Source: Immundisolibacter cernigliae
Lineage (GTDB): Bacteria > Pseudomonadota > Gammaproteobacteria > Immundisolibacterales > Immundisolibacteraceae
Assembly (NCBI RefSeq): GCF_001697225.1
Contig: NZ_CP014671.1
Coordinates: forward strand, 248,001 to 312,000
DNA: 64,000 nt
Direction: 5' to 3'
The translations under genes were made by a program, and so were the position numbers. The notes below the pieces were generated by a model. It made no database searches and was not told the DNA's origin. It saw nothing but the letters and a program-made list of their open reading frames with translations. Shown here in pieces: positions 1 to 64,000 of this stretch. How positions within the stretch are numbered: position 1 is the first letter of the stretch; each line of letters begins with the position of its first letter.

Positions 1-1077
1 CCACAGTTCGTCCTTGCGGTCGTAGATCTCCTGCCAGTGCATGAGCGGGTAGTAGGGATCGGCGTCGACGTAGATCAGCTTGCGGCCGGCCAGGTGCCCC
101 CTGGGCATGGTCGCCTCCAGCGTCCACACCTCGCGCGGCTCGTAGTTCTCGGTGAAGCCCATGCCGTCGCCGGGCTTCAGGGTCAGCTGCGCGTAGCGCG
201 CCTCGGCGGTGCCGGCATCAAGCTTGGCGCCGGCCGACTGGCTATGCAGTGAGGCCAGGATCCAACGCTTGCCGGTGATCTTGTACTCGGGGTACCAGAT
301 GGGGTCGATGTTCAGGCCAAAGGTTTCGTCAGTCAGCAGATCGGTGCCGACCACCGGGTCCGCCCAGGCGCTACCCGACAGGCGCCGCACCCGGCGCACG
401 GCCTTGATATAGGCGTACACGTCCGGCAGTCGGCCGTCGGCGTACTGCACCGTCAGCGTGCCGACGCCGCGCACGTCGTTGGGGTAAGTGAACATCAGCA
501 TCTCGCGCTTGACCACGCCGTCGTCAGCCAAGATGTAGGGCTGACTCAGACGCCCGTTCTGCAGCAGCCGGCCGTACTTGGTGTGCAGTTCCTTGCTGAG
601 CCCCTGCGCCTTGGTGGTGGTCAGGAACACCATCGGGTCGAAGTCGACGGCATCGGCGAACCAGGGTGAACGCATGATGTTGTAGATCAGCTTCAGGCCG
701 CCCTGCGGGTCGGTATCGCTGATGTTCATGAACGGGATGCCGGTGGTGAAGCCGGTCAGGTGCCGCTTGTCGTCGATGCCGGCCGTGGCGCCCTGCAGCT
801 TGGTCGCCTCGATGACACGCGCGTTGTACTTCATCGGCGTCGACGCCTTCAGGTCGATGACCATGCCGGCCTCCTTGACCGCCCTTAGCATGGACGGCGG
901 CATCAGGTCGGCGATGGTGTGCCCTTCGAAGCTGTCGGTCTGTACGGCATCAACGTTTTTGGCGTCGATACGTGTGCCGGGCGGCAGTTCAGCGGCGTCG
1001 GCCAGGGTCGACCCGGCGGCCAACAGGCCGCACAGGGCCAGCCTGGCAGCTGTGCGTGGGGTGAATAAGCTGTCCAT
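1..1077 (-). CDS. DUF1329 family protein, 5' part (cut by window edge)
   Basis: Reading leftward from ATG at 1077 the frame is open to base 1, giving 359 residues with no stop, so the C-terminus lies outside the window. The N-terminus (MDSLFTPRTAARLALCGLLA, then AAGSTLADA) is a signal peptide, so the product is exported. The body contains the DUF1329 signature ETFGLNIDPIWYPEYKITGK. DUF1329 proteins are periplasmic or outer-membrane lipoprotein-sorting-like proteins that often accompany DUF1302 proteins in hydrophobic-substrate catabolic clusters. A DUF1302 gene lies at 12.5-14.4 kb in the same block. A GGAG ribosome site precedes the start. A role in substrate uptake is an inference. Confidence 0.85.
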   Translation of the reverse strand, partial: MDSLFTPRTAARLALCGLLAAGSTLADAAELPPGTRIDAKNVDAVQTDSFEGHTIADLMPPSMLRAVKEAGMVIDLKASTPMKYNARVIEATKLQGATAGIDDKRHLTGFTTGIPFMNISDTDPQGGLKLIYNIMRSPWFADAVDFDPMVFLTTTKAQGLSKELHTKYGRLLQNGRLSQPYILADDGVVKREMLMFTYPNDVRGVGTLTVQYADGRLPDVYAYIKAVRRVRRLSGSAWADPVVGTDLLTDETFGLNIDPIWYPEYKITGKRWILASLHSQSAGAKLDAGTAEARYAQLTLKPGDGMGFTENYEPREVWTLEATMPRGHLAGRKLIYVDADPYYPLMHWQEIYDRKDELW

Positions 1078-1305
1078 AGCGTGTCTCCAGGTGTGAATTC
1101 GGCCCGCTCGGGTGTGGTCGCCAGTGCGACGTCCTCGACCGGTACCACTCCTCCTCCTGAAGAGCACTCGGGCAACTACCATCCGCTGGCGGGCGGACGG
1201 CGCAAAACAGCGGCCAGGGTCTGGCGGCCAACGCGCGCGGGGTCTTCCAGGTCCCGTTTGCGGTGGCTACAGATGGGCTGGCCAGTACGGACATTGGCGG
1301 GTCCG

Positions 1306-1848
1306 TCAGATGAAGAAGCTGAGGTTCGGCTGGCGCACGCTGACCTGGTCGAGCTGTGCCAGGCGCGAGGCCAGGCGCAGGCCGCACGGCGTTTCGACCA
1401 GCAGATCCACACGCCGCGCCGATACCAGGGCCGGCTCCGGCTCGGTCGAGCGCACGCGCAGCACCAGCACGTTGCTCAGTGCCTCGATGCCGTCGTCCGT
1501 CCGTGCCGCCCGGATGTTGGTCACGAAGTGGCGGGCGATGGTGCGCGGGTTCTCGGCGATGGTGAAGCTCGGTGTGCTCAGCTGGCGCACGCGGATGCCC
1601 AGGCTATGGGTGTCCTCGTCGAAATACGGCGTGCCACGCCCGTAGTGGCGCGGCCGGGCCGCGTCCATGAACGCCGGCGCCATCACCCGGTAGCGGATCT
1701 GCGGCGCCAGCAGGGCGTACCAGGCCGTCAGATCGCCCACGCCCAGGCAGTCGGATTCGAGACTCAGGAACTCGTACACGGCACGAAAGGCGTCATCGCC
1801 GAGCGGTGCGCCCGCCGGCATGGTGCGTCGTAGCGTCGGTGCGTTCAT
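1306..1848 (-). CDS. Ring-hydroxylating dioxygenase beta subunit (pair 1)
   Basis: This 180-residue protein has the SnoaL-like/NTF2 fold pattern of small dioxygenase subunits: an N-terminal helix around VYEFLSLESDCLGVGDLTAWYALLAP, a central TARHFVTNI-type strand (here TIARHFVTNIRA), and the C-terminal end QVSVRQPNLSFFI. Beta subunits are structural and give the alpha3beta3 hexamer. The ATG at 1848 overlaps the stop of the alpha subunit as ATGA, so the two are translationally coupled. A 228-bp gap separates it from the DUF1329 gene. The substrate cannot be deduced. Confidence 0.88.
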   Translation of the reverse strand: MNAPTLRRTMPAGAPLGDDAFRAVYEFLSLESDCLGVGDLTAWYALLAPQIRYRVMAPAFMDAARPRHYGRGTPYFDEDTHSLGIRVRQLSTPSFTIAENPRTIARHFVTNIRAARTDDGIEALSNVLVLRVRSTEPEPALVSARRVDLLVETPCGLRLASRLAQLDQVSVRQPNLSFFI

Positions 1849-3170
1849 GCCGCTGCCTCCCCGCGCATGAGCTTCTGCCAGTGGATCAGCAGCGCGAATT
1901 CGGACATTTCGGAATAGGTTGATGGGTAGGCGGTGCCCGGCCCGTGGAAATCGGCGATCGGCTTGTCCCGGTAGTAGCGCGTGCCGCGAAAGTCGACCGG
2001 GTAGCGGGCGCCGATGGTGCCCCGGCAGCCGTGGTTGATGGCAGCCCAGGCCTCGGCGTCGTCCTGGTCGAAGGTGCCGCCGACGCTGAAGGTACGGATA
2101 CCGATCTCGTAGCTGGCCTGCTTGAATTCCTCGGCCGCTTCCTTCTCGATCAGCAGCCAGTTCCATACCTCAGTCTGCTGGGCGCCGAGCGGCTGCCAGG
2201 TGCGCAGGTTGCAAAACGGGATTGGCGGCGACTTGCCGTCGAAGCGGACCGAGCTTTCCACCCACGAGGTGTTCGGGAAGTTGGTCATGACCTTGGTCAG
2301 GCCGCGGGCCATGAAGCGTTGCTGGGCGGCACTCAGGGTCTGCTGGTAATACGGCACCAGCTCGGGCGCGAACCCCGCGTAGTCCGGTGCCTCGGGCGGC
2401 AGCTCCAGGAAGATGCAGCTGTGGCCCTTGCCGATGACCACCGCCGGGCTGTTCATCAACTGCTGGACCACCACGTCCTGCGGCACGCTCAGCGTCAGGT
2501 ACGTGATCGGGCCGTGGACGCTGGCGGCGTGCGGGCCGTCGGCGCCGAAGTTCAGCGCACCCAGCTTCCAGTTGGCCTTGAATACCCAGCGCTGCGGCGG
2601 GCCGAGCACTTCCATGCCGGCCGGGCTGCGGTTTGCAAACAGATCGATATAAAAACGCGAGTCGCCCAGGTAGTCGTCCAGCGACGGGGCGTCCGGATCC
2701 CAGGTGCCGAAGACCAGGCCGGCGTAGCTCGCCACCTTGGCCATCGGGATCAGGTTGTCGCCGACCTCGCCGATCAGGGTGGCGATTTCCGGCGGGTAGG
2801 CGGCTTGCTTGAGCTTGCCGTCCAGGCCGTACACCCAGCCGTGGTACGGGCAGCGAAAGGTCTTGGCGTTGCCGGCGTCGGCGCGGCACACCTGCGTGCC
2901 GCGGTGCGAGCAACTGTTGTGAAAGGCGCGCACCTGGCCATCATCGCCGCGCACCACCAGCACCGGGTCGTTGCTCAACTGGCGGGTGACGTAGTCGCCC
3001 GGCTGCGGGATTTCCGTCTCGTGGGCCAGAAACAGCCAGCTTTTGGCGAACACGCGTTCCTGTTCCAACTGCCAGATGGCCTCGTCGGTGAAGATGGCGC
3101 GAGCCGCCGTGCCGGCCTCGACGTCCACCCAGTCGCTGTCCGTCGGCAATGTGCGGTGAGGTTGATTCAC
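1845..3170 (-). CDS. Rieske ring-hydroxylating dioxygenase alpha subunit (pair 1, naphthalene/PAH type)
   Basis: This is a 441-residue catalytic subunit. The Rieske [2Fe-2S] ligands are C87, H89, C107 and H110 in CSHRG and CPYHGW. The mononuclear-iron triad is D211-x2-H214-x4-H219. The motif CRADAGNAKTFRCPYHGWVY resembles the NahAc/NidA side of the family, so a bicyclic or polycyclic aromatic is a likely substrate (inference). I chose the GTG at 3170 because GAGGGA precedes it and homologues start near MNQ; the frame continues open upstream without conserved sequence. Electrons must come from a ferredoxin and reductase that are not encoded in this window. Confidence 0.88.
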   Translation of the reverse strand: MNQPHRTLPTDSDWVDVEAGTAARAIFTDEAIWQLEQERVFAKSWLFLAHETEIPQPGDYVTRQLSNDPVLVVRGDDGQVRAFHNSCSHRGTQVCRADAGNAKTFRCPYHGWVYGLDGKLKQAAYPPEIATLIGEVGDNLIPMAKVASYAGLVFGTWDPDAPSLDDYLGDSRFYIDLFANRSPAGMEVLGPPQRWVFKANWKLGALNFGADGPHAASVHGPITYLTLSVPQDVVVQQLMNSPAVVIGKGHSCIFLELPPEAPDYAGFAPELVPYYQQTLSAAQQRFMARGLTKVMTNFPNTSWVESSVRFDGKSPPIPFCNLRTWQPLGAQQTEVWNWLLIEKEAAEEFKQASYEIGIRTFSVGGTFDQDDAEAWAAINHGCRGTIGARYPVDFRGTRYYRDKPIADFHGPGTAYPSTYSEMSEFALLIHWQKLMRGEAAA

Positions 3171-3181
3171 GTCCGTGTCCC

Positions 3182-3661
3182 TCAGATGAGAAAGGTCAGG
3201 TTGTCGAAGGCCTCGTCGCGTTCCTGCAACGTGACCACTTTCTGGCGGATGCGGAAGCTGTCGCCGGCCGGTTGCAGGCGGTAGTGCGCCACGCCGGACA
3301 GCAACGCCTGCCGGTGCCGGCGCAGCAGCGTCATGATGAACCGGCACTCGACCGCCAGCTCCGGCCCGTCGGACGGCTCGATCAGCACGTTGCCGACCAG
3401 GCGCGTGGTCTGGGTGGGCGGCTGCTGGGCCCAGAAGGCCCGACTGTCCATGCGCGTCAGGCGCTCGCGCAGACGGGCGGTGGTGTCGTAGATCAGCGCC
3501 ACCGCCTGCTCGGCCGGTCCGTCCTGCCCGGACGGCACCCAGTACAGGCCGTCCTCCGTGAACAGATCGACCCATTGCGCGAAGTTTCTGCGGTCCAACA
3601 GCCGGGCTTCCCGGTACAGGAAGCGCTCGACCGCCGCCTGCTGGCTGACGAAGTCGCTCAT
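3182..3661 (-). CDS. Ring-hydroxylating dioxygenase beta subunit (pair 2)
   Basis: This is a 159-residue small subunit of the SnoaL-like dioxygenase beta family. It carries the usual pattern RRNFAQWVDLFTEDGLYWVP near residue 25 and ends TLQERDEAFDNLTFLI. The start ATG at 3661 shares one base with the TGA of the upstream alpha subunit (TGATG), so it is coupled to that gene. Eleven bases separate its stop from the GTG of alpha 1, which indicates one transcript for both pairs. It should assemble with the alpha subunit at 3661-4938. Confidence 0.88.
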   Translation of the reverse strand: MSDFVSQQAAVERFLYREARLLDRRNFAQWVDLFTEDGLYWVPSGQDGPAEQAVALIYDTTARLRERLTRMDSRAFWAQQPPTQTTRLVGNVLIEPSDGPELAVECRFIMTLLRRHRQALLSGVAHYRLQPAGDSFRIRQKVVTLQERDEAFDNLTFLI

Positions 3662-4938
3662 CACGCACCCTCCATCAGCTGCAGCCAGCGCCGCCAGATG
3701 CCGCGGTGGGCGGTTTCGTCGGACACGTGGGACTGGCGCCCGTCGGCGCCGAGCGGTTCTTCCTGGTCCAGGCCGCGGTCGTAGCAGAGCCACTCCATGG
3801 CCGGCGTGCGCAGCATGCCGTCCCACTGGCGCTGGAACATCTCGATGTCGTCCGGCGCGCCGAAGCTGGCGGGGCCGTAAAAGTCCTCGTGGGCGCGGAT
3901 GCGCGCGGCGTTGATTTCCGGAGCAACGTCTTCGAGCGTGACCGGATAGGCGAACACCTCGGTGCGGTCGTAGCTGACCGGGTGAATGACGCGGATCTGG
4001 TTGTTGATCAGCACCAGGTTCGGATAGACCAGCAGGTTGAAGCCGTCGCCGCCGTTGCAGCTGATGACCGACTCGGCATAGTCCGGCCGGTCCGCAAAGC
4101 GGGCGCGCACGGCGTCATGCCAGGCCTGCTCGGACTTCGGCTTGTCGGCACCCAGGATGGCCTTGCGGTCGAAGGCACGAAAGTCGATCAGCGCGTGGCC
4201 GTTGCCCAGCGCCACACTCTTGGCCGGCGACTGCGGGCCGACGATGAAGCCCATGCCACGACCGATGCGCGGCTTGAGCACGTCCTCGAAGAAGCTGTGG
4301 TGGACCAGCGCCGGGTGGTAACCGTCCATGGAGTTTTCCACCTGCTGTTTCCAGTTGCCACGGAACTGGTAGCGGGTGACGCCGGTCTCGACGCGGATCT
4401 GACCCGATGGCGACAGGTCGGCGAACAGGTCGAAGAACTCGGCCGCCGCACCCAGGTGCTCGAGCAGCGACGGCGCCTGCGGGTTCAGGCTGGCGAACAC
4501 GAAGCCGCGGTAGCTGTCCAGCAGGGCAACGGGCACCAGGCCGAGCTCGGCCTGGTCGAACACACTGGCTTGGTGGTCGCGCATCGGCACGCTGACCAGA
4601 CGCCCGGCCAGGTCGAAGGTCCAGCCGTGGTAGGGGCACACCAGGTGCCGGCACTGGCCGCGGGTGTGGTCGTCGGCCAGCAGCACGCCGCGGTGGCGAC
4701 AGGCGTTGATGAAGGCATGCAGTGCGCCCTGCGTGTCGCGTGTCAGCAACACCGGCTGCGTGCCCAGCGTGGTGGCCTTGTAGCTGCCCGGCTGCGCGAT
4801 CTCGCTCTCGTGCCCCAGGTACACCCAGGTGCGGGAGAAAATCTGCGTCATCTCGCGCTCGAACACGGCCGGGTCCACGAACGCGTGGCGGTGCACCCGG
4901 TGCGGTTCGATCCAGCGGCTCTCGGTGTCGACGGTCAC
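3661..4938 (-). CDS. Rieske ring-hydroxylating dioxygenase alpha subunit (pair 2)
   Basis: The protein has 425 residues. Rieske ligands are C80, H82, C101 and H104 (CRHRG, CPYHGW), and the iron triad is D205-x2-H208-x4-H213 (MDGYHPALVHH). The GTG start at 4938 is preceded by a strong GGAGG. The general pattern (SYRGFVFASLNPQAPSLLEH) fits the benzoate/anthranilate/salicylate side of the family rather than the naphthalene side, but the exact substrate is not readable. It is followed directly by its beta subunit and preceded by a 60-bp gap with a perfect hairpin after the CarC-like hydrolase. Confidence 0.87.
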   Translation of the reverse strand: MTVDTESRWIEPHRVHRHAFVDPAVFEREMTQIFSRTWVYLGHESEIAQPGSYKATTLGTQPVLLTRDTQGALHAFINACRHRGVLLADDHTRGQCRHLVCPYHGWTFDLAGRLVSVPMRDHQASVFDQAELGLVPVALLDSYRGFVFASLNPQAPSLLEHLGAAAEFFDLFADLSPSGQIRVETGVTRYQFRGNWKQQVENSMDGYHPALVHHSFFEDVLKPRIGRGMGFIVGPQSPAKSVALGNGHALIDFRAFDRKAILGADKPKSEQAWHDAVRARFADRPDYAESVISCNGGDGFNLLVYPNLVLINNQIRVIHPVSYDRTEVFAYPVTLEDVAPEINAARIRAHEDFYGPASFGAPDDIEMFQRQWDGMLRTPAMEWLCYDRGLDQEEPLGADGRQSHVSDETAHRGIWRRWLQLMEGA

Positions 4939-4967
4939 GCTACCTCCAACGGTCGGCTCAGGGGGAA

Positions 4968-4991
4968 GCCCGCATCACGGATGATGCGGGC
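4968..4991 (-). terminator. Perfect 10-bp hairpin after the CarC-like gene
   Basis: GCCCGCATCA and its exact inverse flank a 4-base loop, 8 bases beyond the hydrolase stop and 30 bases before the next GTG start. There is no U-tract in the minus-strand direction, so it could be a weak terminator, a 3'-end protecting stem or an mRNA processing point. It may lower expression of the downstream dioxygenase pairs. Confidence 0.4.
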
Positions 4992-4998
4992 CACAAAG

Positions 4999-5823
4999 TC
5001 AGTGCGACTTGACGAAGCTGGTGACCGCCGCGGCGAAATCTGCCGGGTACTCGATCATTGCCCAGTGGCCGCAGTGCGGCACGATGTAGCCCCAGGAGTT
5101 GTCGATCAGCTCCAGGAAGCGGTAGGCATGGCTGAGCGGCACCACCAGGTCGTCCTTGCCGTTGACCACCAGGGTCGGCTGAGTGACGCGGGCGATGAAC
5201 TCTTCCGGATAGAACAGGCCGCCCTGCTTGCGCACCCACTGCATGGTGGCGTCGTAGGAGGTCTTGTTCGTGGGGTCGACCGAGTTGTTCCAGCGGTACT
5301 GGACCATCTCGTCGGTGATGACGAACTTATCGTTGGCCAGGGTCTTGATCAGCCGGATCATGCCCTCGGGCGTGTAGTCGTAGCCGAGCACCGGCTGCAG
5401 GGCCGGGGTGATCTCGCCATTCAGGCCGGCGGTGCCCATGAGCACCAGCTTGTCGACCAGCTGCGGGTACTCGACCGCCACGCCCATGGCGGTGGCGCCG
5501 CCCATGGAGTTGCCGACCAGGCTCGCCTTGTCGTAGCCGAGCGCCTTGATGAAGCCGGCGATGTGGTCGTAGCGGTTCTTCTGCGAATACTCGAAGGTGG
5601 CGGGGTCGGGGCTGTCGGAGTTGCCGAAGCCGACCATGTCCACGGCGATGGTGCGAAAGTGCTCGCCAAACAGCGGCAGGCAGCCGAACCAGTTGCCGTA
5701 GCCGTTGGCGCCGGCGCCCCCGCCGTGGATCAGGATCAGCGGCTCGCCGCTGCCCTGTTCGATGTAACAGGTCTTGATGCCGTTGACATCGATGTATTTC
5801 TTTTCGTACTGCGCTGCGTTCAT
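4999..5823 (-). CDS. Meta-cleavage-product hydrolase, CarC/BphD-like alpha/beta hydrolase
   Basis: The protein has 274 residues with an alpha/beta-hydrolase core: oxyanion region LILIHGGGAGANGYGNW, nucleophile elbow GNSMGG (S106), acid D225 in GKDDLVVP, and base H253 in HCGHWAM. This GGGAGANG/GNSMGG pattern is typical of hydrolases that cleave C-C bonds in meta-cleavage products (BphD, CarC, TodF). It immediately follows a LigA/LigB-type ring-cleavage pair, as carC follows carBaBb in carbazole clusters. The expected products would be anthranilate or salicylate plus 2-hydroxypenta-2,4-dienoate (inference). The start at ATG 5823 gives the family length; the frame is open further upstream. Confidence 0.87.
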   Translation of the reverse strand: MNAAQYEKKYIDVNGIKTCYIEQGSGEPLILIHGGGAGANGYGNWFGCLPLFGEHFRTIAVDMVGFGNSDSPDPATFEYSQKNRYDHIAGFIKALGYDKASLVGNSMGGATAMGVAVEYPQLVDKLVLMGTAGLNGEITPALQPVLGYDYTPEGMIRLIKTLANDKFVITDEMVQYRWNNSVDPTNKTSYDATMQWVRKQGGLFYPEEFIARVTQPTLVVNGKDDLVVPLSHAYRFLELIDNSWGYIVPHCGHWAMIEYPADFAAAVTSFVKSH

Positions 5824-5857
5824 CACCTGCTCCTGGTGTGTGATGGTTGGGGAAATC

Positions 5858-6673
5858 TCAGGCCGCGGCCAGATCCATTGCCATGGCGCCCATGCCGGTG
5901 TACCAGCTGGCGATCGGCTCGTAATAAAGGGTGTGGCCGGTGGCACCGGCCACGGTGCCGGCCATGGCCAGCCAGCACATGATTTCGAGGCCGCCATTGC
6001 CGGCGTTCTCGAGGATGTAGTCGGTGCTCCAGGTGGCGATTTGCGCCGCCTGGCCCGCGCCGAGCAGGCTCAGCACCTGCCGGTCGAAGTCGGCATTGAC
6101 GCGGCCCATGCCCGGGGTGGCGATCCAGTGCGACAGGCCGCCGGCGCCGATGACGGCCACGCGCTGCGTGCAGGCGGCGCTGCGGATGTAGGCGCCGATT
6201 GCCTGGCCGAGTGCGTAGCAGCGCGCCGGCGATGGCGGCGGCGTGCGGTTGATGTTGACCAGCAGCGGCGCCACCGGCACTCGCCCGCCGGGGTTGATGA
6301 TGCGCATCGGCAGCGCGATGCCGTGATCCGGGTCCAGCGATTCGGCCCGGGCCAGGTCGAAGCCGACCTCGTCCAGGTGTCGCAGCAGGGCGTCGGCGAA
6401 GACGCCGGCGCCGGCCATCGGCTGGCGCGGGATATCCATGTCGCCCAGCGGCGTGTAGCTGTCGGCGCAACCCAGTGCGAAGCTCGGCTGCAGCCGGTAG
6501 CCGAGGTTCACCATGTGGTCGGAGGTGATGTACAGCAGCAGGTCCGGCTGCGTGCGCGCGACTTCGGCGGCGATCCGCCTGAAGCCGTCGATCACCAGGC
6601 CGGCCTGGGCCGGGATGTTGGCGGGGTCCATCACCACGTGCGAGGTGGCGGCGGCGGCGACGATGCTGCCCAT
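5858..6673 (-). CDS. Class III extradiol dioxygenase catalytic subunit (LigB/CarBb-like)
   Basis: This 271-residue LigB-superfamily enzyme has the iron ligands H12 (ATSHVV), H53 (ITSDH) and E230 (GGLEIMCW), with the conserved histidines of DHGIALP (H117) and GGLSHW (H182). LigB enzymes open catecholic rings at a meta position. Its length and its position directly after a separate LigA-like small subunit match CarBb (2'-aminobiphenyl-2,3-diol 1,2-dioxygenase) rather than fused family members. Only one base separates it from the LigA-like stop. The CarC-like hydrolase follows. Confidence 0.87.
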   Translation of the reverse strand: MGSIVAAAATSHVVMDPANIPAQAGLVIDGFRRIAAEVARTQPDLLLYITSDHMVNLGYRLQPSFALGCADSYTPLGDMDIPRQPMAGAGVFADALLRHLDEVGFDLARAESLDPDHGIALPMRIINPGGRVPVAPLLVNINRTPPPSPARCYALGQAIGAYIRSAACTQRVAVIGAGGLSHWIATPGMGRVNADFDRQVLSLLGAGQAAQIATWSTDYILENAGNGGLEIMCWLAMAGTVAGATGHTLYYEPIASWYTGMGAMAMDLAAA

Positions 6674-6674
6674 G

Positions 6675-6956
6675 TCAGGGGTCCTCCGACAGTTCGGGGT
6701 AGTGGCGCACGGTCATGTGCGCCGCCATGTGGGGTTTCAGGACCATTTGGTAGTGCATCTGCAGGATCGGATGCATGCCCAGCGCGCCGAGCGCCTCGAT
6801 GTCGCCGCTGGCCAGCGCCGGCGCGCTGGCCGGATCGATGCCGGTTTCCGCCAGCACCGCGTCGCGGTCGGTCAGGTAGCGCTCGCGCAGCGACGGCTCG
6901 TGCACCAGCCGTTCGACCAGCAGGTTCAGGCGTCGGGTCTGGTCGGACGTGCTCAT
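6675..6956 (-). CDS. LigA-type extradiol dioxygenase small subunit (CarBa-like)
   Basis: This is a 93-residue helical protein of the LigA superfamily (LVERLVHEPSLRERYLTDRDAVLAETGI, then ALGALGMHPILQMHYQM). In LigAB and CarBaBb enzymes the small subunit caps the active site of the catalytic subunit. The start ATG at 6956 overlaps the stop of the upstream CarAa-like gene by ATGA, and the catalytic subunit begins one base after its stop. The order oxygenase, small subunit, large subunit, hydrolase is the carAa-carBa-carBb-carC order known from carbazole degraders. Confidence 0.83.
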   Translation of the reverse strand: MSTSDQTRRLNLLVERLVHEPSLRERYLTDRDAVLAETGIDPASAPALASGDIEALGALGMHPILQMHYQMVLKPHMAAHMTVRHYPELSEDP

Positions 6957-8131
6957 GCGCCGCCCTGCACGTGGGCCAGGGTCTGGATGCCGCGCTGGCA
7001 GCGGCTGGCCAGGCGCCGCCACTCGAGCAGGTTGCGGTCCTGCTCGAACAGCTGCTCCTCGAGCCAGCCCCAGTCGTCGGCGTAGAAGCCCTGCATGGCC
7101 TCGCGCGCCCACAGGTCGTCGTCGTTGATGCCGCGCAGCGCCAGCGGCTCGTGCAGGGACTCGCACTCGGCGCGGAACGCGGCCTCCTGGGCCGCATCGG
7201 TGACGCCGGACTTCTCGATCACCTGGTAGTACATGTGGTGATCGGCGTCGTGCGGCGTGTAGAACTCGTACTGCACCATGTCGGCTTCCGGGTGGTTCTC
7301 GACGCTGAGAATTCCCGGCATCCACAGCGAGATGGTGTGGATGGTGTTGTGCTTGCCGGTCGGGGCGCGGGTGCGCAGCACGGTCTGGCCGTCCAGCGTG
7401 GCCTCGAACAGCGGCCGGTAGTGCTGGGCCATGACGTCCACCACGCCGCGCGAGGCGGCCGGGTCCTCGCGCAGGTCCAGCTGCAGCGTGCCGGCGCTGG
7501 CGAAGCCCAGCGGCAGGGCCGAGTCGCGGCCGGTGATGAACGGCGAATCCTTGTGGATGAAGATGTGCGTGGTGTCGAAGCCGTTTTCGGCACCCAGGCG
7601 CCAGTTGGCCTTGACCAGGCGGCGGATGCCGTAGGCGGCGCGGTCCGGGTCCAGAAAGCCGGGCGGCAGGTCGGTGGCCAGCGGCGGCGGCGCGCTGTCG
7701 CCCACCAGATCACCCATGAACACAAACACCATGCCCTTGGCTTCCTGCACCGGGTAGGTTTTAAGCGAGCGGGTGCCGATCATCTTGCTCGACGGGTCGG
7801 TCAGGATGTCGCACAGCTTTCCGTCGGCCCACTGGTAGGTCCAGCCGTGGTACCAGCAGGTGATGGTGTCCTTGCCGTAGCACTCGACCTTGCGCGACAG
7901 CGGCACGCCGCGGTGCAGGCACTGGTCCTTGATGCAGTACACGGTGCCGCCGCTGCGGCGCACCAGCAGGTCCTCGCCGAGCAGCTTGCCGGGCTTGACC
8001 TCGCCCTCGGCCAGGTCGGCCGAGTACATCACCGGATACCAGTGGTTGCGAAAGCCGAGCTTGGCTTCGTAGTAGGGGCGCCAGTCGCGGATCTGCTGGC
8101 CGATTTCGGGGTTGACGAGCGGTTTGTTCAC
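6953..8131 (-). CDS. CarAa-type (angular) Rieske terminal oxygenase, copy 1
   Basis: The protein has 392 residues and closely resembles carbazole 1,9a-dioxygenase CarAa along its whole length as I recall it: EAKLGFRNHWYPVMYS near the N-terminus, CLHRG (C71, H73), CWYHGW (C92, H95), CDILTDPSSKMIG, and the catalytic stretch NGFDTTHIFIHKDS (D186, H189, H193). CarAa proteins are homotrimers needing no beta subunit, and none is adjacent. They also need a ferredoxin and reductase (CarAc, CarAd), which are not in the window. The start is GTG at 8131 with GGAG upstream. The substrate (carbazole, dibenzofuran or another azaarene) is inferred from the neighbours. Confidence 0.87.
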   Translation of the reverse strand: MNKPLVNPEIGQQIRDWRPYYEAKLGFRNHWYPVMYSADLAEGEVKPGKLLGEDLLVRRSGGTVYCIKDQCLHRGVPLSRKVECYGKDTITCWYHGWTYQWADGKLCDILTDPSSKMIGTRSLKTYPVQEAKGMVFVFMGDLVGDSAPPPLATDLPPGFLDPDRAAYGIRRLVKANWRLGAENGFDTTHIFIHKDSPFITGRDSALPLGFASAGTLQLDLREDPAASRGVVDVMAQHYRPLFEATLDGQTVLRTRAPTGKHNTIHTISLWMPGILSVENHPEADMVQYEFYTPHDADHHMYYQVIEKSGVTDAAQEAAFRAECESLHEPLALRGINDDDLWAREAMQGFYADDWGWLEEQLFEQDRNLLEWRRLASRCQRGIQTLAHVQGGA

Positions 8132-8149
8132 GCGCGGGGCTCCGGTGTG

Positions 8150-8653
8150 TCAGACGTGGTACAGGTCGAGCGTGGTGTCGAGCAGGTCGTTGGTGACGAC
8201 GATGGTCTTGCCGGCGATGCGCCAGCGACCGGCGTCCAGGCGCAGCGCGTGCCGGTAGCTGCCGGCGTAGGACCAGGTGCGCCGGGCCCGGTACACCTGC
8301 GTGTGCCAGCGCGAGCCGACCTCGGCTGTGGTGTCGTCGCAGGCCAGCACGCGCAGGCTGCCGATCAGGTGCGAGGTGCGCGGCAGCGGCTGGGAGGCCG
8401 GCGAGTCGCCGCGGCTCCAGCGCCAGGCGCGGTCCGACAGCGCCGGACGGCCCTCGATGTAGAACAGCGAGACCGCGTTGTGCGGGTCGTCGGTCAGCCG
8501 GTGTTCGGCGTCCCAGGCCGGCGCCCACAGCACGGCGTCCTCGGTGTAGTGGTCGAGCCAGTCGTCCCAGCGCTGCTCGTCCAGGCAGGCGGCCTCGTCG
8601 AGCACGACCTCGGTCAGTGCCTGCCAGGTGGCGAAATCGGGCACAGCGCTCAT
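8150..8653 (-). CDS. Ring-hydroxylating dioxygenase beta subunit (pair 4)
   Basis: This is a 167-residue SnoaL-like small subunit. Diagnostic pieces are QRWDDWLDHYTEDAVLWAP near residue 28, the tryptophan-rich middle (AWRWSRG), and the C-terminal strands WRIAGKTIVVTNDLLDTTLD. The start ATG at 8653 overlaps the alpha stop as ATGA. Eighteen bases after its stop the CarAa-like gene begins, so the pair and the car-like genes are probably co-transcribed. The pattern is near the benzoate/anthranilate-type beta subunits. Confidence 0.86.
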   Translation of the reverse strand: MSAVPDFATWQALTEVVLDEAACLDEQRWDDWLDHYTEDAVLWAPAWDAEHRLTDDPHNAVSLFYIEGRPALSDRAWRWSRGDSPASQPLPRTSHLIGSLRVLACDDTTAEVGSRWHTQVYRARRTWSYAGSYRHALRLDAGRWRIAGKTIVVTNDLLDTTLDLYHV

Positions 8654-10005
8654 CGCACGCCCGCCGCGTCGGCGCCGCCCATCAACCGCAGCCACTGGTC
8701 GTACTGACTCATGGTGCAGCCCTCGTAGCCGATGATGCCGCTGCTCTCGAGCGGGATGCCCAGCGCGCGGGCAGCCTGGTCGTCGCCGACGGTGCGGTTG
8801 TGCAGGCCAAAGCCGATGAAGCTGTCTTCCGGTTGCGAGCCCAGTGCGCCCTGGTGGCACTGCTCGAATTCCTCGTTGTCATCCGGCGTGCCCATGCCGC
8901 TGGCCATGAAGAACTCCTCGAACTGCCGCAGGCGCCGGCCGCGCTCGTCGGCACTTTCGGTGACCGGCGCCAGGCAGTGGAAGGTGATCTCGGTGCGGTC
9001 CACGGCCACCGGGCGGAAGGTGCGGATCAGCGTGGCCATCTGATCGAGCATGTGCAGGTTGGGATAGACCGACAGGTTGCGGAAGATGCTGGTCATCCAC
9101 TCGGCGCGGGCCGGGCCGAAGTCGGCCTCGAGGCGTTCACGTTGGCGATAGATGGGCCGGTCCTGCGGGTTCGGGAAGCTGAACCAGATGCCGGTATGGC
9201 CGTGACCGAAGGCCCATTGGCTGCCCTGCTTCTGGTGCATGTTGTCGATCTGCATGGTGCGTACTTCGGCCGCGCGCTGGTCCTTGCGCCGTGCCACGCC
9301 GAGCAGGGACTTGTGCGCGTAGTCCGGGTGCAGGCCGTCGCCGCCACCGTTCTCCAGCATCAGCTTCCAGTTGCCGTGGTAGACGCAGGTGGATGCGCCC
9401 GGCAGCACGGTGATGCCGTCCTGGCACTGGTCGACCAGCATGTCGATGAACGTGGCGGCACCGCCCAGGTACTCGGCCAGTGACGGCACGTCCGGATTCA
9501 GGCTGCCGAACACGAAGCCGCGGTAGCTGTCGACCCGGGCGATGCGGTGCAGGCCGACGTCAGCGGGCGAGAAATCGGCCGGATAGCCCTGTTCGGCCCG
9601 CTGCACCCACAGCGCCTTGCCGTCGGCGTCGAAGGTCCAGCCGTGGTAGGTACAGGCGTGGTGCTTGCGGTTACCGCGCTCGGTACGGCACAGGCGCGCG
9701 CCGCGGTGCGGACAGGCATTCAGAAAGCCCTGAATCTTGCCCTCGCCGCTGCGCTGCAGGAACACCGCACGGCGGCCCATCCAGGTGGTGAAGAAGTCGT
9801 ACGGCCGCGGCAGCTGGCTCTCGTGGCACAGGAACAGCCACGAGCCCTCGAAGATGTTCGCCAACTCCAGCTCGAACAGCTCCGGGTCGGTGTAGACCGA
9901 GCGGTTGACGCGGTAGATGCCGTCGTCCGGCCGGCGGTCGAACAGCCCGGCCAGGTAGGCCGCGCTGCTCTTGTCCATCGGTGTGGCCGTGTGTGGTGCG
10001 TTCAT
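8650..10005 (-). CDS. Rieske ring-hydroxylating dioxygenase alpha subunit (pair 4, benzoate/anthranilate-like)
   Basis: The protein has 451 residues. Rieske ligands are C98, H100, C118 and H121, with CTYHGW replacing the commoner CPYHGW. The iron triad is D223-x2-H226-x4-H231. The sequence SYRGFVFGSLNPDVPSLAEYL recalls BenA/AntA large subunits. An AntA-like activity would suit a pathway that releases anthranilate through CarC, but this is inference. I start at ATG 10005 (GGAGAA upstream); the open frame extends a further 29 codons without conserved sequence. The beta subunit overlaps its stop. Confidence 0.86.
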   Translation of the reverse strand: MNAPHTATPMDKSSAAYLAGLFDRRPDDGIYRVNRSVYTDPELFELELANIFEGSWLFLCHESQLPRPYDFFTTWMGRRAVFLQRSGEGKIQGFLNACPHRGARLCRTERGNRKHHACTYHGWTFDADGKALWVQRAEQGYPADFSPADVGLHRIARVDSYRGFVFGSLNPDVPSLAEYLGGAATFIDMLVDQCQDGITVLPGASTCVYHGNWKLMLENGGGDGLHPDYAHKSLLGVARRKDQRAAEVRTMQIDNMHQKQGSQWAFGHGHTGIWFSFPNPQDRPIYRQRERLEADFGPARAEWMTSIFRNLSVYPNLHMLDQMATLIRTFRPVAVDRTEITFHCLAPVTESADERGRRLRQFEEFFMASGMGTPDDNEEFEQCHQGALGSQPEDSFIGFGLHNRTVGDDQAARALGIPLESSGIIGYEGCTMSQYDQWLRLMGGADAAGVR

Positions 10006-10037
10006 GCTGGTTCTCCGGTGCTGTTGACCGCGGCGCG

Positions 10038-11201
10038 TCAGCGGCCGGCGGTCTGGATGCCGCGGTTGTGCTCGCTGGCCAGCTTGCGCCACGCCATGAT
10101 GCAGGCGTCGGCCTCGAACAGCTGCTCCTTCAGCCAGCCCCAGTCGTCCTGGTAGAACGGTTGCGTGGCTTCGCGGGCCCAGATGTCGTCATCGTTGAAG
10201 CCGTGCGCGTACAGGTCCTTCCACAGCGCCTCGTATTCCTCGGCGAACTCGGCGTCGGCATTCGGACCCTCGACCACCTTGGTGGCGCAGTGGATGTACC
10301 AGTGGCTGTCGGCATCGCGCGGCACGTACCACTCGAAGTGGATCATCGCCGGGTCCGGGAACGGGTCGACCTTGAGCACGCCAGGCATCCACAGCGAAAT
10401 CTGGCCGGCGATGTGCTTGTCGCCGCCGTGGATGGCGCGGCGCACCACCTCGCCGTGCACGCTGCCCTCGAAGTGCGGCACGCCGCGCTCGGCCAGCAGG
10501 TCAAACACGCCGATGTTGCCGCCCTCGGTGTGGCGCGTCTCGAACAGCGGCTCCTTGCTGTTCGGATTGGGCGCGAAACCCAGCGGCAGCATGGTCTGGT
10601 TGCCGCGGATCAGGCGCGAGTCCTTGTGGATGAAGATGTGCGTGGTGTCGAAGCCGTTTTCGGCGCCGATGCGCCAGTTGGCGTTTACCACGCGGCGAAA
10701 TGGCTGCACGCGCCGGTCCGCCTCGTCGAAACCGGGCGGCAGGTCGCGTGCCAGCGGCGTCGGCTCGATGTCGCCCAAAAACACGAACACCAGACCCTTG
10801 AGCTCCTGCGCCGGGTAGGTCTTCAGCGAGCGGGTGCCGATCATCTTGCTCGACGGATCAGTCAGGATGTCGCACAGCTTTCCGTCGGCCCACTGGTAGG
10901 TCCAGCCGTGGTACCAGCACGAGATGGTGTCCTTGCTGTAGCACTCGAGTTTGCGCGACAGCGGCACGCCGCGGTGCAGGCACTGGTCCTTGATGCAGTA
11001 CAGCTTGCCGTCGATGCGGTTGATCAGCAGCTTCTCGCCGCCCAGCTGGAACGGCACCGGCTGGCCCTCGGCTACCTCGCTGCTGTTCAGGGTCGGGTAC
11101 CAGTGATTGCGAAAGCCGAGCTTGGCCTCGGCATAGCCGCGCCAGCCGCGGATGCGGTCCAGGACTTGGGGGTCGACCAGGGGGACAGTAGGTGTGTTCA
11201 T
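10038..11201 (-). CDS. CarAa-type (angular) Rieske terminal oxygenase, copy 2
   Basis: This is a 387-residue paralogue of the oxygenase at 6953-8131, sharing long identical stretches (AKLGFRNHWYP, CIKDQCLHRGVPLSRK, CDILTDPSSKMIGTRSLKTYP) but diverging elsewhere, so it is an old duplication. Rieske ligands are C74, H76, C95 and H98, and NGFDTTHIFIHKDS is intact. Its C-terminal part (FEADACIMAWRKLASEHNRGIQT) is even nearer to CarAa of carbazole degraders than copy 1. No beta subunit is adjacent, as expected for a homotrimer. It lies between the NagG-like alpha gene and dioxygenase pair 4. Confidence 0.87.
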   Translation of the reverse strand: MNTPTVPLVDPQVLDRIRGWRGYAEAKLGFRNHWYPTLNSSEVAEGQPVPFQLGGEKLLINRIDGKLYCIKDQCLHRGVPLSRKLECYSKDTISCWYHGWTYQWADGKLCDILTDPSSKMIGTRSLKTYPAQELKGLVFVFLGDIEPTPLARDLPPGFDEADRRVQPFRRVVNANWRIGAENGFDTTHIFIHKDSRLIRGNQTMLPLGFAPNPNSKEPLFETRHTEGGNIGVFDLLAERGVPHFEGSVHGEVVRRAIHGGDKHIAGQISLWMPGVLKVDPFPDPAMIHFEWYVPRDADSHWYIHCATKVVEGPNADAEFAEEYEALWKDLYAHGFNDDDIWAREATQPFYQDDWGWLKEQLFEADACIMAWRKLASEHNRGIQTAGR

Positions 11202-11253
11202 TGGCTGTTCGTCCTTGAATGCGAATGCTGTTGTGGCGTGCTTGGGGGAGGGA

Positions 11254-12510
11254 TCAGAGGCCCATGAGGCCCCGGTAACCGCGCCAGAAGGAGCGGATCA
11301 GTGCCTCGTCGACCAGGCTGTCGGTGTTTTCCATGCCGCGTCCGCCCAGGGCGTCGTAGGCGAACCCGTCCGCAGCGCCGACGATGCCCTGCTGCACCAG
11401 TTGCGTGGCCTCGCCGTCCTCCATCGAGATGTAGCCGGCCGGACCGACCAGGTTGGCCTGCTTCAGGCGCATGGCGCGCAGCTCGGGGGTGTCGTCGGCG
11501 TAGCCGAAGAAATGGAACACCAGCTCGAAGGCATCCACGCCCTTGGGCACGATCTGACGCACCGCCAGGGTGTTGTGGATCTGCTGCAGCACCATGCTGG
11601 GGAACAGCGACTGGATGTGGTTGGTGAACACCGGCTCGAGTTCCGGATGCACGTCCAGCAGCGACGGGTCGGCCAGCGTCACGCCTTGGTCATAGGTCCG
11701 GATCTTGCCGGTCTTGTACTCGCCGATGTCCTCGTTTTCGATCTTCCAGGCACGCAGGATGCTGTGCATGCCGTGCTCGCCACCGAGGGTGCAGCCGCCG
11801 CCCATGGACGAGCGGTACACGCCAAACGTGGCGTGGAACAGGTGCAGCAGGGACGCGTGGTACGGATCCTTGGTGTTCTCCGTGTACAGCTTCCAGTTGG
11901 AGTGGATGTACTGGCGCGAGGTGCCCAGGAATTCCACCGGCCCGGTGAACACGCGGTCCACCCAGTGCAGCATGTCGGGTCCGAAATAGGTTTCGAGCGG
12001 CGGCGTGGCGTCCGAGAAACTCGCGTAAACAAGCCCCTTGTAACGGGCCACGCGCAGCTTGCGGGCACCATGCTCGGCCATCTGGAAGTCGGCCGGATAG
12101 CCGCCCTTGCCGCCCAGGCCTTTGCGAAACGGCACGCCGATCAGGCTGCCGGCGCTGTCGTAGGCCCACTGGTGATAGACGCAGGTGTGGGTCTGGCTGT
12201 TGCCACGCAGCTCGCGGCACACCAGCGCACCACGATGCGCACAGCGGTTGACCCAGGCGTGGATTTCGCCCTCGCCGTCGCGCGTGACGACCACCGGCGT
12301 TTCGCCAATAAAGGTCGCCTTCCAGTCGAAGGGCTTGGGAATCTCCGCTTCCAGCGCCACGAAACTCCAGGTCGGACCGCGAAAGATGCGCTCCTGCTCC
12401 AGGGCGAAGACGGCCGGGTCCGAATAGACCCAGTAGGGAACCTGGACCACGTCGTCGGGCCAGGCATAGTCGGACAGATCGGACACGGCAGGCATGTGAG
12501 GCTGGTTCAT
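11254..12510 (-). CDS. NagG/AndAc-type Rieske oxygenase alpha subunit without an adjacent beta gene
   Basis: The protein has 418 residues. Rieske ligands are C90, H92, C110 and H113; the second motif is CVYHQW, as in salicylate 5-hydroxylase (NagG) and AndAc-type anthranilate dioxygenases. The triad is D215-x2-H218-x4-H223 in TENTKDPYHASLLH. The opening VPYWVYSDPAVFALEQERIF and the ending LIRSFWRGYRGLMGL also match that group. Such enzymes act on anthranilate or salicylate, the products of CarC-type hydrolysis. Relatives need a beta subunit, but the next gene is a CarAa paralogue. The lone NagH-like beta at 19305-19778 is the obvious partner. Confidence 0.86.
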   Translation of the reverse strand: MNQPHMPAVSDLSDYAWPDDVVQVPYWVYSDPAVFALEQERIFRGPTWSFVALEAEIPKPFDWKATFIGETPVVVTRDGEGEIHAWVNRCAHRGALVCRELRGNSQTHTCVYHQWAYDSAGSLIGVPFRKGLGGKGGYPADFQMAEHGARKLRVARYKGLVYASFSDATPPLETYFGPDMLHWVDRVFTGPVEFLGTSRQYIHSNWKLYTENTKDPYHASLLHLFHATFGVYRSSMGGGCTLGGEHGMHSILRAWKIENEDIGEYKTGKIRTYDQGVTLADPSLLDVHPELEPVFTNHIQSLFPSMVLQQIHNTLAVRQIVPKGVDAFELVFHFFGYADDTPELRAMRLKQANLVGPAGYISMEDGEATQLVQQGIVGAADGFAYDALGGRGMENTDSLVDEALIRSFWRGYRGLMGL

Positions 12511-12522
12511 GGGACGGTCTCC

Positions 12523-14454
12523 TCAGAACTGGTAGGTGATGCGCGCCACCAATTGGTCGCGGTTGTGCAGCGTGCCGAGCGTGCGGGTCTTGGTGTCCGT
12601 CATGCCCAGGTTGGTCTTCTCGACATGGGTCGGGAAGAACAGATTGGCCTCGAAGCGCACTCGCCAGTGATCGCCGAACTGCAAATCGAGCGACGGGATC
12701 AGGAACGAGTCGAAACTGCCCAGGTCCACACCCAGCGCGATACCCGGCGTCACCGTGTCGTACTTGTAGGGGAACGAGAAGGCATTGGTCAGGAAGGTCT
12801 GGTGCTCACGTCGCGAAGCGCCGAAGCCGAAGTTCTCGACGATGTCGTCGTCCCGATCGAAGTTCATCACCCAGGTGTCGAACAGCTGCAGGGTCCAGAA
12901 CGCCGGCCGCGAGGTGCCCAGCGTGTTCATGGTCCAGTTCAGGTTCTTGTCCGTGCCGATCATGATCTTGAGGGTGTCCTTCTCGATCACCGGACCCATG
13001 CCTGGAAGGTCCAGGGCCAGACCGACCGGTGTAAGGTCGGCCGTGACCGGGTCGCCCACGGAATAGGCCGAGCCCGGATCGTTCGGGTCGTTCAGAATGC
13101 CCTTCAGGTCGGGCATGCCGCCAACGCCAGGCGGCGGCAACACACCGGTGCCCTGAAACAAGCCGAGCAGGTCCAGGTACGTATTGGTGCCGGTGTTGTA
13201 GGGTTTGTTCGGCGTGAAGGCCAACTCGCCGCGCAACACCGCATCCAGTGCCCCCGAAAAGGCATTAAAGGTGAAGCCGTAGGTCTCGACCTTGGGAGAG
13301 ACTGACTCTGCGGCGCGCTGCAAGCCGTTGATACCGTTGTCTTTCGGATCCCATAGCCAGTTGCTGCCGCCCGGGCTCAGAATCGGGTTGGAGATCGTCA
13401 CGCCGTCGCTGCTGATGCCCCGGTAGTAGGCGAACGAATAGCCCACCTGCTTGAAGATGCCCGACCAGCGGAAGCCGTAGTTGGCGTCGTCCTCGTCGCC
13501 ATACTTGTGGTGGCGGTTGATCGGCCCGATCAGCGAGCTGGTCACGCCCGCGCCGGTCCAGGGCGCCGGAGCCCAGCGACCGCCGTTGATGGGACCGTCG
13601 TCGCCCACGTCGTCGGCACCATCCCAGCCCGGACGGTAGATCAGCTGCAAGTCGCCTCCCAGTTCCGGCACGTCGATGGTGATGTTGGCCAGGTTCAGCG
13701 GCTTGCGCAGTTCCTCGTTTTCGGTCTCCAGGAACGAGCGCCAGCGCAGGTCGTAGCCGTGAATGATGTCCATGGCCCGGAAGAAATCGGTCTCGCCCCA
13801 CACCACCTGCTGCTTGCCGAGCTTGACGTGGGTGCGCTCACCAAGATCGAAGGTCACGTACAGCTCGCGCAGTTCGGTCGAGTCGTAGTCGTCCAGCAAC
13901 AGGTCATCGGTGGTGCCGCCGCCGTAGCCGAACAGCCCGGCATTGGCGTACACCGCGTCACCCGGCATCAGCGGACCGCCTTCAGCATTCGTGGTCACGC
14001 CGAAACCGCCGAACGCCGGTGGCGCGGTGAGCGCGCCATACCCGAAGGCACCCGGGTGTACATAGGCGGCAATCGCCTTGGATGCGTCCTGTAGCCCCCG
14101 CTCGTAGCTGGTGCGGGTCTCACGCGCAATGCGGCCGATGCCGGCAATCTGGAACGGTCCGAAATCGGCCGAGGCTTCCAGCTTGCCGCTGTGGCGGATC
14201 ATCGAGAACTCGCCCTGGCCGCCGAACTCGTCGCCCATGAACGTCACCGGATTGCCGCCCGGCGAGCCCTTGGCCTCGAACTGGTCGTTGTCCTGCAGGT
14301 TGACCGACAGGTGCTCGCGGATGTAGCCGGAGTACTCGAACTCCACCGCGCGCGCCATGCCGGGCGCCAGAATTGCCGACCCCAGCAGGGCCGCCATACC
14401 GGCCGGCAATGCCGAACACGTCCGCTTCATTTGTTGTGCTTGCACCTTGGACAT
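12523..14454 (-). CDS. DUF1302 family outer-membrane protein
   Basis: The protein has 643 residues and a signal peptide ending PGMARA before VEFEYSGYIREH. DUF1302 signatures are present: ELRELYVTFDLGERTHVKLGKQQVVWGETD and the YGFTFNAFSGA region. The last residue is phenylalanine (RDQLVARITYQF), as in many outer-membrane beta-barrels. DUF1302 proteins are found with hydrocarbon, steroid and aromatic catabolic genes, often together with DUF1329. A role in taking up hydrophobic substrate is inferred. An alternative ATG lies at 14430 (MKRTCSALP), which gives a more typical signal peptide. The alpha subunit follows after 12 bases. Confidence 0.85.
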   Translation of the reverse strand: MSKVQAQQMKRTCSALPAGMAALLGSAILAPGMARAVEFEYSGYIREHLSVNLQDNDQFEAKGSPGGNPVTFMGDEFGGQGEFSMIRHSGKLEASADFGPFQIAGIGRIARETRTSYERGLQDASKAIAAYVHPGAFGYGALTAPPAFGGFGVTTNAEGGPLMPGDAVYANAGLFGYGGGTTDDLLLDDYDSTELRELYVTFDLGERTHVKLGKQQVVWGETDFFRAMDIIHGYDLRWRSFLETENEELRKPLNLANITIDVPELGGDLQLIYRPGWDGADDVGDDGPINGGRWAPAPWTGAGVTSSLIGPINRHHKYGDEDDANYGFRWSGIFKQVGYSFAYYRGISSDGVTISNPILSPGGSNWLWDPKDNGINGLQRAAESVSPKVETYGFTFNAFSGALDAVLRGELAFTPNKPYNTGTNTYLDLLGLFQGTGVLPPPGVGGMPDLKGILNDPNDPGSAYSVGDPVTADLTPVGLALDLPGMGPVIEKDTLKIMIGTDKNLNWTMNTLGTSRPAFWTLQLFDTWVMNFDRDDDIVENFGFGASRREHQTFLTNAFSFPYKYDTVTPGIALGVDLGSFDSFLIPSLDLQFGDHWRVRFEANLFFPTHVEKTNLGMTDTKTRTLGTLHNRDQLVARITYQF

Positions 14455-14609
14455 CCCTGTTTGAATTACTGAGCCACTGCGATCGTCATCCGTGACGCAT
14501 CGCTCCGTTGATTACCCTGCTCAACACACGCACAGACCTGTTTCGATGCCGCCGCGTCGCCCGGTCCGTAACTACCGGAAGTCGGCAGGGGACACCGGAC
14601 ATGGCCGCC

Positions 14610-15266
14610 TCACGACTTGCCGTCCCTGGCGGGTTTTGCATGCCAGGCCATACCCTCGCTCAAGACACTCAGCACGTGGGCGGCGACCCGCTCCGGCTCG
14701 TCGTGTTCGGGGCGGTAGCCGGGAAACAAGGGGCGCAGAGCCCGCACCTCGTAGTGGTGCAACACCATGCCGATCAGGGAGTGGGCAAGCAGGGTTGGAT
14801 CACGCTGCGGCGCGAGTTCGGCGCATAGATCCACCGTGTCCTGGTACTGCTGGGCAAACAGCGTGTTTGCCTGCAACTCCATTTGCTCGGCGTCACCTTC
14901 CAGCTGCTCGCGCTTCATCAGGCGTACGAAATCGTGGTTGTCGGCCACGAACGCGCAGTACTCGCGCAAGTAGATCTCCAGCCTGTCCCGCGGGTCGTCC
15001 GGCCCATGCAGGACTTCATTTGTCCAGTGCCGGGCGGCCTTGCCATAGGCGCGGTCCAGCACCGCCAGATACAGCGCCCGCTTGCTTGGGAAGTAGTGAT
15101 AAAGCGTGCCGATGGTCAGCCCGGCAGCGCGGGCGATTTCGCGCATGGTGACGCCGCCGTAGCCCTGGGTCGCGAACAAGGGCAGCGCCTGCACAAGGAT
15201 GCGCTCGTGGCTGAGCTGTTCAGCCGGGTCGTCGGCACGAGGGGTCTGCGAGGCGGGGGACGACAT
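14610..15266 (-). CDS. TetR/AcrR family transcriptional regulator
   Basis: The protein has 218 residues. An N-terminal helix-turn-helix spans about residues 20-65 (ILVQALPLFATQGYGGVTMR, then EIARAAGLTIGTLYHYFPSK), followed by a helical ligand-binding domain of TetR type. The C-terminal region resembles TetR_C domains of regulators of lipid or aromatic catabolism. I start at ATG 15266 rather than the upstream TTG because MSSPAS precedes the conserved region by a normal distance. It heads the minus-strand catabolic block and is divergent from the plus-strand block. An 18-bp palindrome at 15369-15386 is a likely operator. Confidence 0.88.
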   Translation of the reverse strand: MSSPASQTPRADDPAEQLSHERILVQALPLFATQGYGGVTMREIARAAGLTIGTLYHYFPSKRALYLAVLDRAYGKAARHWTNEVLHGPDDPRDRLEIYLREYCAFVADNHDFVRLMKREQLEGDAEQMELQANTLFAQQYQDTVDLCAELAPQRDPTLLAHSLIGMVLHHYEVRALRPLFPGYRPEHDEPERVAAHVLSVLSEGMAWHAKPARDGKS

Positions 15267-15327
15267 GACTTCGATTACTCCGTGTTTGCCCTCGAACAAC
15301 AGCCGATCGGCTCGGCGGCGAAGGCGT

Positions 15328-15356
15328 TTGACACTTGCCGCGAAAGAATCTACGCT
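15328..15356 (+). promoter_or_regulatory. Sigma-70-like promoter for the AlkB-like operon
   Basis: TTGACA at 15328-15333 is a perfect -35 box. After a 17-base spacer TACGCT at 15351-15356 is a moderate -10 box. It points into the plus-strand catabolic operon whose first ATG is at 15412. The palindrome just downstream would let a repressor block it. Confidence 0.6.
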
Positions 15357-15368
15357 CGATTTGCCTCC

Positions 15369-15386
15369 CGATCAAGCGATTGATCG
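15369..15386. promoter_or_regulatory. 18-bp palindrome, candidate TetR operator
   Basis: CGATCAA and TTGATCG form perfect 7-bp half-sites around a 4-base centre. The palindrome lies about 13 bases beyond the -10 box of the divergent promoter and about 100 bases upstream of the TetR gene start. This is a typical place for a TetR dimer to repress the plus operon and perhaps itself. Confidence 0.55.
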
Positions 15387-15411
15387 AAATTTTTTTCAAA
15401 GGTCCTTGCCA

Positions 15412-16536
15412 ATGGCCGACGACAGCATTAACAGCATTAAAAGCCGCTCCCCGGCGGCCTGGTTTCTTGTGCCGGGTGCCATGGTGTTGCTGGCGGTGGC
15501 CGGCCTGTGGCGCGGTGGCGGCTGGGTCTGGCTGGGTATTGCGCAGCTCCCGCTGCTGGCCCTGATCGATACTTGGCTTGGACCCGACCGGCGCCCGCGG
15601 GCGCCGCTGCCGTCATGGCTGGCCGACGGCCTGCTGATGTTTCAGTTGCCGCTGATCGTCGCGCTGTGGGCGGTGTTCGCCTGGCGCGTCGGGCCGGGCG
15701 CGGACGCCCTGGCAGGCGCCGACTGGCTGGGGCTGGTGCTGTCAACCGCCTTCGTCACCGCCTACGGTGCGCTGCCGGCTTCGCACGAGCTCGGCCACCG
15801 CGACGACCCGCTGCGCCGGCGCGTCGGCAATCTGCTCGACACCTTCCTGCTGGCGCCGTACGGAGTGCTGTCGCACAACCACGTGCATCACCTGAAGCTC
15901 GACACGCCGATCGACGCCGAAACCGCGCGTCGCGGCCAGAGCCTGTACCGCTTCATGATGTACATGGGCTGGAACCGGCACCTCGAAAGCTGGCGCGTGG
16001 AAGCGCAGCGCCTGCGGCGGCTGGGCATGTCGCCCTGGTCCTGGCGCAGCGCGGTATGGCGCGGGTTCGCCCAGTACACGCTGTTGCTGGCGGCGGTGGC
16101 TGCGGTAGCCGGTGCCCGCGGTGTCGGTCTGGCGGTGCTGGTGTCGGTGCTGGCGCTGCTGATGCTGACGGCGCTGTCCTATGCGCAGCACTACGGCCTG
16201 ACCCGCGTGCCGGACTCGCCGGTACGTACTCACCACGCCTGGAATCATCTGTACCCGCTCACGCGCGGGGGCATGTTCGAGATCACCACCCACTCGCAGC
16301 ACCACATGGACGTGGACGTGCGCTATTGGCAGCTGACGCCGCTGCCGGACGCGCCGCAGCTGCCCAGTGCGTGGGCCTGCCTGCTGCTGGCGCTGGTGCC
16401 GCCGCTGTGGGAACGGCTGCTGCGCCGGCGCCTGGACGACTGGGACCGCCGTTACGCCGAGGGCGAGGAACGCCGGCTGGCGGCAGCGGCCAGTGCCGCT
16501 GCCGGCTGGACGCCGGCGAACGTCGAACCCACCTGA
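15412..16536 (+). CDS. AlkB/XylM-like membrane diiron monooxygenase
   Basis: The protein has 374 residues, with several hydrophobic segments and the eight-histidine pattern of integral-membrane hydroxylases: HELGHR (125-130), HNHVHH (155-160), SYAQHYG (257-262) and HSQHHMD (294-300). This family (AlkB, XylM, CymAa) hydroxylates alkanes or methyl groups on aromatic rings with O2 and electrons from a rubredoxin or reductase. No such partner is adjacent. The position at the head of an aromatic operon favours oxidation of an aromatic side chain (inference). The start is ATG 15412. Confidence 0.85.
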   Translation: MADDSINSIKSRSPAAWFLVPGAMVLLAVAGLWRGGGWVWLGIAQLPLLALIDTWLGPDRRPRAPLPSWLADGLLMFQLPLIVALWAVFAWRVGPGADALAGADWLGLVLSTAFVTAYGALPASHELGHRDDPLRRRVGNLLDTFLLAPYGVLSHNHVHHLKLDTPIDAETARRGQSLYRFMMYMGWNRHLESWRVEAQRLRRLGMSPWSWRSAVWRGFAQYTLLLAAVAAVAGARGVGLAVLVSVLALLMLTALSYAQHYGLTRVPDSPVRTHHAWNHLYPLTRGGMFEITTHSQHHMDVDVRYWQLTPLPDAPQLPSAWACLLLALVPPLWERLLRRRLDDWDRRYAEGEERRLAAAASAAAGWTPANVEPT

Positions 16537-16559
16537 ACCACCACCGCGAGGGCTTACTC

Positions 16560-17849
16560 ATGCCGAATCTCGACCCGCAGGCGCTGATCATCGACACACC
16601 ACAGACACACCACTACCTGGTCAACAAGCGCGCGTTTGCCGACCCGGCCCTGTTTGCCCGCGAGTTGCAGGAGATCTACGGCAAGCTGTGGCTGTACGTC
16701 GGCCACGATACGGAAATCCCGAATCCCGGCGATTTCGTCACCCGCACCGTCGCCGGCCGGCCGATGCTGTACGTGCGCGGCACGGACGGCGTGGCCCGCG
16801 TGTACCTGAACACCTGCACCCACAACGGCGCCAAGGTGTGCCGCGAGGAATTCGGTAACCGCAAGCACTTCCCCTGCGCCTACCACGGCTGGGTGTTCGA
16901 CTGCGACGGGCGGGCGGTGGAAGTGCCCGGCGAGGCCGCCTTCGGACCTCAGTTCGACAAGGCCGACCAGGGGATGATCCCGCCACCGAGCCAGGCGAGT
17001 TACCGCGGCTTCACCTTCGTCAGCTTCGCGCAGCGCGACGACCTGGTGGATTACCTTGCCGGCGCCGCCCAGTACCTGGACATCCTGTGCCAGACCAGCG
17101 CCGCCGGCATGCGCGTGCTGCCGGGCACGCACCTGTACGCCACCCGCGCCAACTGGAAGATGCTGCCGGTGAACGTGATCGACGGCAACCACTTCATGCC
17201 GACCCACGTCACCTATTTGCAGTACCTGCGCGAACGCGGCAGCGAGATGAAAGAACCGATCCGCGACTTCCACGAAGCGCACCTTGGCAACGGCCACACC
17301 GTGTTCGAGTACGAGGCGCCGTGGGGCCGACCGCAGGGCAAGCCGGATCCGGCCTGGAGCGACGCCGTCAACGGCCAGATCCTGGCCCGGCGCGAGGAAT
17401 TGCTTGCCCGCCTCGGCCCGGAGCTTGGCGACCGCATCGCGCGGCGCAACCGCAACCTGGTGATTTTTCCGAACCTGATCATCAACGACATCATGGGCAC
17501 CACCATCCGCGTGGCCGAGCCCATCAGCGTCGATCACATGGAAGTCACCGCCTGGCAGTTCTGCCCGGCCGACGACCCGCCGGAACTGGCCCGCGTGCGC
17601 AACGAGCAGTTCCTGACCTTCCTCGGGCCGGGCGGCTTCGCCACACCGGACGACATCGAGGGCATGGAGGCCTCCCAGCGTGGCTACGCCTGCTACCGCG
17701 AGGCGCCGTGGATCAACTACTCCAAGGGCATCGCCGCCGAACTGGCCGGCGGCTTCACCCGCCCGGGCGAGTCGGATTTCATGATGCGCGCCTTCTTCAA
17801 CGCCTGGCGTGACTACCTGGGCATGCAGCAGTTCACGGAGGCGGCATGA
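16560..17849 (+). CDS. Rieske ring-hydroxylating dioxygenase alpha subunit (pair 7)
   Basis: The protein has 429 residues. Rieske ligands are C86, H88, C106 and H109; the first motif reads CTHNG, with asparagine replacing the near-universal arginine of CxHRG. The iron triad D208-x2-H211-x4-H216 (IDGNHFMPTH) is intact. The arrangement resembles BenA/XylX/AntA-like alpha subunits. It starts 23 bases after the AlkB-like stop and overlaps the start of its beta subunit. A methyl-oxidised aromatic acid would be a logical substrate downstream of the AlkB-like enzyme, but that is speculative. Confidence 0.86.
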   Translation: MPNLDPQALIIDTPQTHHYLVNKRAFADPALFARELQEIYGKLWLYVGHDTEIPNPGDFVTRTVAGRPMLYVRGTDGVARVYLNTCTHNGAKVCREEFGNRKHFPCAYHGWVFDCDGRAVEVPGEAAFGPQFDKADQGMIPPPSQASYRGFTFVSFAQRDDLVDYLAGAAQYLDILCQTSAAGMRVLPGTHLYATRANWKMLPVNVIDGNHFMPTHVTYLQYLRERGSEMKEPIRDFHEAHLGNGHTVFEYEAPWGRPQGKPDPAWSDAVNGQILARREELLARLGPELGDRIARRNRNLVIFPNLIINDIMGTTIRVAEPISVDHMEVTAWQFCPADDPPELARVRNEQFLTFLGPGGFATPDDIEGMEASQRGYACYREAPWINYSKGIAAELAGGFTRPGESDFMMRAFFNAWRDYLGMQQFTEAA

Positions 17850-18334
17850 ACATGCAGGACATCACTCGCGCCGAGGTCGAGACCTTCCTGGCGCGCGACG
17901 CGTGGCTGCTGGATACCTGGCAGCTTCAGGAATGGCTCGGGCTGTTCAGCCCGCAGGCGCGCTACCAGGTGCCGAGCACCGACCGTCCGGACGGCGACCC
18001 GGTGAACAGCTTGCACTTGATCGACGACGACTTCCGCCAGCTGTGCTTCCGGGTCAAGCGCTTCAACCTGCCGCAGGGCCATGCCGAGCAGCCGCACTCG
18101 CGCACCCAGCGCCTGGTCACCAACGTGCTGCTGCACGGTGAGCGGGACGGCGCACTGGTGGTGACCGCGGCGTTCCTGATCGCCCGCACCCGTCACGGCG
18201 TGCAGGACCACTTCGTCGGCCGCTACGAGCTGCGCCTGGTCAGCGACGGCGAGACTCTTAAGTTTGTTCAGCGCCGCGCCATCCTGGCCATGCCCGGCCT
18301 GCGGCCGGTCGGCACCGTCGGCATCATCGTGTGA
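17846..18334 (+). CDS. Ring-hydroxylating dioxygenase beta subunit (pair 7)
   Basis: This is a 162-residue SnoaL-like small subunit. Pieces typical of the family are WLLDTWQLQEWLGLFSPQARYQVP, the middle HSRTQRLVTNVL, and the C-terminal strands LKFVQRRAILAMPGLRPVG. The ATG at 17846 overlaps the alpha stop as ATGA. The VOC dioxygenase starts 11 bases after its stop, so the genes form one operon. Confidence 0.88.
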   Translation: MNMQDITRAEVETFLARDAWLLDTWQLQEWLGLFSPQARYQVPSTDRPDGDPVNSLHLIDDDFRQLCFRVKRFNLPQGHAEQPHSRTQRLVTNVLLHGERDGALVVTAAFLIARTRHGVQDHFVGRYELRLVSDGETLKFVQRRAILAMPGLRPVGTVGIIV

Positions 18335-18345
18335 GGGATACCACA

Positions 18346-19263
18346 ATGTCCGATTCTCGCCTGTGTCCGACGCGCCTGGGCTACGTTCACCTGCGGGTGA
18401 AGAACCTGGACGAATCGCTGGCCTTCTGGACCCGCGCCGTGCCGCTGGAGGTGAGCGCCCGCCTGGGCGGGCGGGTGTACCTGCGCGGTGGCCTGCAGCA
18501 CCACTGGATAGTGCTCGAGCAATCGGCCGACCCCGGCCTCGAACGGGTGGCGCTGGAAGTGGAAACACGCGCCGAGCTGGACGCCTTCGAGGCGCGGTTG
18601 AAGGCGCTCGGCGTCGCCTTCGAGGCCGGTGACGGCCTGGACACCGAGCGCGTCGACCGCTACCTGCGTTTCGCCGATCCGGCCGGCAATCCGCTCGAAC
18701 TGTACTGCGATATGGTGGCCATGCCGACGCCGCCGACGCCGCGCGCCGTGCAGCTGCTGGACATCCAGCACGTCGTGCTGGCGGCCGGCGACCCCTCCCG
18801 GGCGACCGCCTTCTACCGCGACGTACTGGGAATGCGCGAGTCCGACTGGGTCGAGCGTGACGTGTGCTTTTTGCACATGAAAAACGGCTGGCACCACGGC
18901 ATCGGTGTCGGCGGCTTCGGTGGCGCGGCCAGCGGCCTGAATCACGTCTGCTTCCAGCCGCCGGGGCTGGATGACGTGATGCGGGCACGTGCCACCGTGC
19001 GCAAGCTCGGCTACCCGATCACCATGGACCTGCTGCGCCACGCGCCGTCGACATCGGTCGGCTTTTACTTTGCCGGGCCGGACACGGTGGCCGAGATGAG
19101 CTTCGGCGCCCGCCACTTCACCGAGGACGCGCCGCCCAGGCCGCGGCTGCTGGCGCGTGGCCTAGACACCATCGACGTGTGGCAACAGGGCCTGGTCGAC
19201 CACGAACAGTCGGTGATCGACGAGCTGAAGAAAATGGCCGAGCGTCAACGCGCCACCGGCTGA
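18346..19263 (+). CDS. Type I (VOC) extradiol ring-cleavage dioxygenase
   Basis: The protein has 305 residues in two vicinal-oxygen-chelate domains. The metal ligands are in the second domain: H142 (DIQHVVL), H200 (GLNHVCF) and E250 (VAEMSFG), matching the 2-His-1-Glu set of BphC/C23O enzymes. It would cleave a catechol formed by the upstream dioxygenase between a hydroxylated and an unhydroxylated carbon. I prefer the ATG at 18346 with GAGGGA upstream over an overlapping GTG. It is unrelated to the LigAB-type cleavage enzyme on the other strand, so the island holds two ring-cleavage chemistries. Confidence 0.87.
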   Translation: MSDSRLCPTRLGYVHLRVKNLDESLAFWTRAVPLEVSARLGGRVYLRGGLQHHWIVLEQSADPGLERVALEVETRAELDAFEARLKALGVAFEAGDGLDTERVDRYLRFADPAGNPLELYCDMVAMPTPPTPRAVQLLDIQHVVLAAGDPSRATAFYRDVLGMRESDWVERDVCFLHMKNGWHHGIGVGGFGGAASGLNHVCFQPPGLDDVMRARATVRKLGYPITMDLLRHAPSTSVGFYFAGPDTVAEMSFGARHFTEDAPPRPRLLARGLDTIDVWQQGLVDHEQSVIDELKKMAERQRATG

Positions 19264-19304
19264 TTCAAGATGAACTTTTTTGCATTTCCAGGGAGCACCG
19301 TCCG

Positions 19305-19778
19305 ATGAGCCAATTACCGATACGCCACGAAGTCGAGGAACTGATCCACGCCTACGTGCAGTGCATCGACGACGATCAGCTTGAAAGCTGGCCGGATTTT
19401 TTTGCCGACGAGTGCGTGTACAAGGTCATCCCGCGCGAGAACGCGGACCTGGGCCTGCCGGTGGCGGTGATGTTCTGCGACAGCAAGGGCATGCTGCGCG
19501 ACCGCATCGTGGCCCTGCGCAAGGCCAACATCTACGCGCCGCACTTCTACCGCCACCTGGTCAGCAATGTGCGCGTGCTGGGCGAGCAGGACGGCGTGAT
19601 CAGCGCGCAGACCAACTACGTCGTGTTCCAGACCCTGCTGGACGGCGAGACGCGCATCTACAACGCCGGCAAGTACCTGGACAAGATGGTGCGCGTGAAC
19701 GGGCAGCTGCGTTTCAGGGAAAAGCTGTGCGTGTTCGACACCAACCGCATCCAGACGCTGATGGTGACGCCGATTTAA
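19305..19778 (+). CDS. NagH/AndAd-like oxygenase beta subunit, separated from its alpha
   Basis: This 157-residue beta subunit carries motifs of the salicylate 5-hydroxylase/anthranilate dioxygenase group: ESWPDFFADECVYKVIPREN, GMLRDRIVALRKANIYAPHFYRHLVS, TNYVVFQT, FREKLCVFDTN and a final MVTPI. No alpha gene precedes it; the neighbour is the VOC dioxygenase, 41 bases upstream. The NagG/AndAc-type alpha at 11254-12510 lacks a beta and belongs to the same group, so I infer that the two form one enzyme across the divergent blocks. The start ATG 19305 follows CAGGGAG. Confidence 0.85.
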   Translation: MSQLPIRHEVEELIHAYVQCIDDDQLESWPDFFADECVYKVIPRENADLGLPVAVMFCDSKGMLRDRIVALRKANIYAPHFYRHLVSNVRVLGEQDGVISAQTNYVVFQTLLDGETRIYNAGKYLDKMVRVNGQLRFREKLCVFDTNRIQTLMVTPI

Positions 19779-19939
19779 TTCCGCACCGGGCGGCGGCGGT
19801 TCCGACAATCGACGGCAGCGCCGCTCCAGAGCCGGGCTTACCGATAAGCGGCCAAGGGGGCGATGAATCACACAGCGCAGCTTCGCACCCATCTGGCGTG
19901 CGCGTGCGGCTGATGCGGCCGACTGCGCCTTAGGGAAGT

Positions 19940-19971
19940 GCTGAAAAATGCCTTCCCTGGCATTTTTCAGC
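19940..19971. repeat. Perfect 13-bp inverted repeat
   Basis: GCTGAAAAATGCC and its exact inverse flank a 6-base loop. It lies about 160 bases beyond the beta-subunit stop, with no T-tract after it. It may stabilise the 3' end of the plus-strand catabolic transcript or act as an imperfect terminator. Confidence 0.5.
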
Positions 19972-20113
19972 TCGCCTCGGCGCGGTACATGCCCGCGCCG
20001 GGCTCCATGAATCAAGCACTTCGCGCTTGCTTCATGCCGGGGCATCCTGCCCCGGACGGGAAGCGCTGGATGAATCCCTCCTGCATTTCCCAGCGCCCGC
20101 AACCGAAAAACCT

Positions 20114-20168
20114 TGTGGGAGCGCAGCTTCGCTGCGCGATGATCGCCCGGCGCCGCCGGGCTCCCACA
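20114..20168. repeat. REP-like element folding as a three-way junction
   Basis: The outer arms TGTGGGAGC and GCTCCCACA are exact inverses. Between them lie two perfect 7-bp hairpins with 3-base loops, at 20121-20137 (GCGCAGC arms) and 20145-20161 (GCCCGGC arms). TGTGGGAGC-type arms are familiar from repetitive extragenic palindromes in gammaproteobacteria. I see only this copy in the window, so the REP assignment rests on similarity. Confidence 0.5.
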
Positions 20169-20238
20169 GTTTTCCGATGGCTCACAAAATCAGTAGCTTA
20201 CCGCTGCTGATTTTGGCAGCACGTCCCTGCGCTGCAGA

Positions 20239-20261
20239 AAACGCTGAATACTTCAGCGTTT
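20239..20261. terminator. Perfect 10-bp hairpin after DAHP synthase
   Basis: AAACGCTGAA and its inverse TTCAGCGTTT surround a 3-base loop, 3 bases beyond the DAHP synthase stop. The minus-strand read is stem then TTT, a short U-run, so it may terminate the DAHP synthase transcript. Confidence 0.45.
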
Positions 20262-20263
20262 CC

Positions 20264-21334
20264 TCAGGCGACCTTGGCGGCGCGCACCACGGGCAGCAGC
20301 TTGTTGTGCATGCCCCGCAGCAGGGACTCGGTGGTCGGCCAGTCGATGCACGGGTCGGTCACCGACACGCCGTAGCGCAGCTGCGACAGGTCCTGCGGGA
20401 TCGGCTGGTTGCCGGCCTCGAGGTTGCTCTCGAGCATCAGGCCGACGATGGAGCGGTTGCCCTCCAGCATCTGGTTGACGCAGTTCTCCAGCACCAGGCC
20501 CTGCAGTTCGGGCTTCTTGCTGCAGTTGGCGTGGCTGCAATCAACGACGATGTTGCGCGGCAGCTTGGCCTTGGCCAGTGCCTCCTCGCACAGGGCCACC
20601 GCGACCGAATCGTAGTTCGGCCGGTCATGGCCGCCGCGCAGCACCAGATGGCCATAAGCGTTGCCGCGGGTGCGGATCACCGCCGACTGGCCCTGCAGGT
20701 TGATGCCCAGAAAGCTGTGCGGGCTGGCCGCCGACTTCATGGCGTTGATGGCCACGTCGATACCGCCGTCAGTGCCGTTCTTGAAGCCGACCGCCGTCGA
20801 CAGGCCGCTCGACATCTCGCGGTGGGTCTGGGATTCGGTGGTGCGGGCGCCGATGGCGGTCCACGTGATCAGGTCGTGCAGATACTGCGGCATGATCGGG
20901 TCGAGCGCCTCGGTACCGGCCGGCAGGCCCATCTGGGCCAGCTCCAGCAGCAGCCCGCGGGCCATCAGCACGCCCTCCTCGATGTGGAAGGAGTCGTCCA
21001 TGCGCGGGTCGTTGATCAGGCCCTTCCAGCCGGTCGACGTGCGCGGCTTCTCGAAGTACACGCGCATGATGATCAGCAGCGTGTCCTGTACCTCGTGCGC
21101 CAGGGCCTGCAGGCGCCGTGCGTAGTCGCGGGCGGCGTCCAGGTCGTGAATCGAACATGGGCCGACCACCACGAAGCGGCGCGCATCGCGCCGGTCCAGG
21201 ATGGCCTGCACGGCGGCGCGGCCTTCCAGCACCGTGCGCTCGGCGGCCGGCGTCAGCGGCAGGCGGGCGCGCACCTCGGCCGGGGTCGGCATCAGCTGCT
21301 GCTCGACGACATTGATATTGGTCAGCTTGTCCAT
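20264..21334 (-). CDS. aroG: 3-deoxy-7-phosphoheptulonate (DAHP) synthase, class I
   Basis: The 356-residue enzyme condenses phosphoenolpyruvate with erythrose 4-phosphate, the first step of aromatic amino acid synthesis. Diagnostic parts are VVGPCSIHD, RVYFEKPRTSTGWKGLIND, GARTTESQTHREMSSGLS, VGFKNGTDG and DCSHANCSKK. Length and motifs match the AroF/AroG/AroH family; which inhibitor controls it (Phe, Tyr or Trp) cannot be read with certainty. I start at ATG 21334 (MDKLTNINVVEQQLMPTP), since the upstream extension has no conserved sequence. The symbol is a family-level assignment. Confidence 0.92.
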   Translation of the reverse strand: MDKLTNINVVEQQLMPTPAEVRARLPLTPAAERTVLEGRAAVQAILDRRDARRFVVVGPCSIHDLDAARDYARRLQALAHEVQDTLLIIMRVYFEKPRTSTGWKGLINDPRMDDSFHIEEGVLMARGLLLELAQMGLPAGTEALDPIMPQYLHDLITWTAIGARTTESQTHREMSSGLSTAVGFKNGTDGGIDVAINAMKSAASPHSFLGINLQGQSAVIRTRGNAYGHLVLRGGHDRPNYDSVAVALCEEALAKAKLPRNIVVDCSHANCSKKPELQGLVLENCVNQMLEGNRSIVGLMLESNLEAGNQPIPQDLSQLRYGVSVTDPCIDWPTTESLLRGMHNKLLPVVRAAKVA

Positions 21335-21428
21335 GGCGGCACGGCCTGTCAGCGAAAAATCGGGGCAAACGGGGCCGCGCATTGTATCGGCTCGACAAGA
21401 CGCGCCGCCAAAACTGGCTCCGAAACGC

Positions 21429-21457
21429 AAAACGCCCGGCACGAGGCCAGGCGTTTT
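21429..21457 (-). terminator. Rho-independent terminator after tRNA-Val
   Basis: AAAACGCCTGGC and GCCGGGCGTTTT pair around a 5-base loop (one internal mismatch), 10 bases beyond the tRNA-Val 3' end. The stem ends in TTTT in both directions. Confidence 0.65.
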
Positions 21458-21466
21458 CAGGAAACG

Positions 21467-21541
21467 TGGTGGGCGATGCTGGGATCGAACCAGCGACCCC
21501 TACCGTGTGAAGGTAGTGCTCTACCGCTGAGCTAATCGCCC
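21467..21541 (-). tRNA. tRNA-Val (CAC anticodon)
   Basis: On the minus strand the 75 bases fold as a cloverleaf. The acceptor stem is GGGCGAT with ATCGCCC, the D-arm contains TAGCTCAGCGGTAGAGC, the anticodon stem CTACC/GGTAG carries loop TTCACAC, and the T-arm has GGTTCGATCC. The 3' CCA is encoded. Anticodon CAC reads GTG, a common valine codon at this GC content. Confidence 0.95.
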
Positions 21542-21662
21542 CCGTGGGGGCCGCGAATTCTAGGCGTCTGCCCTGACCGGGTCAAACGGGAGCGGTCAGC
21601 CGCGAGTCGGCCCAACCCGCGCCGCTACAATAGCCGCCCCGTTTTCCGCCCCAGGCCCTGCC

Positions 21663-23075
21663 ATGAGTGTCCGCAGCCGTTTCGCGCCCAGCCCCACCGG
21701 CTACCTGCACATCGGCGGTGCGCGCACTGCCCTGTTCGCCTGGCTGCACGCCCGCCATCACGGCGGCACCTTCATCCTGCGCATCGAGGACACGGACCGT
21801 GAGCGCTCGACGGTGGAATCGGTCAACGCCATCCTGGAAGGCATGGCCTGGCTGGGCCTGAACTACGACGAGGGGCCGTTCTACCAGACCCACCGCTTCG
21901 CTCACTACCGCGCGGTGCTGGAGCGCATGCTGGACGCCGGCCAGGCCTACCGCTGCTACTGCACGCAGGAGGACCTGGCCGCCCGGCGCGAGTCGCAGCT
22001 GGCGCGCAAGGAAAAACCCCGCTACGACGGCCGCTGCCGCAACCTGACCGCGCCGCCGCCCGGCAATCCGCCGTCGGTGATCCGTTTCCGCAATCCGCTG
22101 GACGGCGACGTGGTGGTGGACGACCTGATCCGCGGCCGGGTTGCGTTCAGCAACACCGAACTCGACGACCTGGTGCTGGCGCGCAGCGACGGCACGCCGA
22201 CCTACAACTTCACCGTGGTCGTGGACGACATGGACATGGGCGTGACCTGCGTCATCCGCGGCGACGATCACCTGAACAACACGCCGCGGCAGATCAACAT
22301 CCTGCGCGCACTCGGCGCGCCGGTGCCGCAGTACGCGCACGTGCCGATGATCCTTGGCCCCGACGGCGCGCGGCTGTCCAAGCGCCATGGAGCCGTCAGT
22401 GTGCTGCAGTACCGCGACGAGGGCTTTCTGCCGGAGGCGCTGCTGAACTACCTGGTGCGCCTGGGCTGGTCGCACGGCGATCAGGAGGTGTTCTCGCTGG
22501 ACGAACTGGTCACGCTGTTCGAGGTGGAGCACGTCAACCGCGCCGCCGCGGCGGTCAATCCGGACAAGCTGCTGTGGCTGAACCAGCATTACCTCAAAAC
22601 CAGCGACCCCGACCACGTGGCGCGGCATCTGAGCCCCTTCATGGGCCTGCACGGCATCGATCCGGCACTCGACGGCCCGCCGCTGGCGCAGGTGGTGCTG
22701 GCGCTGCGCGAGCGCAGCAAGACGCTGGTCGAGATGGCGCAAAAGGCCCTGCCGTTCTACCGCGAGTTCCAGGACTACGACCCGGCCTCGCTGAAACACT
22801 TGACGCCGGATGCCATCGAACCGCTGCTGGCCCTGCACACCCGCTTCGAGCAGCTCGCCGACTGGCAGGCCGCGGCGCTGCACCAGACCGTGGAGGACGT
22901 GGCCGCCCAGCACGGGCGCACGTTCGGCCAGCTGGCGCAGCCGCTGCGCGTGGCCCTGTGCGGCAGCGCCGTGTCGCCGGCCATCGACATCACCCTGGAG
23001 CTGATCGGCCGCGGCCGGGTGCTCGGCCGCCTGGAGCGCGCCGTGCAATGGCTGCACGGCCAAGCCTCTGCTTGA
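21663..23075 (+). CDS. gltX: Glutamyl-tRNA synthetase
   Basis: This 470-residue class I aminoacyl-tRNA synthetase charges tRNA-Glu. The catalytic domain opens with RFAPSPTGYLHIGGARTALF (HIGH-type motif) and has the KMSKS-type motif LSKRHGA. IEDTDRERS and the GDDHLNNTPRQ region are typical of GluRS. A helical anticodon-binding domain follows to the C-terminus. The start is ATG 21663; TACAAT at 21627-21632 is a plausible -10 box. Genes for tRNA-Ala and tRNA-Glu lie immediately downstream, so the enzyme sits beside its own substrate. Confidence 0.96.
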   Translation: MSVRSRFAPSPTGYLHIGGARTALFAWLHARHHGGTFILRIEDTDRERSTVESVNAILEGMAWLGLNYDEGPFYQTHRFAHYRAVLERMLDAGQAYRCYCTQEDLAARRESQLARKEKPRYDGRCRNLTAPPPGNPPSVIRFRNPLDGDVVVDDLIRGRVAFSNTELDDLVLARSDGTPTYNFTVVVDDMDMGVTCVIRGDDHLNNTPRQINILRALGAPVPQYAHVPMILGPDGARLSKRHGAVSVLQYRDEGFLPEALLNYLVRLGWSHGDQEVFSLDELVTLFEVEHVNRAAAAVNPDKLLWLNQHYLKTSDPDHVARHLSPFMGLHGIDPALDGPPLAQVVLALRERSKTLVEMAQKALPFYREFQDYDPASLKHLTPDAIEPLLALHTRFEQLADWQAAALHQTVEDVAAQHGRTFGQLAQPLRVALCGSAVSPAIDITLELIGRGRVLGRLERAVQWLHGQASA

Positions 23076-23116
23076 CACTGCCGGCCGAAAATCAGTACAT
23101 TGCGCGCCCCTTGCAC

Positions 23117-23192
23117 GGGGCCATAGCTCAGCTGGGAGAGCGCAACACTGGCAGTGTTGAGGTCGGCGGTTCGATCCCGCCTGGCTCCACCA
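23117..23192 (+). tRNA. tRNA-Ala (GGC anticodon)
   Basis: The 76-base cloverleaf has acceptor GGGGCCA with TGGCTCC, D-arm TAGCTCAGCTGGGAGAGC, anticodon stem CAACA/TGTTG with loop CTGGCAG, and T-arm GGTTCGATCC. CCA is encoded. It lies 41 bases beyond gltX. Confidence 0.96.
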
Positions 23193-23235
23193 AATCCCCT
23201 CCGCCGCGGGTGCCTCCCCGCCCGGCCGTCTGCAA

Positions 23236-23311
23236 GTCCCCATCGTCTAGAGGCCTAGGACACTGCCCTTTCACGGCGGCAACAGGGGTTCGAATCCCCT
23301 TGGGGACGCCA
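23236..23311 (+). tRNA. tRNA-Glu (TTC anticodon)
   Basis: The 76-base cloverleaf has acceptor GTCCCCA with TGGGGAC, anticodon loop CTTTCAC (TTC), T-arm GGTTCGAATCC, discriminator G and encoded CCA. It is probably co-transcribed with tRNA-Ala and near gltX. The CRISPR array begins 168 bases further on; that 168-bp gap shows no gene or obvious integration site. Confidence 0.96.
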
Positions 23312-23479
23312 TTTCAAGCGACGATTTGCAGGCATGGTGCTGGCACCTGACTGCCATGAAGCGCGATATTCCGCCGCCCAAAACCCACGGCCAGTTGAGC
23401 CAGGATATTAGCCAACCAGCTCAGATGGTCGGGCAATGGCGGGCGTATTGCTCGCCTGCGGCGCGAGTTCTCTATCCGC

Positions 23480-25094
23480 CGGTTCATCCCCGCGAGTGCG
23501 GGGAACGCCGCCTGCACCGGGGCCGGATACGCATTAGTGACGGTTCATCCCCGCGAGTGCGGGGAACGCTTGGCGGCGATGCGCTCCGATTCCTCGTAGT
23601 CCGGTTCATCCCCGCGAGTGCGGGGAACGCTCCCGTGATCCTGATTCGCCGCTCGGGCGGGTCGGTTCATCCCCGCGAGTGCGGGGAACGCCTGTTGGCG
23701 GTCGCGTCCGGCAGCGGCTTGTCCGGTTCATCCCCGAGAGTGCGGGGAACGCATGTACAGGTCACGCATTTCGGCAGCGGTAGTCGGTTCATCCCCGCGA
23801 GTGCGGGGAACGCGACCTGATCGAGACGCGCGGGATTGTGGCCGACGGTTCATCCCGCGAGTGCGGGGAACGCCAGGCGCAGCGTGGCGGCGGCGGTGGT
23901 GATGACGGTTCATCCCCGCGAGTGCGGGGAACGCAACTCAGCGAACAGCAAACCGTCAGGGTGTGTCGGTTCATCCCCGCGAGTGCGGGGAACGCCGCGC
24001 CAGTGCCTTGCGCCACGGCTCGGGCTGCGGTTCATCCCCGCGAGTGCGGGGAACGCGCAGAGCCGCCGCAGCCCATAGGCGCGCCCCTCGGTTCATCCCC
24101 GCGAGTGCGGGGAACGCCGACCCTGCGGCCGATCCGCGCTGCTGTCTGGCGGTTCATCCCCGCGAGTGCGGGGAACGCGCCCACTGGCAGACCCCGACTA
24201 CCGAGACCGACGGTTCATCCCCGCGAGTGCGGGGAACGCGACCTGGTGCAGGATGTTGGGGTCGACCACTACGGTTCATCCCCGCGAGTGCGGGGAACGC
24301 GGCGATCCGTCGAACAGGTCAAGCTCCCCGGCCGGTTCATCCCCGCGAGTGCGGGGAACGCCTGCTGGCCGGCGAGCCGTTCAACGTGTTCGACGGTTCA
24401 TCCCCGCGAGTGCGGGGAACGCTCGGTCAGCGCCGAGGAGACCAAGCGGCACATCGGTTCATCCCCGCGAGTGCGGGGAACGCTGGAACTGCATCAGCAT
24501 GACCGAGTCACGCGACGGTTCATCCCCGCGAGTGCGGGGAACGCCAAGGCGCGGACCATCGGGTGACCTACGCCTCCGGTTCATCCCCGCGAGTGCGGGG
24601 AACGCACCGGCGACGTGACCGGCCCGCCGGCCGTGGCCGGTTCATCCCCGCGAGTGCGGGGAACGCGTTTCCATCGCGCCGCCGATTTCGTCATCGGCCG
24701 GTTCATCCCCGCGAGTGCGGGGAACGCGATCAGGCGCGAGCCGTGCCCACTGAGGGCGCCGGTTCATCCCCGCGAGTGCGGGGAACGCTGCCCGCCGCTG
24801 GCCATGCCGCCGTCGTACAGCGGTTCATCCCCGCGAGTGCGGGGAACGCAGCTCAGCGGTGATTATTTGGTGCGCGCGTTGCGGTTCATCCCCGCGAGTG
24901 CGGGGAACGCAAAGACCTGATCGGCATACCCTGGCGCGTGGCCGGTTCATCCCCGCGAGTGCGGGGAACGCCCACGGCCGGGGCGGCGTGACCTGGGTCA
25001 TCGACGGTTCATCCCCGCGAGTGCGGGGAACGCCCGCTCCGCGAGCGTGACCCTGGCCTGGTCGGCGGTTCATCCCCGCGAGTGCGGGGAACGC
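23480..25094 (-). CRISPR. Type I-E CRISPR array, 27 repeats and 26 spacers
   Basis: A 29-bp repeat (plus-strand read CGGTTCATCCCC, centre GCGAGTGC, end GGGGAACGC) recurs every 61 bases. It is the reverse complement of the usual I-E crRNA-orientation repeat ending in GGGATGAACCG, so the array is transcribed leftward with the cas genes. Spacers are 32 bases, except one of 33 at 24972-25004. The repeat at 23724 has one substitution (GAGAG for GCGAG), and the repeat at 23846 lacks one C and is 28 bases. Both deviants lie toward the leader-distal end, where decay is expected. No spacer is obviously repeated. Confidence 0.98.
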
Positions 25095-25198
25095 ACTTCC
25101 TCTAATCCATTGAAATCAGGACAGAAAAAGTGGCTCGAAAAGCCTACCAGCAACACGAGGCTGCCGGAAGTCTTTTCCCATATTGTCAAAGAGCAGGG
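25095..25198 (-). promoter_or_regulatory. CRISPR leader between cas2 and the first repeat
   Basis: This 104-bp A/T-richer stretch separates the cas2 stop from the leader-proximal repeat. Read leftward it contains TTTGACA near its start and a T-rich stretch (CCACTTTTTC). At 25103-25115 is TTTCAATGGATTA, one mismatch from the IHF consensus WATCAANNNNTTR and 8 bases from the repeat, close to where IHF binds in the E. coli I-E leader. IHF is needed there for spacer integration; its use here is inferred. Confidence 0.6.
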
Positions 25199-26396
<1,198 letters not shown>

Positions 26397-26399
26397 GGG

Positions 26400-26789
26400 T
26401 CAGCCGCCCTGGCCGCGTGACTTCGCCACAAAACGCACACCGGGCAGGCCTTCGAAGTCGGCATCCTGGGTCCACAGCAGCGCGTCAAAGCAGCGAGCGG
26501 TGGCGTAAATGACCGAATCGGCAAGCGCGAGCCGATGATCCACACCCAAGCGCGCTGCCGACAGCGCCAGTACGGAATCCAACTCGACCACCTGGCCTTG
26601 CCGCATCAGCGCCACGGCTTGAAGGGCATCGCCCTCCCCCCGTTGCTGCAACACCCGCTTGAAGACCTCCAGCAGGGATAGTGTCGGGACAACCAATTGT
26701 TCCGTATCGAGGATCGCCGACGCAAAGAACGTGGCGTTGGGTCCATCGGCGAAATACTCCAGCCAGCCGGACGAATCAACCAGGTTCAT
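26400..26789 (-). CDS. vapC: VapC-type PIN-domain toxin inside the cas operon
   Basis: This is a 129-residue PIN-domain ribonuclease. The acidic active-site residues are D5 (LVDSSGW), E41 (SLLEVFKR), D91 (LADSVIYATA) and D109/D111 (TQDADFE), the full VapC set. VapC toxins cleave specific RNAs, often initiator tRNA or the rRNA sarcin-ricin loop, when VapB is degraded. Its ATG at 26789 overlaps the VapB stop as ATGA. It lies between cas6e and cas1 on the operon strand. The active site is complete, so it should be functional. Confidence 0.9.
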   Translation of the reverse strand: MNLVDSSGWLEYFADGPNATFFASAILDTEQLVVPTLSLLEVFKRVLQQRGEGDALQAVALMRQGQVVELDSVLALSAARLGVDHRLALADSVIYATARCFDALLWTQDADFEGLPGVRFVAKSRGQGG

Positions 26790-26992
26790 ACCCGATCGGC
26801 TTCCCGCGGCACGTCCGTGTCGATGCCGCGCAGGAAGCCGCGTGCCTCGCGCATATCCTGCACCGGAACGAACTCCGCACGCCCCTCGTAGACGATCACG
26901 TCGAGCTTCTGCCCCGGCTTGATTTGCAGCGACTCCCGCACCGCCTTGGGAATCACCACCTGATATTTTTCGGACACGGTTACAGTCGTCAT
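26786..26992 (-). CDS. vapB: AbrB/MazE-fold antitoxin (VapB) paired with VapC
   Basis: This 68-residue protein begins MTTVTVSEKYQVVIPKAVRE, then SLQIKPGQKLDVIVYEGRAEFVPV, the swapped-hairpin AbrB DNA-binding fold. The C-terminal tail (MREARGFLRGIDTDVPRE) is the likely toxin-binding part. Such antitoxins repress their own promoter. It has AGGAG 8 bases before the ATG and a promoter-like sequence at 27023-27051. The preceding cas6e stop is 85 bases away, the largest gap in the cas operon. Confidence 0.9.
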   Translation of the reverse strand: MTTVTVSEKYQVVIPKAVRESLQIKPGQKLDVIVYEGRAEFVPVQDMREARGFLRGIDTDVPREADRV

Positions 26993-27022
26993 ACAAAACT
27001 CCTATCGATGCCAGATCGGTGG

Positions 27023-27051
27023 ATCATAGTGGGCCATGGCTACAGCGACAA
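27023..27051 (-). promoter_or_regulatory. Sigma-70-like promoter for vapBC (and cas1-cas2)
   Basis: On the minus strand TTGTCG (27046-27051) and TATGAT (27023-27028) are separated by exactly 17 bases. The -10 box matches the consensus at five of six positions. VapB starts 31 bases downstream behind a strong ribosome site. If active, it would uncouple vapBC-cas1-cas2 from the interference genes. Confidence 0.6.
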
Positions 27052-27077
27052 CGATGGCCACAAATGGGCGCACGCGG

Positions 27078-27776
27078 TCAGCATCGCCGCACCAACAGCA
27101 GCCCGCAGCCGAAGGCCTTGGCAGGGCCGATGCCCGTCGTGAGGGCAGATCGGAATCGGTCGGGATCGGTCACGGTGAGCACGCCGGAGAAATCCACGGT
27201 GGAGAAGCGTAACTGCTGTGTCCTGGGCAGATGACGCCGTTCCGAATGCGTGAGGTAACCGTCCACACGCAGAGCGTCTTCATCCACCAGAAACCCATGG
27301 GCCTCTGCGCGGCGGATAAGCCAGTGCCGACAGGTGCGGTCCACGAGATCGTAAAGTTGTGGCTTGCCGGCATCCTGCCACTCGGACCAGTTGTTCAGTC
27401 CTCGTTCTTGCAGTAGGCGCTTTTTCTCCGCCATCACCACGTCGTCGCGCCGGGCTTTCCCATCCCTTTTGCTTGTGACAATCGGGTTGGCCCGCAGATC
27501 AAAGCGCAGGCGCGCGCCGCTGTCGAGCTCCGGGGCATAGTCCCGAGTCTGTACGAACCAGGCCGCATCGGGACTCATCGGCGGCCGCCCCGACACCAGG
27601 TAGTAACGGGACGCGCCTTCCACCTCACGGTGACAGAACAGGAAGTCACGGTTGGCATCAGGCGCGCCAGGAAAAAAGCGCCACAGCCACTGATGCTCCT
27701 CGTACGGACCGAGGGCGCGTGCCTGGGCTGCGTCGCGCTCGCGACCCGGCGCGGGAGAAATCAGGCTGAAATACAT
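27078..27776 (-). CDS. cas6e: CRISPR crRNA endoribonuclease Cas6e
   Basis: The 232-residue protein of the Cas6e/CasE family opens MYFSLISPAPGRERDAAQAR, with PDANRDFLFCHREVEG matching the E. coli PDAARDFLFHVEKR region. The putative catalytic histidine is H28 in YEEHQWLW. RFDLRANPIVTSKRDGKARR and the C-terminal glycine-rich GIGPAKAFGCGLL are family hallmarks. It cuts the pre-crRNA at each repeat stem. I start at ATG 27776, as in homologues, rather than at a TTG two codons upstream. Two bases separate it from the cas5 stop. Confidence 0.95.
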   Translation of the reverse strand: MYFSLISPAPGRERDAAQARALGPYEEHQWLWRFFPGAPDANRDFLFCHREVEGASRYYLVSGRPPMSPDAAWFVQTRDYAPELDSGARLRFDLRANPIVTSKRDGKARRDDVVMAEKKRLLQERGLNNWSEWQDAGKPQLYDLVDRTCRHWLIRRAEAHGFLVDEDALRVDGYLTHSERRHLPRTQQLRFSTVDFSGVLTVTDPDRFRSALTTGIGPAKAFGCGLLLVRRC

Positions 27777-27778
27777 GC

Positions 27779-28537
27779 TCAACCCTCCCCGGCCAGAATG
27801 GCGACGTGTTCAGTGCGGTCACCGAACTGCCAGCCACTGCGCCGGATGATGCGATCCTTGCGGGAGGCGGACAGGTCCGCTGGGGTGCCCGCCGTCACGC
27901 CGTCGCCCCAGACCAGTCGTGCCAGCCTAGCCGGGGATTCCAGCAACGGACGCCCCCACCTGTCGGTCTGCTCGGCGAGGCGGTTGACTAGCTGTTCCCG
28001 GTACGTCTCAAAGGCAGCCAGGGCCGACTCCGCCTCGATGATCTTCGGATGCAAAGGCGCGGCAGGCGGGCAGGATTTGCGGCCCAGATAGAGCACGAAC
28101 CGCGGACGGGCCAGGGCAGCCGCCACGGCGGGCAGGTCGCGGGGTGCGTCTGCAAGCGGCTGGACCGCGATGAGATAGCCGACGTTCTGCCGGTAGTCGC
28201 GGGTGGAAAGGATGGTGTTGAGTTCATCCTTGGGCACGGCCAGTTCATCCCGGCGCGTGGCATGGGGCCGCTTCTTCAGCGCGGCCCGACCCGGCACCTG
28301 CGCCGTGTGGTAGTCGCGCAGCAACGTGCCTTGCGACAGCACCCCTACTGCGAAGCCATAGCCCTGGCTCAGCGCCGCGTGGGCAACGTCATCCTCGCGC
28401 CGGATGCCAAGCGCCGCGCCCAGCAGGCCCACCAGTGCCGACTCGCCCGGCCAGTTGTGACTGCCGCGGTACTCGCCGACGGCGGTGTCGCCCCAGGCGG
28501 CAAGCGGCGCTTGCAGTTGAAACACCAGAAAGGCCAT
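27779..28537 (-). CDS. cas5e: Cascade subunit Cas5e
   Basis: The 252-residue RAMP protein opens MAFLVFQLQAPLAAWGDTAV, then GEYRGSHNWPGESALVGLLG, the standard Cas5e start. RDYHTAQVP and the C-terminal DRWGRP region also fit. Cas5e holds the 5' handle of the crRNA and caps the Cas7 backbone. The ATG at 28537 has AAGGGGG 6 bases upstream. The cas7 reading frame runs 149 bases into this gene because no cas7 stop occurs at the junction. Confidence 0.94.
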   Translation of the reverse strand: MAFLVFQLQAPLAAWGDTAVGEYRGSHNWPGESALVGLLGAALGIRREDDVAHAALSQGYGFAVGVLSQGTLLRDYHTAQVPGRAALKKRPHATRRDELAVPKDELNTILSTRDYRQNVGYLIAVQPLADAPRDLPAVAAALARPRFVLYLGRKSCPPAAPLHPKIIEAESALAAFETYREQLVNRLAEQTDRWGRPLLESPARLARLVWGDGVTAGTPADLSASRKDRIIRRSGWQFGDRTEHVAILAGEG

Positions 28538-29606
28538 GGTCAGCCCCCTTGATGAAGTCGGCCAGTTCAGCGAGAGAGCCTTCGCCAGTTTCAACGTTGA
28601 AGGTGTAGCGGGCGTCGGCGCAGGCGCCATAGACCTTGTCGAAGTTGTCACGGCGCTGGGTGAGCGCGCGGACCGAATTTTCGAACAGGTCGTGATCCTC
28701 CCCTCCCCTGACTGGCTTCAGGAAGGCCTGCGCGAGCGAGCGCGGCTGCTGATCGCCCTTTTCAGCCAGTGCGTAGACGGCATAGGCGCGCGAGGCGAAG
28801 CTGTTCTGCATGCCGGTGGGCGAGACCTTGGCGATGGCGTGGGCCAGAGCCTCCAGCGTGCGTTCGGTCAGGGCCGCATCGCCGCCCAGGTTTTCACGCA
28901 ATTGCTCCCGGTTGATGCACAGGTACAGATAGAACAGCCCGGCGCCGTAGCCACGCTCGCCGATATGGCCGGCGCCGGCATCTTCGACCCCCGTGTTGAG
29001 ATCGTCCACGGCGCTGAAATAATCGTCTTCTACCGCCGCCTTGTGGACGGTGAAGGCGTGGGCGACCTGGACGGCGGCTTCCATGTTGTAAGCCGGCGCG
29101 TCTGCCAGCATGCGCCCGAACATGGCGATGTCTGCCGCCTGCTGGGGCTTGCGCAGCAATTTCAACTCATCCTCGGTCGGGACGCTGTTACGGCTCACAC
29201 AAGCGGCCGTCAGCGCATCGATGGCTGCGCGCTCCTCCGGGCTGAAATGGGCGAGCTGCTCGATTTCCAGATCCTCATCGTGCTCGGTTTTCTTGTCGGA
29301 CTTGAGCTTGCCGAACTGGCCCGCAATGGCACGTGCCCACTCCCGCGCGGCCTTTTCCCGAATGCCTTTCTCTCGCAGGGTTTTGAAAATCTCCGCACCC
29401 ATGCGCTTGGTGCGCGTACCGATATGGCCGGCGAGCGCGGTCTCGAAGATATCCGAGGTGCGCCATGCCCGCTTGAGGCTCTGTGAGGAAATGCGCAGGC
29501 GCAGGGCTTCACCCACCAGCGCGGTCTTGGGTCGACCGGTGTCGTCGCGGTTCAGGTTGGCCGGCGGATAGCTAGTGAGCAGGTGCAATTGAACGAAACG
29601 GCTCAT
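28389..29606 (-). CDS. cas7e: Cascade backbone Cas7e with an abnormal C-terminal extension
   Basis: Residues 1-354 are a normal Cas7e: MSRFVQLHLLTSYPPANLNR, QSLKRAWRTSDIFE, HAFTVHKAAVEDDYFSAVDD and GERGYGAGLFYLYLCI. Six copies form the Cascade backbone along the crRNA. The family usually ends about here (E. coli 363 residues), after the ADFIKG region. In this sequence the frame continues for 51 arginine- and glycine-rich residues that are merely another frame of cas5. One extra G in the run at 28544-28548 would create TGA directly before the cas5 start, so a one-base deletion or sequence error is likely. The start at ATG 29606 has GGGAGA. Confidence 0.9.
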   Translation of the reverse strand: MSRFVQLHLLTSYPPANLNRDDTGRPKTALVGEALRLRISSQSLKRAWRTSDIFETALAGHIGTRTKRMGAEIFKTLREKGIREKAAREWARAIAGQFGKLKSDKKTEHDEDLEIEQLAHFSPEERAAIDALTAACVSRNSVPTEDELKLLRKPQQAADIAMFGRMLADAPAYNMEAAVQVAHAFTVHKAAVEDDYFSAVDDLNTGVEDAGAGHIGERGYGAGLFYLYLCINREQLRENLGGDAALTERTLEALAHAIAKVSPTGMQNSFASRAYAVYALAEKGDQQPRSLAQAFLKPVRGGEDHDLFENSVRALTQRRDNFDKVYGACADARYTFNVETGEGSLAELADFIKGADHGLSGVSTASAACRLGRHRRRRVPRQSQLAGRVGTGGPAGRGAWHPARG

Positions 29607-29637
29607 GAATCGAATCTCCCTTTGTCGAAAATGAAAA

Positions 29638-30147
29638 TCAGTCGGTCTTCTTGGCGGGCCACGCGTAGGCATAAGCCCAGGCTTTCTTGACCTTGTCGCC
29701 CCAATACACCACGTCGTCAGCTAGCGCGGTGATGCTGATCTGATGCTCGATCAGCGGCAGCGCGCGCCGCAGACCGCTGAACAGGGCATCGAGATCCGGG
29801 GCCTCCAGCAACCGTTGAAAGCGTAACGGGCTGACCGGTGGCCGACCCTCACCGCTGTCGTCCCTGCTCATGGCCTGCGCCGGCGACTGGTCGCCATCGG
29901 TCTTCACATGTGCCAGCAGGCCGATCACGGCAGCCAAACGGTCATTGAGCGGGGATGCTCCCTCGACATCCCAACCGGCCTCGCGCAGTCGCCGGTAGGC
30001 GCGCTGGTAGGCCGGCGTCAGGCTGACGGCGGTGATGTCGTGGGCGCGGCGCAGTTCGGCACGCGCCGCACGGTCGTCGTCCAGTCCGCTCCACCAGCCG
30101 CGCAGGGCAGAGGCAAGACGGGGGTTCTTCCGAAAGTCGTTACTCAT
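29638..30147 (-). CDS. casB: Cascade small subunit Cse2 (Cas11e)
   Basis: The 169-residue helical protein has Cse2 features: RGWWSGLDDDRAARAELRRA at the N-terminus, DRLAAVIGLLAHV in the middle, and FQRLLEAPDLDALFSGLRRA, then LPLI, near the C-terminus. Two copies line the belly of Cascade and stabilise the crRNA and target strand. The start is ATG 30147 with GAGGGAGG upstream. It overlaps the tail of cas8e by a few bases less than 20 in the open frame, consistent with an operon. Thirty-one bases follow before cas7. Confidence 0.93.
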   Translation of the reverse strand: MSNDFRKNPRLASALRGWWSGLDDDRAARAELRRAHDITAVSLTPAYQRAYRRLREAGWDVEGASPLNDRLAAVIGLLAHVKTDGDQSPAQAMSRDDSGEGRPPVSPLRFQRLLEAPDLDALFSGLRRALPLIEHQISITALADDVVYWGDKVKKAWAYAYAWPAKKTD

Positions 30148-30158
30148 GCGTCCCTCCC

Positions 30159-31775
30159 TCAGGGTTGTGCGTGCGCCGCGTTGGCCGACCGGGTTTTGTC
30201 GGCGACAGGCAAGCCCAGCGCCGCGCGAATTTTCTTGCCGTCCAGATTGCGCTGGAGCTGACGGTAGGCCTCGGCGGCACGGCGCGGGTTCTGGCGCTCG
30301 ATGGCACCGGCACCGACGAACTGGGTGTCGAACAGATCGACCGCGACTCGCCGCAGGCGCGCGAGCCAGGCCTGGGCGACAGCCAGGTGATCGATGTCGC
30401 CATCCAGCCGCGCCACCTCGATCAGCTCCCGCAACTGCCGGTAGAAATCGGCCTCGCTCGCGCTCCAGAAACTGGCATCCAGCACGCTGAGGTCGCCTCG
30501 CGCCTCGTCGCCGAACCAGGCATCCTTCACCGCGCTGCGCAGAAAAAAGGCCGCCAGGCTGGCCCCGGCCAGCCACTGGCGGACTTCTTCCTCAACTCGC
30601 CTCTGGGCATCCACATCGCATTCGTTCAGGCCATACAGCGGCAGGCTGGCCTCGTACCAGCAGCGGGCCTTCATGTTGTCCATGTCGTAGCCGAAGGCCC
30701 ACAGCCGAAGCTGCCCGTCCAACACACCCCGACCGGAAGCCAGCACATGACTTACCACGCGCGCCCGGCGCAGGGCCTTGTTGGACTCCATGGCCGCACC
30801 CAGTACCCAGCCCAGCCAATGGCGGTAGCCGATGCCGCCCGGCTGCGGATGCATCGCGCGCCATTCGTCCTTGTCTTGATAGTAGGGCGACAGTGGATGA
30901 TCCCAGGCGCCCTTGTAGTTGAGGCCGTAGTTCTTGGTGACGTACTGGCGGACAAGTCGGTCGGACGCGCGGCCACACAGCGGACAGATGCCGGATTCCG
31001 TCTGCTCAAAATCGAGCCGGATGCGGCGCGGCATGGCCCAGAAGACATGGGCGGGGTGCACCTGAATCGGTGCCAGCTCCCCCTTGTCCGTTTGCAGCGC
31101 GGTGATGCCGGCGAGCCAGGGAAATGTGTAGTGCGGCTCCGTCAAGGCGCGCTCGCCGCTGTGGTCGAGAAATGCCCCTTGTTCGCGCACGTTCAGCCAC
31201 AGGTCGTGCCACAGGCTACGCGGCGGCTGGCAGGCCACCAGCGTCGTAAGTGGCCCGCCACCACGCAGCCCGGTGCGATGGCCAGCACCACCAGACGGCG
31301 CATTGATTTGCAATGTCAGCAGCGCAGTTGCCGTGCAATGGAGGCAGATTGCGTCCGCCTGCCCGCGCTTGATGAAATGGTCGGCGTTGTTCTTAAGCGT
31401 CTGCTCGCCCGGTGCCTCGATCAGCAGTGCGCTGACATCGTTCACCGCGCCTTCGTCAGGGCGCAGGGTGCGATCCTGCATAAACCGTGGCCCGTCGCCA
31501 TCGAGATCAAACGCCGTCTGCACCGGCGTGAACCATTGCGCCAGCGTCTCGGCCGTCGGTGGTCTGCGGAACAACTCCCGCCATTTCGTATTGGTCTCGA
31601 CCGGCGCGGTGGTTTGCAGCAGCCCGATGGCAAACTGCGCCAGCGCGCCGTTGAAGTCCGGCCGGTCGGCGTCGAAGGCAACCAGCGTCGAATCGGACAA
31701 CGCCGTCGGCGCAATCCAGGTACGGCTGCCATCGGCACGGCGCACCGGCAGCCAGGGTTCTTCGAGCAGGTTCAT
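30159..31775 (-). CDS. casA: Cascade large subunit Cas8e (Cse1/CasA)
   Basis: The 538-residue protein opens MNLLEEPWLPVRRADGSRTW, the standard Cse1 N-terminus. It contains the PSGGAGHRTGLRGGGPLTTL segment, a cysteine pair (CPLCGR near residue 282) and a C-terminal four-helix part (EEVRQWLAGASLAAFFLRSA). Cse1 recognises the PAM and recruits Cas3. The ATG overlaps the cas3 stop as ATGA. Eleven bases separate its stop from cse2. Confidence 0.95.
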   Translation of the reverse strand: MNLLEEPWLPVRRADGSRTWIAPTALSDSTLVAFDADRPDFNGALAQFAIGLLQTTAPVETNTKWRELFRRPPTAETLAQWFTPVQTAFDLDGDGPRFMQDRTLRPDEGAVNDVSALLIEAPGEQTLKNNADHFIKRGQADAICLHCTATALLTLQINAPSGGAGHRTGLRGGGPLTTLVACQPPRSLWHDLWLNVREQGAFLDHSGERALTEPHYTFPWLAGITALQTDKGELAPIQVHPAHVFWAMPRRIRLDFEQTESGICPLCGRASDRLVRQYVTKNYGLNYKGAWDHPLSPYYQDKDEWRAMHPQPGGIGYRHWLGWVLGAAMESNKALRRARVVSHVLASGRGVLDGQLRLWAFGYDMDNMKARCWYEASLPLYGLNECDVDAQRRVEEEVRQWLAGASLAAFFLRSAVKDAWFGDEARGDLSVLDASFWSASEADFYRQLRELIEVARLDGDIDHLAVAQAWLARLRRVAVDLFDTQFVGAGAIERQNPRRAAEAYRQLQRNLDGKKIRAALGLPVADKTRSANAAHAQP

Positions 31776-34540
31776 GGGTCCTCCACATCGGGAATCGAAT
31801 CTTGTTGGCGCAAACCGCGGGCATCGTCATAGTGCCAAACGAGGCGTCGCTCCCCCGCACTGCGCGTTGGCGCAGCCCAAGCCTCACCCACCCAGCCGGC
31901 GGCGGCACCCTCCAGCGGCAACAGCACCGACCAGCGGCCCTTCGCAGGCAGCGTTTCAAGCGCAGCTTCAATCGCTGCCTGGCGCGCTGGCGACGACGGT
32001 TCCACCGCCCGCGCAATCAGCCGCTCGGCCACCCGCACGGTGCTGTAGGCCCAGGCATGGCGCCGCTCGGCGTGCTCAGCCCAGGGCAACAGCGCATCGC
32101 CGTCCCAACGGGCCAGCACCACATCCCGCGTGGCCTCGCCCAGGCGCGATGGCACCCTGGCGTCGCTCCACCAGTCGGTACCCTCGCGGGTATAGCCGGA
32201 AGCGAAAGTGACGGTGTTGGCCTGTGCCATGCTGGCATCGGCAAAACCCTTGGCATCAGCCCGGTCGGCACTGCGCTGCAAACCCTCGGGAATAGGCTCG
32301 CGGTCACCAAATACGCCTTCGATGAGGTCGCGCGCATCATCCGGCATCGCGTAATGACCGGCGCGCAAGGCCTTGGCGGTGAGCCAGATCTGGCCGTGAT
32401 GCGGATAAACGGCGGCGGGACCGCGAAAGGCTGCCTTGAACCAGTCCGCGTCGGGATCGTCATGCCATGCGGGTCCAAAAACCCACAGACAAGGCTCGCC
32501 CCGTTGATCCTGCGCTGCGGGCGCGGTCAGGCGCGCCCCACGCGCATCGCGTACATGCCGGTGCAGGCGGCCGGCGCGCTGGATCACCCGGTCGATGGGG
32601 GCGAGATCGGTCACCACCAGATCGAAATCCACATCGAGCGACTGCTCAACCACTTGGGTTGCAATCAGCAATTGGCCCGCGCGCTCGGCGGGACCACTTT
32701 CGGCACCAAAGCGGGCGAGCACGCGCTTTTCGATTTTGAGGCGGTCTTGCAGCGCAAAGCGGGCATGGAACAGCGTCAGCTTGTCGTCTGGGAGGCTGAC
32801 GTGAAAACGTTCATAGGCGGCCAGCGCATCAGCCACCGTATTGCGCAGCCAGCACACACACTGCCCGGCGGCGAGTGCGCCTTGGATTCGAGTCACGACC
32901 TCGGCTTCGGAATCAGCGTAGCGCACGGCGACCCGCCGGCACAGGCTGGCGCGTGTGGCGAGCGGCGTTTCGGTGAGGGTGTGCGGCGCAGCGGCCGACC
33001 AGGATGTGGCCAACGGATAGGCGGCTTGCGCCAGTGCGGGCGCCCGAGCCTCACCGCACCCACGGCTGAAGGCATCGAGCAGTGTCCGCTTCATGGCCTG
33101 CGGCAGCGTGGCGGAGAGCAAAATTGCGCTGCCGCCAGCGCGGGCGTGAAAGTTGAGCACCGTTGCCAGCACGCGCAGCATGTAGGCATCACAGGCATGC
33201 ACCTCGTCCACCACCAGCACCTTGTGCACCAGTCCCAACAGGCGAAGCGACTGGTGCTTGCTTTGCAGTGCCGAGAGCAAAACCTGGTCGAGCGTGCCCA
33301 CACCGGCTGGCGCCAGCAACGCCCGCTTGTTGTGATCGGCGAGCCAGGCCGCGCAGCGGGCGGATGCGCTTTCATCCTGCTGATGCGGGTCGTGTTCGGC
33401 GCGATCCGCCGGCAATACGGACGCCGCGAAGGCTTCCACTAGATTGCGGCTGCCGTGGGCCAGCGCCATGCTCGCCCGGTTCGCGAACAGTCGGCCATAG
33501 ACCTGCGCGATGCGGTCGTACATGGCATTCGCAGTGGCCATGGTCGGCAGGCCAATGAAAAATCCATCACCGTTCCCACTCGCCATCAGTCGATGGGCGA
33601 GCAACACGGCCGCTTCGGTCTTGCCGGCTCCGGTCACGTCTTCGAGCAGGTGAATTTGCGGCCCGGCATGCAAAGACACGCTGCCCGCCCAACGCTGCAA
33701 TGGGGACGGATCGGCAATATCCCGGAACAGCGCCGCAAAATTCAACTCGCCCGGCATCGCGATCGGCAGCACCTCGGCCACGGCGAGCGCGTGCTTTGCC
33801 CGCTCGCGCGCCTGCGGCCAATAATCGGCAAGCGGAATGCCGGAACGATCATAGGGAAAGAAAGCAGTGTTGGAACCGAGCCAGTCGGCCAGTACCGCAA
33901 TGCCGGCCATCCACCAGGACAGTTCCTTGCTGGCGAGTTCAAACTCGGTTGCGCTCATCCGGTTCGGGATTGCGGATGCGGCTTCGTCGAGCAGCAGTGC
34001 CCGCACTTCACCGATGAAGCTGACCACCGCGTCGCGGTCCGCACGCCGGTCGCAGTGCGTTTCCCAGAAGCCGCCCGGCTCCGGCGGCTGGCCGTGATGG
34101 CCCGTTACCGCCTGTGCCCAGGAGTCCAGCCCGTCGCCGTACTCGGCAGTGTCCACGCCGAACCAGCTCTCCTGACAAGCGATCCTTCGAACTGGGCCGG
34201 TCCAAAGCAGCCAGCCGACACTGTCGTGACGCAGCGTATAGGCCTTGGCGGGGTCTCTTCCTCGCAGGGCCTGGAACAGGTCGGCGCGCTGCCCCTGAAA
34301 ACTCTCAGCGAACTTGCCCAGATCGTGCAGCGCCAGCCAGAAGGCAATCCAGCCGATTAATCCTTGTTCGTCACCCAGACGCTGCGCGAACAGCTGTCTG
34401 ACCGCAGGCGCACGAGCCAGGTATTCCACTCCAACTGCCGCCACATCCAGGCAGTGATAGGCCAATGGGTGCCACTTGGGTTCGCCGGGATAATTGGGAT
34501 CAGCCTTGCCCCAGTACGAAAGGCTGTGCAGCGGTGTCAT
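31772..34540 (-). CDS. cas3: CRISPR helicase-nuclease Cas3 (HD + DExH)
   Basis: The 922-residue protein has an N-terminal HD nuclease with H29 in PLAYHCLDV, the HD pair in LALHDLGKFAES and a further RHDSVGW. An SF2 helicase follows, with Walker A TGAGKTEAAV, DEVHACD (DExH), the motif III region ILLSATLP, and motif VI QRAGRLHRH. Cas3 unwinds and degrades target DNA after Cascade binds. The length matches I-E Cas3. The start ATG 34540 has AGGA 7 bases upstream. It is the first gene of the cas operon. Confidence 0.96.
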   Translation of the reverse strand: MTPLHSLSYWGKADPNYPGEPKWHPLAYHCLDVAAVGVEYLARAPAVRQLFAQRLGDEQGLIGWIAFWLALHDLGKFAESFQGQRADLFQALRGRDPAKAYTLRHDSVGWLLWTGPVRRIACQESWFGVDTAEYGDGLDSWAQAVTGHHGQPPEPGGFWETHCDRRADRDAVVSFIGEVRALLLDEAASAIPNRMSATEFELASKELSWWMAGIAVLADWLGSNTAFFPYDRSGIPLADYWPQARERAKHALAVAEVLPIAMPGELNFAALFRDIADPSPLQRWAGSVSLHAGPQIHLLEDVTGAGKTEAAVLLAHRLMASGNGDGFFIGLPTMATANAMYDRIAQVYGRLFANRASMALAHGSRNLVEAFAASVLPADRAEHDPHQQDESASARCAAWLADHNKRALLAPAGVGTLDQVLLSALQSKHQSLRLLGLVHKVLVVDEVHACDAYMLRVLATVLNFHARAGGSAILLSATLPQAMKRTLLDAFSRGCGEARAPALAQAAYPLATSWSAAAPHTLTETPLATRASLCRRVAVRYADSEAEVVTRIQGALAAGQCVCWLRNTVADALAAYERFHVSLPDDKLTLFHARFALQDRLKIEKRVLARFGAESGPAERAGQLLIATQVVEQSLDVDFDLVVTDLAPIDRVIQRAGRLHRHVRDARGARLTAPAAQDQRGEPCLWVFGPAWHDDPDADWFKAAFRGPAAVYPHHGQIWLTAKALRAGHYAMPDDARDLIEGVFGDREPIPEGLQRSADRADAKGFADASMAQANTVTFASGYTREGTDWWSDARVPSRLGEATRDVVLARWDGDALLPWAEHAERRHAWAYSTVRVAERLIARAVEPSSPARQAAIEAALETLPAKGRWSVLLPLEGAAAGWVGEAWAAPTRSAGERRLVWHYDDARGLRQQDSIPDVEDP

Positions 34541-34746
34541 CCGGTTTTCCTGGATACGTCCAGCAGCTTGCGGCTGTCAGCCTCGCGGATAAACAACGCG
34601 TAGGAAGACGCCCGCGCTGGCGGCAAGACGCCATCGCGTGACCGCGCGGGGCGCTCCCTGAGATGCGTGGCGAGCCGTCTGGAACCCCCAAGGCTCCATC
34701 GGTCGTAGCCAGACTCAGCATGAAAGAATTGGATATAAGCACACAT
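34537..34746 (-). CDS. Possible 69-residue ORF coupled to cas3
   Basis: A GTG-started frame ends with TGA overlapping the cas3 ATG as ATGA. Its second half (ASSYALFIREADSRKLLDVS) has coding-like third-position G+C, but its start overlaps the candidate -10 box at 34733-34738. I do not recognise the product. It could be a small leader gene, the remnant of a longer gene, or chance. Confidence 0.25.
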   Translation of the reverse strand: MCAYIQFFHAESGYDRWSLGGSRRLATHLRERPARSRDGVLPPARASSYALFIREADSRKLLDVSRKTG

Positions 34747-34970
34747 ACCGGCGCCTGCAAAGTGGACAGACGATGGCCACCGTACATGGGAGGTGTCTTA
34801 TTTCATGAGACTACGCACGGCTTCGCGAAAATTTATTTTTCGCCGGATGACGGGGCGAAAATCGGGAAGTGAGCCCGCCAGGCGCCGCCGTGATCGGGCG
34901 GCGTAGAGGAGCAAGGACGGCGGCTGGGCGTGCCGGGTGTGGCAGCCCAGCTCCTGCACCGCGCTGCCTG
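34541..34970. other. Intergenic region between pepN and cas3
   Basis: This 430-bp gap holds the presumed cas promoter (34733-34761), the small ORF described at 34537-34746, and an A/T-rich hairpin at 34825-34843 (GCGAAAA and TTTTCGC arms). It is noticeably A/T-richer than its surroundings between 34720 and 34870, as expected for a regulatory region or the edge of a transferred segment. Confidence 0.5.
34733..34761 (-). promoter_or_regulatory. Candidate promoter of the cas operon
   Basis: On the minus strand TTTGCA (34756-34761) and TTATAT (34733-34738) are 17 bases apart. Both match sigma-70 boxes moderately. It would give a leader of about 190 bases before cas3, which is long but possible. 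Confidence 0.4.
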
Positions 34971-37607
34971 TTACGCCAGCGCCTTGCTGACCACTTCGTA
35001 GAGGTCTTTCGACAGCTGTGTCGCCGCCAGGCGTTCCAATTGAGTGCGCATCAGAGCCTGCCGGCCGGGCTCGTAGCGGCGCCAGCGGGCGAGCGCCTGC
35101 ACCAGGCGGGCTGCCAGCATGGGATTGAAGGCATCGATGGCCAGCACCTGATCGGCCAGGAAGGCGTAGCCGGCACCGTCGGCGGCGTGGAACCGTGCCG
35201 GGTTGCCGTGCACGAAGACGCCGACCAGGGCTCGCACGCGGTTGGGGTTGCGCGGTGCGTAGGCCGGGTGATGCAGCAGGGCCTTCACGTCGTCCAGTGC
35301 CTGCACGCGACGCGCGCCGGCCTGCACGCTGAACCAGCGGTCCAGCACGATCGCTTCGCCCTGCCAGCGCTGGTAGAAGGCGGCCAGCGCCTGTTCGCGC
35401 TCGGGCGCGTCCAGCTGTGCCAGCAGCGCCAGCGCCGCGTTGCTGTCGGTCATGTTGTCAGCGGCCTCGAACTGCGCCAGGCACAGGCTGGCGCCGATGT
35501 CGTCCAGTTCCGCCAGGTAGCCCAGGCAAAGGTTGCGCAGGCTGCGTCGGCCGACCTGGGCGCCCTCGAACTGATACGGGCCGGTCGGTGCGAGAGCCTT
35601 GTAGCGCGCCAGCAGCGGCTCGCGCAGGGCCTGCGCCAGCGCCAGGCGCAGGAAGCGGCGCACCTCGTGGATGGCCTGTGGGTCGACCACGTCGAGTTCG
35701 CCCGCGATGAACGTTTCCGACGGCAGCGTCAGCAACTCGGTCACCAGCGCCGGATCGAGGTTCTGGTCGGTCAGGCAGCGGCGCGCCGCGGCAAGCAGGC
35801 CGGCGTCCATCGACAGGGTTTCGCCGTTGGCGTGCGTCGCCAGCAAACGGCGTATCAGGCGCAGGTAGAGCTGCTGGCCGGCCTCGTAGCGGGCGTAGGC
35901 GTCGGTGTCGTGCGCCAGCAGGTGCGCGAGCTGCGCATCGTCCAGATCGATTTCCAGGCGTACCGGGGCCGAGAAGCCGCGCAGCAGCGAGGGCACCGGC
36001 GGCGCCGAAATGTCTTCGAACACGAAGGTCTGTTCGGCTTCGCGCAGCTGCAGTACGCGCTGCGTGCCGGTGGCCGTGGCCTCCCCTTCCAGGCGCAGCG
36101 GCAGCTCGCGCCCGTCCGCAGCCAGCAGACCGAGTGCGACCGGAATCGGCAGCGGCTGCTTGTCCGGCTGGCCCGGTGTCGGCGGCGTGTGCTGGCGCAG
36201 CGTCAGGTAGTAGCGCTGCGCCGAGGCGTCATGGCGATGCTGCACCGTCAGCTGCGGCGTGCCGGCCTGGCGGTACCAGTCCATGAAGGGTTCGAGATCG
36301 ACGCCGTTGGCATCGGCCAGCGCGGCGACGAAGTCCTCCACCGTCACCGCCTGCCCGTCGTGGCGGGCGAAGTAGCGGTCCATGCCGCGCCGAAAGCCGT
36401 CCACGCCCAGCAGCGTGTGCAGCATGCGCACCACCTCGGCGCCCTTCTGGTAGACGGTGCTGGTATAAAAGTTGTTGATCTCGACGTAGGCCTGCGGCCG
36501 CACCGGGTGCGCCAGCGGGCCGCCGTCCTCGGCGAACTGCACGGTGCGCAGGTTGCGCACGTCGGCGATGCGCTTGACCGCCGCCGAGCCCATGTCAGCC
36601 GAGAACTGCTGGTCGCGGAACACAGTGAGGCCTTCCTTCAGCGACAGCTGGAACCAGTCGCGGCAAGTGATGCGGTTGCCGGTCCAGTTGTGGAAGTACT
36701 CGTGGGCGATGATGCCCTCGATGTACTGGTAGTCCAGGTCCGTGGCGCGCGAGGGCTCGGCCATCACGTACTTGGCGTTGAACACGTTCAGGCCCTTGTT
36801 CTCCATGGCCCCCATGTTGAAGTCGTCGACCGCCACGATGTGAAACACGTCGAGGTCGTACTCGCGGCCGTACACGCGCTCGTCCCAGGCCATGGATTTT
36901 TTAAGCGCGGCCATGGCGTGGCCGCACTGCGCCACATAGGCCGGCTCGGTGTGGATGTACAGCTGCACCGTGCGCCCGCTGGACGTGACGAAGGTGTCCG
37001 TGAGGGCCTCCAGCTGACCGGCCACCAGCGCGAACAAGTAGCTGGGCTTGGGGAACGGATCGTCGAAGGTGGCGTAGTGGCGGCCGTCCGGCAGTTCGCC
37101 GCCCGCCACGCGGTTGCCGTTCGACAGCAGCAGCGGATAGGTGTCGCGGTCGGCCCGCAGCGTGGTGGTGAAGCGCGTCAGCACGTCCGGGCGGTCCGGA
37201 AAATAGGTGATGCGCCGAAAGCCCTCGGCCTCGCACTGCGTGCACAGCATGCCGCGCGAGGTGTACAGCCCCTCCAGCGCGCTGTTTGCGGACGGATCGA
37301 TCTCGACCTCGGTTTCGATACACACCTGATCCGGCAGACCGGGAATGGTGAGCGTGTCGGCGGTGACCTCGTATTCGCTCGGGCGCATGGGGTAGCCGTC
37401 GCGGCTGACCCGGCGCAGCTTCAGTCCCTGCCCGTCGAGCACCAGCGGCGCGTTGCGCTGGCCGGCCGGGTTGCGGCGCAGTTCCAGCCGGCCCCGCACG
37501 CGCGTGTGGGCCGGATCGAGATCGAATTCGAGCTGCACGGACGTGACCAGGAATTCCGGCGGGCGGTAGTCTTTCAGTTCGATGGCACGGGGGGTGGCGT
37601 CACGCAT
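34971..37607 (-). CDS. pepN: Aminopeptidase N (M1 family)
   Basis: The 878-residue zinc metallopeptidase removes N-terminal residues from peptides in the cytoplasm. It has GAMEN at 266-270 and the zinc motif HEYFHNWTGNR (H302, E303, H306), with the second glutamate in LKEGLTVFRD. The domain order is N-terminal beta-sandwich, thermolysin-like catalytic domain, and DUF3458-type beta-sandwich and helical C-terminal domains, as in E. coli PepN (870 residues). I start at ATG 37607 (MRDATPRAIELKDYRPPEF), matching the family; the open frame extends 20 codons upstream without conservation. Confidence 0.95.
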   Translation of the reverse strand: MRDATPRAIELKDYRPPEFLVTSVQLEFDLDPAHTRVRGRLELRRNPAGQRNAPLVLDGQGLKLRRVSRDGYPMRPSEYEVTADTLTIPGLPDQVCIETEVEIDPSANSALEGLYTSRGMLCTQCEAEGFRRITYFPDRPDVLTRFTTTLRADRDTYPLLLSNGNRVAGGELPDGRHYATFDDPFPKPSYLFALVAGQLEALTDTFVTSSGRTVQLYIHTEPAYVAQCGHAMAALKKSMAWDERVYGREYDLDVFHIVAVDDFNMGAMENKGLNVFNAKYVMAEPSRATDLDYQYIEGIIAHEYFHNWTGNRITCRDWFQLSLKEGLTVFRDQQFSADMGSAAVKRIADVRNLRTVQFAEDGGPLAHPVRPQAYVEINNFYTSTVYQKGAEVVRMLHTLLGVDGFRRGMDRYFARHDGQAVTVEDFVAALADANGVDLEPFMDWYRQAGTPQLTVQHRHDASAQRYYLTLRQHTPPTPGQPDKQPLPIPVALGLLAADGRELPLRLEGEATATGTQRVLQLREAEQTFVFEDISAPPVPSLLRGFSAPVRLEIDLDDAQLAHLLAHDTDAYARYEAGQQLYLRLIRRLLATHANGETLSMDAGLLAAARRCLTDQNLDPALVTELLTLPSETFIAGELDVVDPQAIHEVRRFLRLALAQALREPLLARYKALAPTGPYQFEGAQVGRRSLRNLCLGYLAELDDIGASLCLAQFEAADNMTDSNAALALLAQLDAPEREQALAAFYQRWQGEAIVLDRWFSVQAGARRVQALDDVKALLHHPAYAPRNPNRVRALVGVFVHGNPARFHAADGAGYAFLADQVLAIDAFNPMLAARLVQALARWRRYEPGRQALMRTQLERLAATQLSKDLYEVVSKALA

Positions 37608-37743
37608 GGGGGCAAGCTCGGATGAAATGGTGAGGCCATTGTCGACACGGGCCGGGGCCCGCGGCAACCGGCGCGGAAAAATCGCCGTCCCGCTGCAGGC
37701 AGCGGTAAGCTGCGCGGCGCTTCGACCACCCCCTCAGGCACGC

Positions 37744-38832
37744 ATGTCCGCACCTTCACGCGCCGCGCTGTTCGATCTTGACGGCACGCTGCTGGATTCC
37801 ATCCCGGCGTTTCTTGCCATCACCCGTCGCGCCTGCCGCGAGCTGGGCTGGCCGCAGCCGGCGCCCGGCTACATTCGCGAGGTGATGACGCTGGGCCGCT
37901 CGCCCATCGAGGCATTGCTCGGGCCGGTCGCCGATGCCGACGCCCGACACCGTGCGTTGAGCGCCGCCAGCCAGAACCTCTGGAAGGAGGTGTTCGCCGC
38001 GGAGGCGCGCCTGTTTCACGACACGCTGTCGGTACTGCAACGGCTGGCGGCCACGGGCTGGCGCCTGGGCATCGTCACCGACTCGAATCACTTCGTGGTC
38101 AGCCGGCTGACCGAAGCTCCCGGCTGCCCGCCAATCGACGTCATCGTCACGCGCGACGAGGCACCGGCCCGCAAGCCTTCGCCCAGCGGCATCGAGCTTG
38201 CCCTGCAGATGCTGGGGCTGGCGCCCGAGGCCGCAATCTACGTCGGCGACAACCCGATCGACATCAAGGCCGCCCACGGCGCCGGCGTGCGGGCCTTTGG
38301 CATCACCACCGGCGCTTCGCGGCGCGAGGATCTGCTGCCGCACAACCCATATGCGGTGCTCGATTCGCTGACGCAGCTGCACGCCCACCTGGCTGACACG
38401 GCCCCCACGCCCACGGCCACGGTGCGCGGTGAACTGGTCAGTGGGCTTGGTGAGGCGAGCGGCTTTCTTGCCATAAGCTGGGTGCGTGAGGCCATCGAAG
38501 CCCGGCTCGGTGGCCCGTTCTACCCAGGCACCATCAACCTCGCCGCCGACACCGACGGTGCCGCGCTGGCGGCGCGCCTGCGCCACGACGTAAGGCTGCA
38601 GCGTTTCGAACTTGCGGCGCGCGATGATTTTTGCCCGGCGCTGCTGCATGCGGTGGAGTTGTCGCACCGCGCCATGCGCACCCCGGCGCTGCTGCTGTGG
38701 CCGCAAGTACCCGGTTATCCGGACGACAAGCTCGAACTGATCTGTCCCATTCCGCTGCGCACCGGCTGGGCGCTGACCGACGGCGTTGTGCTGGACGTGC
38801 GCTACCTGACCCTGGAGGAACCCTGGCCATGA
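37744..38832 (+). CDS. HAD-like hydrolase fused to a DUF120 (CTP-dependent riboflavin kinase-like) domain
   Basis: The 362-residue protein has two domains. Residues 1-215 are a HAD phosphatase: FDLDGTLLDS (D11, D13), GIVTDSN, a lysine in ARKPSPSG, and YVGDNPIDI. Residues about 226-353 match the archaeal CTP-dependent riboflavin kinase family: RGELVSGLGEASGFLAI, LGGPFYPGTINL and PGYPDDKLELICPIPLR. Archaeal RibK phosphorylates riboflavin to FMN using CTP. A HAD domain can hydrolyse phosphate esters, including riboflavin precursors or FMN, so a joint flavin role is possible but unproven. The stop overlaps the next ATG as ATGA. I do not recall this fusion being described. Confidence 0.85.
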   Translation: MSAPSRAALFDLDGTLLDSIPAFLAITRRACRELGWPQPAPGYIREVMTLGRSPIEALLGPVADADARHRALSAASQNLWKEVFAAEARLFHDTLSVLQRLAATGWRLGIVTDSNHFVVSRLTEAPGCPPIDVIVTRDEAPARKPSPSGIELALQMLGLAPEAAIYVGDNPIDIKAAHGAGVRAFGITTGASRREDLLPHNPYAVLDSLTQLHAHLADTAPTPTATVRGELVSGLGEASGFLAISWVREAIEARLGGPFYPGTINLAADTDGAALAARLRHDVRLQRFELAARDDFCPALLHAVELSHRAMRTPALLLWPQVPGYPDDKLELICPIPLRTGWALTDGVVLDVRYLTLEEPWP

Positions 38833-39278
38833 ACCTGCCCGAATTGAGCATCGACGACCTGGCCCGGCTGCGCCTGCAGGAATGCCAGGGCACGCTGATC
38901 GGCGGCCTCAAGGTGGCCTGTGGCCTGGGCATCAGCGCCGAGGAATTCGGCTTTCGGATGATGATGGAGCAGGGCATCAACTGGAGCCGCGTGTGCGGCG
39001 ATCTGGAGCGGATCGCACACATCTTTTACGAGCACTACCAGGTGACCTACGGCTTCGGCTGCGCGCTGCAGGTCGGCATAGAAAACGACACGCTGCGCTT
39101 TCAGATGCCGCCTGTCGAGGCTGCCGCAGCCGGGCAGCTCGCGCACTGGCAGATACCCGCCGTGGCCTTGCAGGACATGAATCGCGGCTTCTGGCGGGCG
39201 CTGACAGAAAACGCCGCCATCACCGCGCAGCTTGAGTTCGGCCCCGACCGCCATGTGGTGACGGTGCGCCGGGGTTGA
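38829..39278 (+). CDS. Unrecognised 149-residue protein coupled to the HAD-DUF120 gene
   Basis: I do not recognise the family. The protein is soluble, with no signal peptide or membrane segment. Visible features are FGFRMMMEQGINWSRVCGDL, then ERIAHIFYEHYQVTYGFGCA, and a C-terminal half predicted to be mixed alpha/beta. Codon use is like that of the neighbours. The ATG at 38829 overlaps the stop of the fusion gene as ATGA, so the two products are probably made together and may act together. Confidence 0.8.
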   Translation: MNLPELSIDDLARLRLQECQGTLIGGLKVACGLGISAEEFGFRMMMEQGINWSRVCGDLERIAHIFYEHYQVTYGFGCALQVGIENDTLRFQMPPVEAAAAGQLAHWQIPAVALQDMNRGFWRALTENAAITAQLEFGPDRHVVTVRRG

Positions 39279-39295
39279 GCAGTTTATAAAGGCGC

Positions 39296-39709
39296 TTATT
39301 TGACGACGCGCAGCTTCGGTCGCTCGGGCGGCGGCGGTTCGGGCGCGCTCGGCGGCGTGTCCGTTTCTTCGGTCGGAAACGTCATGCCCTGGCCATTTTC
39401 GCGCGCGTACACGGCCAGCACCGCCAGCATGGGCACCCACACCTCGCGCGCGACGCCGCCAAAGCGGGCGCCAAACGAGACGTACTCATTGGCCAGGTCG
39501 CGCCGCGTGGTGGCGCGCTGGGCGATGTTGAGCACGATCTTGCCGGCCTTCACGTGCTCTTGCGGCACGCTGACGCCGTCGAGGGTGGCGTCCACCAGTA
39601 TCTGCGGCGTCAGGCCGTTGTCCTCCATCCACTGCACCATGCCGCGCAGCAGATAGGGCTTGGCCGATGGCAGGTGCTGCACGTCCGACCCGTCAGGCGG
39701 ACTTGCCAT
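39296..39709 (-). CDS. sspB: ClpXP protease specificity-enhancing factor SspB
   Basis: The 137-residue adaptor delivers ssrA-tagged proteins to ClpXP. The N-terminal substrate-binding domain is clear (KPYLLRGMVQWMEDNGLTPQ, then ILVDATLDGVSVP, and NIAQRATTRRDLANEYVSFG). A proline-rich linker (TPPSAPEPPPPE) leads to the ClpX-binding tail RPKLRVVK, the XB motif. The gene follows sspA with a 17-base overlap, the usual gammaproteobacterial arrangement. Confidence 0.95.
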   Translation of the reverse strand: MASPPDGSDVQHLPSAKPYLLRGMVQWMEDNGLTPQILVDATLDGVSVPQEHVKAGKIVLNIAQRATTRRDLANEYVSFGARFGGVAREVWVPMLAVLAVYARENGQGMTFPTEETDTPPSAPEPPPPERPKLRVVK

Positions 39710-40418
39710 GCCGTATTTCGAATTCCTGCTCGGTCAGGCTGCTGCGAAACGCCGGGCGCGCAAACATGCGCTCGGCGTAGCGCAACATCGGCCGCGCCGG
39801 GGCCGGCAATTCGATGCCGTACACCGGCAAACGCCACAGCAACACGGTCAGCGCACAGTCGACCAGCGTCGGCCCCTCGCCGAACACGAACTCGTGCTGC
39901 TGGAACAGCGGCGCAATCGCAGTCAGGCCGTCGCGCAGGGTCTTGCGGGCGCCGGCGACATCGGATTTCTTTTCGTGCTCGGTCAGCGTGCGGTGCAGGC
40001 TGAACCAGTCGTGATCGATCCGCCACAACATCAGGCGGGCCTGGGCGCGGTTGATCGGATCGACCGGCATCAGCGGCGGGTGCGGGAAACGCTCGTCCAG
40101 GTACTCCATGATGATCGCGGAGTTGTAGAGCACCAGGCCGCGGTCAACCAACACTGGCAGGTCGCCATAGGGGTTGAGCTCGCGCAGATCCTCCGGCATG
40201 GCCGCCGGGTCGACCGACTCGATCTCGATCGAGATGTCCTTCTCGCACAGCACCAGCCGCGTGCGGTGGCTGTGGGGACACACCACACCGGCGTAGAGCT
40301 TCATGTTGCGGATGCGTTCGGTGGTGAAACCGTCGGCATCGCTGCCGTAATCCAGCGGCTCGACCTTGGGCGAGGCCTTGGCTGGCGCAGATTCCTTCTT
40401 GGGCGTTTTTGAAGACAA
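39693..40418 (-). CDS. sspA: Stringent starvation protein A (glutathione S-transferase fold)
   Basis: The RNA-polymerase-associated SspA core begins MKLYAGVVCPHSHRTRLVLC at residue 39 and includes NPYGDLPVLVDRGLVLYNSA, then IIMEYLDERFPHPPLMPVDP, nearly as in E. coli SspA. A GST C-terminal helical domain follows. The start is uncertain. I chose TTG 40418, preceded by AGGA at good spacing, giving an N-terminal lysine/alanine-rich extension (SSKTPKKESAPAKASPK) with coding-like codons. Alternatives are ATG 40304 (203 residues, the family length) and ATG 40445, which overlaps the cytochrome c1 stop. Confidence 0.88.
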   Translation of the reverse strand: MSSKTPKKESAPAKASPKVEPLDYGSDADGFTTERIRNMKLYAGVVCPHSHRTRLVLCEKDISIEIESVDPAAMPEDLRELNPYGDLPVLVDRGLVLYNSAIIMEYLDERFPHPPLMPVDPINRAQARLMLWRIDHDWFSLHRTLTEHEKKSDVAGARKTLRDGLTAIAPLFQQHEFVFGEGPTLVDCALTVLLWRLPVYGIELPAPARPMLRYAERMFARPAFRSSLTEQEFEIRHGKSA

Positions 40419-40434
40419 CGATATAAATCCTGGA

Positions 40435-41130
40435 TCAGTGAACATCACGCCAGTATTCGTGCTTGACCATGTAGGCCAGGCCGGAGAACACCAGCAGGAA
40501 AAGCAGAACCTTGACACCTAGGCTGTAGCGGACCAACTTGGCCGGCTCGCCCATGTAGACCATGAAATTGACCAGATCGCGCACCAGGGCGTCATATTCG
40601 GCGGGCTTGAGCGTGCCTTCCGCGACCTGCGTCAGATGCCCGTCCTGCAACGCCTGCGTGCCCTGCAAACCGGCCAGCACATGCGGCATGGCGGCGTTCG
40701 GGAACACCGTGTTGTTGACGCCAAACGGCCGCGCCGGGTCCAGGTAGAAGCTGCGCAGATAGCTGTACAGCCAGTCCGCGCCGCGCGAGCGGGCGGCCAG
40801 GGTCAGGTCCGGCGGCGCCTGGCCAAACCAGCGGGCACCGTCCTCATTGGCCAGCGCCACGTGCATGACCTGATTGACGTCACCACCGTTGAAGACCATG
40901 TTGGCCTGCACCTGCTCGGGCGTCAGTCCAAGGTCCTGCGCCACGCGCGAGTAGCGCATGAACTCGGCACTGTGGCAGCTGACACAGTAGTTGACGAAGG
41001 TGCGCGCGCCCCGCTGCAGGGCAGCCCGGTTGGACAGGTCGGCCTTGAAACCCGGCAGCGCCGCGCCTTCGGACGCCACGCCAAGCAACGGTGCGGCGGC
41101 CAGCAGACAAGCCAGAATCAGTTTTCTCAT
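40435..41130 (-). CDS. petC: Cytochrome c1 of the bc1 complex
   Basis: The 231-residue haem protein has a signal sequence (MRKLILACLLAAAPLLGVAS), haem-binding CVSCH at about residues 49-53, the axial methionine region NAAMPHVL, and a C-terminal membrane anchor (VKVLLFLLVFSGLAYMV). It passes electrons from the Rieske protein to soluble cytochrome c in the periplasm. The ATG at 41130 overlaps the cytochrome b stop as ATGA. sspA follows directly. Confidence 0.95.
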   Translation of the reverse strand: MRKLILACLLAAAPLLGVASEGAALPGFKADLSNRAALQRGARTFVNYCVSCHSAEFMRYSRVAQDLGLTPEQVQANMVFNGGDVNQVMHVALANEDGARWFGQAPPDLTLAARSRGADWLYSYLRSFYLDPARPFGVNNTVFPNAAMPHVLAGLQGTQALQDGHLTQVAEGTLKPAEYDALVRDLVNFMVYMGEPAKLVRYSLGVKVLLFLLVFSGLAYMVKHEYWRDVH

Positions 41131-42353
41131 TTTGTCGTCACCCTGTCCGGAACCGGCTTGGTGCTGTCGATCCTGGTGTAGATCGGCATGGCGAGGAAGA
41201 ACAGGAAATACAGCACCGACAGCACCCGCGCGATCAGCGTGTACAGGTCCGACACCGGCTGGGTTCCCAGATAGCCCAGGCCGATGAAGCTGACCACGAA
41301 GATGGCCAGCGCGATGCGGTTCAGTATCCCGCGGTAGCGGATCGACTTGACCGGGCTGCGGTCCAGCCACGGAATCAGGAACAGCATGAAGATGGCCGCG
41401 CCCATCGCCACCACGCCCAGGAACTTGTCCGGCACCGCGCGCAGGATCGAATAGAACGGCGCGAAGTACCACAGCGGCGCAATGTGTGGCGGCGTGACCA
41501 TCGGATCGGCGGGCTTGAAGTTGTCCGGCTCCAGGAACTTGCCCCACATCTCCGGCACGAAGAACACGATGGCGGCAAAAATGATGGCGAACACCGACAG
41601 GCCCCAGATGTCCTTGACCGTGTAATACGGGTGGAACGGGATGCCGTCCAGCGGCTTGCCATCGGCGCCTTTCTTCTTCTTGATCTCCACGCCGTCCGGG
41701 TTGTTCGAGCCGGTCTCGTGCAGGGCAATGATGTGGAAGAACACCAGCGCAATGATCAGCAATGGCACCGCCGCCACATGCAGCGCGAAGAAGCGGTTCA
41801 GGGTCGGGTCACCGACCGCGAAGTCACCGCGGATCCACAGCGACAGGCCATCGCCGATGATCGGGATGGCGCCAAACAGCGAGATGATCACCTGCGCGCC
41901 CCAGTACGACATCTGCCCCCACGGCAGCAGGTAGCCCATGAAGGCCTCGGCCATCAGCAGCACGTAGATGACCATGCCGAACAGCCATACCAACTCGCGC
42001 GGGCCCTTGCCCGAGCCGTAGATGATGCCGCGGAACATGTGCAGGTAGACCACCACGAAGAACATCGATGCGCCGGTCGAGTGCAGGTAGCGGATCAGCC
42101 AGCCCCAGCTGACGTCGCGCATGATGTACTCGACCGAGGCGAACGCCAGATCCTCGGACGGCTTGTAGTGCATCGTCAGGAAAATGCCGGTGACGATCTG
42201 CAACACCAGCACCGCCAGCGCCAGCGAGCCGAAGAAGTACCAGAAGTTGAAGTTCTTGGGCGCGTAGTACTGACCGACGTGATCGTCCCACCAGTCGAAG
42301 ATGGGGAAGCGGTCGTCGATCCAGCGCGCCAGACCCGAGCTGCGATTGGCCAT
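41127..42353 (-). CDS. petB: Cytochrome b of the bc1 complex
   Basis: The 408-residue membrane protein carries both haems and the quinone sites. Visible are the haem histidines in SWGWLIRYLHSTGAS and VYLHMFRG, the Qo motif region LLPWGQMSYWGAQV, and the PEWY equivalent, here APLWYFAPFYSILR, further on. About nine hydrophobic helices are present. The insert EIKKKKGADGKPLDG between helices is common in proteobacterial forms. The start shares one base with the stop of petA. Confidence 0.95.
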   Translation of the reverse strand: MANRSSGLARWIDDRFPIFDWWDDHVGQYYAPKNFNFWYFFGSLALAVLVLQIVTGIFLTMHYKPSEDLAFASVEYIMRDVSWGWLIRYLHSTGASMFFVVVYLHMFRGIIYGSGKGPRELVWLFGMVIYVLLMAEAFMGYLLPWGQMSYWGAQVIISLFGAIPIIGDGLSLWIRGDFAVGDPTLNRFFALHVAAVPLLIIALVFFHIIALHETGSNNPDGVEIKKKKGADGKPLDGIPFHPYYTVKDIWGLSVFAIIFAAIVFFVPEMWGKFLEPDNFKPADPMVTPPHIAPLWYFAPFYSILRAVPDKFLGVVAMGAAIFMLFLIPWLDRSPVKSIRYRGILNRIALAIFVVSFIGLGYLGTQPVSDLYTLIARVLSVLYFLFFLAMPIYTRIDSTKPVPDRVTTK

Positions 42354-42943
42354 TACGCGGTCTCCTGATCTTCGCCGATGACCAGGCGGGTGTCGGTCAG
42401 ATACTTGTGCGGCGGCACCGGCAGGTTAAGCGGCGGTGGCACGCCCTTGTAGACTCGCCCGGCGAGGTCGTAGCGGCCGCCGTGGCAGGGGCACAGAAAC
42501 CCGCCCTGCCAGTCGGCATCCAGGTCACCGACCTGCGGGCGCAGCTGCGGCGAGCACCCGAGGTGCGTGCACACGCCCAGCAGCACCAGGTACTCCGGCT
42601 TGAAGGAACGCTGGGCATTGGTCGCGTAAGTCGGTTGCTCGGACTGCGTCGACTCCGGGTCACGCAGTGCATCGGCGGACACCTTGGCCAGGTTGTCCAG
42701 CTCCTCCTGCGTGCGGCGCAGGATCCACACCGGCTTGCGGCGCCACTCGATCACCATCAGCTCGCCGGGCGCCAGCCTGCCGATGTCGACCTCCACCGGC
42801 CCACCGGCAGCCTGCGCCTTGGCGCTCGGCTGCATGCTGGATATGAACGGCACCGCCGTGGCCGCCAGACCCACCCCTCCCAGCGCCCCGGCCGTGCCGG
42901 CCAGCAGCCGACGGCGCGCGGGATCAACCGCATCGTTTGCCAT
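42353..42943 (-). CDS. petA: Rieske iron-sulfur subunit of the bc1 complex
   Basis: The 196-residue protein has a Tat-type N-terminus (ARRRLLAGTAGALGG) that also acts as the membrane anchor. The cluster ligands are in CTHLGC and CPCHGGRYD. It takes electrons from ubiquinol at the Qo site. It is the first gene of petABC, which is followed by sspAB. The 235-bp gap to the divergent degS-like gene should hold its promoter. Confidence 0.95.
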   Translation of the reverse strand: MANDAVDPARRRLLAGTAGALGGVGLAATAVPFISSMQPSAKAQAAGGPVEVDIGRLAPGELMVIEWRRKPVWILRRTQEELDNLAKVSADALRDPESTQSEQPTYATNAQRSFKPEYLVLLGVCTHLGCSPQLRPQVGDLDADWQGGFLCPCHGGRYDLAGRVYKGVPPPLNLPVPPHKYLTDTRLVIGEDQETA

Positions 42944-43016
42944 AGATCACGATTCCCCTGAAGGCGGGCCAGCGTTGCCCGCGGTAAGCCGCGAGCCCCG
43001 GAACACCTGCGGTGTG

Positions 43017-43036
43017 CGCCGCTTTGCGAAGCGGCG
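43017..43036. repeat. 8-bp perfect hairpin in the petA/degS-like divergent region
   Basis: CGCCGCTT and AAGCGGCG flank the 4-base loop TGCG, 74 bases upstream of petA and 143 bases upstream of the protease gene. Its role is unknown; it could be an operator or an mRNA leader structure. Confidence 0.35.
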
Positions 43037-43178
43037 GCCGGCAAGGTCCGTCCGGGGCGAGTGAAAAAGCCGCGGTATTGTGCCAAACGCGGCGCCGCAG
43101 CGCCAAACAGGCTCCGGACCGGGGTGCCGCTGTGCCGGTCGCGGCTGCTAGGATTGCCGCCCCTCACGGAGACCCGAC

Positions 43179-44324
43179 ATGGCAAGCAGCCGCAATTTGA
43201 GCCGTTATCTGCTGCAGGCGGCGGCCTTCGGCCTCGTGGCGGGATTGGCGATCAGCGTGCTGTGGCCGCGCCCCCGAGTTGACTCGGCGGCGCCTGCGGG
43301 CGATCCGGCGGCGGTGACCGCCCCCATGGCACATACCGAACCTGCCGCAAACAGCTTTGCCCCGGCCGTGGAGCGCGCCGCGCCGTCGGTGGTGAACATC
43401 TACAGCACCAAGATCATCACCCGCTCGTACAACCCGCTGCTGGACGATCCGGTGTTCCAGCGCTTCTTCGGTCGGGCGCCGGTGCCGCGCCAGCGTCTGG
43501 AGTCGAGCCTCGGCTCGGGCGTGGTGCTCGACCGCGACGGCTACATCGTGACCAACCACCATGTCATCGCCGACGCGGACGAAATCCAGGTGGCGCTGCG
43601 CGACGGGCGCAGTGCCCACGCCAGGCTGATCGGGAGCGATACGGTCACCGACCTGGCGCTGCTGCGCATCGACCTGGCGCAGGTGCCGGCCATCGCGCTG
43701 GGTGACGACCGGCAGACGCGCATCGGCGATCTGGTGCTGGCGATCGGCAACCCGTTTGGCGTCGGCCAGACAGTGACGCTGGGCGTGGTCGGGGCGGTTG
43801 GCCGCGAAGCGCCCGGCATCAGTGCGGTCAGCGACTTCATCCAGACCGATGCGGCCATCAATCCGGGCAATTCCGGCGGCGCGCTGGTGAATTCGACCGG
43901 CGAACTGATCGGTATCAACACCGCCATCTACAGCCGCAGTGGCGGTTCGGAGGGCATCGGCTTTGCAGTGCCGGTCGGTACGGTGCGCCAGATCGCCGCG
44001 CAGCTGCGGGAACACGGCGAAGTTCCCCGCGGCTGGCTGGGGCTGGAATTGCAGGAACTGACGCCCCAGCTTGCCGACTCCCTGGGCCTGGACGACGCCG
44101 GCGGAGCGCTGGTGGCAGGTGTCTATCGTGGCTCGCCGGCGGCCCGCGCCGGCGTGCAGCCCGGGGATCTGTTGGTGGCGATCGATGGGCATCGCTTCCA
44201 GCGCGCCCGCGACGCCCTGGCTGCGCTCGCCACGCTGCCCCGCGAACAGGAAATCAGGCTGACCCTGCAACGTGGCCGACGACGCATCGAAACGCGCGCG
44301 ACGACCATCCGCCAGCCGGACTGA
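43179..44324 (+). CDS. HtrA-family serine protease, DegS-like with one PDZ domain
   Basis: The 381-residue protein has one N-terminal membrane segment (LLQAAAFGLVAGLAISVLW) without a clear cleavage site, so the protease faces the periplasm. The catalytic triad is H128 (VTNHHVIA), D158 (TDLALLRID) and S232 (NPGNSGGAL). A single PDZ domain follows at about 280-370. This layout is that of DegS, which cuts anti-sigma factor RseA in the envelope stress response; that role is inferred. GGAG lies upstream of ATG 43179. Confidence 0.92.
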   Translation: MASSRNLSRYLLQAAAFGLVAGLAISVLWPRPRVDSAAPAGDPAAVTAPMAHTEPAANSFAPAVERAAPSVVNIYSTKIITRSYNPLLDDPVFQRFFGRAPVPRQRLESSLGSGVVLDRDGYIVTNHHVIADADEIQVALRDGRSAHARLIGSDTVTDLALLRIDLAQVPAIALGDDRQTRIGDLVLAIGNPFGVGQTVTLGVVGAVGREAPGISAVSDFIQTDAAINPGNSGGALVNSTGELIGINTAIYSRSGGSEGIGFAVPVGTVRQIAAQLREHGEVPRGWLGLELQELTPQLADSLGLDDAGGALVAGVYRGSPAARAGVQPGDLLVAIDGHRFQRARDALAALATLPREQEIRLTLQRGRRRIETRATTIRQPD

Positions 44325-44356
44325 GCCCTTCTCGCCGGGATTGTCGGCGCAACCCG

Positions 44357-45799
44357 CTACAGCAACAGCAGCGTCGCCAGGCCCAGAAAAATGAAGAACC
44401 CGCCCGAATCGGTCAGCGCCGTGATCATGACCGAGCCACCGAGGGCCGGATCGGCGCCCAGGCGGATACGCAGCATCGGAATCGCCACGCCGGCAGTGGC
44501 CGCCAGCAGCAGGTTCAGGATCATGGCGGCAGTCATCACCAGGCCGAGCGACACGTTGCCGTAGAGCAACCACGCCAGCAGGCCGAGCAGACCGCCCCAG
44601 AGCACGCCGTTGATACTGGCCACGCCAAGCTCTTTCCTGAGCAAGCGCATGAAGGCCTCCGGTGTCACCTGCCCGGTGGCGCTGGCACGCACGATCATGG
44701 TGATGGTCTGGTTGCCGGAGTTGCCGCCGATGCCGGCGACGATGGGCATCAGGGTTGCCAGGGCCACCAGTTTTTCGATCGAGCCCTCGAACAGGCCAAT
44801 CACGCGCGAGGCAACGAACGCCGTCACCAGATTCACCGCCAGCCACGACCAGCGGTTGCGAACCGAGTCCCACACCGAGGCGAACATGTCCTCACCCTCG
44901 CGCAGACCGGCACGGGCCAACAGTTCGGCCTGGCTTTCCTCGCGAATGAAGTCGACCACGTCGTCGACCGTCAGCCGGCCGACCACCCGCCCCTGCCCGT
45001 CCACCACCGGCGCCGAGATCAGGTCGTAGCGCTCGAAGGCCTGTGCCGCTTCGCCAGCGTCATCCTGCGGCTCGAAGCTGATCACCCCATCACGGGTCAT
45101 GACCTCGCCCACCGAGTGGTCGGGATCGTTGATCAGCAGCGCCTCCAGCGACAGCAGGCCCTTCAGGTGTGCCTCGCGGTCCACCACGTACAGCGCGTCG
45201 GTGTGATCCGGCAGGGCGTCGAAGCGGCGCAGGTAGCGCAGGACTGCCTCCAGGCTGACGTCCTCGCGCACGCTGACCAGGTCGAAGTTCATCAGCGCAC
45301 CGACCGAGTCCTGCGGGTAGGACATGGCCGCGCGCAACTGCTCGCGCTCGGTCACATCCAGCGACTGGAACACGTCCTCGATGACCTGCGCCGGCAGGTC
45401 CGGCACCAGGTCGGCCAGTTCGTCGGCGTCGAGCGACTGCGCCGCCGCGCGCAGCTCGGCCGGGTCCATGGCCTCGATCAGCGATTCGCGAATCGCATCC
45501 GAGACCTCGATCAGGATCTCGCCGTCGCGCTCGGCCTTGACCAGATCCCAGACAAAGCGCCGATCATCGAGCGGCAGCGCTTCCAGAATGAAGGCGATGT
45601 CGGCCGGGTGCAGGCCGTCCAGGCGCTCCTGCAGGCTCGCCACGTGCTGCTTGTGGACCAGGCTCTCGACCAGGTCGTGGCGCGGCATGTCCTGCCGGTG
45701 CACAAGGTTTTCCACCAGCCGGTGACGCGCCAACAGTTCCTGCACCTCACGCAGGTGTTGCTGCACGTCGTCGGGGGCCGGACTGGCGGGCTCGGTCAT
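44357..45799 (-). CDS. mgtE: Magnesium transporter MgtE
   Basis: The 480-residue channel/transporter has an N-terminal superhelical domain (residues about 35-160, LHPADIAFILEALPLDDRRF), two CBS domains (about 160-285, with SYPQDSVGALMNFDLVSVRE and VVGRLTVDDVVDFI) and five membrane helices with the pore motif LMPIVAGIGGNSGNQT. In MgtE, Mg2+ bound by the N and CBS domains closes the pore. The start is ATG 45799; ten further codons are open upstream without conservation. Confidence 0.94.
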   Translation of the reverse strand: MTEPASPAPDDVQQHLREVQELLARHRLVENLVHRQDMPRHDLVESLVHKQHVASLQERLDGLHPADIAFILEALPLDDRRFVWDLVKAERDGEILIEVSDAIRESLIEAMDPAELRAAAQSLDADELADLVPDLPAQVIEDVFQSLDVTEREQLRAAMSYPQDSVGALMNFDLVSVREDVSLEAVLRYLRRFDALPDHTDALYVVDREAHLKGLLSLEALLINDPDHSVGEVMTRDGVISFEPQDDAGEAAQAFERYDLISAPVVDGQGRVVGRLTVDDVVDFIREESQAELLARAGLREGEDMFASVWDSVRNRWSWLAVNLVTAFVASRVIGLFEGSIEKLVALATLMPIVAGIGGNSGNQTITMIVRASATGQVTPEAFMRLLRKELGVASINGVLWGGLLGLLAWLLYGNVSLGLVMTAAMILNLLLAATAGVAIPMLRIRLGADPALGGSVMITALTDSGGFFIFLGLATLLLL

Positions 45800-45908
45800 G
45801 GTGGCGTCGGCTCGAAGTGGAAGCGCCAACGCCAGCGGTCGGCGGCACCGGCCGCTGCAGGCGCGGGCCGGCGCACATTATGCAGTGGCGATGCGGCGAG
45901 CTCGCCGC

Positions 45909-46784
45909 TCAGGGACAGGCTTCCAGCTGCAGGCCCTGCGCGCGCAGACTGTCGCTGGCCGCTGCCACCGCTGCGGCAGTGGCTGTGACGGTCCAGCGCA
46001 GCCTGGCCTGCGGCGCGTAACGCTCGCTGATCTGTGTCTGGATGGCCTTGGCGGCCAGCTCGCGCTGGCGACGGCGCGCACCATCCGCCTGCCCGTAGAC
46101 GCCGAGCGAGATTCGCACCGTTCCGTCGGCGGCGCGCAGACGGTACCAGTCGCGCACGCCGGCAGCCTGCAGGCGTTCCTCGATCTGCGTGGCGGCGTCG
46201 GCGGTGCCGGTCCAATAGACCCAGTGACGAGACCGGGCTCGGTCCTGAGCTTGCAGAACCGGCTCACCCAGGCCCACTTGACGCAGGAGCGCACCCGCTG
46301 CCTCGTAAGCGTCGCCTGCCAGGGCTGCGGTGCGGTAACAGACCGCGGCATCGGCAGGCGGCGGTGTGGCCGTGTCGGGCGCCGACGGGCCAAGCTTGGT
46401 TGACGGTGCCGTTTCGGTCACCGGCAACGCGAGTTGCGGTGCGCTCGGCTCGGCTGTGGTTTCGACCGGCGCCGCCAGCGTGACGATGGACGGCTCAATG
46501 ACCGGTGCGGCCAGCAGATTCCCGGCCGCAAGATCGGGCGGCGGCGTATCGACCTCGGCTGCACTTCCCGGATCGGTGACATCGGCGGCCATCACCCCGT
46601 CCAGCGGCAGGGAATCGAGTCGTTGCGGCGGTGCCGGCAGTTCGCTTAGCAGCTGCAGCCGCTTGGCCGATGGCGTGGGCGCCGTCGGCTCGGCCACCGG
46701 CCTTGCCGGGACGCTGAAACCGGCCATCCATAACGACGCCAGCACGCCGTTGAGCAGCAGCAACAGCCACAGCGTCGTTCTCAT
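45909..46784 (-). CDS. SPOR-domain protein
   Basis: The 291-residue protein has an N-terminal membrane anchor (MRTTLWLLLLLNGVLASLWM), a long proline- and alanine-rich periplasmic linker, and a C-terminal SPOR-like domain. The domain includes HWVYWTGTADAATQIEERLQ, then AAGVRDWYRL, and SLGVYGQADGARRRQRELAA. SPOR domains bind denuded septal peptidoglycan, so a cell-division link is likely. It overlaps coaX by ATGA. birA-coaX-SPOR is a common arrangement in gammaproteobacteria. Confidence 0.85.
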   Translation of the reverse strand: MRTTLWLLLLLNGVLASLWMAGFSVPARPVAEPTAPTPSAKRLQLLSELPAPPQRLDSLPLDGVMAADVTDPGSAAEVDTPPPDLAAGNLLAAPVIEPSIVTLAAPVETTAEPSAPQLALPVTETAPSTKLGPSAPDTATPPPADAAVCYRTAALAGDAYEAAGALLRQVGLGEPVLQAQDRARSRHWVYWTGTADAATQIEERLQAAGVRDWYRLRAADGTVRISLGVYGQADGARRRQRELAAKAIQTQISERYAPQARLRWTVTATAAAVAAASDSLRAQGLQLEACP

Positions 46785-47527
46785 TTTTCCTCCCGTTGCA
46801 GTATCTGCCCCAAACCTTCGAGCACCAGGTGCGGCGCCGACTGCAGGGTCGCTGGCAAGTCCGGTGCCAACCCGGGCGCAGCGCCGCCGGTCAGCCACAG
46901 CGCCGCGCCGGGCAGGCGCTGGCACCAGGCCTGCACGGCCCGCTCGATACCGCCCAGCACCGCCTGCCGGGCGCCGGCCGCCACGGCGTCTGCGGTCGAG
47001 CCGGCCGCAACATCGGCATCACTGCCGGTGACCGTGCGCCCCAAACCGGTGCGGGCATAAAACGCCTCGGCCATCATCTCCAGCCCGGGGAAAATCACCC
47101 CGCCCAGATGCTGGCCGTCGTCCCTCAGGCCGTCCACCGTGACCGCCGACCCGCAGTCCACGACTACCGCCGCGCGGCCCGGGCTGCGCGCCCATGCGCC
47201 GATCAAGCCAGCCCAGCGGTCGAAGCCCAGCTGCGCCGGGTCGTGATAGCCATTGCGGACATCACCGCATCGCGCGGTGGAAAGCGGCCGCAACACCGCG
47301 CAGCCCCAGCGCGCGCGCGCGACCGATTCCAGCGTGCCCGCCAGCTGGCCACGCACCACGGCGGCAATCGCCACCCGCCGGGGCGGTTCAAGGCCGGCGA
47401 GCACGCGCTCGCAGAACTCGGCCGCCTGTTCGTCACGCCATACGGCGGCGCCGGGTGCAAGCAAACGTCCGTGCGCCCAACCGGCCCACTTCAGGCGGCT
47501 GTGCCCCAGATCAAACAGCAGATCCAC
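46781..47527 (-). CDS. coaX: Type III pantothenate kinase
   Basis: The 248-residue ASKHA-fold kinase phosphorylates pantothenate in the first step of CoA synthesis. Motifs are DLGHSRLKW (phosphate loop), GFDRWAGLIGA and VVVDCGSAVTVD, and later GGVIFPGLEMM. The start is GTG 47527, inside the end of birA with a 17-base overlap. Type III kinases need a monovalent cation and are not inhibited by CoA. Confidence 0.93.
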   Translation of the reverse strand: MDLLFDLGHSRLKWAGWAHGRLLAPGAAVWRDEQAAEFCERVLAGLEPPRRVAIAAVVRGQLAGTLESVARARWGCAVLRPLSTARCGDVRNGYHDPAQLGFDRWAGLIGAWARSPGRAAVVVDCGSAVTVDGLRDDGQHLGGVIFPGLEMMAEAFYARTGLGRTVTGSDADVAAGSTADAVAAGARQAVLGGIERAVQAWCQRLPGAALWLTGGAAPGLAPDLPATLQSAPHLVLEGLGQILQREEK

Positions 47528-48506
47528 GCGCCGCCCTGACCGTCACTTCGCCACCCCACAGCGCGCGCCGCTCGCCGGCACAGTCCACCAGCAGCGCCCC
47601 GCTGGCGTCAATGCCGCGCGCCACGCCGCTGATCCGCTCGCCCGCCCAGTCGACGTTCACCGGGCAGCCAACCAGCAGGTCGAACTGCGCATAGGCATCC
47701 AGCCACGGCGCCAGCCCGTTGCCGGGAAATTCAGCCATCACCTGCCGCACGGTTGAAACAACCTGCGCCGCCAGCGCCGTGCGGTCCCAGCTGCGGTCGG
47801 CCAGGCGCGCCAGACTGGTCCACGGCTGGTCGATGGACGGACCGTCATCGACGTCCATGTTCACGTTCAGCCCAATCCCGGCAACCGCCCAGCACGGCCC
47901 CTGCGTGTCGCCCTGCAGCTCGATCAGGATGCCGCCCAGCTTGCGGCCGCCACACAGCAGATCGTTCGGCCATTTCAGACCCACGCCGGCGATGCCCAGC
48001 GCCGTCAGCAGCTGCGCCAGCGCAGCGCCGATCGCCAGGCTCAAACCCGCCAGGGCGGCCGGTCCAGCCTCGTAGGCCTGCGCCACGGATAGGTACAGAT
48101 TGCGCCCGAACGGCGAATGCCACTCCCGCCCGCGCCGGCCGCGGCCGGCACTCTGGTGCTCGGCCAGACACACACCCGCGCCGCCGCCGGCGGCGATGCG
48201 CGCCATCAGGTGGGCGTTGGTCGATGGCAAGGTATTGAACAGTTCGAGCGCATCCTGCGCGGCGGCCGATCCGGACAGCGCCTGACGCAGGCGGGGCAGG
48301 TCCAGCAGGTCGAGCGCCGGACGCAGCCGATAGCCGCTCGCGCGCGCGGTCACCACGTCCACGCCCCAACGGGCGAGGCTTTGCGCCTGCTTCGACACGG
48401 CCGCCCGGCTCAGGCCCAATTGCCGCGCCAGATCGACGCCGGAATGCCAGCCGCCATCCGCCAGCAGACGCAGCAGGGCAAGACTGGTGGCAGAAGGCGG
48501 CGACAT
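47511..48506 (-). CDS. birA: Bifunctional biotin-protein ligase / biotin operon repressor
   Basis: The 331-residue protein has an N-terminal winged helix (SGVDLARQLGLSRAAVSKQA), a central ligase domain with STNAHLM and the biotinyl-AMP motif GRGRRGREWHSPFG, KWPNDLL and GGILIE, and a small C-terminal SH3-like domain. It biotinylates acetyl-CoA carboxylase and can repress biotin genes. The start is ATG 48506. Confidence 0.94.
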   Translation of the reverse strand: MSPPSATSLALLRLLADGGWHSGVDLARQLGLSRAAVSKQAQSLARWGVDVVTARASGYRLRPALDLLDLPRLRQALSGSAAAQDALELFNTLPSTNAHLMARIAAGGGAGVCLAEHQSAGRGRRGREWHSPFGRNLYLSVAQAYEAGPAALAGLSLAIGAALAQLLTALGIAGVGLKWPNDLLCGGRKLGGILIELQGDTQGPCWAVAGIGLNVNMDVDDGPSIDQPWTSLARLADRSWDRTALAAQVVSTVRQVMAEFPGNGLAPWLDAYAQFDLLVGCPVNVDWAGERISGVARGIDASGALLVDCAGERRALWGGEVTVRAARGSAV

Positions 48507-48543
48507 GCTGGGTGCAGACCGGGCCGGCTCGACAAGGGGGGCG

Positions 48544-48617
48544 TGCCCCGAACACGATTCGAACGTGTGACCTTCCCCTTAGGAGGGGGACGCTCTATCC
48601 ATCTGAGCTACCGGGGC
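48544..48617 (-). tRNA. tRNA-Arg (CCT anticodon)
   Basis: The 74-base minus-strand cloverleaf has acceptor GCCCCGG with TCGGGGC, D-arm TAGCTCAGATGGATAGAGC, the anticodon loop with CCT, and T-arm CGTTCGAATCG. The 3' CCA is not encoded, unlike the other three tRNAs here, so it must be added after transcription. Confidence 0.93.
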
Positions 48618-48696
48618 GCGAGGGACGCCCGTCGCGAGGCACGCGTGGGGCATCTGAAACCTTACCCGAAGCTGCGCCGGCCCGTCCACCGGGACA

Positions 48697-49401
48697 TCAG
48701 CCGGGCAGTTCGAGCAAGGCCCATATCATCCCCGCCGCCAGCGCCAGGCACAGCGCCGCCCGCCACAGGGGTGCCATGGAACCCGGACGGTCCTCGTAGA
48801 CCCCGGGCGGCTTGCGGCCCGTGAACATGGCCTTCAGCAGATTCTCGCCGCGCCACAGGTACAGCAGCACGGCCGCCACATGCAGGCCCACGGCCAGCAG
48901 CAGCAGGTTGAAGTTTGTCTTGTGAACGAAGGTCAGAAAGCCACTGGTATCGCCCGCCACCAGGCGCGCCAACGGGCCCTCGTTGAAGATGTCGTCATTG
49001 GCGAACAGCCCGGTGCCGGCCTGCAGCGCCACCAGTGCCAGCAGGATAATCACCATCCAGCCGCCCAGCGGGTTGTGGCCAAGGTAATGCTGCGGCCGGC
49101 GGCTGAACCAGGCGCGCACGTAGGACAGCACCGCCCGCGGTCCCCGCACGAAGCCGGCAAATCGGGCGCTGCGGCTGCCCCACAGCCCCCACAGCAACCG
49201 GAACACCAACAAGGTCAGCACCGCATAACCGCAGCGCATGTGCCACTGCATGTATTCGACTCCAGCCTCGGCGCTGGCCCATGCGCCGCCAAGCAGCGCC
49301 ACCAGTGCCCAGTGGAACAGCCGCACCGGCCAGTCCCATACCGCAATCTGCCCCGTGTTGGGGGCTTTCGCGCCATCAACCTGTCCGCCTTGCTGTGTCA
49401 T
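48697..49401 (-). CDS. Cytochrome b561-type membrane protein
   Basis: The 234-residue protein has about four to five hydrophobic helices and haem-ligand histidines in PVRLFHWALV, EYMQWHMRCGY, FVHKTNF and AVGLHVAAVLLY. This is the bacterial cytochrome b561 (Ni/Fe-hydrogenase b-type) family, which carries electrons across or to the membrane. The start is ATG 49401 with GAGA just upstream; the frame is open much further but that part is not conserved. It is divergent from the glycosyltransferase operon. Confidence 0.87.
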   Translation of the reverse strand: MTQQGGQVDGAKAPNTGQIAVWDWPVRLFHWALVALLGGAWASAEAGVEYMQWHMRCGYAVLTLLVFRLLWGLWGSRSARFAGFVRGPRAVLSYVRAWFSRRPQHYLGHNPLGGWMVIILLALVALQAGTGLFANDDIFNEGPLARLVAGDTSGFLTFVHKTNFNLLLLAVGLHVAAVLLYLWRGENLLKAMFTGRKPPGVYEDRPGSMAPLWRAALCLALAAGMIWALLELPG

Positions 49402-49617
49402 GGTCTCGCCTGATGGGTGTGTTAGGGTGCCGGCCCGCCGTGCATGACCGGCCCGGAGTGTCGCCCCGCGCCGACGTGTTATAGCGGCTCCGGGTGCACC
49501 GTTCCAGCAGTGCCGCCGGCGGCGAGTCCGGACGGCGCCGTGGGAACCGACCGCCCTTGCCGACACTCCAAGTCCAGTCCCTGGCCACATCGGCCGGCGC
49601 CCAGGATTCACCACAGC

Positions 49618-50742
49618 GTGCATATCGCCGACGTCACGATGTTCTACGCCCCCACCAGCGGTGGCGTGCGTACCTATCTGGAACACAAACAGCGTTACCT
49701 GGCCACCCAGAGCGGCATCCGCCACAGCGTGCTGGTGCCCGGCAAGCGCCTGGAAAGACAAGGAGCGTTTCACACCCTGCCCGCCCCGCCCCTGGGCTGG
49801 ACCGGCTACCGGCTGCCGCTGCGCGGCGCACGCTGGACACAGGAACTGTGCCGCCTGCAGCCGGATCTGATCGAGGCCGGCGATCCGTATCGCCTGGCCT
49901 GGGCCGCACTGGCCGCCGGACAGCGCCTGGGCATACCGGTGATCGGCTTTTATCACTCCGACCTGCCGCGGCTGGTCGACAGTCGCTTCGGCAGCGGCGC
50001 GCGGCGGCTGGCCGAGCGTTACGTGCGCAACCTTTACACCCGCTTTCAGGAAGTCCTGGCACCGAGCCGGGCCATGGCGCGGCAACTGCGCGCAATCGGC
50101 GTGGAGCGGGTAACCGTGCAGCCGCTTGGTGTCGACACACAGGCGTTCCATCCCGGCTATGCCGATCCGGCGCTGCGCCGGCGGCTGGGCATCGGCGCCG
50201 ATACCCGGCTGCTGGTGTTCGCCGGCCGCGCCGCGCGCGAGAAGAACATCCCGCTGCTGCTGGCAACCGCGCGTGCCCTGGGGCCGGCCTATCACCTGCT
50301 GCTGATCGGCCCCGGCATGCCCCGGCCGCCGGCGCGCAATGTGACGGTCATTGACGGCTACATGCCAACGGCGCAGCTGGCCAGGCACCTGGCCGCCTGC
50401 GATGCGCTCATCCATGCCGGCAATCATGAAACCTTCGGCCTGGTGGTGCTGGAGGCCATGGCAAGCGGCCTGCCGGTGATCGGCATCCATGCCGCCGCCC
50501 TGCCCGAACTGGTCCTGCCCGGCACCGGCGTGCTGAGCACGCAGACCAGCTGCGACGGCCTGGTGGACGCCACGCGCACCCTGTTCAGCCTCGACCCGCT
50601 CGCCATGGGCCGGCGCGCGCGCCGGCGGGTCGAGGAACACTACGCTTGGGAGCAGACCCTGGGCAGTCTGATCGGACATTACCGGCGCCTGCTGGGCCAG
50701 CCAGCCTTGAGCCGCGGCGGCTCGTCACATGGCCGCCCCTGA
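49618..50742 (+). CDS. GT4-family glycosyltransferase
   Basis: The 374-residue GT-B enzyme has an N-terminal loop with glycines (YAPTSGGVRTYLEHK), FAGRAAREKNIPLLLATARA at the start of the nucleotide-sugar domain, and HAGNHETFGLVVLEAMASGL, the EX7E motif that binds the sugar nucleotide. The GTG at 49618 (AGGA upstream) is preferred; upstream codons are open but not conserved. The stop lies inside the next gene by 14 bases, so the three genes 49618-52464 form a tight operon, probably for a glycolipid or polysaccharide. Confidence 0.85.
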   Translation: MHIADVTMFYAPTSGGVRTYLEHKQRYLATQSGIRHSVLVPGKRLERQGAFHTLPAPPLGWTGYRLPLRGARWTQELCRLQPDLIEAGDPYRLAWAALAAGQRLGIPVIGFYHSDLPRLVDSRFGSGARRLAERYVRNLYTRFQEVLAPSRAMARQLRAIGVERVTVQPLGVDTQAFHPGYADPALRRRLGIGADTRLLVFAGRAAREKNIPLLLATARALGPAYHLLLIGPGMPRPPARNVTVIDGYMPTAQLARHLAACDALIHAGNHETFGLVVLEAMASGLPVIGIHAAALPELVLPGTGVLSTQTSCDGLVDATRTLFSLDPLAMGRRARRRVEEHYAWEQTLGSLIGHYRRLLGQPALSRGGSSHGRP

Positions 50743-51478
50743 GTCTGAACCTGCGCTGTGCGTGGTGCTGCACGACGTGGCACCACAGACCTGGGATGCC
50801 TACCAACCCTTCGTGGCCTTCGCCGAGCGGCTGGGCGTGCCGCTGACACTGCTGGTGGTGCCGGACTTCCATCACGCCGGTGATCTGCGCCGCCATCCGC
50901 AGTTCGTCAGCGCGATGAATGCCCGCCTCGCCCGCGGCGACGAGATCGCCCTGCACGGCTACTTTCATGCCGACGATCTGCCGCTGCGGGGCGATCCGGT
51001 CGATTTTTTCATGCGCCGCGTCTACACCCGTGAGGCAGAGTTCTATCGCCTGGACACCACCGCGGCTGGTGAACGCCTGCGGCGGGGGCTTGAGTTGTTT
51101 GCAGGGCTCGGCTGGCATGCAAGCGGCTTCGTGGCGCCGGCCTGGCTGCCGGGGCCCGGCACGCGAGCGGCGCTGCGGGGCTTGCCGCTGCGTTACACCA
51201 GCACCTCGCAGACATTGATCGACTTGCGATCGAAGCGGACGCACAAGGCACCCGGACTGGTGTGGAGTGCCCGCAGCCGGTGGCGGCGGGCCGTGTCGGA
51301 GCGGGTAAACTTGGCACTGTTGCGGCGCCATCGCGCGGCGCCCCTGCTGCGCCTTGGCTTGCACCCGGTCGACATGCAACACGCCGCCGCCCGGCAATTC
51401 TGGACCGATGCCCTCACTCAGCTGCTGACCTGTCGCACCGCGCTCACCAAATCGACCTGGCTGGACCAAGCCGCTTGA
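50729..51478 (+). CDS. DUF2334-type polysaccharide deacetylase-like protein
   Basis: The 249-residue protein has the NodB-like start ALCVVLHDVAPQTWDAY (HD pair), then GDEIALHGYFH with the histidine pair and GFVAPAWLPGPGTRAAL. This pattern fits DUF2334, a branch of the polysaccharide deacetylase superfamily. The start overlaps the glycosyltransferase and the stop overlaps the next gene. It may deacetylate the sugar added by its neighbour (inference). Confidence 0.82.
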   Translation: MAAPESEPALCVVLHDVAPQTWDAYQPFVAFAERLGVPLTLLVVPDFHHAGDLRRHPQFVSAMNARLARGDEIALHGYFHADDLPLRGDPVDFFMRRVYTREAEFYRLDTTAAGERLRRGLELFAGLGWHASGFVAPAWLPGPGTRAALRGLPLRYTSTSQTLIDLRSKRTHKAPGLVWSARSRWRRAVSERVNLALLRRHRAAPLLRLGLHPVDMQHAAARQFWTDALTQLLTCRTALTKSTWLDQAA

Positions 51479-52464
51479 AACGCACATTTCTGCTGATTGC
51501 GCTCGCGCTGACCGTGGGCGCAGCCATTCCCGTGTTCATTGGTGGGCGGGCCCTGCTCCCCGAGCTGCGCAGTCTGCCGACCCAGGTTTGGCTGGTCGCG
51601 CTCGGCAGCGTCACCATCGGCTGGTTGATCAATGCCACGCGCCTGCGGTTGGTGCTGGGCGGGCTTGGCCAGAAATTGGGCCTGCCGCGCGCCGTCGCCA
51701 AGGTGATGGCCATCGATTTCGCCACCAACACCACCCCGGCCGGCAGTGGCGGCGCGCTGGCGTACGTCTACCTGGTCGCCCAGCGCGGCATCAGCAGCAG
51801 CCACGCGGCGGCCATGTATGCGCTGGACCAGGTGCTCGACCTGACGTTCTTTCTGGCCGCGCTGCTGGTGATCGCACCGCTGTTGCTGGCCGGGCCCCGC
51901 GAGCCCCACCTGGGCTGGCAGATCGGCACGCTGCTGACGCTGTTGATCGGTGGCTGCGTGCTGCTGTGGATGATGGTGCGCGATTACCGGCGCGTGCTGC
52001 TGTGGGCCGGACGCATGCTGCATCACCTGCGTATCTCGGTCGCGAGACGGCGACAACTGGCGCGCTGGATCCTGCGTTTCCGGCATGGCCTGGGCCTGCT
52101 GCTGGGCCTTGCCCGCTGGCGCCTGGGACTGGTCTATCTGCTGTGCGTGTGCCACTGGCTGATCCGCTACAGCATCCTGTTCTGGATCGTGCGAGGTCTG
52201 GGCGAACACGTGCCGTGGTCGTACCTGTTCCTGACCCAGATGCTGAGCTTTGGCGCCGGTCAGGCGACCCTGCTGCCCGGCGGCAGCGGTGGCGTCGAGC
52301 TGGGTTTCAGTGCGCTGCTGGCGCCGTGGCTGCCGGCCGCCACGCTGGCGGCCGGCCTGATCGCGTGGCGCTGCGCCACGTATTACTGGCTGTTGCTGGC
52401 CGGTGCGGGGCCTTTCGTGCTGCTGATTGGACGGCGGTTGTGGCAGGAGCCGCCGCCGGCCTGA
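51475..52464 (+). CDS. YbhN/UPF0104-type membrane protein (lysylphosphatidylglycerol synthase TM-like)
   Basis: The 329-residue protein has about eight hydrophobic helices. The family pattern is seen in FATNTTPAGSGGALAYVYLV and the C-terminal LPGGSGGVELGFSALLAPWL. These proteins resemble the flippase half of MprF and often accompany glycosyltransferases. The start is TTG 51475, overlapping the deacetylase stop as TTGA. A terminator follows at 52533. Confidence 0.82.
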   Translation: MKRTFLLIALALTVGAAIPVFIGGRALLPELRSLPTQVWLVALGSVTIGWLINATRLRLVLGGLGQKLGLPRAVAKVMAIDFATNTTPAGSGGALAYVYLVAQRGISSSHAAAMYALDQVLDLTFFLAALLVIAPLLLAGPREPHLGWQIGTLLTLLIGGCVLLWMMVRDYRRVLLWAGRMLHHLRISVARRRQLARWILRFRHGLGLLLGLARWRLGLVYLLCVCHWLIRYSILFWIVRGLGEHVPWSYLFLTQMLSFGAGQATLLPGGSGGVELGFSALLAPWLPAATLAAGLIAWRCATYYWLLLAGAGPFVLLIGRRLWQEPPPA

Positions 52465-52532
52465 AGCGCCCGGTCGATGCGCAGGGCCGGGACTGACCGG
52501 CTCGAAACTGCCACCCAGCGGCGGGACATAAA

Positions 52533-52569
52533 AAAAGCCCGGCGACCGTTGACCGGCCGCCGGGCTTTT
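52533..52569. terminator. Bidirectional rho-independent terminator
   Basis: AAAAGCCCGGCG and CGCCGGGCTTTT are exact inverses around a 13-base loop. The stem is flanked by A-runs and T-runs, so it can stop both convergent transcripts (the membrane-protein operon and the aldolase pair). Confidence 0.9.
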
Positions 52570-52590
52570 CATCAATCGATCAGGGCGTTT

Positions 52591-53556
52591 TCAGACCACG
52601 CCCAGCTCGCGCAGCTTGCTGCGAATCTTGTCCTTGAACGCGTCGGAAGCCTCGCGCACCGGCGGCATGATGCGCCCGGCATTCAGGCCCAGTTCCTCGA
52701 ACCACACCTTGATGCCGGCCAGCGCCGAGGCATAGGTCGCGGTCTGCACCACGGTCCACAGGAACACGTCACCGTAGAAATCGCGCACCGGGTTCAGCTT
52801 GTCGGACACGGCGCGGGCTTCTTCCCACTTGCCCTCGGCCGCCAGCGCACGGTATTGCTTCACCAGCGGACGCAGCTTGCCGTACAGGATGTAGGACAGC
52901 TCGCCCCACACCACCTGACCGCCCAGACGCAGGTCTTCCAGGAACACCGACTCCAGCGGGTCGGAGACGATGAAGTCCTTGCGCAGGTCGTGGCGCAGCT
53001 TGAGCGTCTCGGCGCGGATCAGGTGGCCCTGCTTGACCGCCACCACGGTATCCAGATCCGCCAGGCGGCGCATCAGGTCAAAGCCCAGCACCTTGCCGGA
53101 CACCGGCGTGCGGTACAGGCAAACGGCCAGGTCCGTGCGATCGGTCAGGTACTTGAACCAGTCGAAGATTTCATCGTCGGTGCGCAGCTGCACCACCGGG
53201 TTGATGACCTCGGCGCCTTCGAAGCCCAGCTTCTCGACGTAGTTCATCTTCTCGATCGCTTGGTGCACCGACGGGTCCAGGATGATGGTCCACAGCGGAA
53301 TCTTGCCGCGGGCGGCCTCGGCCACCACCTGGTGGTACTTCAGCCACTCGCCGAGCGTGACGTTCCAGCACTCGGCAATGAAACCGCCGACCACCAGACC
53401 CTCGACGCCCATGTCGATGAACTTGTCGATGTTCTCGCGCAGCTTCGGGTAGTCGAACTGGAAATCGTTGCCGACCGGGCTGATCGGGCACATGTAGAAG
53501 CCCTTGATCGTTTCGGTAGCCCAGGCCTTGGCGTCCTTGCGACTGTAATCTGGCAT
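52591..53556 (-). CDS. DapA-superfamily aldolase/hydratase-like protein, copy 1
   Basis: The 321-residue TIM-barrel protein belongs to the class I dihydrodipicolinate synthase/N-acetylneuraminate lyase superfamily. The catalytic tyrosine is in CLYRTPVSGK and the Schiff-base lysine in VVAVKQGHL. The superfamily includes hydratase-aldolases of aromatic catabolism such as NahE, which release pyruvate, so a role in an aromatic pathway is plausible but not shown. It lies 37 bases after its paralogue. Confidence 0.83.
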   Translation of the reverse strand: MPDYSRKDAKAWATETIKGFYMCPISPVGNDFQFDYPKLRENIDKFIDMGVEGLVVGGFIAECWNVTLGEWLKYHQVVAEAARGKIPLWTIILDPSVHQAIEKMNYVEKLGFEGAEVINPVVQLRTDDEIFDWFKYLTDRTDLAVCLYRTPVSGKVLGFDLMRRLADLDTVVAVKQGHLIRAETLKLRHDLRKDFIVSDPLESVFLEDLRLGGQVVWGELSYILYGKLRPLVKQYRALAAEGKWEEARAVSDKLNPVRDFYGDVFLWTVVQTATYASALAGIKVWFEELGLNAGRIMPPVREASDAFKDKIRSKLRELGVV

Positions 53557-53593
53557 GACTGCGTTCCTCCAGGATTGATATTGCGGGGCCGGC

Positions 53594-54556
53594 TCAGACC
53601 AGGCCCAGTTCCTTGACCTTGGCGCGGATGTACTCGGCGCGCTCGTCCGACACCGGCCGCACCGGCGGGATCATGCCGCCAGCCTTGAAGCCGAGCGCCT
53701 CGAACCAGACCTTGACGCTGGCCACCGCGCCGGCGTAGGTCGCCGTGCGCACGATTTCCCACAGCAGGATTTCGCCCAGGAACTCGCGCACCGGGTCCAG
53801 CTGCACGGAGACCGCGCGGGCCTCTTCCCACTTGCCCTGCGCCGCCAGCGCGCGGTACTGGTCGATGAGAGTGCGCTTCTTGCCATAGGCCAGGTAGGAA
53901 ATCTCGCCCCAGCAGATCTGCCCGCCCACGCGCAGGTCTTCCAGGAACACCGCCTCGGACGGGTCCGACACGATGAAATCCTTGCGCAGGTCGTGACGCA
54001 GCTTGAGCGTCTCGGCACGGCTCAGGCTGCCCTGCTTGACCGCCACGCAGGTGTCCAGATCCGCCAGCCGGCGCATCAGATCAAAGCCCAGCACTTTGCC
54101 GGATACCGGCGTGCGGTACAGGCACACGGCCAGGTTGCTGCGGTCGGTCAGGTACTTGAACCAGTCGAAGATTTCATCGTCGGTGCGCAGCTGCACCACC
54201 GGGTTGATGACCTCGGCGCCTTCGAAGCCCAGCTTCTCGACGTGGTTCATCTTCTCGATCGCCTGATGCACCGACGGGTCCAGGATGATGGTCCACAGCG
54301 GCAGGCGGCCCTTGGCGACATCGGCCACGATCTCGTGGTAGCGGTACCAGTCCGACAGGGTCAGGCTCCAGCACTCCGAGATGAAGCCGCCGATCACTAG
54401 GCCGTCGATGCCGACATCGATGAACTTCTCGACGTTGTAGCGCAGCGCCTCCTCGTCCATCTTGCCGTCTTTGACGGGGCTGATCGGGCACTGGTAGAAA
54501 CCGGTCAATTTCTTCAAGGCCCAGGCCTTGGCGTCTTTGCGGTCGAATTCGAGCAT
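53594..54556 (-). CDS. DapA-superfamily aldolase/hydratase-like protein, copy 2
   Basis: This 320-residue tandem paralogue shares an exact central block with copy 1 (LWTIILDPSVHQAIEKMN, EGAEVINPVVQLRTDDEIFD, VSGKVLGFDLMRRLADLD). The active-site tyrosine (CLYRTP) and lysine (CVAVKQG) are kept. The ends differ (GGMIPPVRPVSDERAEYIRA here). The start ATG 54556 has GGAG. The two copies may form a heteromer or act on related substrates. Confidence 0.83.
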   Translation of the reverse strand: MLEFDRKDAKAWALKKLTGFYQCPISPVKDGKMDEEALRYNVEKFIDVGIDGLVIGGFISECWSLTLSDWYRYHEIVADVAKGRLPLWTIILDPSVHQAIEKMNHVEKLGFEGAEVINPVVQLRTDDEIFDWFKYLTDRSNLAVCLYRTPVSGKVLGFDLMRRLADLDTCVAVKQGSLSRAETLKLRHDLRKDFIVSDPSEAVFLEDLRVGGQICWGEISYLAYGKKRTLIDQYRALAAQGKWEEARAVSVQLDPVREFLGEILLWEIVRTATYAGAVASVKVWFEALGFKAGGMIPPVRPVSDERAEYIRAKVKELGLV

Positions 54557-54604
54557 GGCACGCTCCTTTGTGCGGGTGCTTACGGGGTGGAACACATCAA
54601 AATG

Positions 54605-54623
54605 ACTGAACGGTCGGTCGAGT
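54605..54623. promoter_or_regulatory. Imperfect palindrome, candidate operator of the aldolase pair
   Basis: The 19-bp sequence ACTGAACGGTCGGTCGAGT matches its reverse complement at the outer ACT/AGT and inner AC/GT positions, a pattern seen in TetR-family operators of acyl and aromatic catabolism. It lies 49-67 bases upstream of the aldolase start, in the divergent region shared with the SDR gene. Confidence 0.35.
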
Positions 54624-54798
54624 GCCCGGCGGCACGTAGCCCTCCAGCTCCCGAATCCGAGTCCGTTAGGAAGCGCCGGATCATTTCAGAATCGCCCCCC
54701 GAAATCAACCTGACGGCCGCCCTGGCTGCGCCTATCATGGGCGGGCAAACGTTGCTGTTAGGCTCGATTCTGGAAGCCGCCGCCGCCGGAGATGACGC

Positions 54799-55515
54799 AT
54801 GAGCACATGGCCCACTGCATTGATCGTCGGCGCCGGCCCGGGGCTCAGCCTGTCACTGGCCCGCCGCTTCGGGCGCGAAGGCTACGCCGTGGCCATGGTC
54901 GCGCGCCGCCAACCGGTGCTGGCAGAACTCGCCGCGCAACTCGACTCGCTTGGGCCGCGCCTGAAAACCTACGCCGCGGATGCCACCGATCCGGCCGCGG
55001 TGGGTGAGGTCTGCGCCGCTACCCTGCGCGACCTTGGCGAACCGTCGGTGCTGATCTACAACGCCGGCAGTTACCTGCCGGGTGGCATTGCCGACATCAC
55101 GCCCGAACAGTTCGAGGCCGCCTGGAAAACCGGCTGCATGGGCGCCTTTTTGTTCGCCCGCGAATTGCTGCCGGCGATGGCCGACGCCGGCCGCGGCACC
55201 GTGCTGCTGACCGGTGCCACGGCTGCGCTGCGCGGCGGCAAGGGTTTTGCCACGCTGGCGGTACCCAAGTTCGGTCTGCGCGCGCTGGCCCAGTCCATGG
55301 CGCGCGAGTACGGCCCGCAGGGCGTGCACGTTGCGCACGTCGTGATCGATGGCCAGATCGACACCCCGCGCCTGCGCGAACGCGACCCGGACCGGCCGGC
55401 GCACACGCTGCTGGCACCCGACGCCATCGCCGAAACCTACTGGCAGCTGCATTGCCAGGATGCGACGGCGTGGACGCAGGAACTGGACCTGCGCCCGGCA
55501 GTGGAACAGTTCTAG
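54799..55515 (+). CDS. Short-chain dehydrogenase/reductase-like protein without the catalytic Tyr
   Basis: The 238-residue Rossmann protein has the nucleotide motif IVGAGPGLSLSLARRFGREG and the structural IYNAGSY, but the active-site YxxxK reads LAVPK, with leucine replacing tyrosine. The TGAT serine/threonine strand and lysine are present. A subgroup of SDRs with VGAGPGLG starts and altered active sites exists, so it may bind NAD(P) without classical reduction, or use a different residue. GGAG lies 7 bases before ATG 54799. Confidence 0.82.
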   Translation: MSTWPTALIVGAGPGLSLSLARRFGREGYAVAMVARRQPVLAELAAQLDSLGPRLKTYAADATDPAAVGEVCAATLRDLGEPSVLIYNAGSYLPGGIADITPEQFEAAWKTGCMGAFLFARELLPAMADAGRGTVLLTGATAALRGGKGFATLAVPKFGLRALAQSMAREYGPQGVHVAHVVIDGQIDTPRLRERDPDRPAHTLLAPDAIAETYWQLHCQDATAWTQELDLRPAVEQF

Positions 55516-55613
55516 GGAAATGCGGAATACGCCCGAGTTCGCGCAGCGCAGGCGGCAATCCGGACAGGACGGCACAATACGCGGCCCATCCTGCGCCTTA
55601 GGGAATCACCCTC

Positions 55614-56189
55614 ATGCCCTGCCTGCACCGTACCCTGATTGTTCTGGTGAGCCTGCTCGCCGCCTGCAGCACGGCGCCGCAGCGGCTCGACCTGAAGCCC
55701 GCCATCGATGTCACGGCCCGCAATCTGGGCCAGGGCACACCGGTGGCGGTCACCGTCATCGACCGCCGTCAGCTCACCGAGGCCCAGCGCAGCGGCAGCG
55801 TGACCGGCATTGATCCGGCCGTGAACGTGGTCGACGTGGTGTACCAGGAAGCCACCCGCGCACTGGAGCAGCTCGGCTTTGCCGTCGAACCGTCCGCCAG
55901 CCCGCTCAGCAACACCCTGACGCTGGAACTGCTGAACATCAACTACGACCTGACGACCGCCGTGATGAAAAAGACCGTGTTCGTGGACGCCGACATTCGC
56001 GCCACTGCAGCCGCTGGCGGCAACACCTTCGCCACCACCTACCGCGCGCACCAGGAACAGGAAGTCGCGTTTCTGCCCTCGCCGGCCCTGAGCCAACGCC
56101 TGGTCAACGAAACCTTGTCGAACGCCCTGAGCCGGGCGCTTGCCGACCCGCAGCTGATGGGCGTTCTGACTCAGCGCGGCACTCGATAA
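55614..56189 (+). CDS. YajG-like outer-membrane lipoprotein
   Basis: The 191-residue protein has a lipoprotein signal with lipobox LLAAC (cysteine about residue 19). The mature part resembles E. coli YajG (VDVVYQEATRALEQLGFAVE). Function is unknown in the family; it is probably an inner-leaflet outer-membrane lipoprotein. The start ATG 55614 has AGGGA 8 bases upstream. Confidence 0.82.
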   Translation: MPCLHRTLIVLVSLLAACSTAPQRLDLKPAIDVTARNLGQGTPVAVTVIDRRQLTEAQRSGSVTGIDPAVNVVDVVYQEATRALEQLGFAVEPSASPLSNTLTLELLNINYDLTTAVMKKTVFVDADIRATAAAGGNTFATTYRAHQEQEVAFLPSPALSQRLVNETLSNALSRALADPQLMGVLTQRGTR

Positions 56190-56208
56190 CTCATAGGGGA
56201 CAACAACC

Positions 56209-57387
56209 ATGGCATCACCCACACTCGAACAATTGCTGAAGCAGGCCCACGAGGTGGGCGAACTGGCTGCCGAGCACGCGCCGACCACCGAGCGCGAGCG
56301 CCGACTCGCGGCCCCGGCGGCCGAAGCACTGCTCGAATCGGGCCTGATAAAGATCCTGCAACCCGCTCGCTTCGGCGGCTACGAACTGGGTTTTGGCGAG
56401 CTGGTGCGGGTCGGCCAGGCCATCGCCCACCACGATGTGTCCGCCGCCTGGGTGTTCTGCATCCTGGGCATCCACCATTGGTGGGGCGCGTTCGTCAGCC
56501 CGCAGTTGCAGGACGAGCTGTGGGGTGAGGATCCTGAAACCTGCTTCGTCGATTCCTTCGCCCCCAACGGCAAGGCCGAACCGGTGGACGGCGGCATGCG
56601 CCTGTCGGGCAAGTGGGGTTTTCTGTCCGGCCTGCCGTGGGCGCGCTGGGCGGCGGTAGGCGCCATCGCCCCGGCCGCGCCGGGGGCGCAGCCCGAATAC
56701 CTGATGTTCTTTGTGCCGCAAAGCGACTACACGGTGGTCGACGACTGGCACACCGTCGGCCTGCGTGGCTCAGCCTCGGCCAGCGTGCAGGTGGACAATG
56801 TTTTCGTGCCGACGCACCGGGTGTTTCGCATGGGTCATGCGATGGCCACCGGCGAGATTCCGGGCCACGCTGTCAACCCCGGCCCGCTGTACCGGGTGTC
56901 GCTGGTCGGCGGGCTCGGTCTGGCACTGGTGCCGCCCAGCCTGGGTGGTGCGCAGGCGCTGCTGCGGCGTTTTCAGGAACGCGCGGCCGCCCGTGTGCCG
57001 CTGTTCTCCGCCCAGCGGCAGGCCGAACTGGTGTTGTCGCAGTCCACGCTGGCCGAAACGGCGGTCGAGCTCGACATGGCCGAGGGCCTCATGTACCGCT
57101 ACGCGGACGAAGTGACGGCCTGTGGCGTCAACGGCGAAGCCTTCGACACCACCGACCGCACGCGGCTGTACGCCTGGCGGGCGGTGATCGCGCGCCGCGC
57201 ACGGGAGGCCAACTTCCGCCTGACGGAACTGGCCGGCGCCAGTGCCATCTTCGAGAACGAACCCCTGCAGCGCTACTGGCGCGACGTGCACGCCATGGGC
57301 CAGCACGTGGCCCTGAACTACGAATCGGCCCTGCGCAACTACGGCCGCAGCCTGCTCGGCCTGACGCCGGACGCGGTGCTGTACTGA
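56209..57387 (+). CDS. HsaA/HpaB-type flavin monooxygenase (acyl-CoA dehydrogenase fold)
   Basis: The 392-residue protein has an acyl-CoA dehydrogenase-like fold: LLESGLIKILQPARFGGYEL in the helical part, DGGMRLSGKWGFLSG in the beta domain, and GSASASVQVDNVFVP. HHDVSAAWVFCI and the IFENEPLQRYWRDVHAMGQH C-terminal motif are typical of two-component flavin-dependent hydroxylases (HsaA, p-hydroxyphenylacetate hydroxylase C2, DszC) rather than true dehydrogenases. A flavin reductase partner is not in the window. It probably hydroxylates a phenolic or other aromatic substrate. Confidence 0.84.
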   Translation: MASPTLEQLLKQAHEVGELAAEHAPTTERERRLAAPAAEALLESGLIKILQPARFGGYELGFGELVRVGQAIAHHDVSAAWVFCILGIHHWWGAFVSPQLQDELWGEDPETCFVDSFAPNGKAEPVDGGMRLSGKWGFLSGLPWARWAAVGAIAPAAPGAQPEYLMFFVPQSDYTVVDDWHTVGLRGSASASVQVDNVFVPTHRVFRMGHAMATGEIPGHAVNPGPLYRVSLVGGLGLALVPPSLGGAQALLRRFQERAAARVPLFSAQRQAELVLSQSTLAETAVELDMAEGLMYRYADEVTACGVNGEAFDTTDRTRLYAWRAVIARRAREANFRLTELAGASAIFENEPLQRYWRDVHAMGQHVALNYESALRNYGRSLLGLTPDAVLY

Positions 57388-57517
57388 TCGCCTCCCGAGC
57401 GCTGCTATGGAAGCGCTGAATAAATCAGCGGCTCCTAACGGACGTTCAAGCCGGTACCATGACGGCCCTGTCGGCCATCCGCCGGCAAGGCTGTTTCGAA
57501 TCGCCTTGGAGAGAACC

Positions 57518-58663
57518 ATGGAAGGTATCTTGAAGTCCGGCGGCATGCCGCTGAGCGTGGTCGCCCGCGTCACCACCTGGCCGCTGATCGGCCTGCTGGC
57601 CCTGCCGGTGATCGGCTGGGCGGTGGGTGGTGGCGTCTGGCACTGGTTGACGGTGATCGTGTTCGTGGCGGTGTCGCTGATCGATCCGTTCGTCGGGCCC
57701 GACAACATCAATCACCGGGCAGAAGACGAAACCGCGCTCGAAAAAAGCCTCTACTACCGCGCCATGCTGTGGTTGCTGGTGCCGCTGCAATGGGCGGTGG
57801 CGGTGTTCTGTTACTGGCTGTTCACGCGCGGCGACCTGAGCGGCGTCGAGCAGGCCGGCGTGTTGCTGTCGTCGGCCATCGCGGTCGGCTTTGGCGCCAC
57901 CGCGGCGCACGAGCTGGCCCACCACGGCCAGCGCTTCGACCGCTGGATGGGCATCCTGCTGTTCACGCCCATCAACATGTGCGACTTCGCCATCTACCAC
58001 AACTACGGCCACCACAATCGGGTGGCCACGCCGGAAGACCCCGGCTCGGCCAAGTACGGCGACAGGATCGGTGCCTTCGTCGTGCGCAGCATCGTGCTCA
58101 AGACGCTCATGGGCTGGGAGATCGAGGCAACCCGCCTGCGCCGCCTGGGCAAATCGCCCTGGTCGCTGCACAACGGCATGCTGTGGATGACGGTTCTGCC
58201 GCTGGCCTGGCTGGCCACCATGATCGGACTGTTCGGCTGGCTGGCGGTGCCGCTGTTCCTGGCGCACTTCCTGTTTGCCCGCGGCCTGCTGGCGGTGGCC
58301 GATTACCTTGAACACTACGGCCTGGCGCGGCGGCGCCTGCCGGACGGCAGCTGGGAAACCATCCGCGCCGCCCATGCCTGGGACGACAGCTTCTTGGTCA
58401 GCAGCCTGTTTTTCTGCCAGATCGACCGCCATTCCGATCACCACGCCAACGTCGGGCGGCCGTACCAGATCCTGCGCGTGATGCACGAGGCACCGCGCCT
58501 GCCCTACGGCTACCTCACGATGATCTGGGTGGCCATGATCCCGCCCCTGTGGCGCAAGCTGATGCACCCGCGCGTGGAGGCTTTCTGGGATACCGGCGCC
58601 GCCCTGCCACACGGCCGGCCGGAAAATCTGCCGGCACGCTACCGGCACGACGCGATCTGCTGA
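57518..58663 (+). CDS. AlkB-like membrane diiron monooxygenase (second copy)
   Basis: The 381-residue membrane protein has all AlkB histidine boxes: HELAHHG (131-137), HNYGHH (161-166), DYLEHYGL (262-269) and RHSDHHAN (304-311). DYLEHYG and RHSDHH are closer to true alkane hydroxylases (NYIEHYG, QRHSDHHA) than those of the copy at 15412-16536. It would hydroxylate an alkane or alkyl side chain. GGAGAG precedes ATG 57518. No rubredoxin gene is near. Confidence 0.86.
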   Translation: MEGILKSGGMPLSVVARVTTWPLIGLLALPVIGWAVGGGVWHWLTVIVFVAVSLIDPFVGPDNINHRAEDETALEKSLYYRAMLWLLVPLQWAVAVFCYWLFTRGDLSGVEQAGVLLSSAIAVGFGATAAHELAHHGQRFDRWMGILLFTPINMCDFAIYHNYGHHNRVATPEDPGSAKYGDRIGAFVVRSIVLKTLMGWEIEATRLRRLGKSPWSLHNGMLWMTVLPLAWLATMIGLFGWLAVPLFLAHFLFARGLLAVADYLEHYGLARRRLPDGSWETIRAAHAWDDSFLVSSLFFCQIDRHSDHHANVGRPYQILRVMHEAPRLPYGYLTMIWVAMIPPLWRKLMHPRVEAFWDTGAALPHGRPENLPARYRHDAIC

Positions 58664-58702
58664 CGCCGCCGCGCTCGTCCGGCTGGCGGGATTGCCACCA
58701 GC

Positions 58703-58732
58703 CGGACACACACCGGGCATCGTGCCGATAAT
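58703..58732 (+). promoter_or_regulatory. Promoter-like sequence immediately before the SulP gene
   Basis: CGGACA (58703-58708) and GATAAT (58727-58732) are 18 bases apart. Transcription starting about 7 bases after the -10 box would begin at the ATG at 58739, giving a leaderless message; no ribosome site is visible. Confidence 0.4.
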
Positions 58733-58738
58733 GGCGCC

Positions 58739-60478
58739 ATGCCCAGCCTGACTACTGCCCTGCCCCTGCTGCGCTGGCTGCGCACCTACCGCCTCACGGA
58801 CGCCAGCGCCGACCTGCTTGCCGGCATCATCACCGCCGTGCTGCTGGTGCCACAGGCCATGGCCTATGCCGTCGTCGCCGGGCTGCCGCCGCAGGTCGGT
58901 CTTTATGCCAGCGTGCTGCCCTCGCTCGCCTACGCCCTGTTTGGCACCAGCCCGTACCTGGGCGTGGGACCGGTGGCGGTCAACGCGCTGATGGTGGCCA
59001 GCGCGCTCGCCGTGGTTGGCCATGGCGATCCGGCCCAGCAGGTCGTGAACGCGCAGGTGCTGGCGGCCATTTGCGCGCTGACGCTGCTGGGTCTTGGCGC
59101 ACTGCGCGCCGGGGCGTTCATGAGTTTTCTGAGCCGACCGGTGCTGGACGGCTTCACCAGCGGCGCCGCGCTGCTGATCGTGCTCACGCAGTTGCCGGCG
59201 CTGCTTGGCGTATCCGCCCACAGCGGGCCGCTGCTGCCGGAAGTGCTACTGGCGGTCTGGCACGCCCTGCCGACAATCAACTGGCCAACTCTGACACTGG
59301 GCGTGGCCAGCATCGGGTTGCTTATGCTCGGTGGCTGGCCGCTGCGAGCCTTGCTTGGGCGGCTGCGACTATCGTCCTTCCAGGCCGATTTTGTTGGCCG
59401 CCTGATGCCCTTGATCATGCTCGCGCTCGCTACCGTCGCAGTCGTGGTCGGCGAACTGGCAACCCGTGGCGTGGCGACAGTGGGTGATGTTCCGCCCGGT
59501 CTGCCGGCGCCGTCGGTCGCTTTCCTGCGGGCCTCGACCTGGCTGGAACTGCTGGCACCGGGCATGCTGATTGCGCTCATCAGCTACGTGAGCAGCGTGT
59601 CCATCGCGCAGGGTCTGGCCGGTCGGCGACGCGAGCGCATCGACACCGACCAGGAGCTGTTCGCCCTCGGTGCGGCCAACGCAGCTGCGGCGGTCGGTGG
59701 GGCGCTGCCAGTGGCGGCCAGCTTCAGTCGTTCGGCACTGAATTTCTCGGCCGGCGCCCGCACGCCGCTCGCGGGTGTGGTCAGCGCCCTGCTCGTAGGC
59801 TGCATTGCCATGTGGCTGACCGGGCTGTTTGGCCACCTGCCCAGGGCCGCGTTGGCGGCACTGATCGTGGTCGCGGTGACGCCTCTGATCAATGTGCACG
59901 GGTTTCGCCGCACATTGGCCTACAGCCGCAGCGACGGCCTGACATTTGGCGCCACCTTCGTGGTGGTGCTGTTTCTGGGCGTCGAACGCGGCCTGCTGCT
60001 GGGCGCATTGCTGGGTGTGGCCATGTACGTGTGGCGCACCGGCCGGCCGCATATCGCGGTGGTGGGTCGTGTGGCCGGCAGCGAGCACTTTCGCAACGTC
60101 AACCGCTACCACGTCGAAACCTGGCCGAACCTGCTGGTGCTGCGCGTGGATGAGAGCCTGTATTTCGCCAACGCCAGCCGAGTCGAGGAAACCATCCTGG
60201 ACCAGATATCAGCCAGGCCGACGGTCACCGACCTGGTGCTGCTCGGCAGCGGCATCAATCATGTCGACAGCAGCGGGCTGGCCATGCTCGAAACGCTGCT
60301 GCCGGCGTTGCGCGAAGCGGGCGTATGCACGCATCTGGCCGAGTTCAAGGGACCGGTGCTGGACCGCCTCAAGGGCAGTGGCCTGCTCGACACACTTGGC
60401 CCGGGGCGAGTATTCCTGAGCGCCGAGCAGGCGATCACGGCCCTGGCCGAGCCCTACGACGAACCCGTGTCCATCTGA
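58739..60478 (+). CDS. SulP-family anion transporter with STAS domain
   Basis: The 579-residue protein opens YRLTDASADLLAGIITAVLL, then VPQAMAYAVVAGLPPQVGLY, the standard SulP signature. About ten or more membrane segments follow, then a C-terminal STAS domain (LRVDESLYFANASRVEETIL, and HVDSSGLAMLETLLPAL). Members carry sulfate, bicarbonate or carboxylates; the substrate is not readable. It has no obvious ribosome site. Confidence 0.9.
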   Translation: MPSLTTALPLLRWLRTYRLTDASADLLAGIITAVLLVPQAMAYAVVAGLPPQVGLYASVLPSLAYALFGTSPYLGVGPVAVNALMVASALAVVGHGDPAQQVVNAQVLAAICALTLLGLGALRAGAFMSFLSRPVLDGFTSGAALLIVLTQLPALLGVSAHSGPLLPEVLLAVWHALPTINWPTLTLGVASIGLLMLGGWPLRALLGRLRLSSFQADFVGRLMPLIMLALATVAVVVGELATRGVATVGDVPPGLPAPSVAFLRASTWLELLAPGMLIALISYVSSVSIAQGLAGRRRERIDTDQELFALGAANAAAAVGGALPVAASFSRSALNFSAGARTPLAGVVSALLVGCIAMWLTGLFGHLPRAALAALIVVAVTPLINVHGFRRTLAYSRSDGLTFGATFVVVLFLGVERGLLLGALLGVAMYVWRTGRPHIAVVGRVAGSEHFRNVNRYHVETWPNLLVLRVDESLYFANASRVEETILDQISARPTVTDLVLLGSGINHVDSSGLAMLETLLPALREAGVCTHLAEFKGPVLDRLKGSGLLDTLGPGRVFLSAEQAITALAEPYDEPVSI

Positions 60479-60490
60479 GGAGTACCCACC

Positions 60491-61471
60491 ATGACCCAAC
60501 CGACCCTGATGGTGACCATCGGCGACGAGTTGCGACCGCTGGTCGAAGCCCGCCTCGGCAGCCTGGCGCAGATCCAATTCCTGGGCGATGTGCCGGCGGC
60601 GCAGCGCCAGTCGGCATTGGCCGCGGCGGATGTCCTGTTCTGCCTGCGACCGCAGATGGAAATCGGCGACGACTGGCCGAACGATCCGGCCTGGCGCTTT
60701 GTGCAATTCATGAGCGCTGGCGTGGATCACATTGATTTATCGAAATTTCCTCCTACCGCGCAGCTCGCCAGCAACGCCGGCGGCTTCTCCGAACCGATGG
60801 CTGAACACATCCTGGCCATGGCGCTCGCGCTGTCCAAGAAGCTGCTCTACAACCACCATCGCATGCAGCAGGGCGTGTTCGACCAGCTCAGCGACACCGG
60901 CACCCTGCGGGGCAAAACCGCAGCCATCATCGGCTTTGGCGGCATCGGCCAGGCCACGGCCGAGCTGCTGCGGCTGCTGGACATGCGCATCCTGGCGGTC
61001 AACCGCAGCGGGCGCAGCGACCACCCGGCCGATCTCGTCGGCACGCTGGACCAGCTCGAAACCGTGCTGCGCGCGGCCGATGTGGTCGTCATCTGCCTGC
61101 CGCTGACGCCCGGCACGGTCGGCCTGATCGGTGCGCGGGAACTGGGCTGGCTGAAACCGGACGCCATGCTGATCAACGTCGCCCGCGGCGAGATCGTCGA
61201 TCAGAAGGCCCTGTACGACTGGCTGGTCGCCAACCCGCAGGCCAGCGCCGGCATCGACGCCTGGTGGGTGGAGCCCTTCCGCCACGGCGAGTTCCGCATG
61301 GACTACCCGTTTCTGGACCTGCCCAACGTGATCGGCTCGCCGCACAACTCGCCGCGCGCCCCGGGCGGCGGCAAGATCTCCGCCGAGCGCGCCTGCGACA
61401 ACATCGCCCGCTTCCTGCGCGGCGAACAGCCGCATGGCCTGCTGGACCCGGCGAGCGCCAACATGGCCTGA
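60491..61471 (+). CDS. D-2-hydroxyacid dehydrogenase family protein
   Basis: The 326-residue NAD(P)-dependent enzyme has the Rossmann motif IIGFGGIGQATAELLRLLDM. The catalytic arginine is in NVARGEIVD, the glutamate in WWVEPF and the histidine in GSPHNSP. The family reduces 2-keto acids to D-hydroxy acids or the reverse. GGAG precedes ATG 60491, 12 bases after the SulP stop, so the two may be one operon. Confidence 0.9.
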   Translation: MTQPTLMVTIGDELRPLVEARLGSLAQIQFLGDVPAAQRQSALAAADVLFCLRPQMEIGDDWPNDPAWRFVQFMSAGVDHIDLSKFPPTAQLASNAGGFSEPMAEHILAMALALSKKLLYNHHRMQQGVFDQLSDTGTLRGKTAAIIGFGGIGQATAELLRLLDMRILAVNRSGRSDHPADLVGTLDQLETVLRAADVVVICLPLTPGTVGLIGARELGWLKPDAMLINVARGEIVDQKALYDWLVANPQASAGIDAWWVEPFRHGEFRMDYPFLDLPNVIGSPHNSPRAPGGGKISAERACDNIARFLRGEQPHGLLDPASANMA

Positions 61472-61540
61472 GCGCACCGCGGTCGCCGCCGGCAGACCGC
61501 CCACGACGGCCATTGGCGGCAATCGGCGATAATCGCGCCC

Positions 61541-63460
61541 ATGATCCGCCTGCAAAAACTCTCCCTCACACGCGGCACCAAGCCTCTGCTGGACGGCGCC
61601 GACCTGACACTCAACCCGGGCGAGAAAGTCGGCCTGATCGGCGCCAACGGCTCGGGCAAATCCAGCCTGTTCGCGCTGCTGCGCGGCGAGCTGACGGCCG
61701 ACGGCGGCGCGGTCGATTTCCCCGCCACCTGGCGCATCTCGCACGTGGCTCAGGAAACGCCGGCCCTGGACCGGCCGGCGCTGGAGTACGTCATCGACGG
61801 CGACGGCGTGCTGCGCGATCTGGAGGCCCAGCTGGCCGCCGCCGAAGCCGCCCACGACGGCGAGCGCATCGGCTACCTGCACGCCGCGCTGGCCGATGCG
61901 GACGCCTACACCGTGCGCTCGCGGGCGGAAATCCTGCTGGCGGGTCTGGGCTTCGCCCAGTCGCAGATGATGGACCCGGTCGCCAGCTTCTCCGGCGGCT
62001 GGCGCATGCGCCTCAACCTGGCGCAGGCCCTGATGAGCCCATCGGACCTGCTGCTGCTGGACGAGCCGACCAACCACCTGGACCTTGACGCCATCCTGTG
62101 GCTGGAAGACTGGCTCAAGCGCTACCCCGGCACGCTGATCGTCATCTCGCACGACCGCGATTTCCTGGATGGGCTCACCAACGTCATCGCGCACCTGTTC
62201 GAAACCAAGCTCAAACGCTACGGCGGCAACTACTCGGCCTTCGAGAAGCAGCGCGCCATCAACCTCTCCGTCGGCCAGGCCGCGTTCGAAAAGCAATCGC
62301 GCGAACGGGCGCACCTGAAGTCCTTCATCGACCGCTTCAAGGCCAAGGCCAGCAAGGCCCGACAGGCGCAGTCGCGAATGAAGATGCTGGCCAAGATGGA
62401 GGAACTGGCCCCGATCCACGCCACCGCCGCCTTCAGCTTCGAGTTTCGTGAGCCGGAACGCGCGCCCAATCCGCTGCTGGTGCTGGAGGACGCGGTCGCC
62501 GGCTATCCGTCCGAGCAGCCCGGCGGCCGGGCGAAGGTCATCCTGTCGCGGCTGAACCTGATCCTGCAGGCCGAGCAGCGCATCGGGCTGCTGGGCGTCA
62601 ACGGCGCCGGCAAGTCCACGCTGATCAAGACGCTGGTCGGCGAACTGCCGCCGCTGGCCGGCAGCGTCAACCTGAACAAGGGCCTGTCGATCGGCTACTT
62701 CGCCCAGCATCAGATCGAAATGCTGCGCCTGGACCAGACGCCGCTGTGGCACCTGGCCAAGCTGGCCCCGAACGTGCGCGAACAGCAGCTGCGCAGCTTC
62801 CTGGGCGGCTTCAACTTCATCGGCGAGATGGCCACGACCCGGGTCGACACCTTCTCCGGCGGCGAGAAGGCACGCCTGGTGCTGGCGCTGATCGTATGGC
62901 AACGCCCCAACCTGCTGGTGCTGGATGAGCCCACCAACCACCTGGACCTTGAAACCCGCGAGGCGCTCACCGTCGCCCTGGCGCAATTCGAAGGCACCCT
63001 GGTGCTGGTGTCGCACGACCGGCACCTGCTGCGCGCCACGACCGAAGAATTCATGATCGTCGCCGACGGCAGCCTCAAACCCTTCGACGGCGATCTGGAC
63101 GACTACCGCGACTGGCTGTTCAAGACCAAGCTTGGCAAGCGCACGGATACCGCCGCCGCGCCCTCGCCCGCCGATCGCAAGGAACAGAAGCGCCACAGCG
63201 CCGCCGCCCGCCAGCACCTGTCCGACCAGCGAAAGCCCATCGAAGCGCGCATCAGGCGCCTGGAAACCCAGATTCAGCGCCACACCGCCCGCGCCGCCGA
63301 GCTGCAAAGCCTGCTCAGCGACCCGGCGCTCTACGCCGACGATCAGAAGGACGCGCTCAAGGCACGCCTGTTCGAACAGGCGACGCAGGTCAAGGAGCTC
63401 AAACAGCTCGAAGCCGAGTGGCTGGAGCAGCAGACGGAGCTGGACAGCCTGGGCGGCTGA
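61541..63460 (+). CDS. ABC-F family ATPase (YheS-like)
   Basis: The 639-residue soluble protein has two ABC domains: Walker A GANGSGKSS and GVNGAGKST, signatures FSGGWRMRLNLAQ and FSGGEKARLVLAL, and two LDEPTNHLD Walker B motifs. The inter-domain linker is charged (RFKAKASKARQAQSRMKML). A C-terminal extension of about 110 residues is probably coiled coil (KPIEARIRRLETQIQRHTAR). ABC-F proteins act on ribosomes rather than in transport. GATAAT at 61528-61533 lies just 7 bases before the ATG. Confidence 0.93.
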   Translation: MIRLQKLSLTRGTKPLLDGADLTLNPGEKVGLIGANGSGKSSLFALLRGELTADGGAVDFPATWRISHVAQETPALDRPALEYVIDGDGVLRDLEAQLAAAEAAHDGERIGYLHAALADADAYTVRSRAEILLAGLGFAQSQMMDPVASFSGGWRMRLNLAQALMSPSDLLLLDEPTNHLDLDAILWLEDWLKRYPGTLIVISHDRDFLDGLTNVIAHLFETKLKRYGGNYSAFEKQRAINLSVGQAAFEKQSRERAHLKSFIDRFKAKASKARQAQSRMKMLAKMEELAPIHATAAFSFEFREPERAPNPLLVLEDAVAGYPSEQPGGRAKVILSRLNLILQAEQRIGLLGVNGAGKSTLIKTLVGELPPLAGSVNLNKGLSIGYFAQHQIEMLRLDQTPLWHLAKLAPNVREQQLRSFLGGFNFIGEMATTRVDTFSGGEKARLVLALIVWQRPNLLVLDEPTNHLDLETREALTVALAQFEGTLVLVSHDRHLLRATTEEFMIVADGSLKPFDGDLDDYRDWLFKTKLGKRTDTAAAPSPADRKEQKRHSAAARQHLSDQRKPIEARIRRLETQIQRHTARAAELQSLLSDPALYADDQKDALKARLFEQATQVKELKQLEAEWLEQQTELDSLGG

Positions 63461-63718
63461 GCCGCTCACTGAGCGCCTCCCGGCGCGCCACAGCGCGAAG
63501 CCAGGCACGGACCCCCGCAACCGGCCAACACCCAGACCGGCACGGCGCCAGGCGATTTGACACCGCTGGTTTCGAATCCGAAAGGGCGGTACCGGGTCCG
63601 TGAACTGAAGGCAGCTTGCGCAGTTCCCCCGCTACCGTCGCAAGGGATGCTGGCATGCGCCACAACCCGAACGCCCGTTATGCTTACCGGAACTTCACTG
63701 CGCGGCCGCCACCTGACC

Positions 63719-64000
63719 ATGCATAACCCACTTTCCACTGTGCTCACCGAGCGCCTGGACATCGCCTACCCGATCTGCCAGGCCGGCATGGGTTTCATTG
63801 CCCGTGGCGAGCTGGCCGCTGCGGTGTCGGCCGCCGGGGGGTTTGGGGTGCTGGGGGCCGAGGGTCTGTCGGCGGACGAGCTGGCCGCCGAGATCGCCAA
63901 GGTGCGCGCGCTCACGGACCGCCCGTTTGGCGTCGACATCCTGTTCGGGCAGGTCAAGAGCGAGCGCAGCGACGCGGTGGCCGAATACTCGGCCCAGGTG
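63719..64000 (+). CDS. Nitronate monooxygenase-like FMN enzyme, 5' part
   Basis: The 94 codons in the window read MHNPLSTVLTERLDIAYPIC, QAGMGFIARGELAAAVSAAG, GFGVLGAEGLSADEL and onward, the start of the NPD/2-nitropropane dioxygenase TIM barrel. The window ends before the active site, so the enzyme could be a nitronate monooxygenase or a relative acting on unsaturated CoA esters. A 258-bp gap precedes it in which I see no gene. Confidence 0.8.
   Translation, partial: MHNPLSTVLTERLDIAYPICQAGMGFIARGELAAAVSAAGGFGVLGAEGLSADELAAEIAKVRALTDRPFGVDILFGQVKSERSDAVAEYSAQV

Follow-up and report, generated by a model that had tools for sequence, protein, structure and literature searches.

A HAD phosphatase–DUF120 fusion protein in Immundisolibacter cernigliae and its possible link to prenylated FMN

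What would a bacterium do with a CTP-dependent riboflavin kinase-like domain of the archaeal type (DUF120), and why would such a domain be joined to a phosphatase? The question is raised by one gene, P0001, in the window analysed here, a 64,000-nucleotide stretch of the Immundisolibacter cernigliae genome. The initial annotation, made from the sequence alone, had read this gene as a fusion of a HAD phosphatase with a domain bearing the archaeal RibK signature, and had suggested a bifunctional or self-opposing flavin enzyme, or a kinase/phosphatase acting on another small molecule.

The fusion itself is borne out (Table 1). The open reading frame is present, Pfam HAD_2 matches residues 9-186 of its product (E=1.9e-30), the DUF120 profile search that had been proposed returned PF01982 (CTP-dep_RFKase/DUF120) on residues 232-352 (E=4.7e-13; 49.6 bits against a gathering cut-off of 25), and the archaeal RibK MJ0056, whose structure has been solved, was found both with the whole protein (E=3e-6) and with the DUF120 domain alone (5.8e-7). 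The mechanically called frame opens further upstream, at 37582; the start adopted here is supported by the sister-genus homologues, which open directly with the HAD domain. An AlphaFold2 model of P0001, with six family members as input (mean pLDDT 86), contains a low-confidence linker at about residues 218-223 and is thus consistent with two domains. This model matches HAD phosphatases, and in a Foldseek comparison of the whole model with the PDB, all of the best 50 matches listed belong to the HAD superfamily, so that this comparison bears on the HAD half.

Table 1. Positions of the fusion gene, its domains and motifs, and the downstream gene in the window
Feature	Position	Strand	Length or residues	Remarks
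HAD phosphatase–DUF120 (RibK-like) fusion gene, P0001	37744–38832	+	362 aa	
HAD-IA phosphatase domain, Gph/PpaX-like	37759–38388	+	residues 6-215	
DUF120 / CTP-dependent riboflavin kinase-like domain	38419–38799	+	residues 226-352	
GLGEAS	38443–38460	+	residues 234-239	Counterpart of MJ0056 GLGEGR loop, by alignment
GTIN	38527–38538	+	residues 262-265	T263/N265 align with MJ0056 T43/N45
YPDDKLELICPIPLR	38716–38760	+	residues 325-339	E331 aligns with MJ0056 E107
P0002	38829–39278	+	149 aa	ATG overlaps the fusion stop (ATGA)

The HAD-DUF120 protein is encoded as a single unbroken frame in all six Immundisolibacteraceae genomes with a DUF120 domain (that of I. cernigliae included); the only other family genome, which yielded no DUF120 match, is 60% complete. 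Because the same unbroken fusion recurs in six family genomes, contamination, an assembly artefact or a frameshift fusion was ruled out. The family homologues are 44-95% identical to P0001, and the closest named relative, from an Immundisolibacter MAG, shares 73% identity across the whole protein. The remark in the initial annotation that such a domain is unusual in a bacterium agrees with the sampling: among 369 genomes sampled from the class, DUF120 was found in seven, counting that of I. cernigliae and also G180 and G216, which match the profile only in part. A second sample, of 398 genomes from across the phylum, contained it in one genome besides that of I. cernigliae, and the domain is accordingly rare in Pseudomonadota. 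A short, weak DUF120-like protein of another type is encoded at L031:8261-8815 in another proteobacterium (G491), beside an undecaprenyl-diphosphatase-like gene.

The three RibK-type motifs quoted in the initial annotation are present in P0001, as are, by alignment with MJ0056, the CTP-binding and Mg-binding residues, so that neither of the results named there as a refutation was obtained. T263, N265, E331 and R339 are invariant across the six family members, and the counterparts of MJ0056 T43, N45, E107 and R115 are kept in every bacterial sequence aligned. In MJ0056, we take the GLGEGR loop to bind the nucleotide, T43 and N45 to be Mg ligands, and T99 and E107 to contact the flavin; the LR of YPDDKLELICPIPLR aligns with the C-terminal nucleotide-binding segment. 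We aligned 13 bacterial DUF120 domains with five archaeal RibKs. The Thr that the archaeal proteins have at the position of T99, near the following His, is replaced in all 13 bacterial ones, and the Glu of E107 is kept throughout. The bacterial domains (13/13) carry a Cys after an aromatic residue (FC type) where the archaeal ones carry Gly, as well as a YP with a basic residue ahead of the conserved Glu (YPxxK), and in the tree a single branch with support of 100/99 separates the two sets. Judged from these residues, the Mg and nucleotide sites of P0001 look intact and part of the acceptor site looks changed. The domain is thus homologous to that of MJ0056 (PF01982), with the GLGE loop and the GTxN, E and LR positions in common, but P0001 differs in its HAD fusion, its FC/YPxxK signature, the lack of Thr at the T99 position, an identity of 27%, and scores below the NCBIfam RibK equivalog cut-offs (32.5 versus 168 bits for NF040694 and 33.3 versus 279 for NF010762). 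We infer riboflavin as the acceptor, and the use of CTP; for riboflavin, caution is due because these scores lie far below the cut-offs and the presumed flavin-contact position differs from that of archaeal RibK.

The same low scores, together with the replacement of GLGE by GLGV in the members of the fusion family from the sister genus g2, would also fit a degenerate or regulatory DUF120 domain devoid of kinase activity and tethered to a housekeeping Gph-like phosphatase. We regard this explanation as improbable, since the catalytic residues are kept across 44-95% identity and in stand-alone relatives.

A kinase of this kind would not be needed for general flavin supply. The initial annotation had proposed a check for ribF, and an ordinary RibF is encoded in the Immundisolibacter genome, separate from the fusion: a 313-aa frame carries the PF01687 flavokinase domain at C1:2286328, and its N-terminal half reads, by eye, as the usual FAD-synthetase domain (SIGNFDGVHLGH). 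Thus, the DUF120 domain is not the sole flavin kinase of the cell and is not needed for bulk FMN/FAD, and the possibility that it substitutes for a missing RibF was ruled out.

The gene neighbourhoods of bacterial DUF120 domains point to UbiX and UbiD. In all three genomes of g2, ubiD (product PF01977, E=1.2e-53), the HAD-DUF120 gene and the P0002 homologue follow each other on one strand, with ubiD directly 5' of the fusion. At all five loci from Burkholderiales and Rhodocyclales, the start of a stand-alone DUF120 gene overlaps the stop of ubiX, the flavin prenyltransferase gene, within a phenylphosphate carboxylase cluster; at the four Burkholderiales-type loci (L004-L007), its first codons lie within the 3' end of ubiX, and UbiD genes, a KdsC-like HAD gene and, in three of the four, a flavin reductase-like gene lie upstream. 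The annotated cluster on plasmid pAZKH of Azoarcus sp. KH32C comprises PEP-synthase-like genes, a CBS gene, ppcB, ppcD, ppcA, ppcG, and genes for UbiD, UbiX, DUF120 (WP_015451796.1) and a NUDIX protein. In a third lineage (G014), again within a phenylphosphate carboxylase cluster, the DUF120 gene directly follows ubiD, and that for UbiX lies further down the cluster. The stand-alone proteins are of the same bacterial DUF120 type as P0001 (37-40% identity with the Burkholderiales copies) but, unlike P0001, have no HAD fusion. In the Azoarcus phenol cluster, the NUDIX gene that immediately follows DUF120 (L035:15431-15976) encodes an N-terminal zinc-ribbon-like stretch; its product is possibly an FAD pyrophosphatase like AtNUDX23, which would likewise yield FMN.

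Neither ubiD nor ubiX was found beside the fusion in its own window (both neighbours) or in its own genus. The Immundisolibacter genome encodes five UbiD paralogues, including, elsewhere, a 73% identical orthologue of the g2 UbiD (L017), and one clear UbiX. Because ubiD and ubiX genes number only about two per thousand genes in this genome, their direct adjacency to DUF120 in three separate arrangements is not, by this informal estimate from gene density, a chance pattern.

On balance, and with guarded confidence, we favour the reading of P0001 as a two-domain flavin-nucleotide enzyme dedicated to prenylated FMN (prFMN), in which a DUF120 riboflavin kinase would be paired with a HAD phosphatase of the same pathway. 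The DUF120 domain would be a monofunctional riboflavin kinase, probably using CTP, that forms FMN and, unlike RibF, stops short of FAD; UbiX would then prenylate this FMN into the cofactor on which UbiD-family (de)carboxylases depend. The HAD domain would act as a phosphatase within that pathway. Its likeliest substrate is either FMN, whose hydrolysis would adjust the balance between riboflavin and FMN, or the riboflavin precursor phosphate, whose hydrolysis would provide the kinase with riboflavin. We infer the HAD substrate, as well as the prFMN role in Immundisolibacter, where the gene sits apart from ubiD and ubiX. Of the initial suggestions, the bifunctional flavin enzyme is the best reading, with the ubiX/ubiD linkage and a reversed fusion (see below) supporting a flavin role; the link to prFMN is an addition to that annotation.

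Two other explanations were considered. A riboflavin kinase combined with an FMN hydrolase could set the general FMN pool, as in plants, with no tie to prFMN; the isolated position of the Immundisolibacter gene would fit, and so would the partnership of activities, which equals that of the plant enzyme AtFMN/FHy. This is nevertheless unlikely, considering that the bacterial-type DUF120 is repeatedly linked, in differing arrangements, to ubiX or ubiD in three lineages. Alternatively, DUF120 might phosphorylate a hydroxyl-bearing aromatic compound for a UbiD carboxylase and HAD might dephosphorylate it, in the manner of phenylphosphate synthase and the delta subunit of phenylphosphate carboxylase. 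Such a pair would agree with the adjacency to ubiD in the relatives, with the HAD subunit (ppcD) of phenylphosphate carboxylase clusters, and with the ring-hydroxylating oxygenase genes in the window, but ppcD encodes a different, KdsC-like HAD, and phenol is phosphorylated by the products of PEP-synthase-like genes (phenylphosphate synthase), which are present as separate genes near DUF120 in those clusters and leave no such job for it there. We therefore consider this explanation very improbable.

Two stretches of the window, 6953-12510 and 52591-54595, contain genes that fit an aromatic hydrocarbon degrader: several for Rieske-type ring-hydroxylating oxygenases and two adjoining ones for dihydrodipicolinate-synthase-like proteins (hydratase-aldolases). 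A type I CRISPR-Cas-like gene set (cas1-like to cas3-like) occupies 25476-34540, immediately left of pepN.

The HAD half of P0001 has all four motifs of its superfamily (D11xD13, T112, K144 and GD169xxxD173), with D11, D13, T112, K144, D169 and D173 invariant in the family. It shares its fold and motifs with Gph/PpaX-type HAD-IA phosphatases and falls below every NCBIfam equivalog cut-off. The two domains also occur in reversed order, DUF120-HAD, in an unrelated proteobacterium (G120), with both matches significant and no ubiD found within ~10 kb; searches around G120 and G014, each the only sampled genome of its order, yielded no additional members. Between the forward and the reversed fusion, the HAD domains share 30% identity, which is not above the identity of about 34% that either shows to ordinary Gph-like paralogues, and a single origin of the two fusions is therefore disfavoured. 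From these identities, HAD was probably recruited to DUF120 twice, separately, which lends weight to the view that the DUF120 kinase benefits from an accompanying phosphatase.

A comparable combination exists in plants. The hydrolase half of AtFMN/FHy belongs to the HAD superfamily, the domain order is that of P0001, and the kinase half is of the RibF type (PF01687). A Pfam search found no PF01687 match in P0001, and the kinase halves of the two proteins, RibF-type and DUF120, would be convergent rather than homologous. FMN hydrolase and riboflavin kinase are fused in one chain in the plant enzyme (Sandoval and Roje 2005, cited in PMC9678776), as we propose for P0001. By analogy, a self-opposing pair of FMN kinase and FMN phosphatase, the other half of the initial suggestion, is possible.

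The departure of the bacterial domains from the archaeal ones, with the 100/99 branch and their own signature (FC, YP with a basic residue, no Thr at T99), also leaves room for another substrate of the prFMN pathway: DUF120 might convert a prenyl alcohol to dimethylallyl phosphate (DMAP), or phosphorylate a prenylated flavin, and HAD might remove the corresponding phosphate, as in a conversion of DMAPP to DMAP. Some UbiX enzymes do use DMAP (PMC6541611); O157 UbiX accepts DMAP or DMAPP, and AnUbiX is DMAPP-dependent. Immundisolibacter UbiX has His at the position of PaUbiX F181, as O157 UbiX does, and the UbiX of the phenol clusters has, by eye, Gln there, like AnUbiX, although this position is not the sole determinant. 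The residue at the F181 position thus does not require a step from DMAPP to DMAP, which weakens the case for HAD as an obligatory supplier of DMAP to UbiX. Given, in addition, that the clear homologue of known activity, MJ0056, is a riboflavin kinase, we consider this alternative rather doubtful.

Downstream of the fusion, P0002 starts within the fusion stop codon, suggesting translational coupling, and a homologue occupies this place in all six family members. Among the 369 class genomes, P0002 was found only in Immundisolibacterales, including one genome (G357) that has no HAD-DUF120. P0002 has no Pfam or NCBIfam match, and its model (pLDDT 90) shows a weak resemblance to TRAPP/H-NOX/YslB-like folds; its assignment as a known enzyme was dropped on these grounds. 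The model is compatible with what is possibly a small-molecule-binding domain.

In the literature searched, which covered a minority of subscription papers, we found no work that connects riboflavin kinase to either prenylated FMN or phenylphosphate carboxylase, and among the papers naming both "riboflavin kinase" and "UbiX", none is, by its title and abstract, about such a link. We judge the chances to be about evenly balanced that the bacterial DUF120 proteins form a distinct kinase subfamily, tied to UbiX/UbiD and twice fused to HAD, that performs an unrecognised dedicated step of prFMN synthesis, either as a private FMN supply or by phosphorylating an intermediate of that pathway other than riboflavin. 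If so, prFMN synthesis in aromatic-degrading proteobacteria would have a dedicated kinase step encoded beside UbiX, which would explain why bacteria that possess RibF retain an archaeal-type kinase and would offer a route to test a better prFMN supply for UbiD decarboxylases. P0001 would then parallel, in a bacterium, the flavin enzyme of plants that combines phosphatase and kinase, although its kinase comes from another family.
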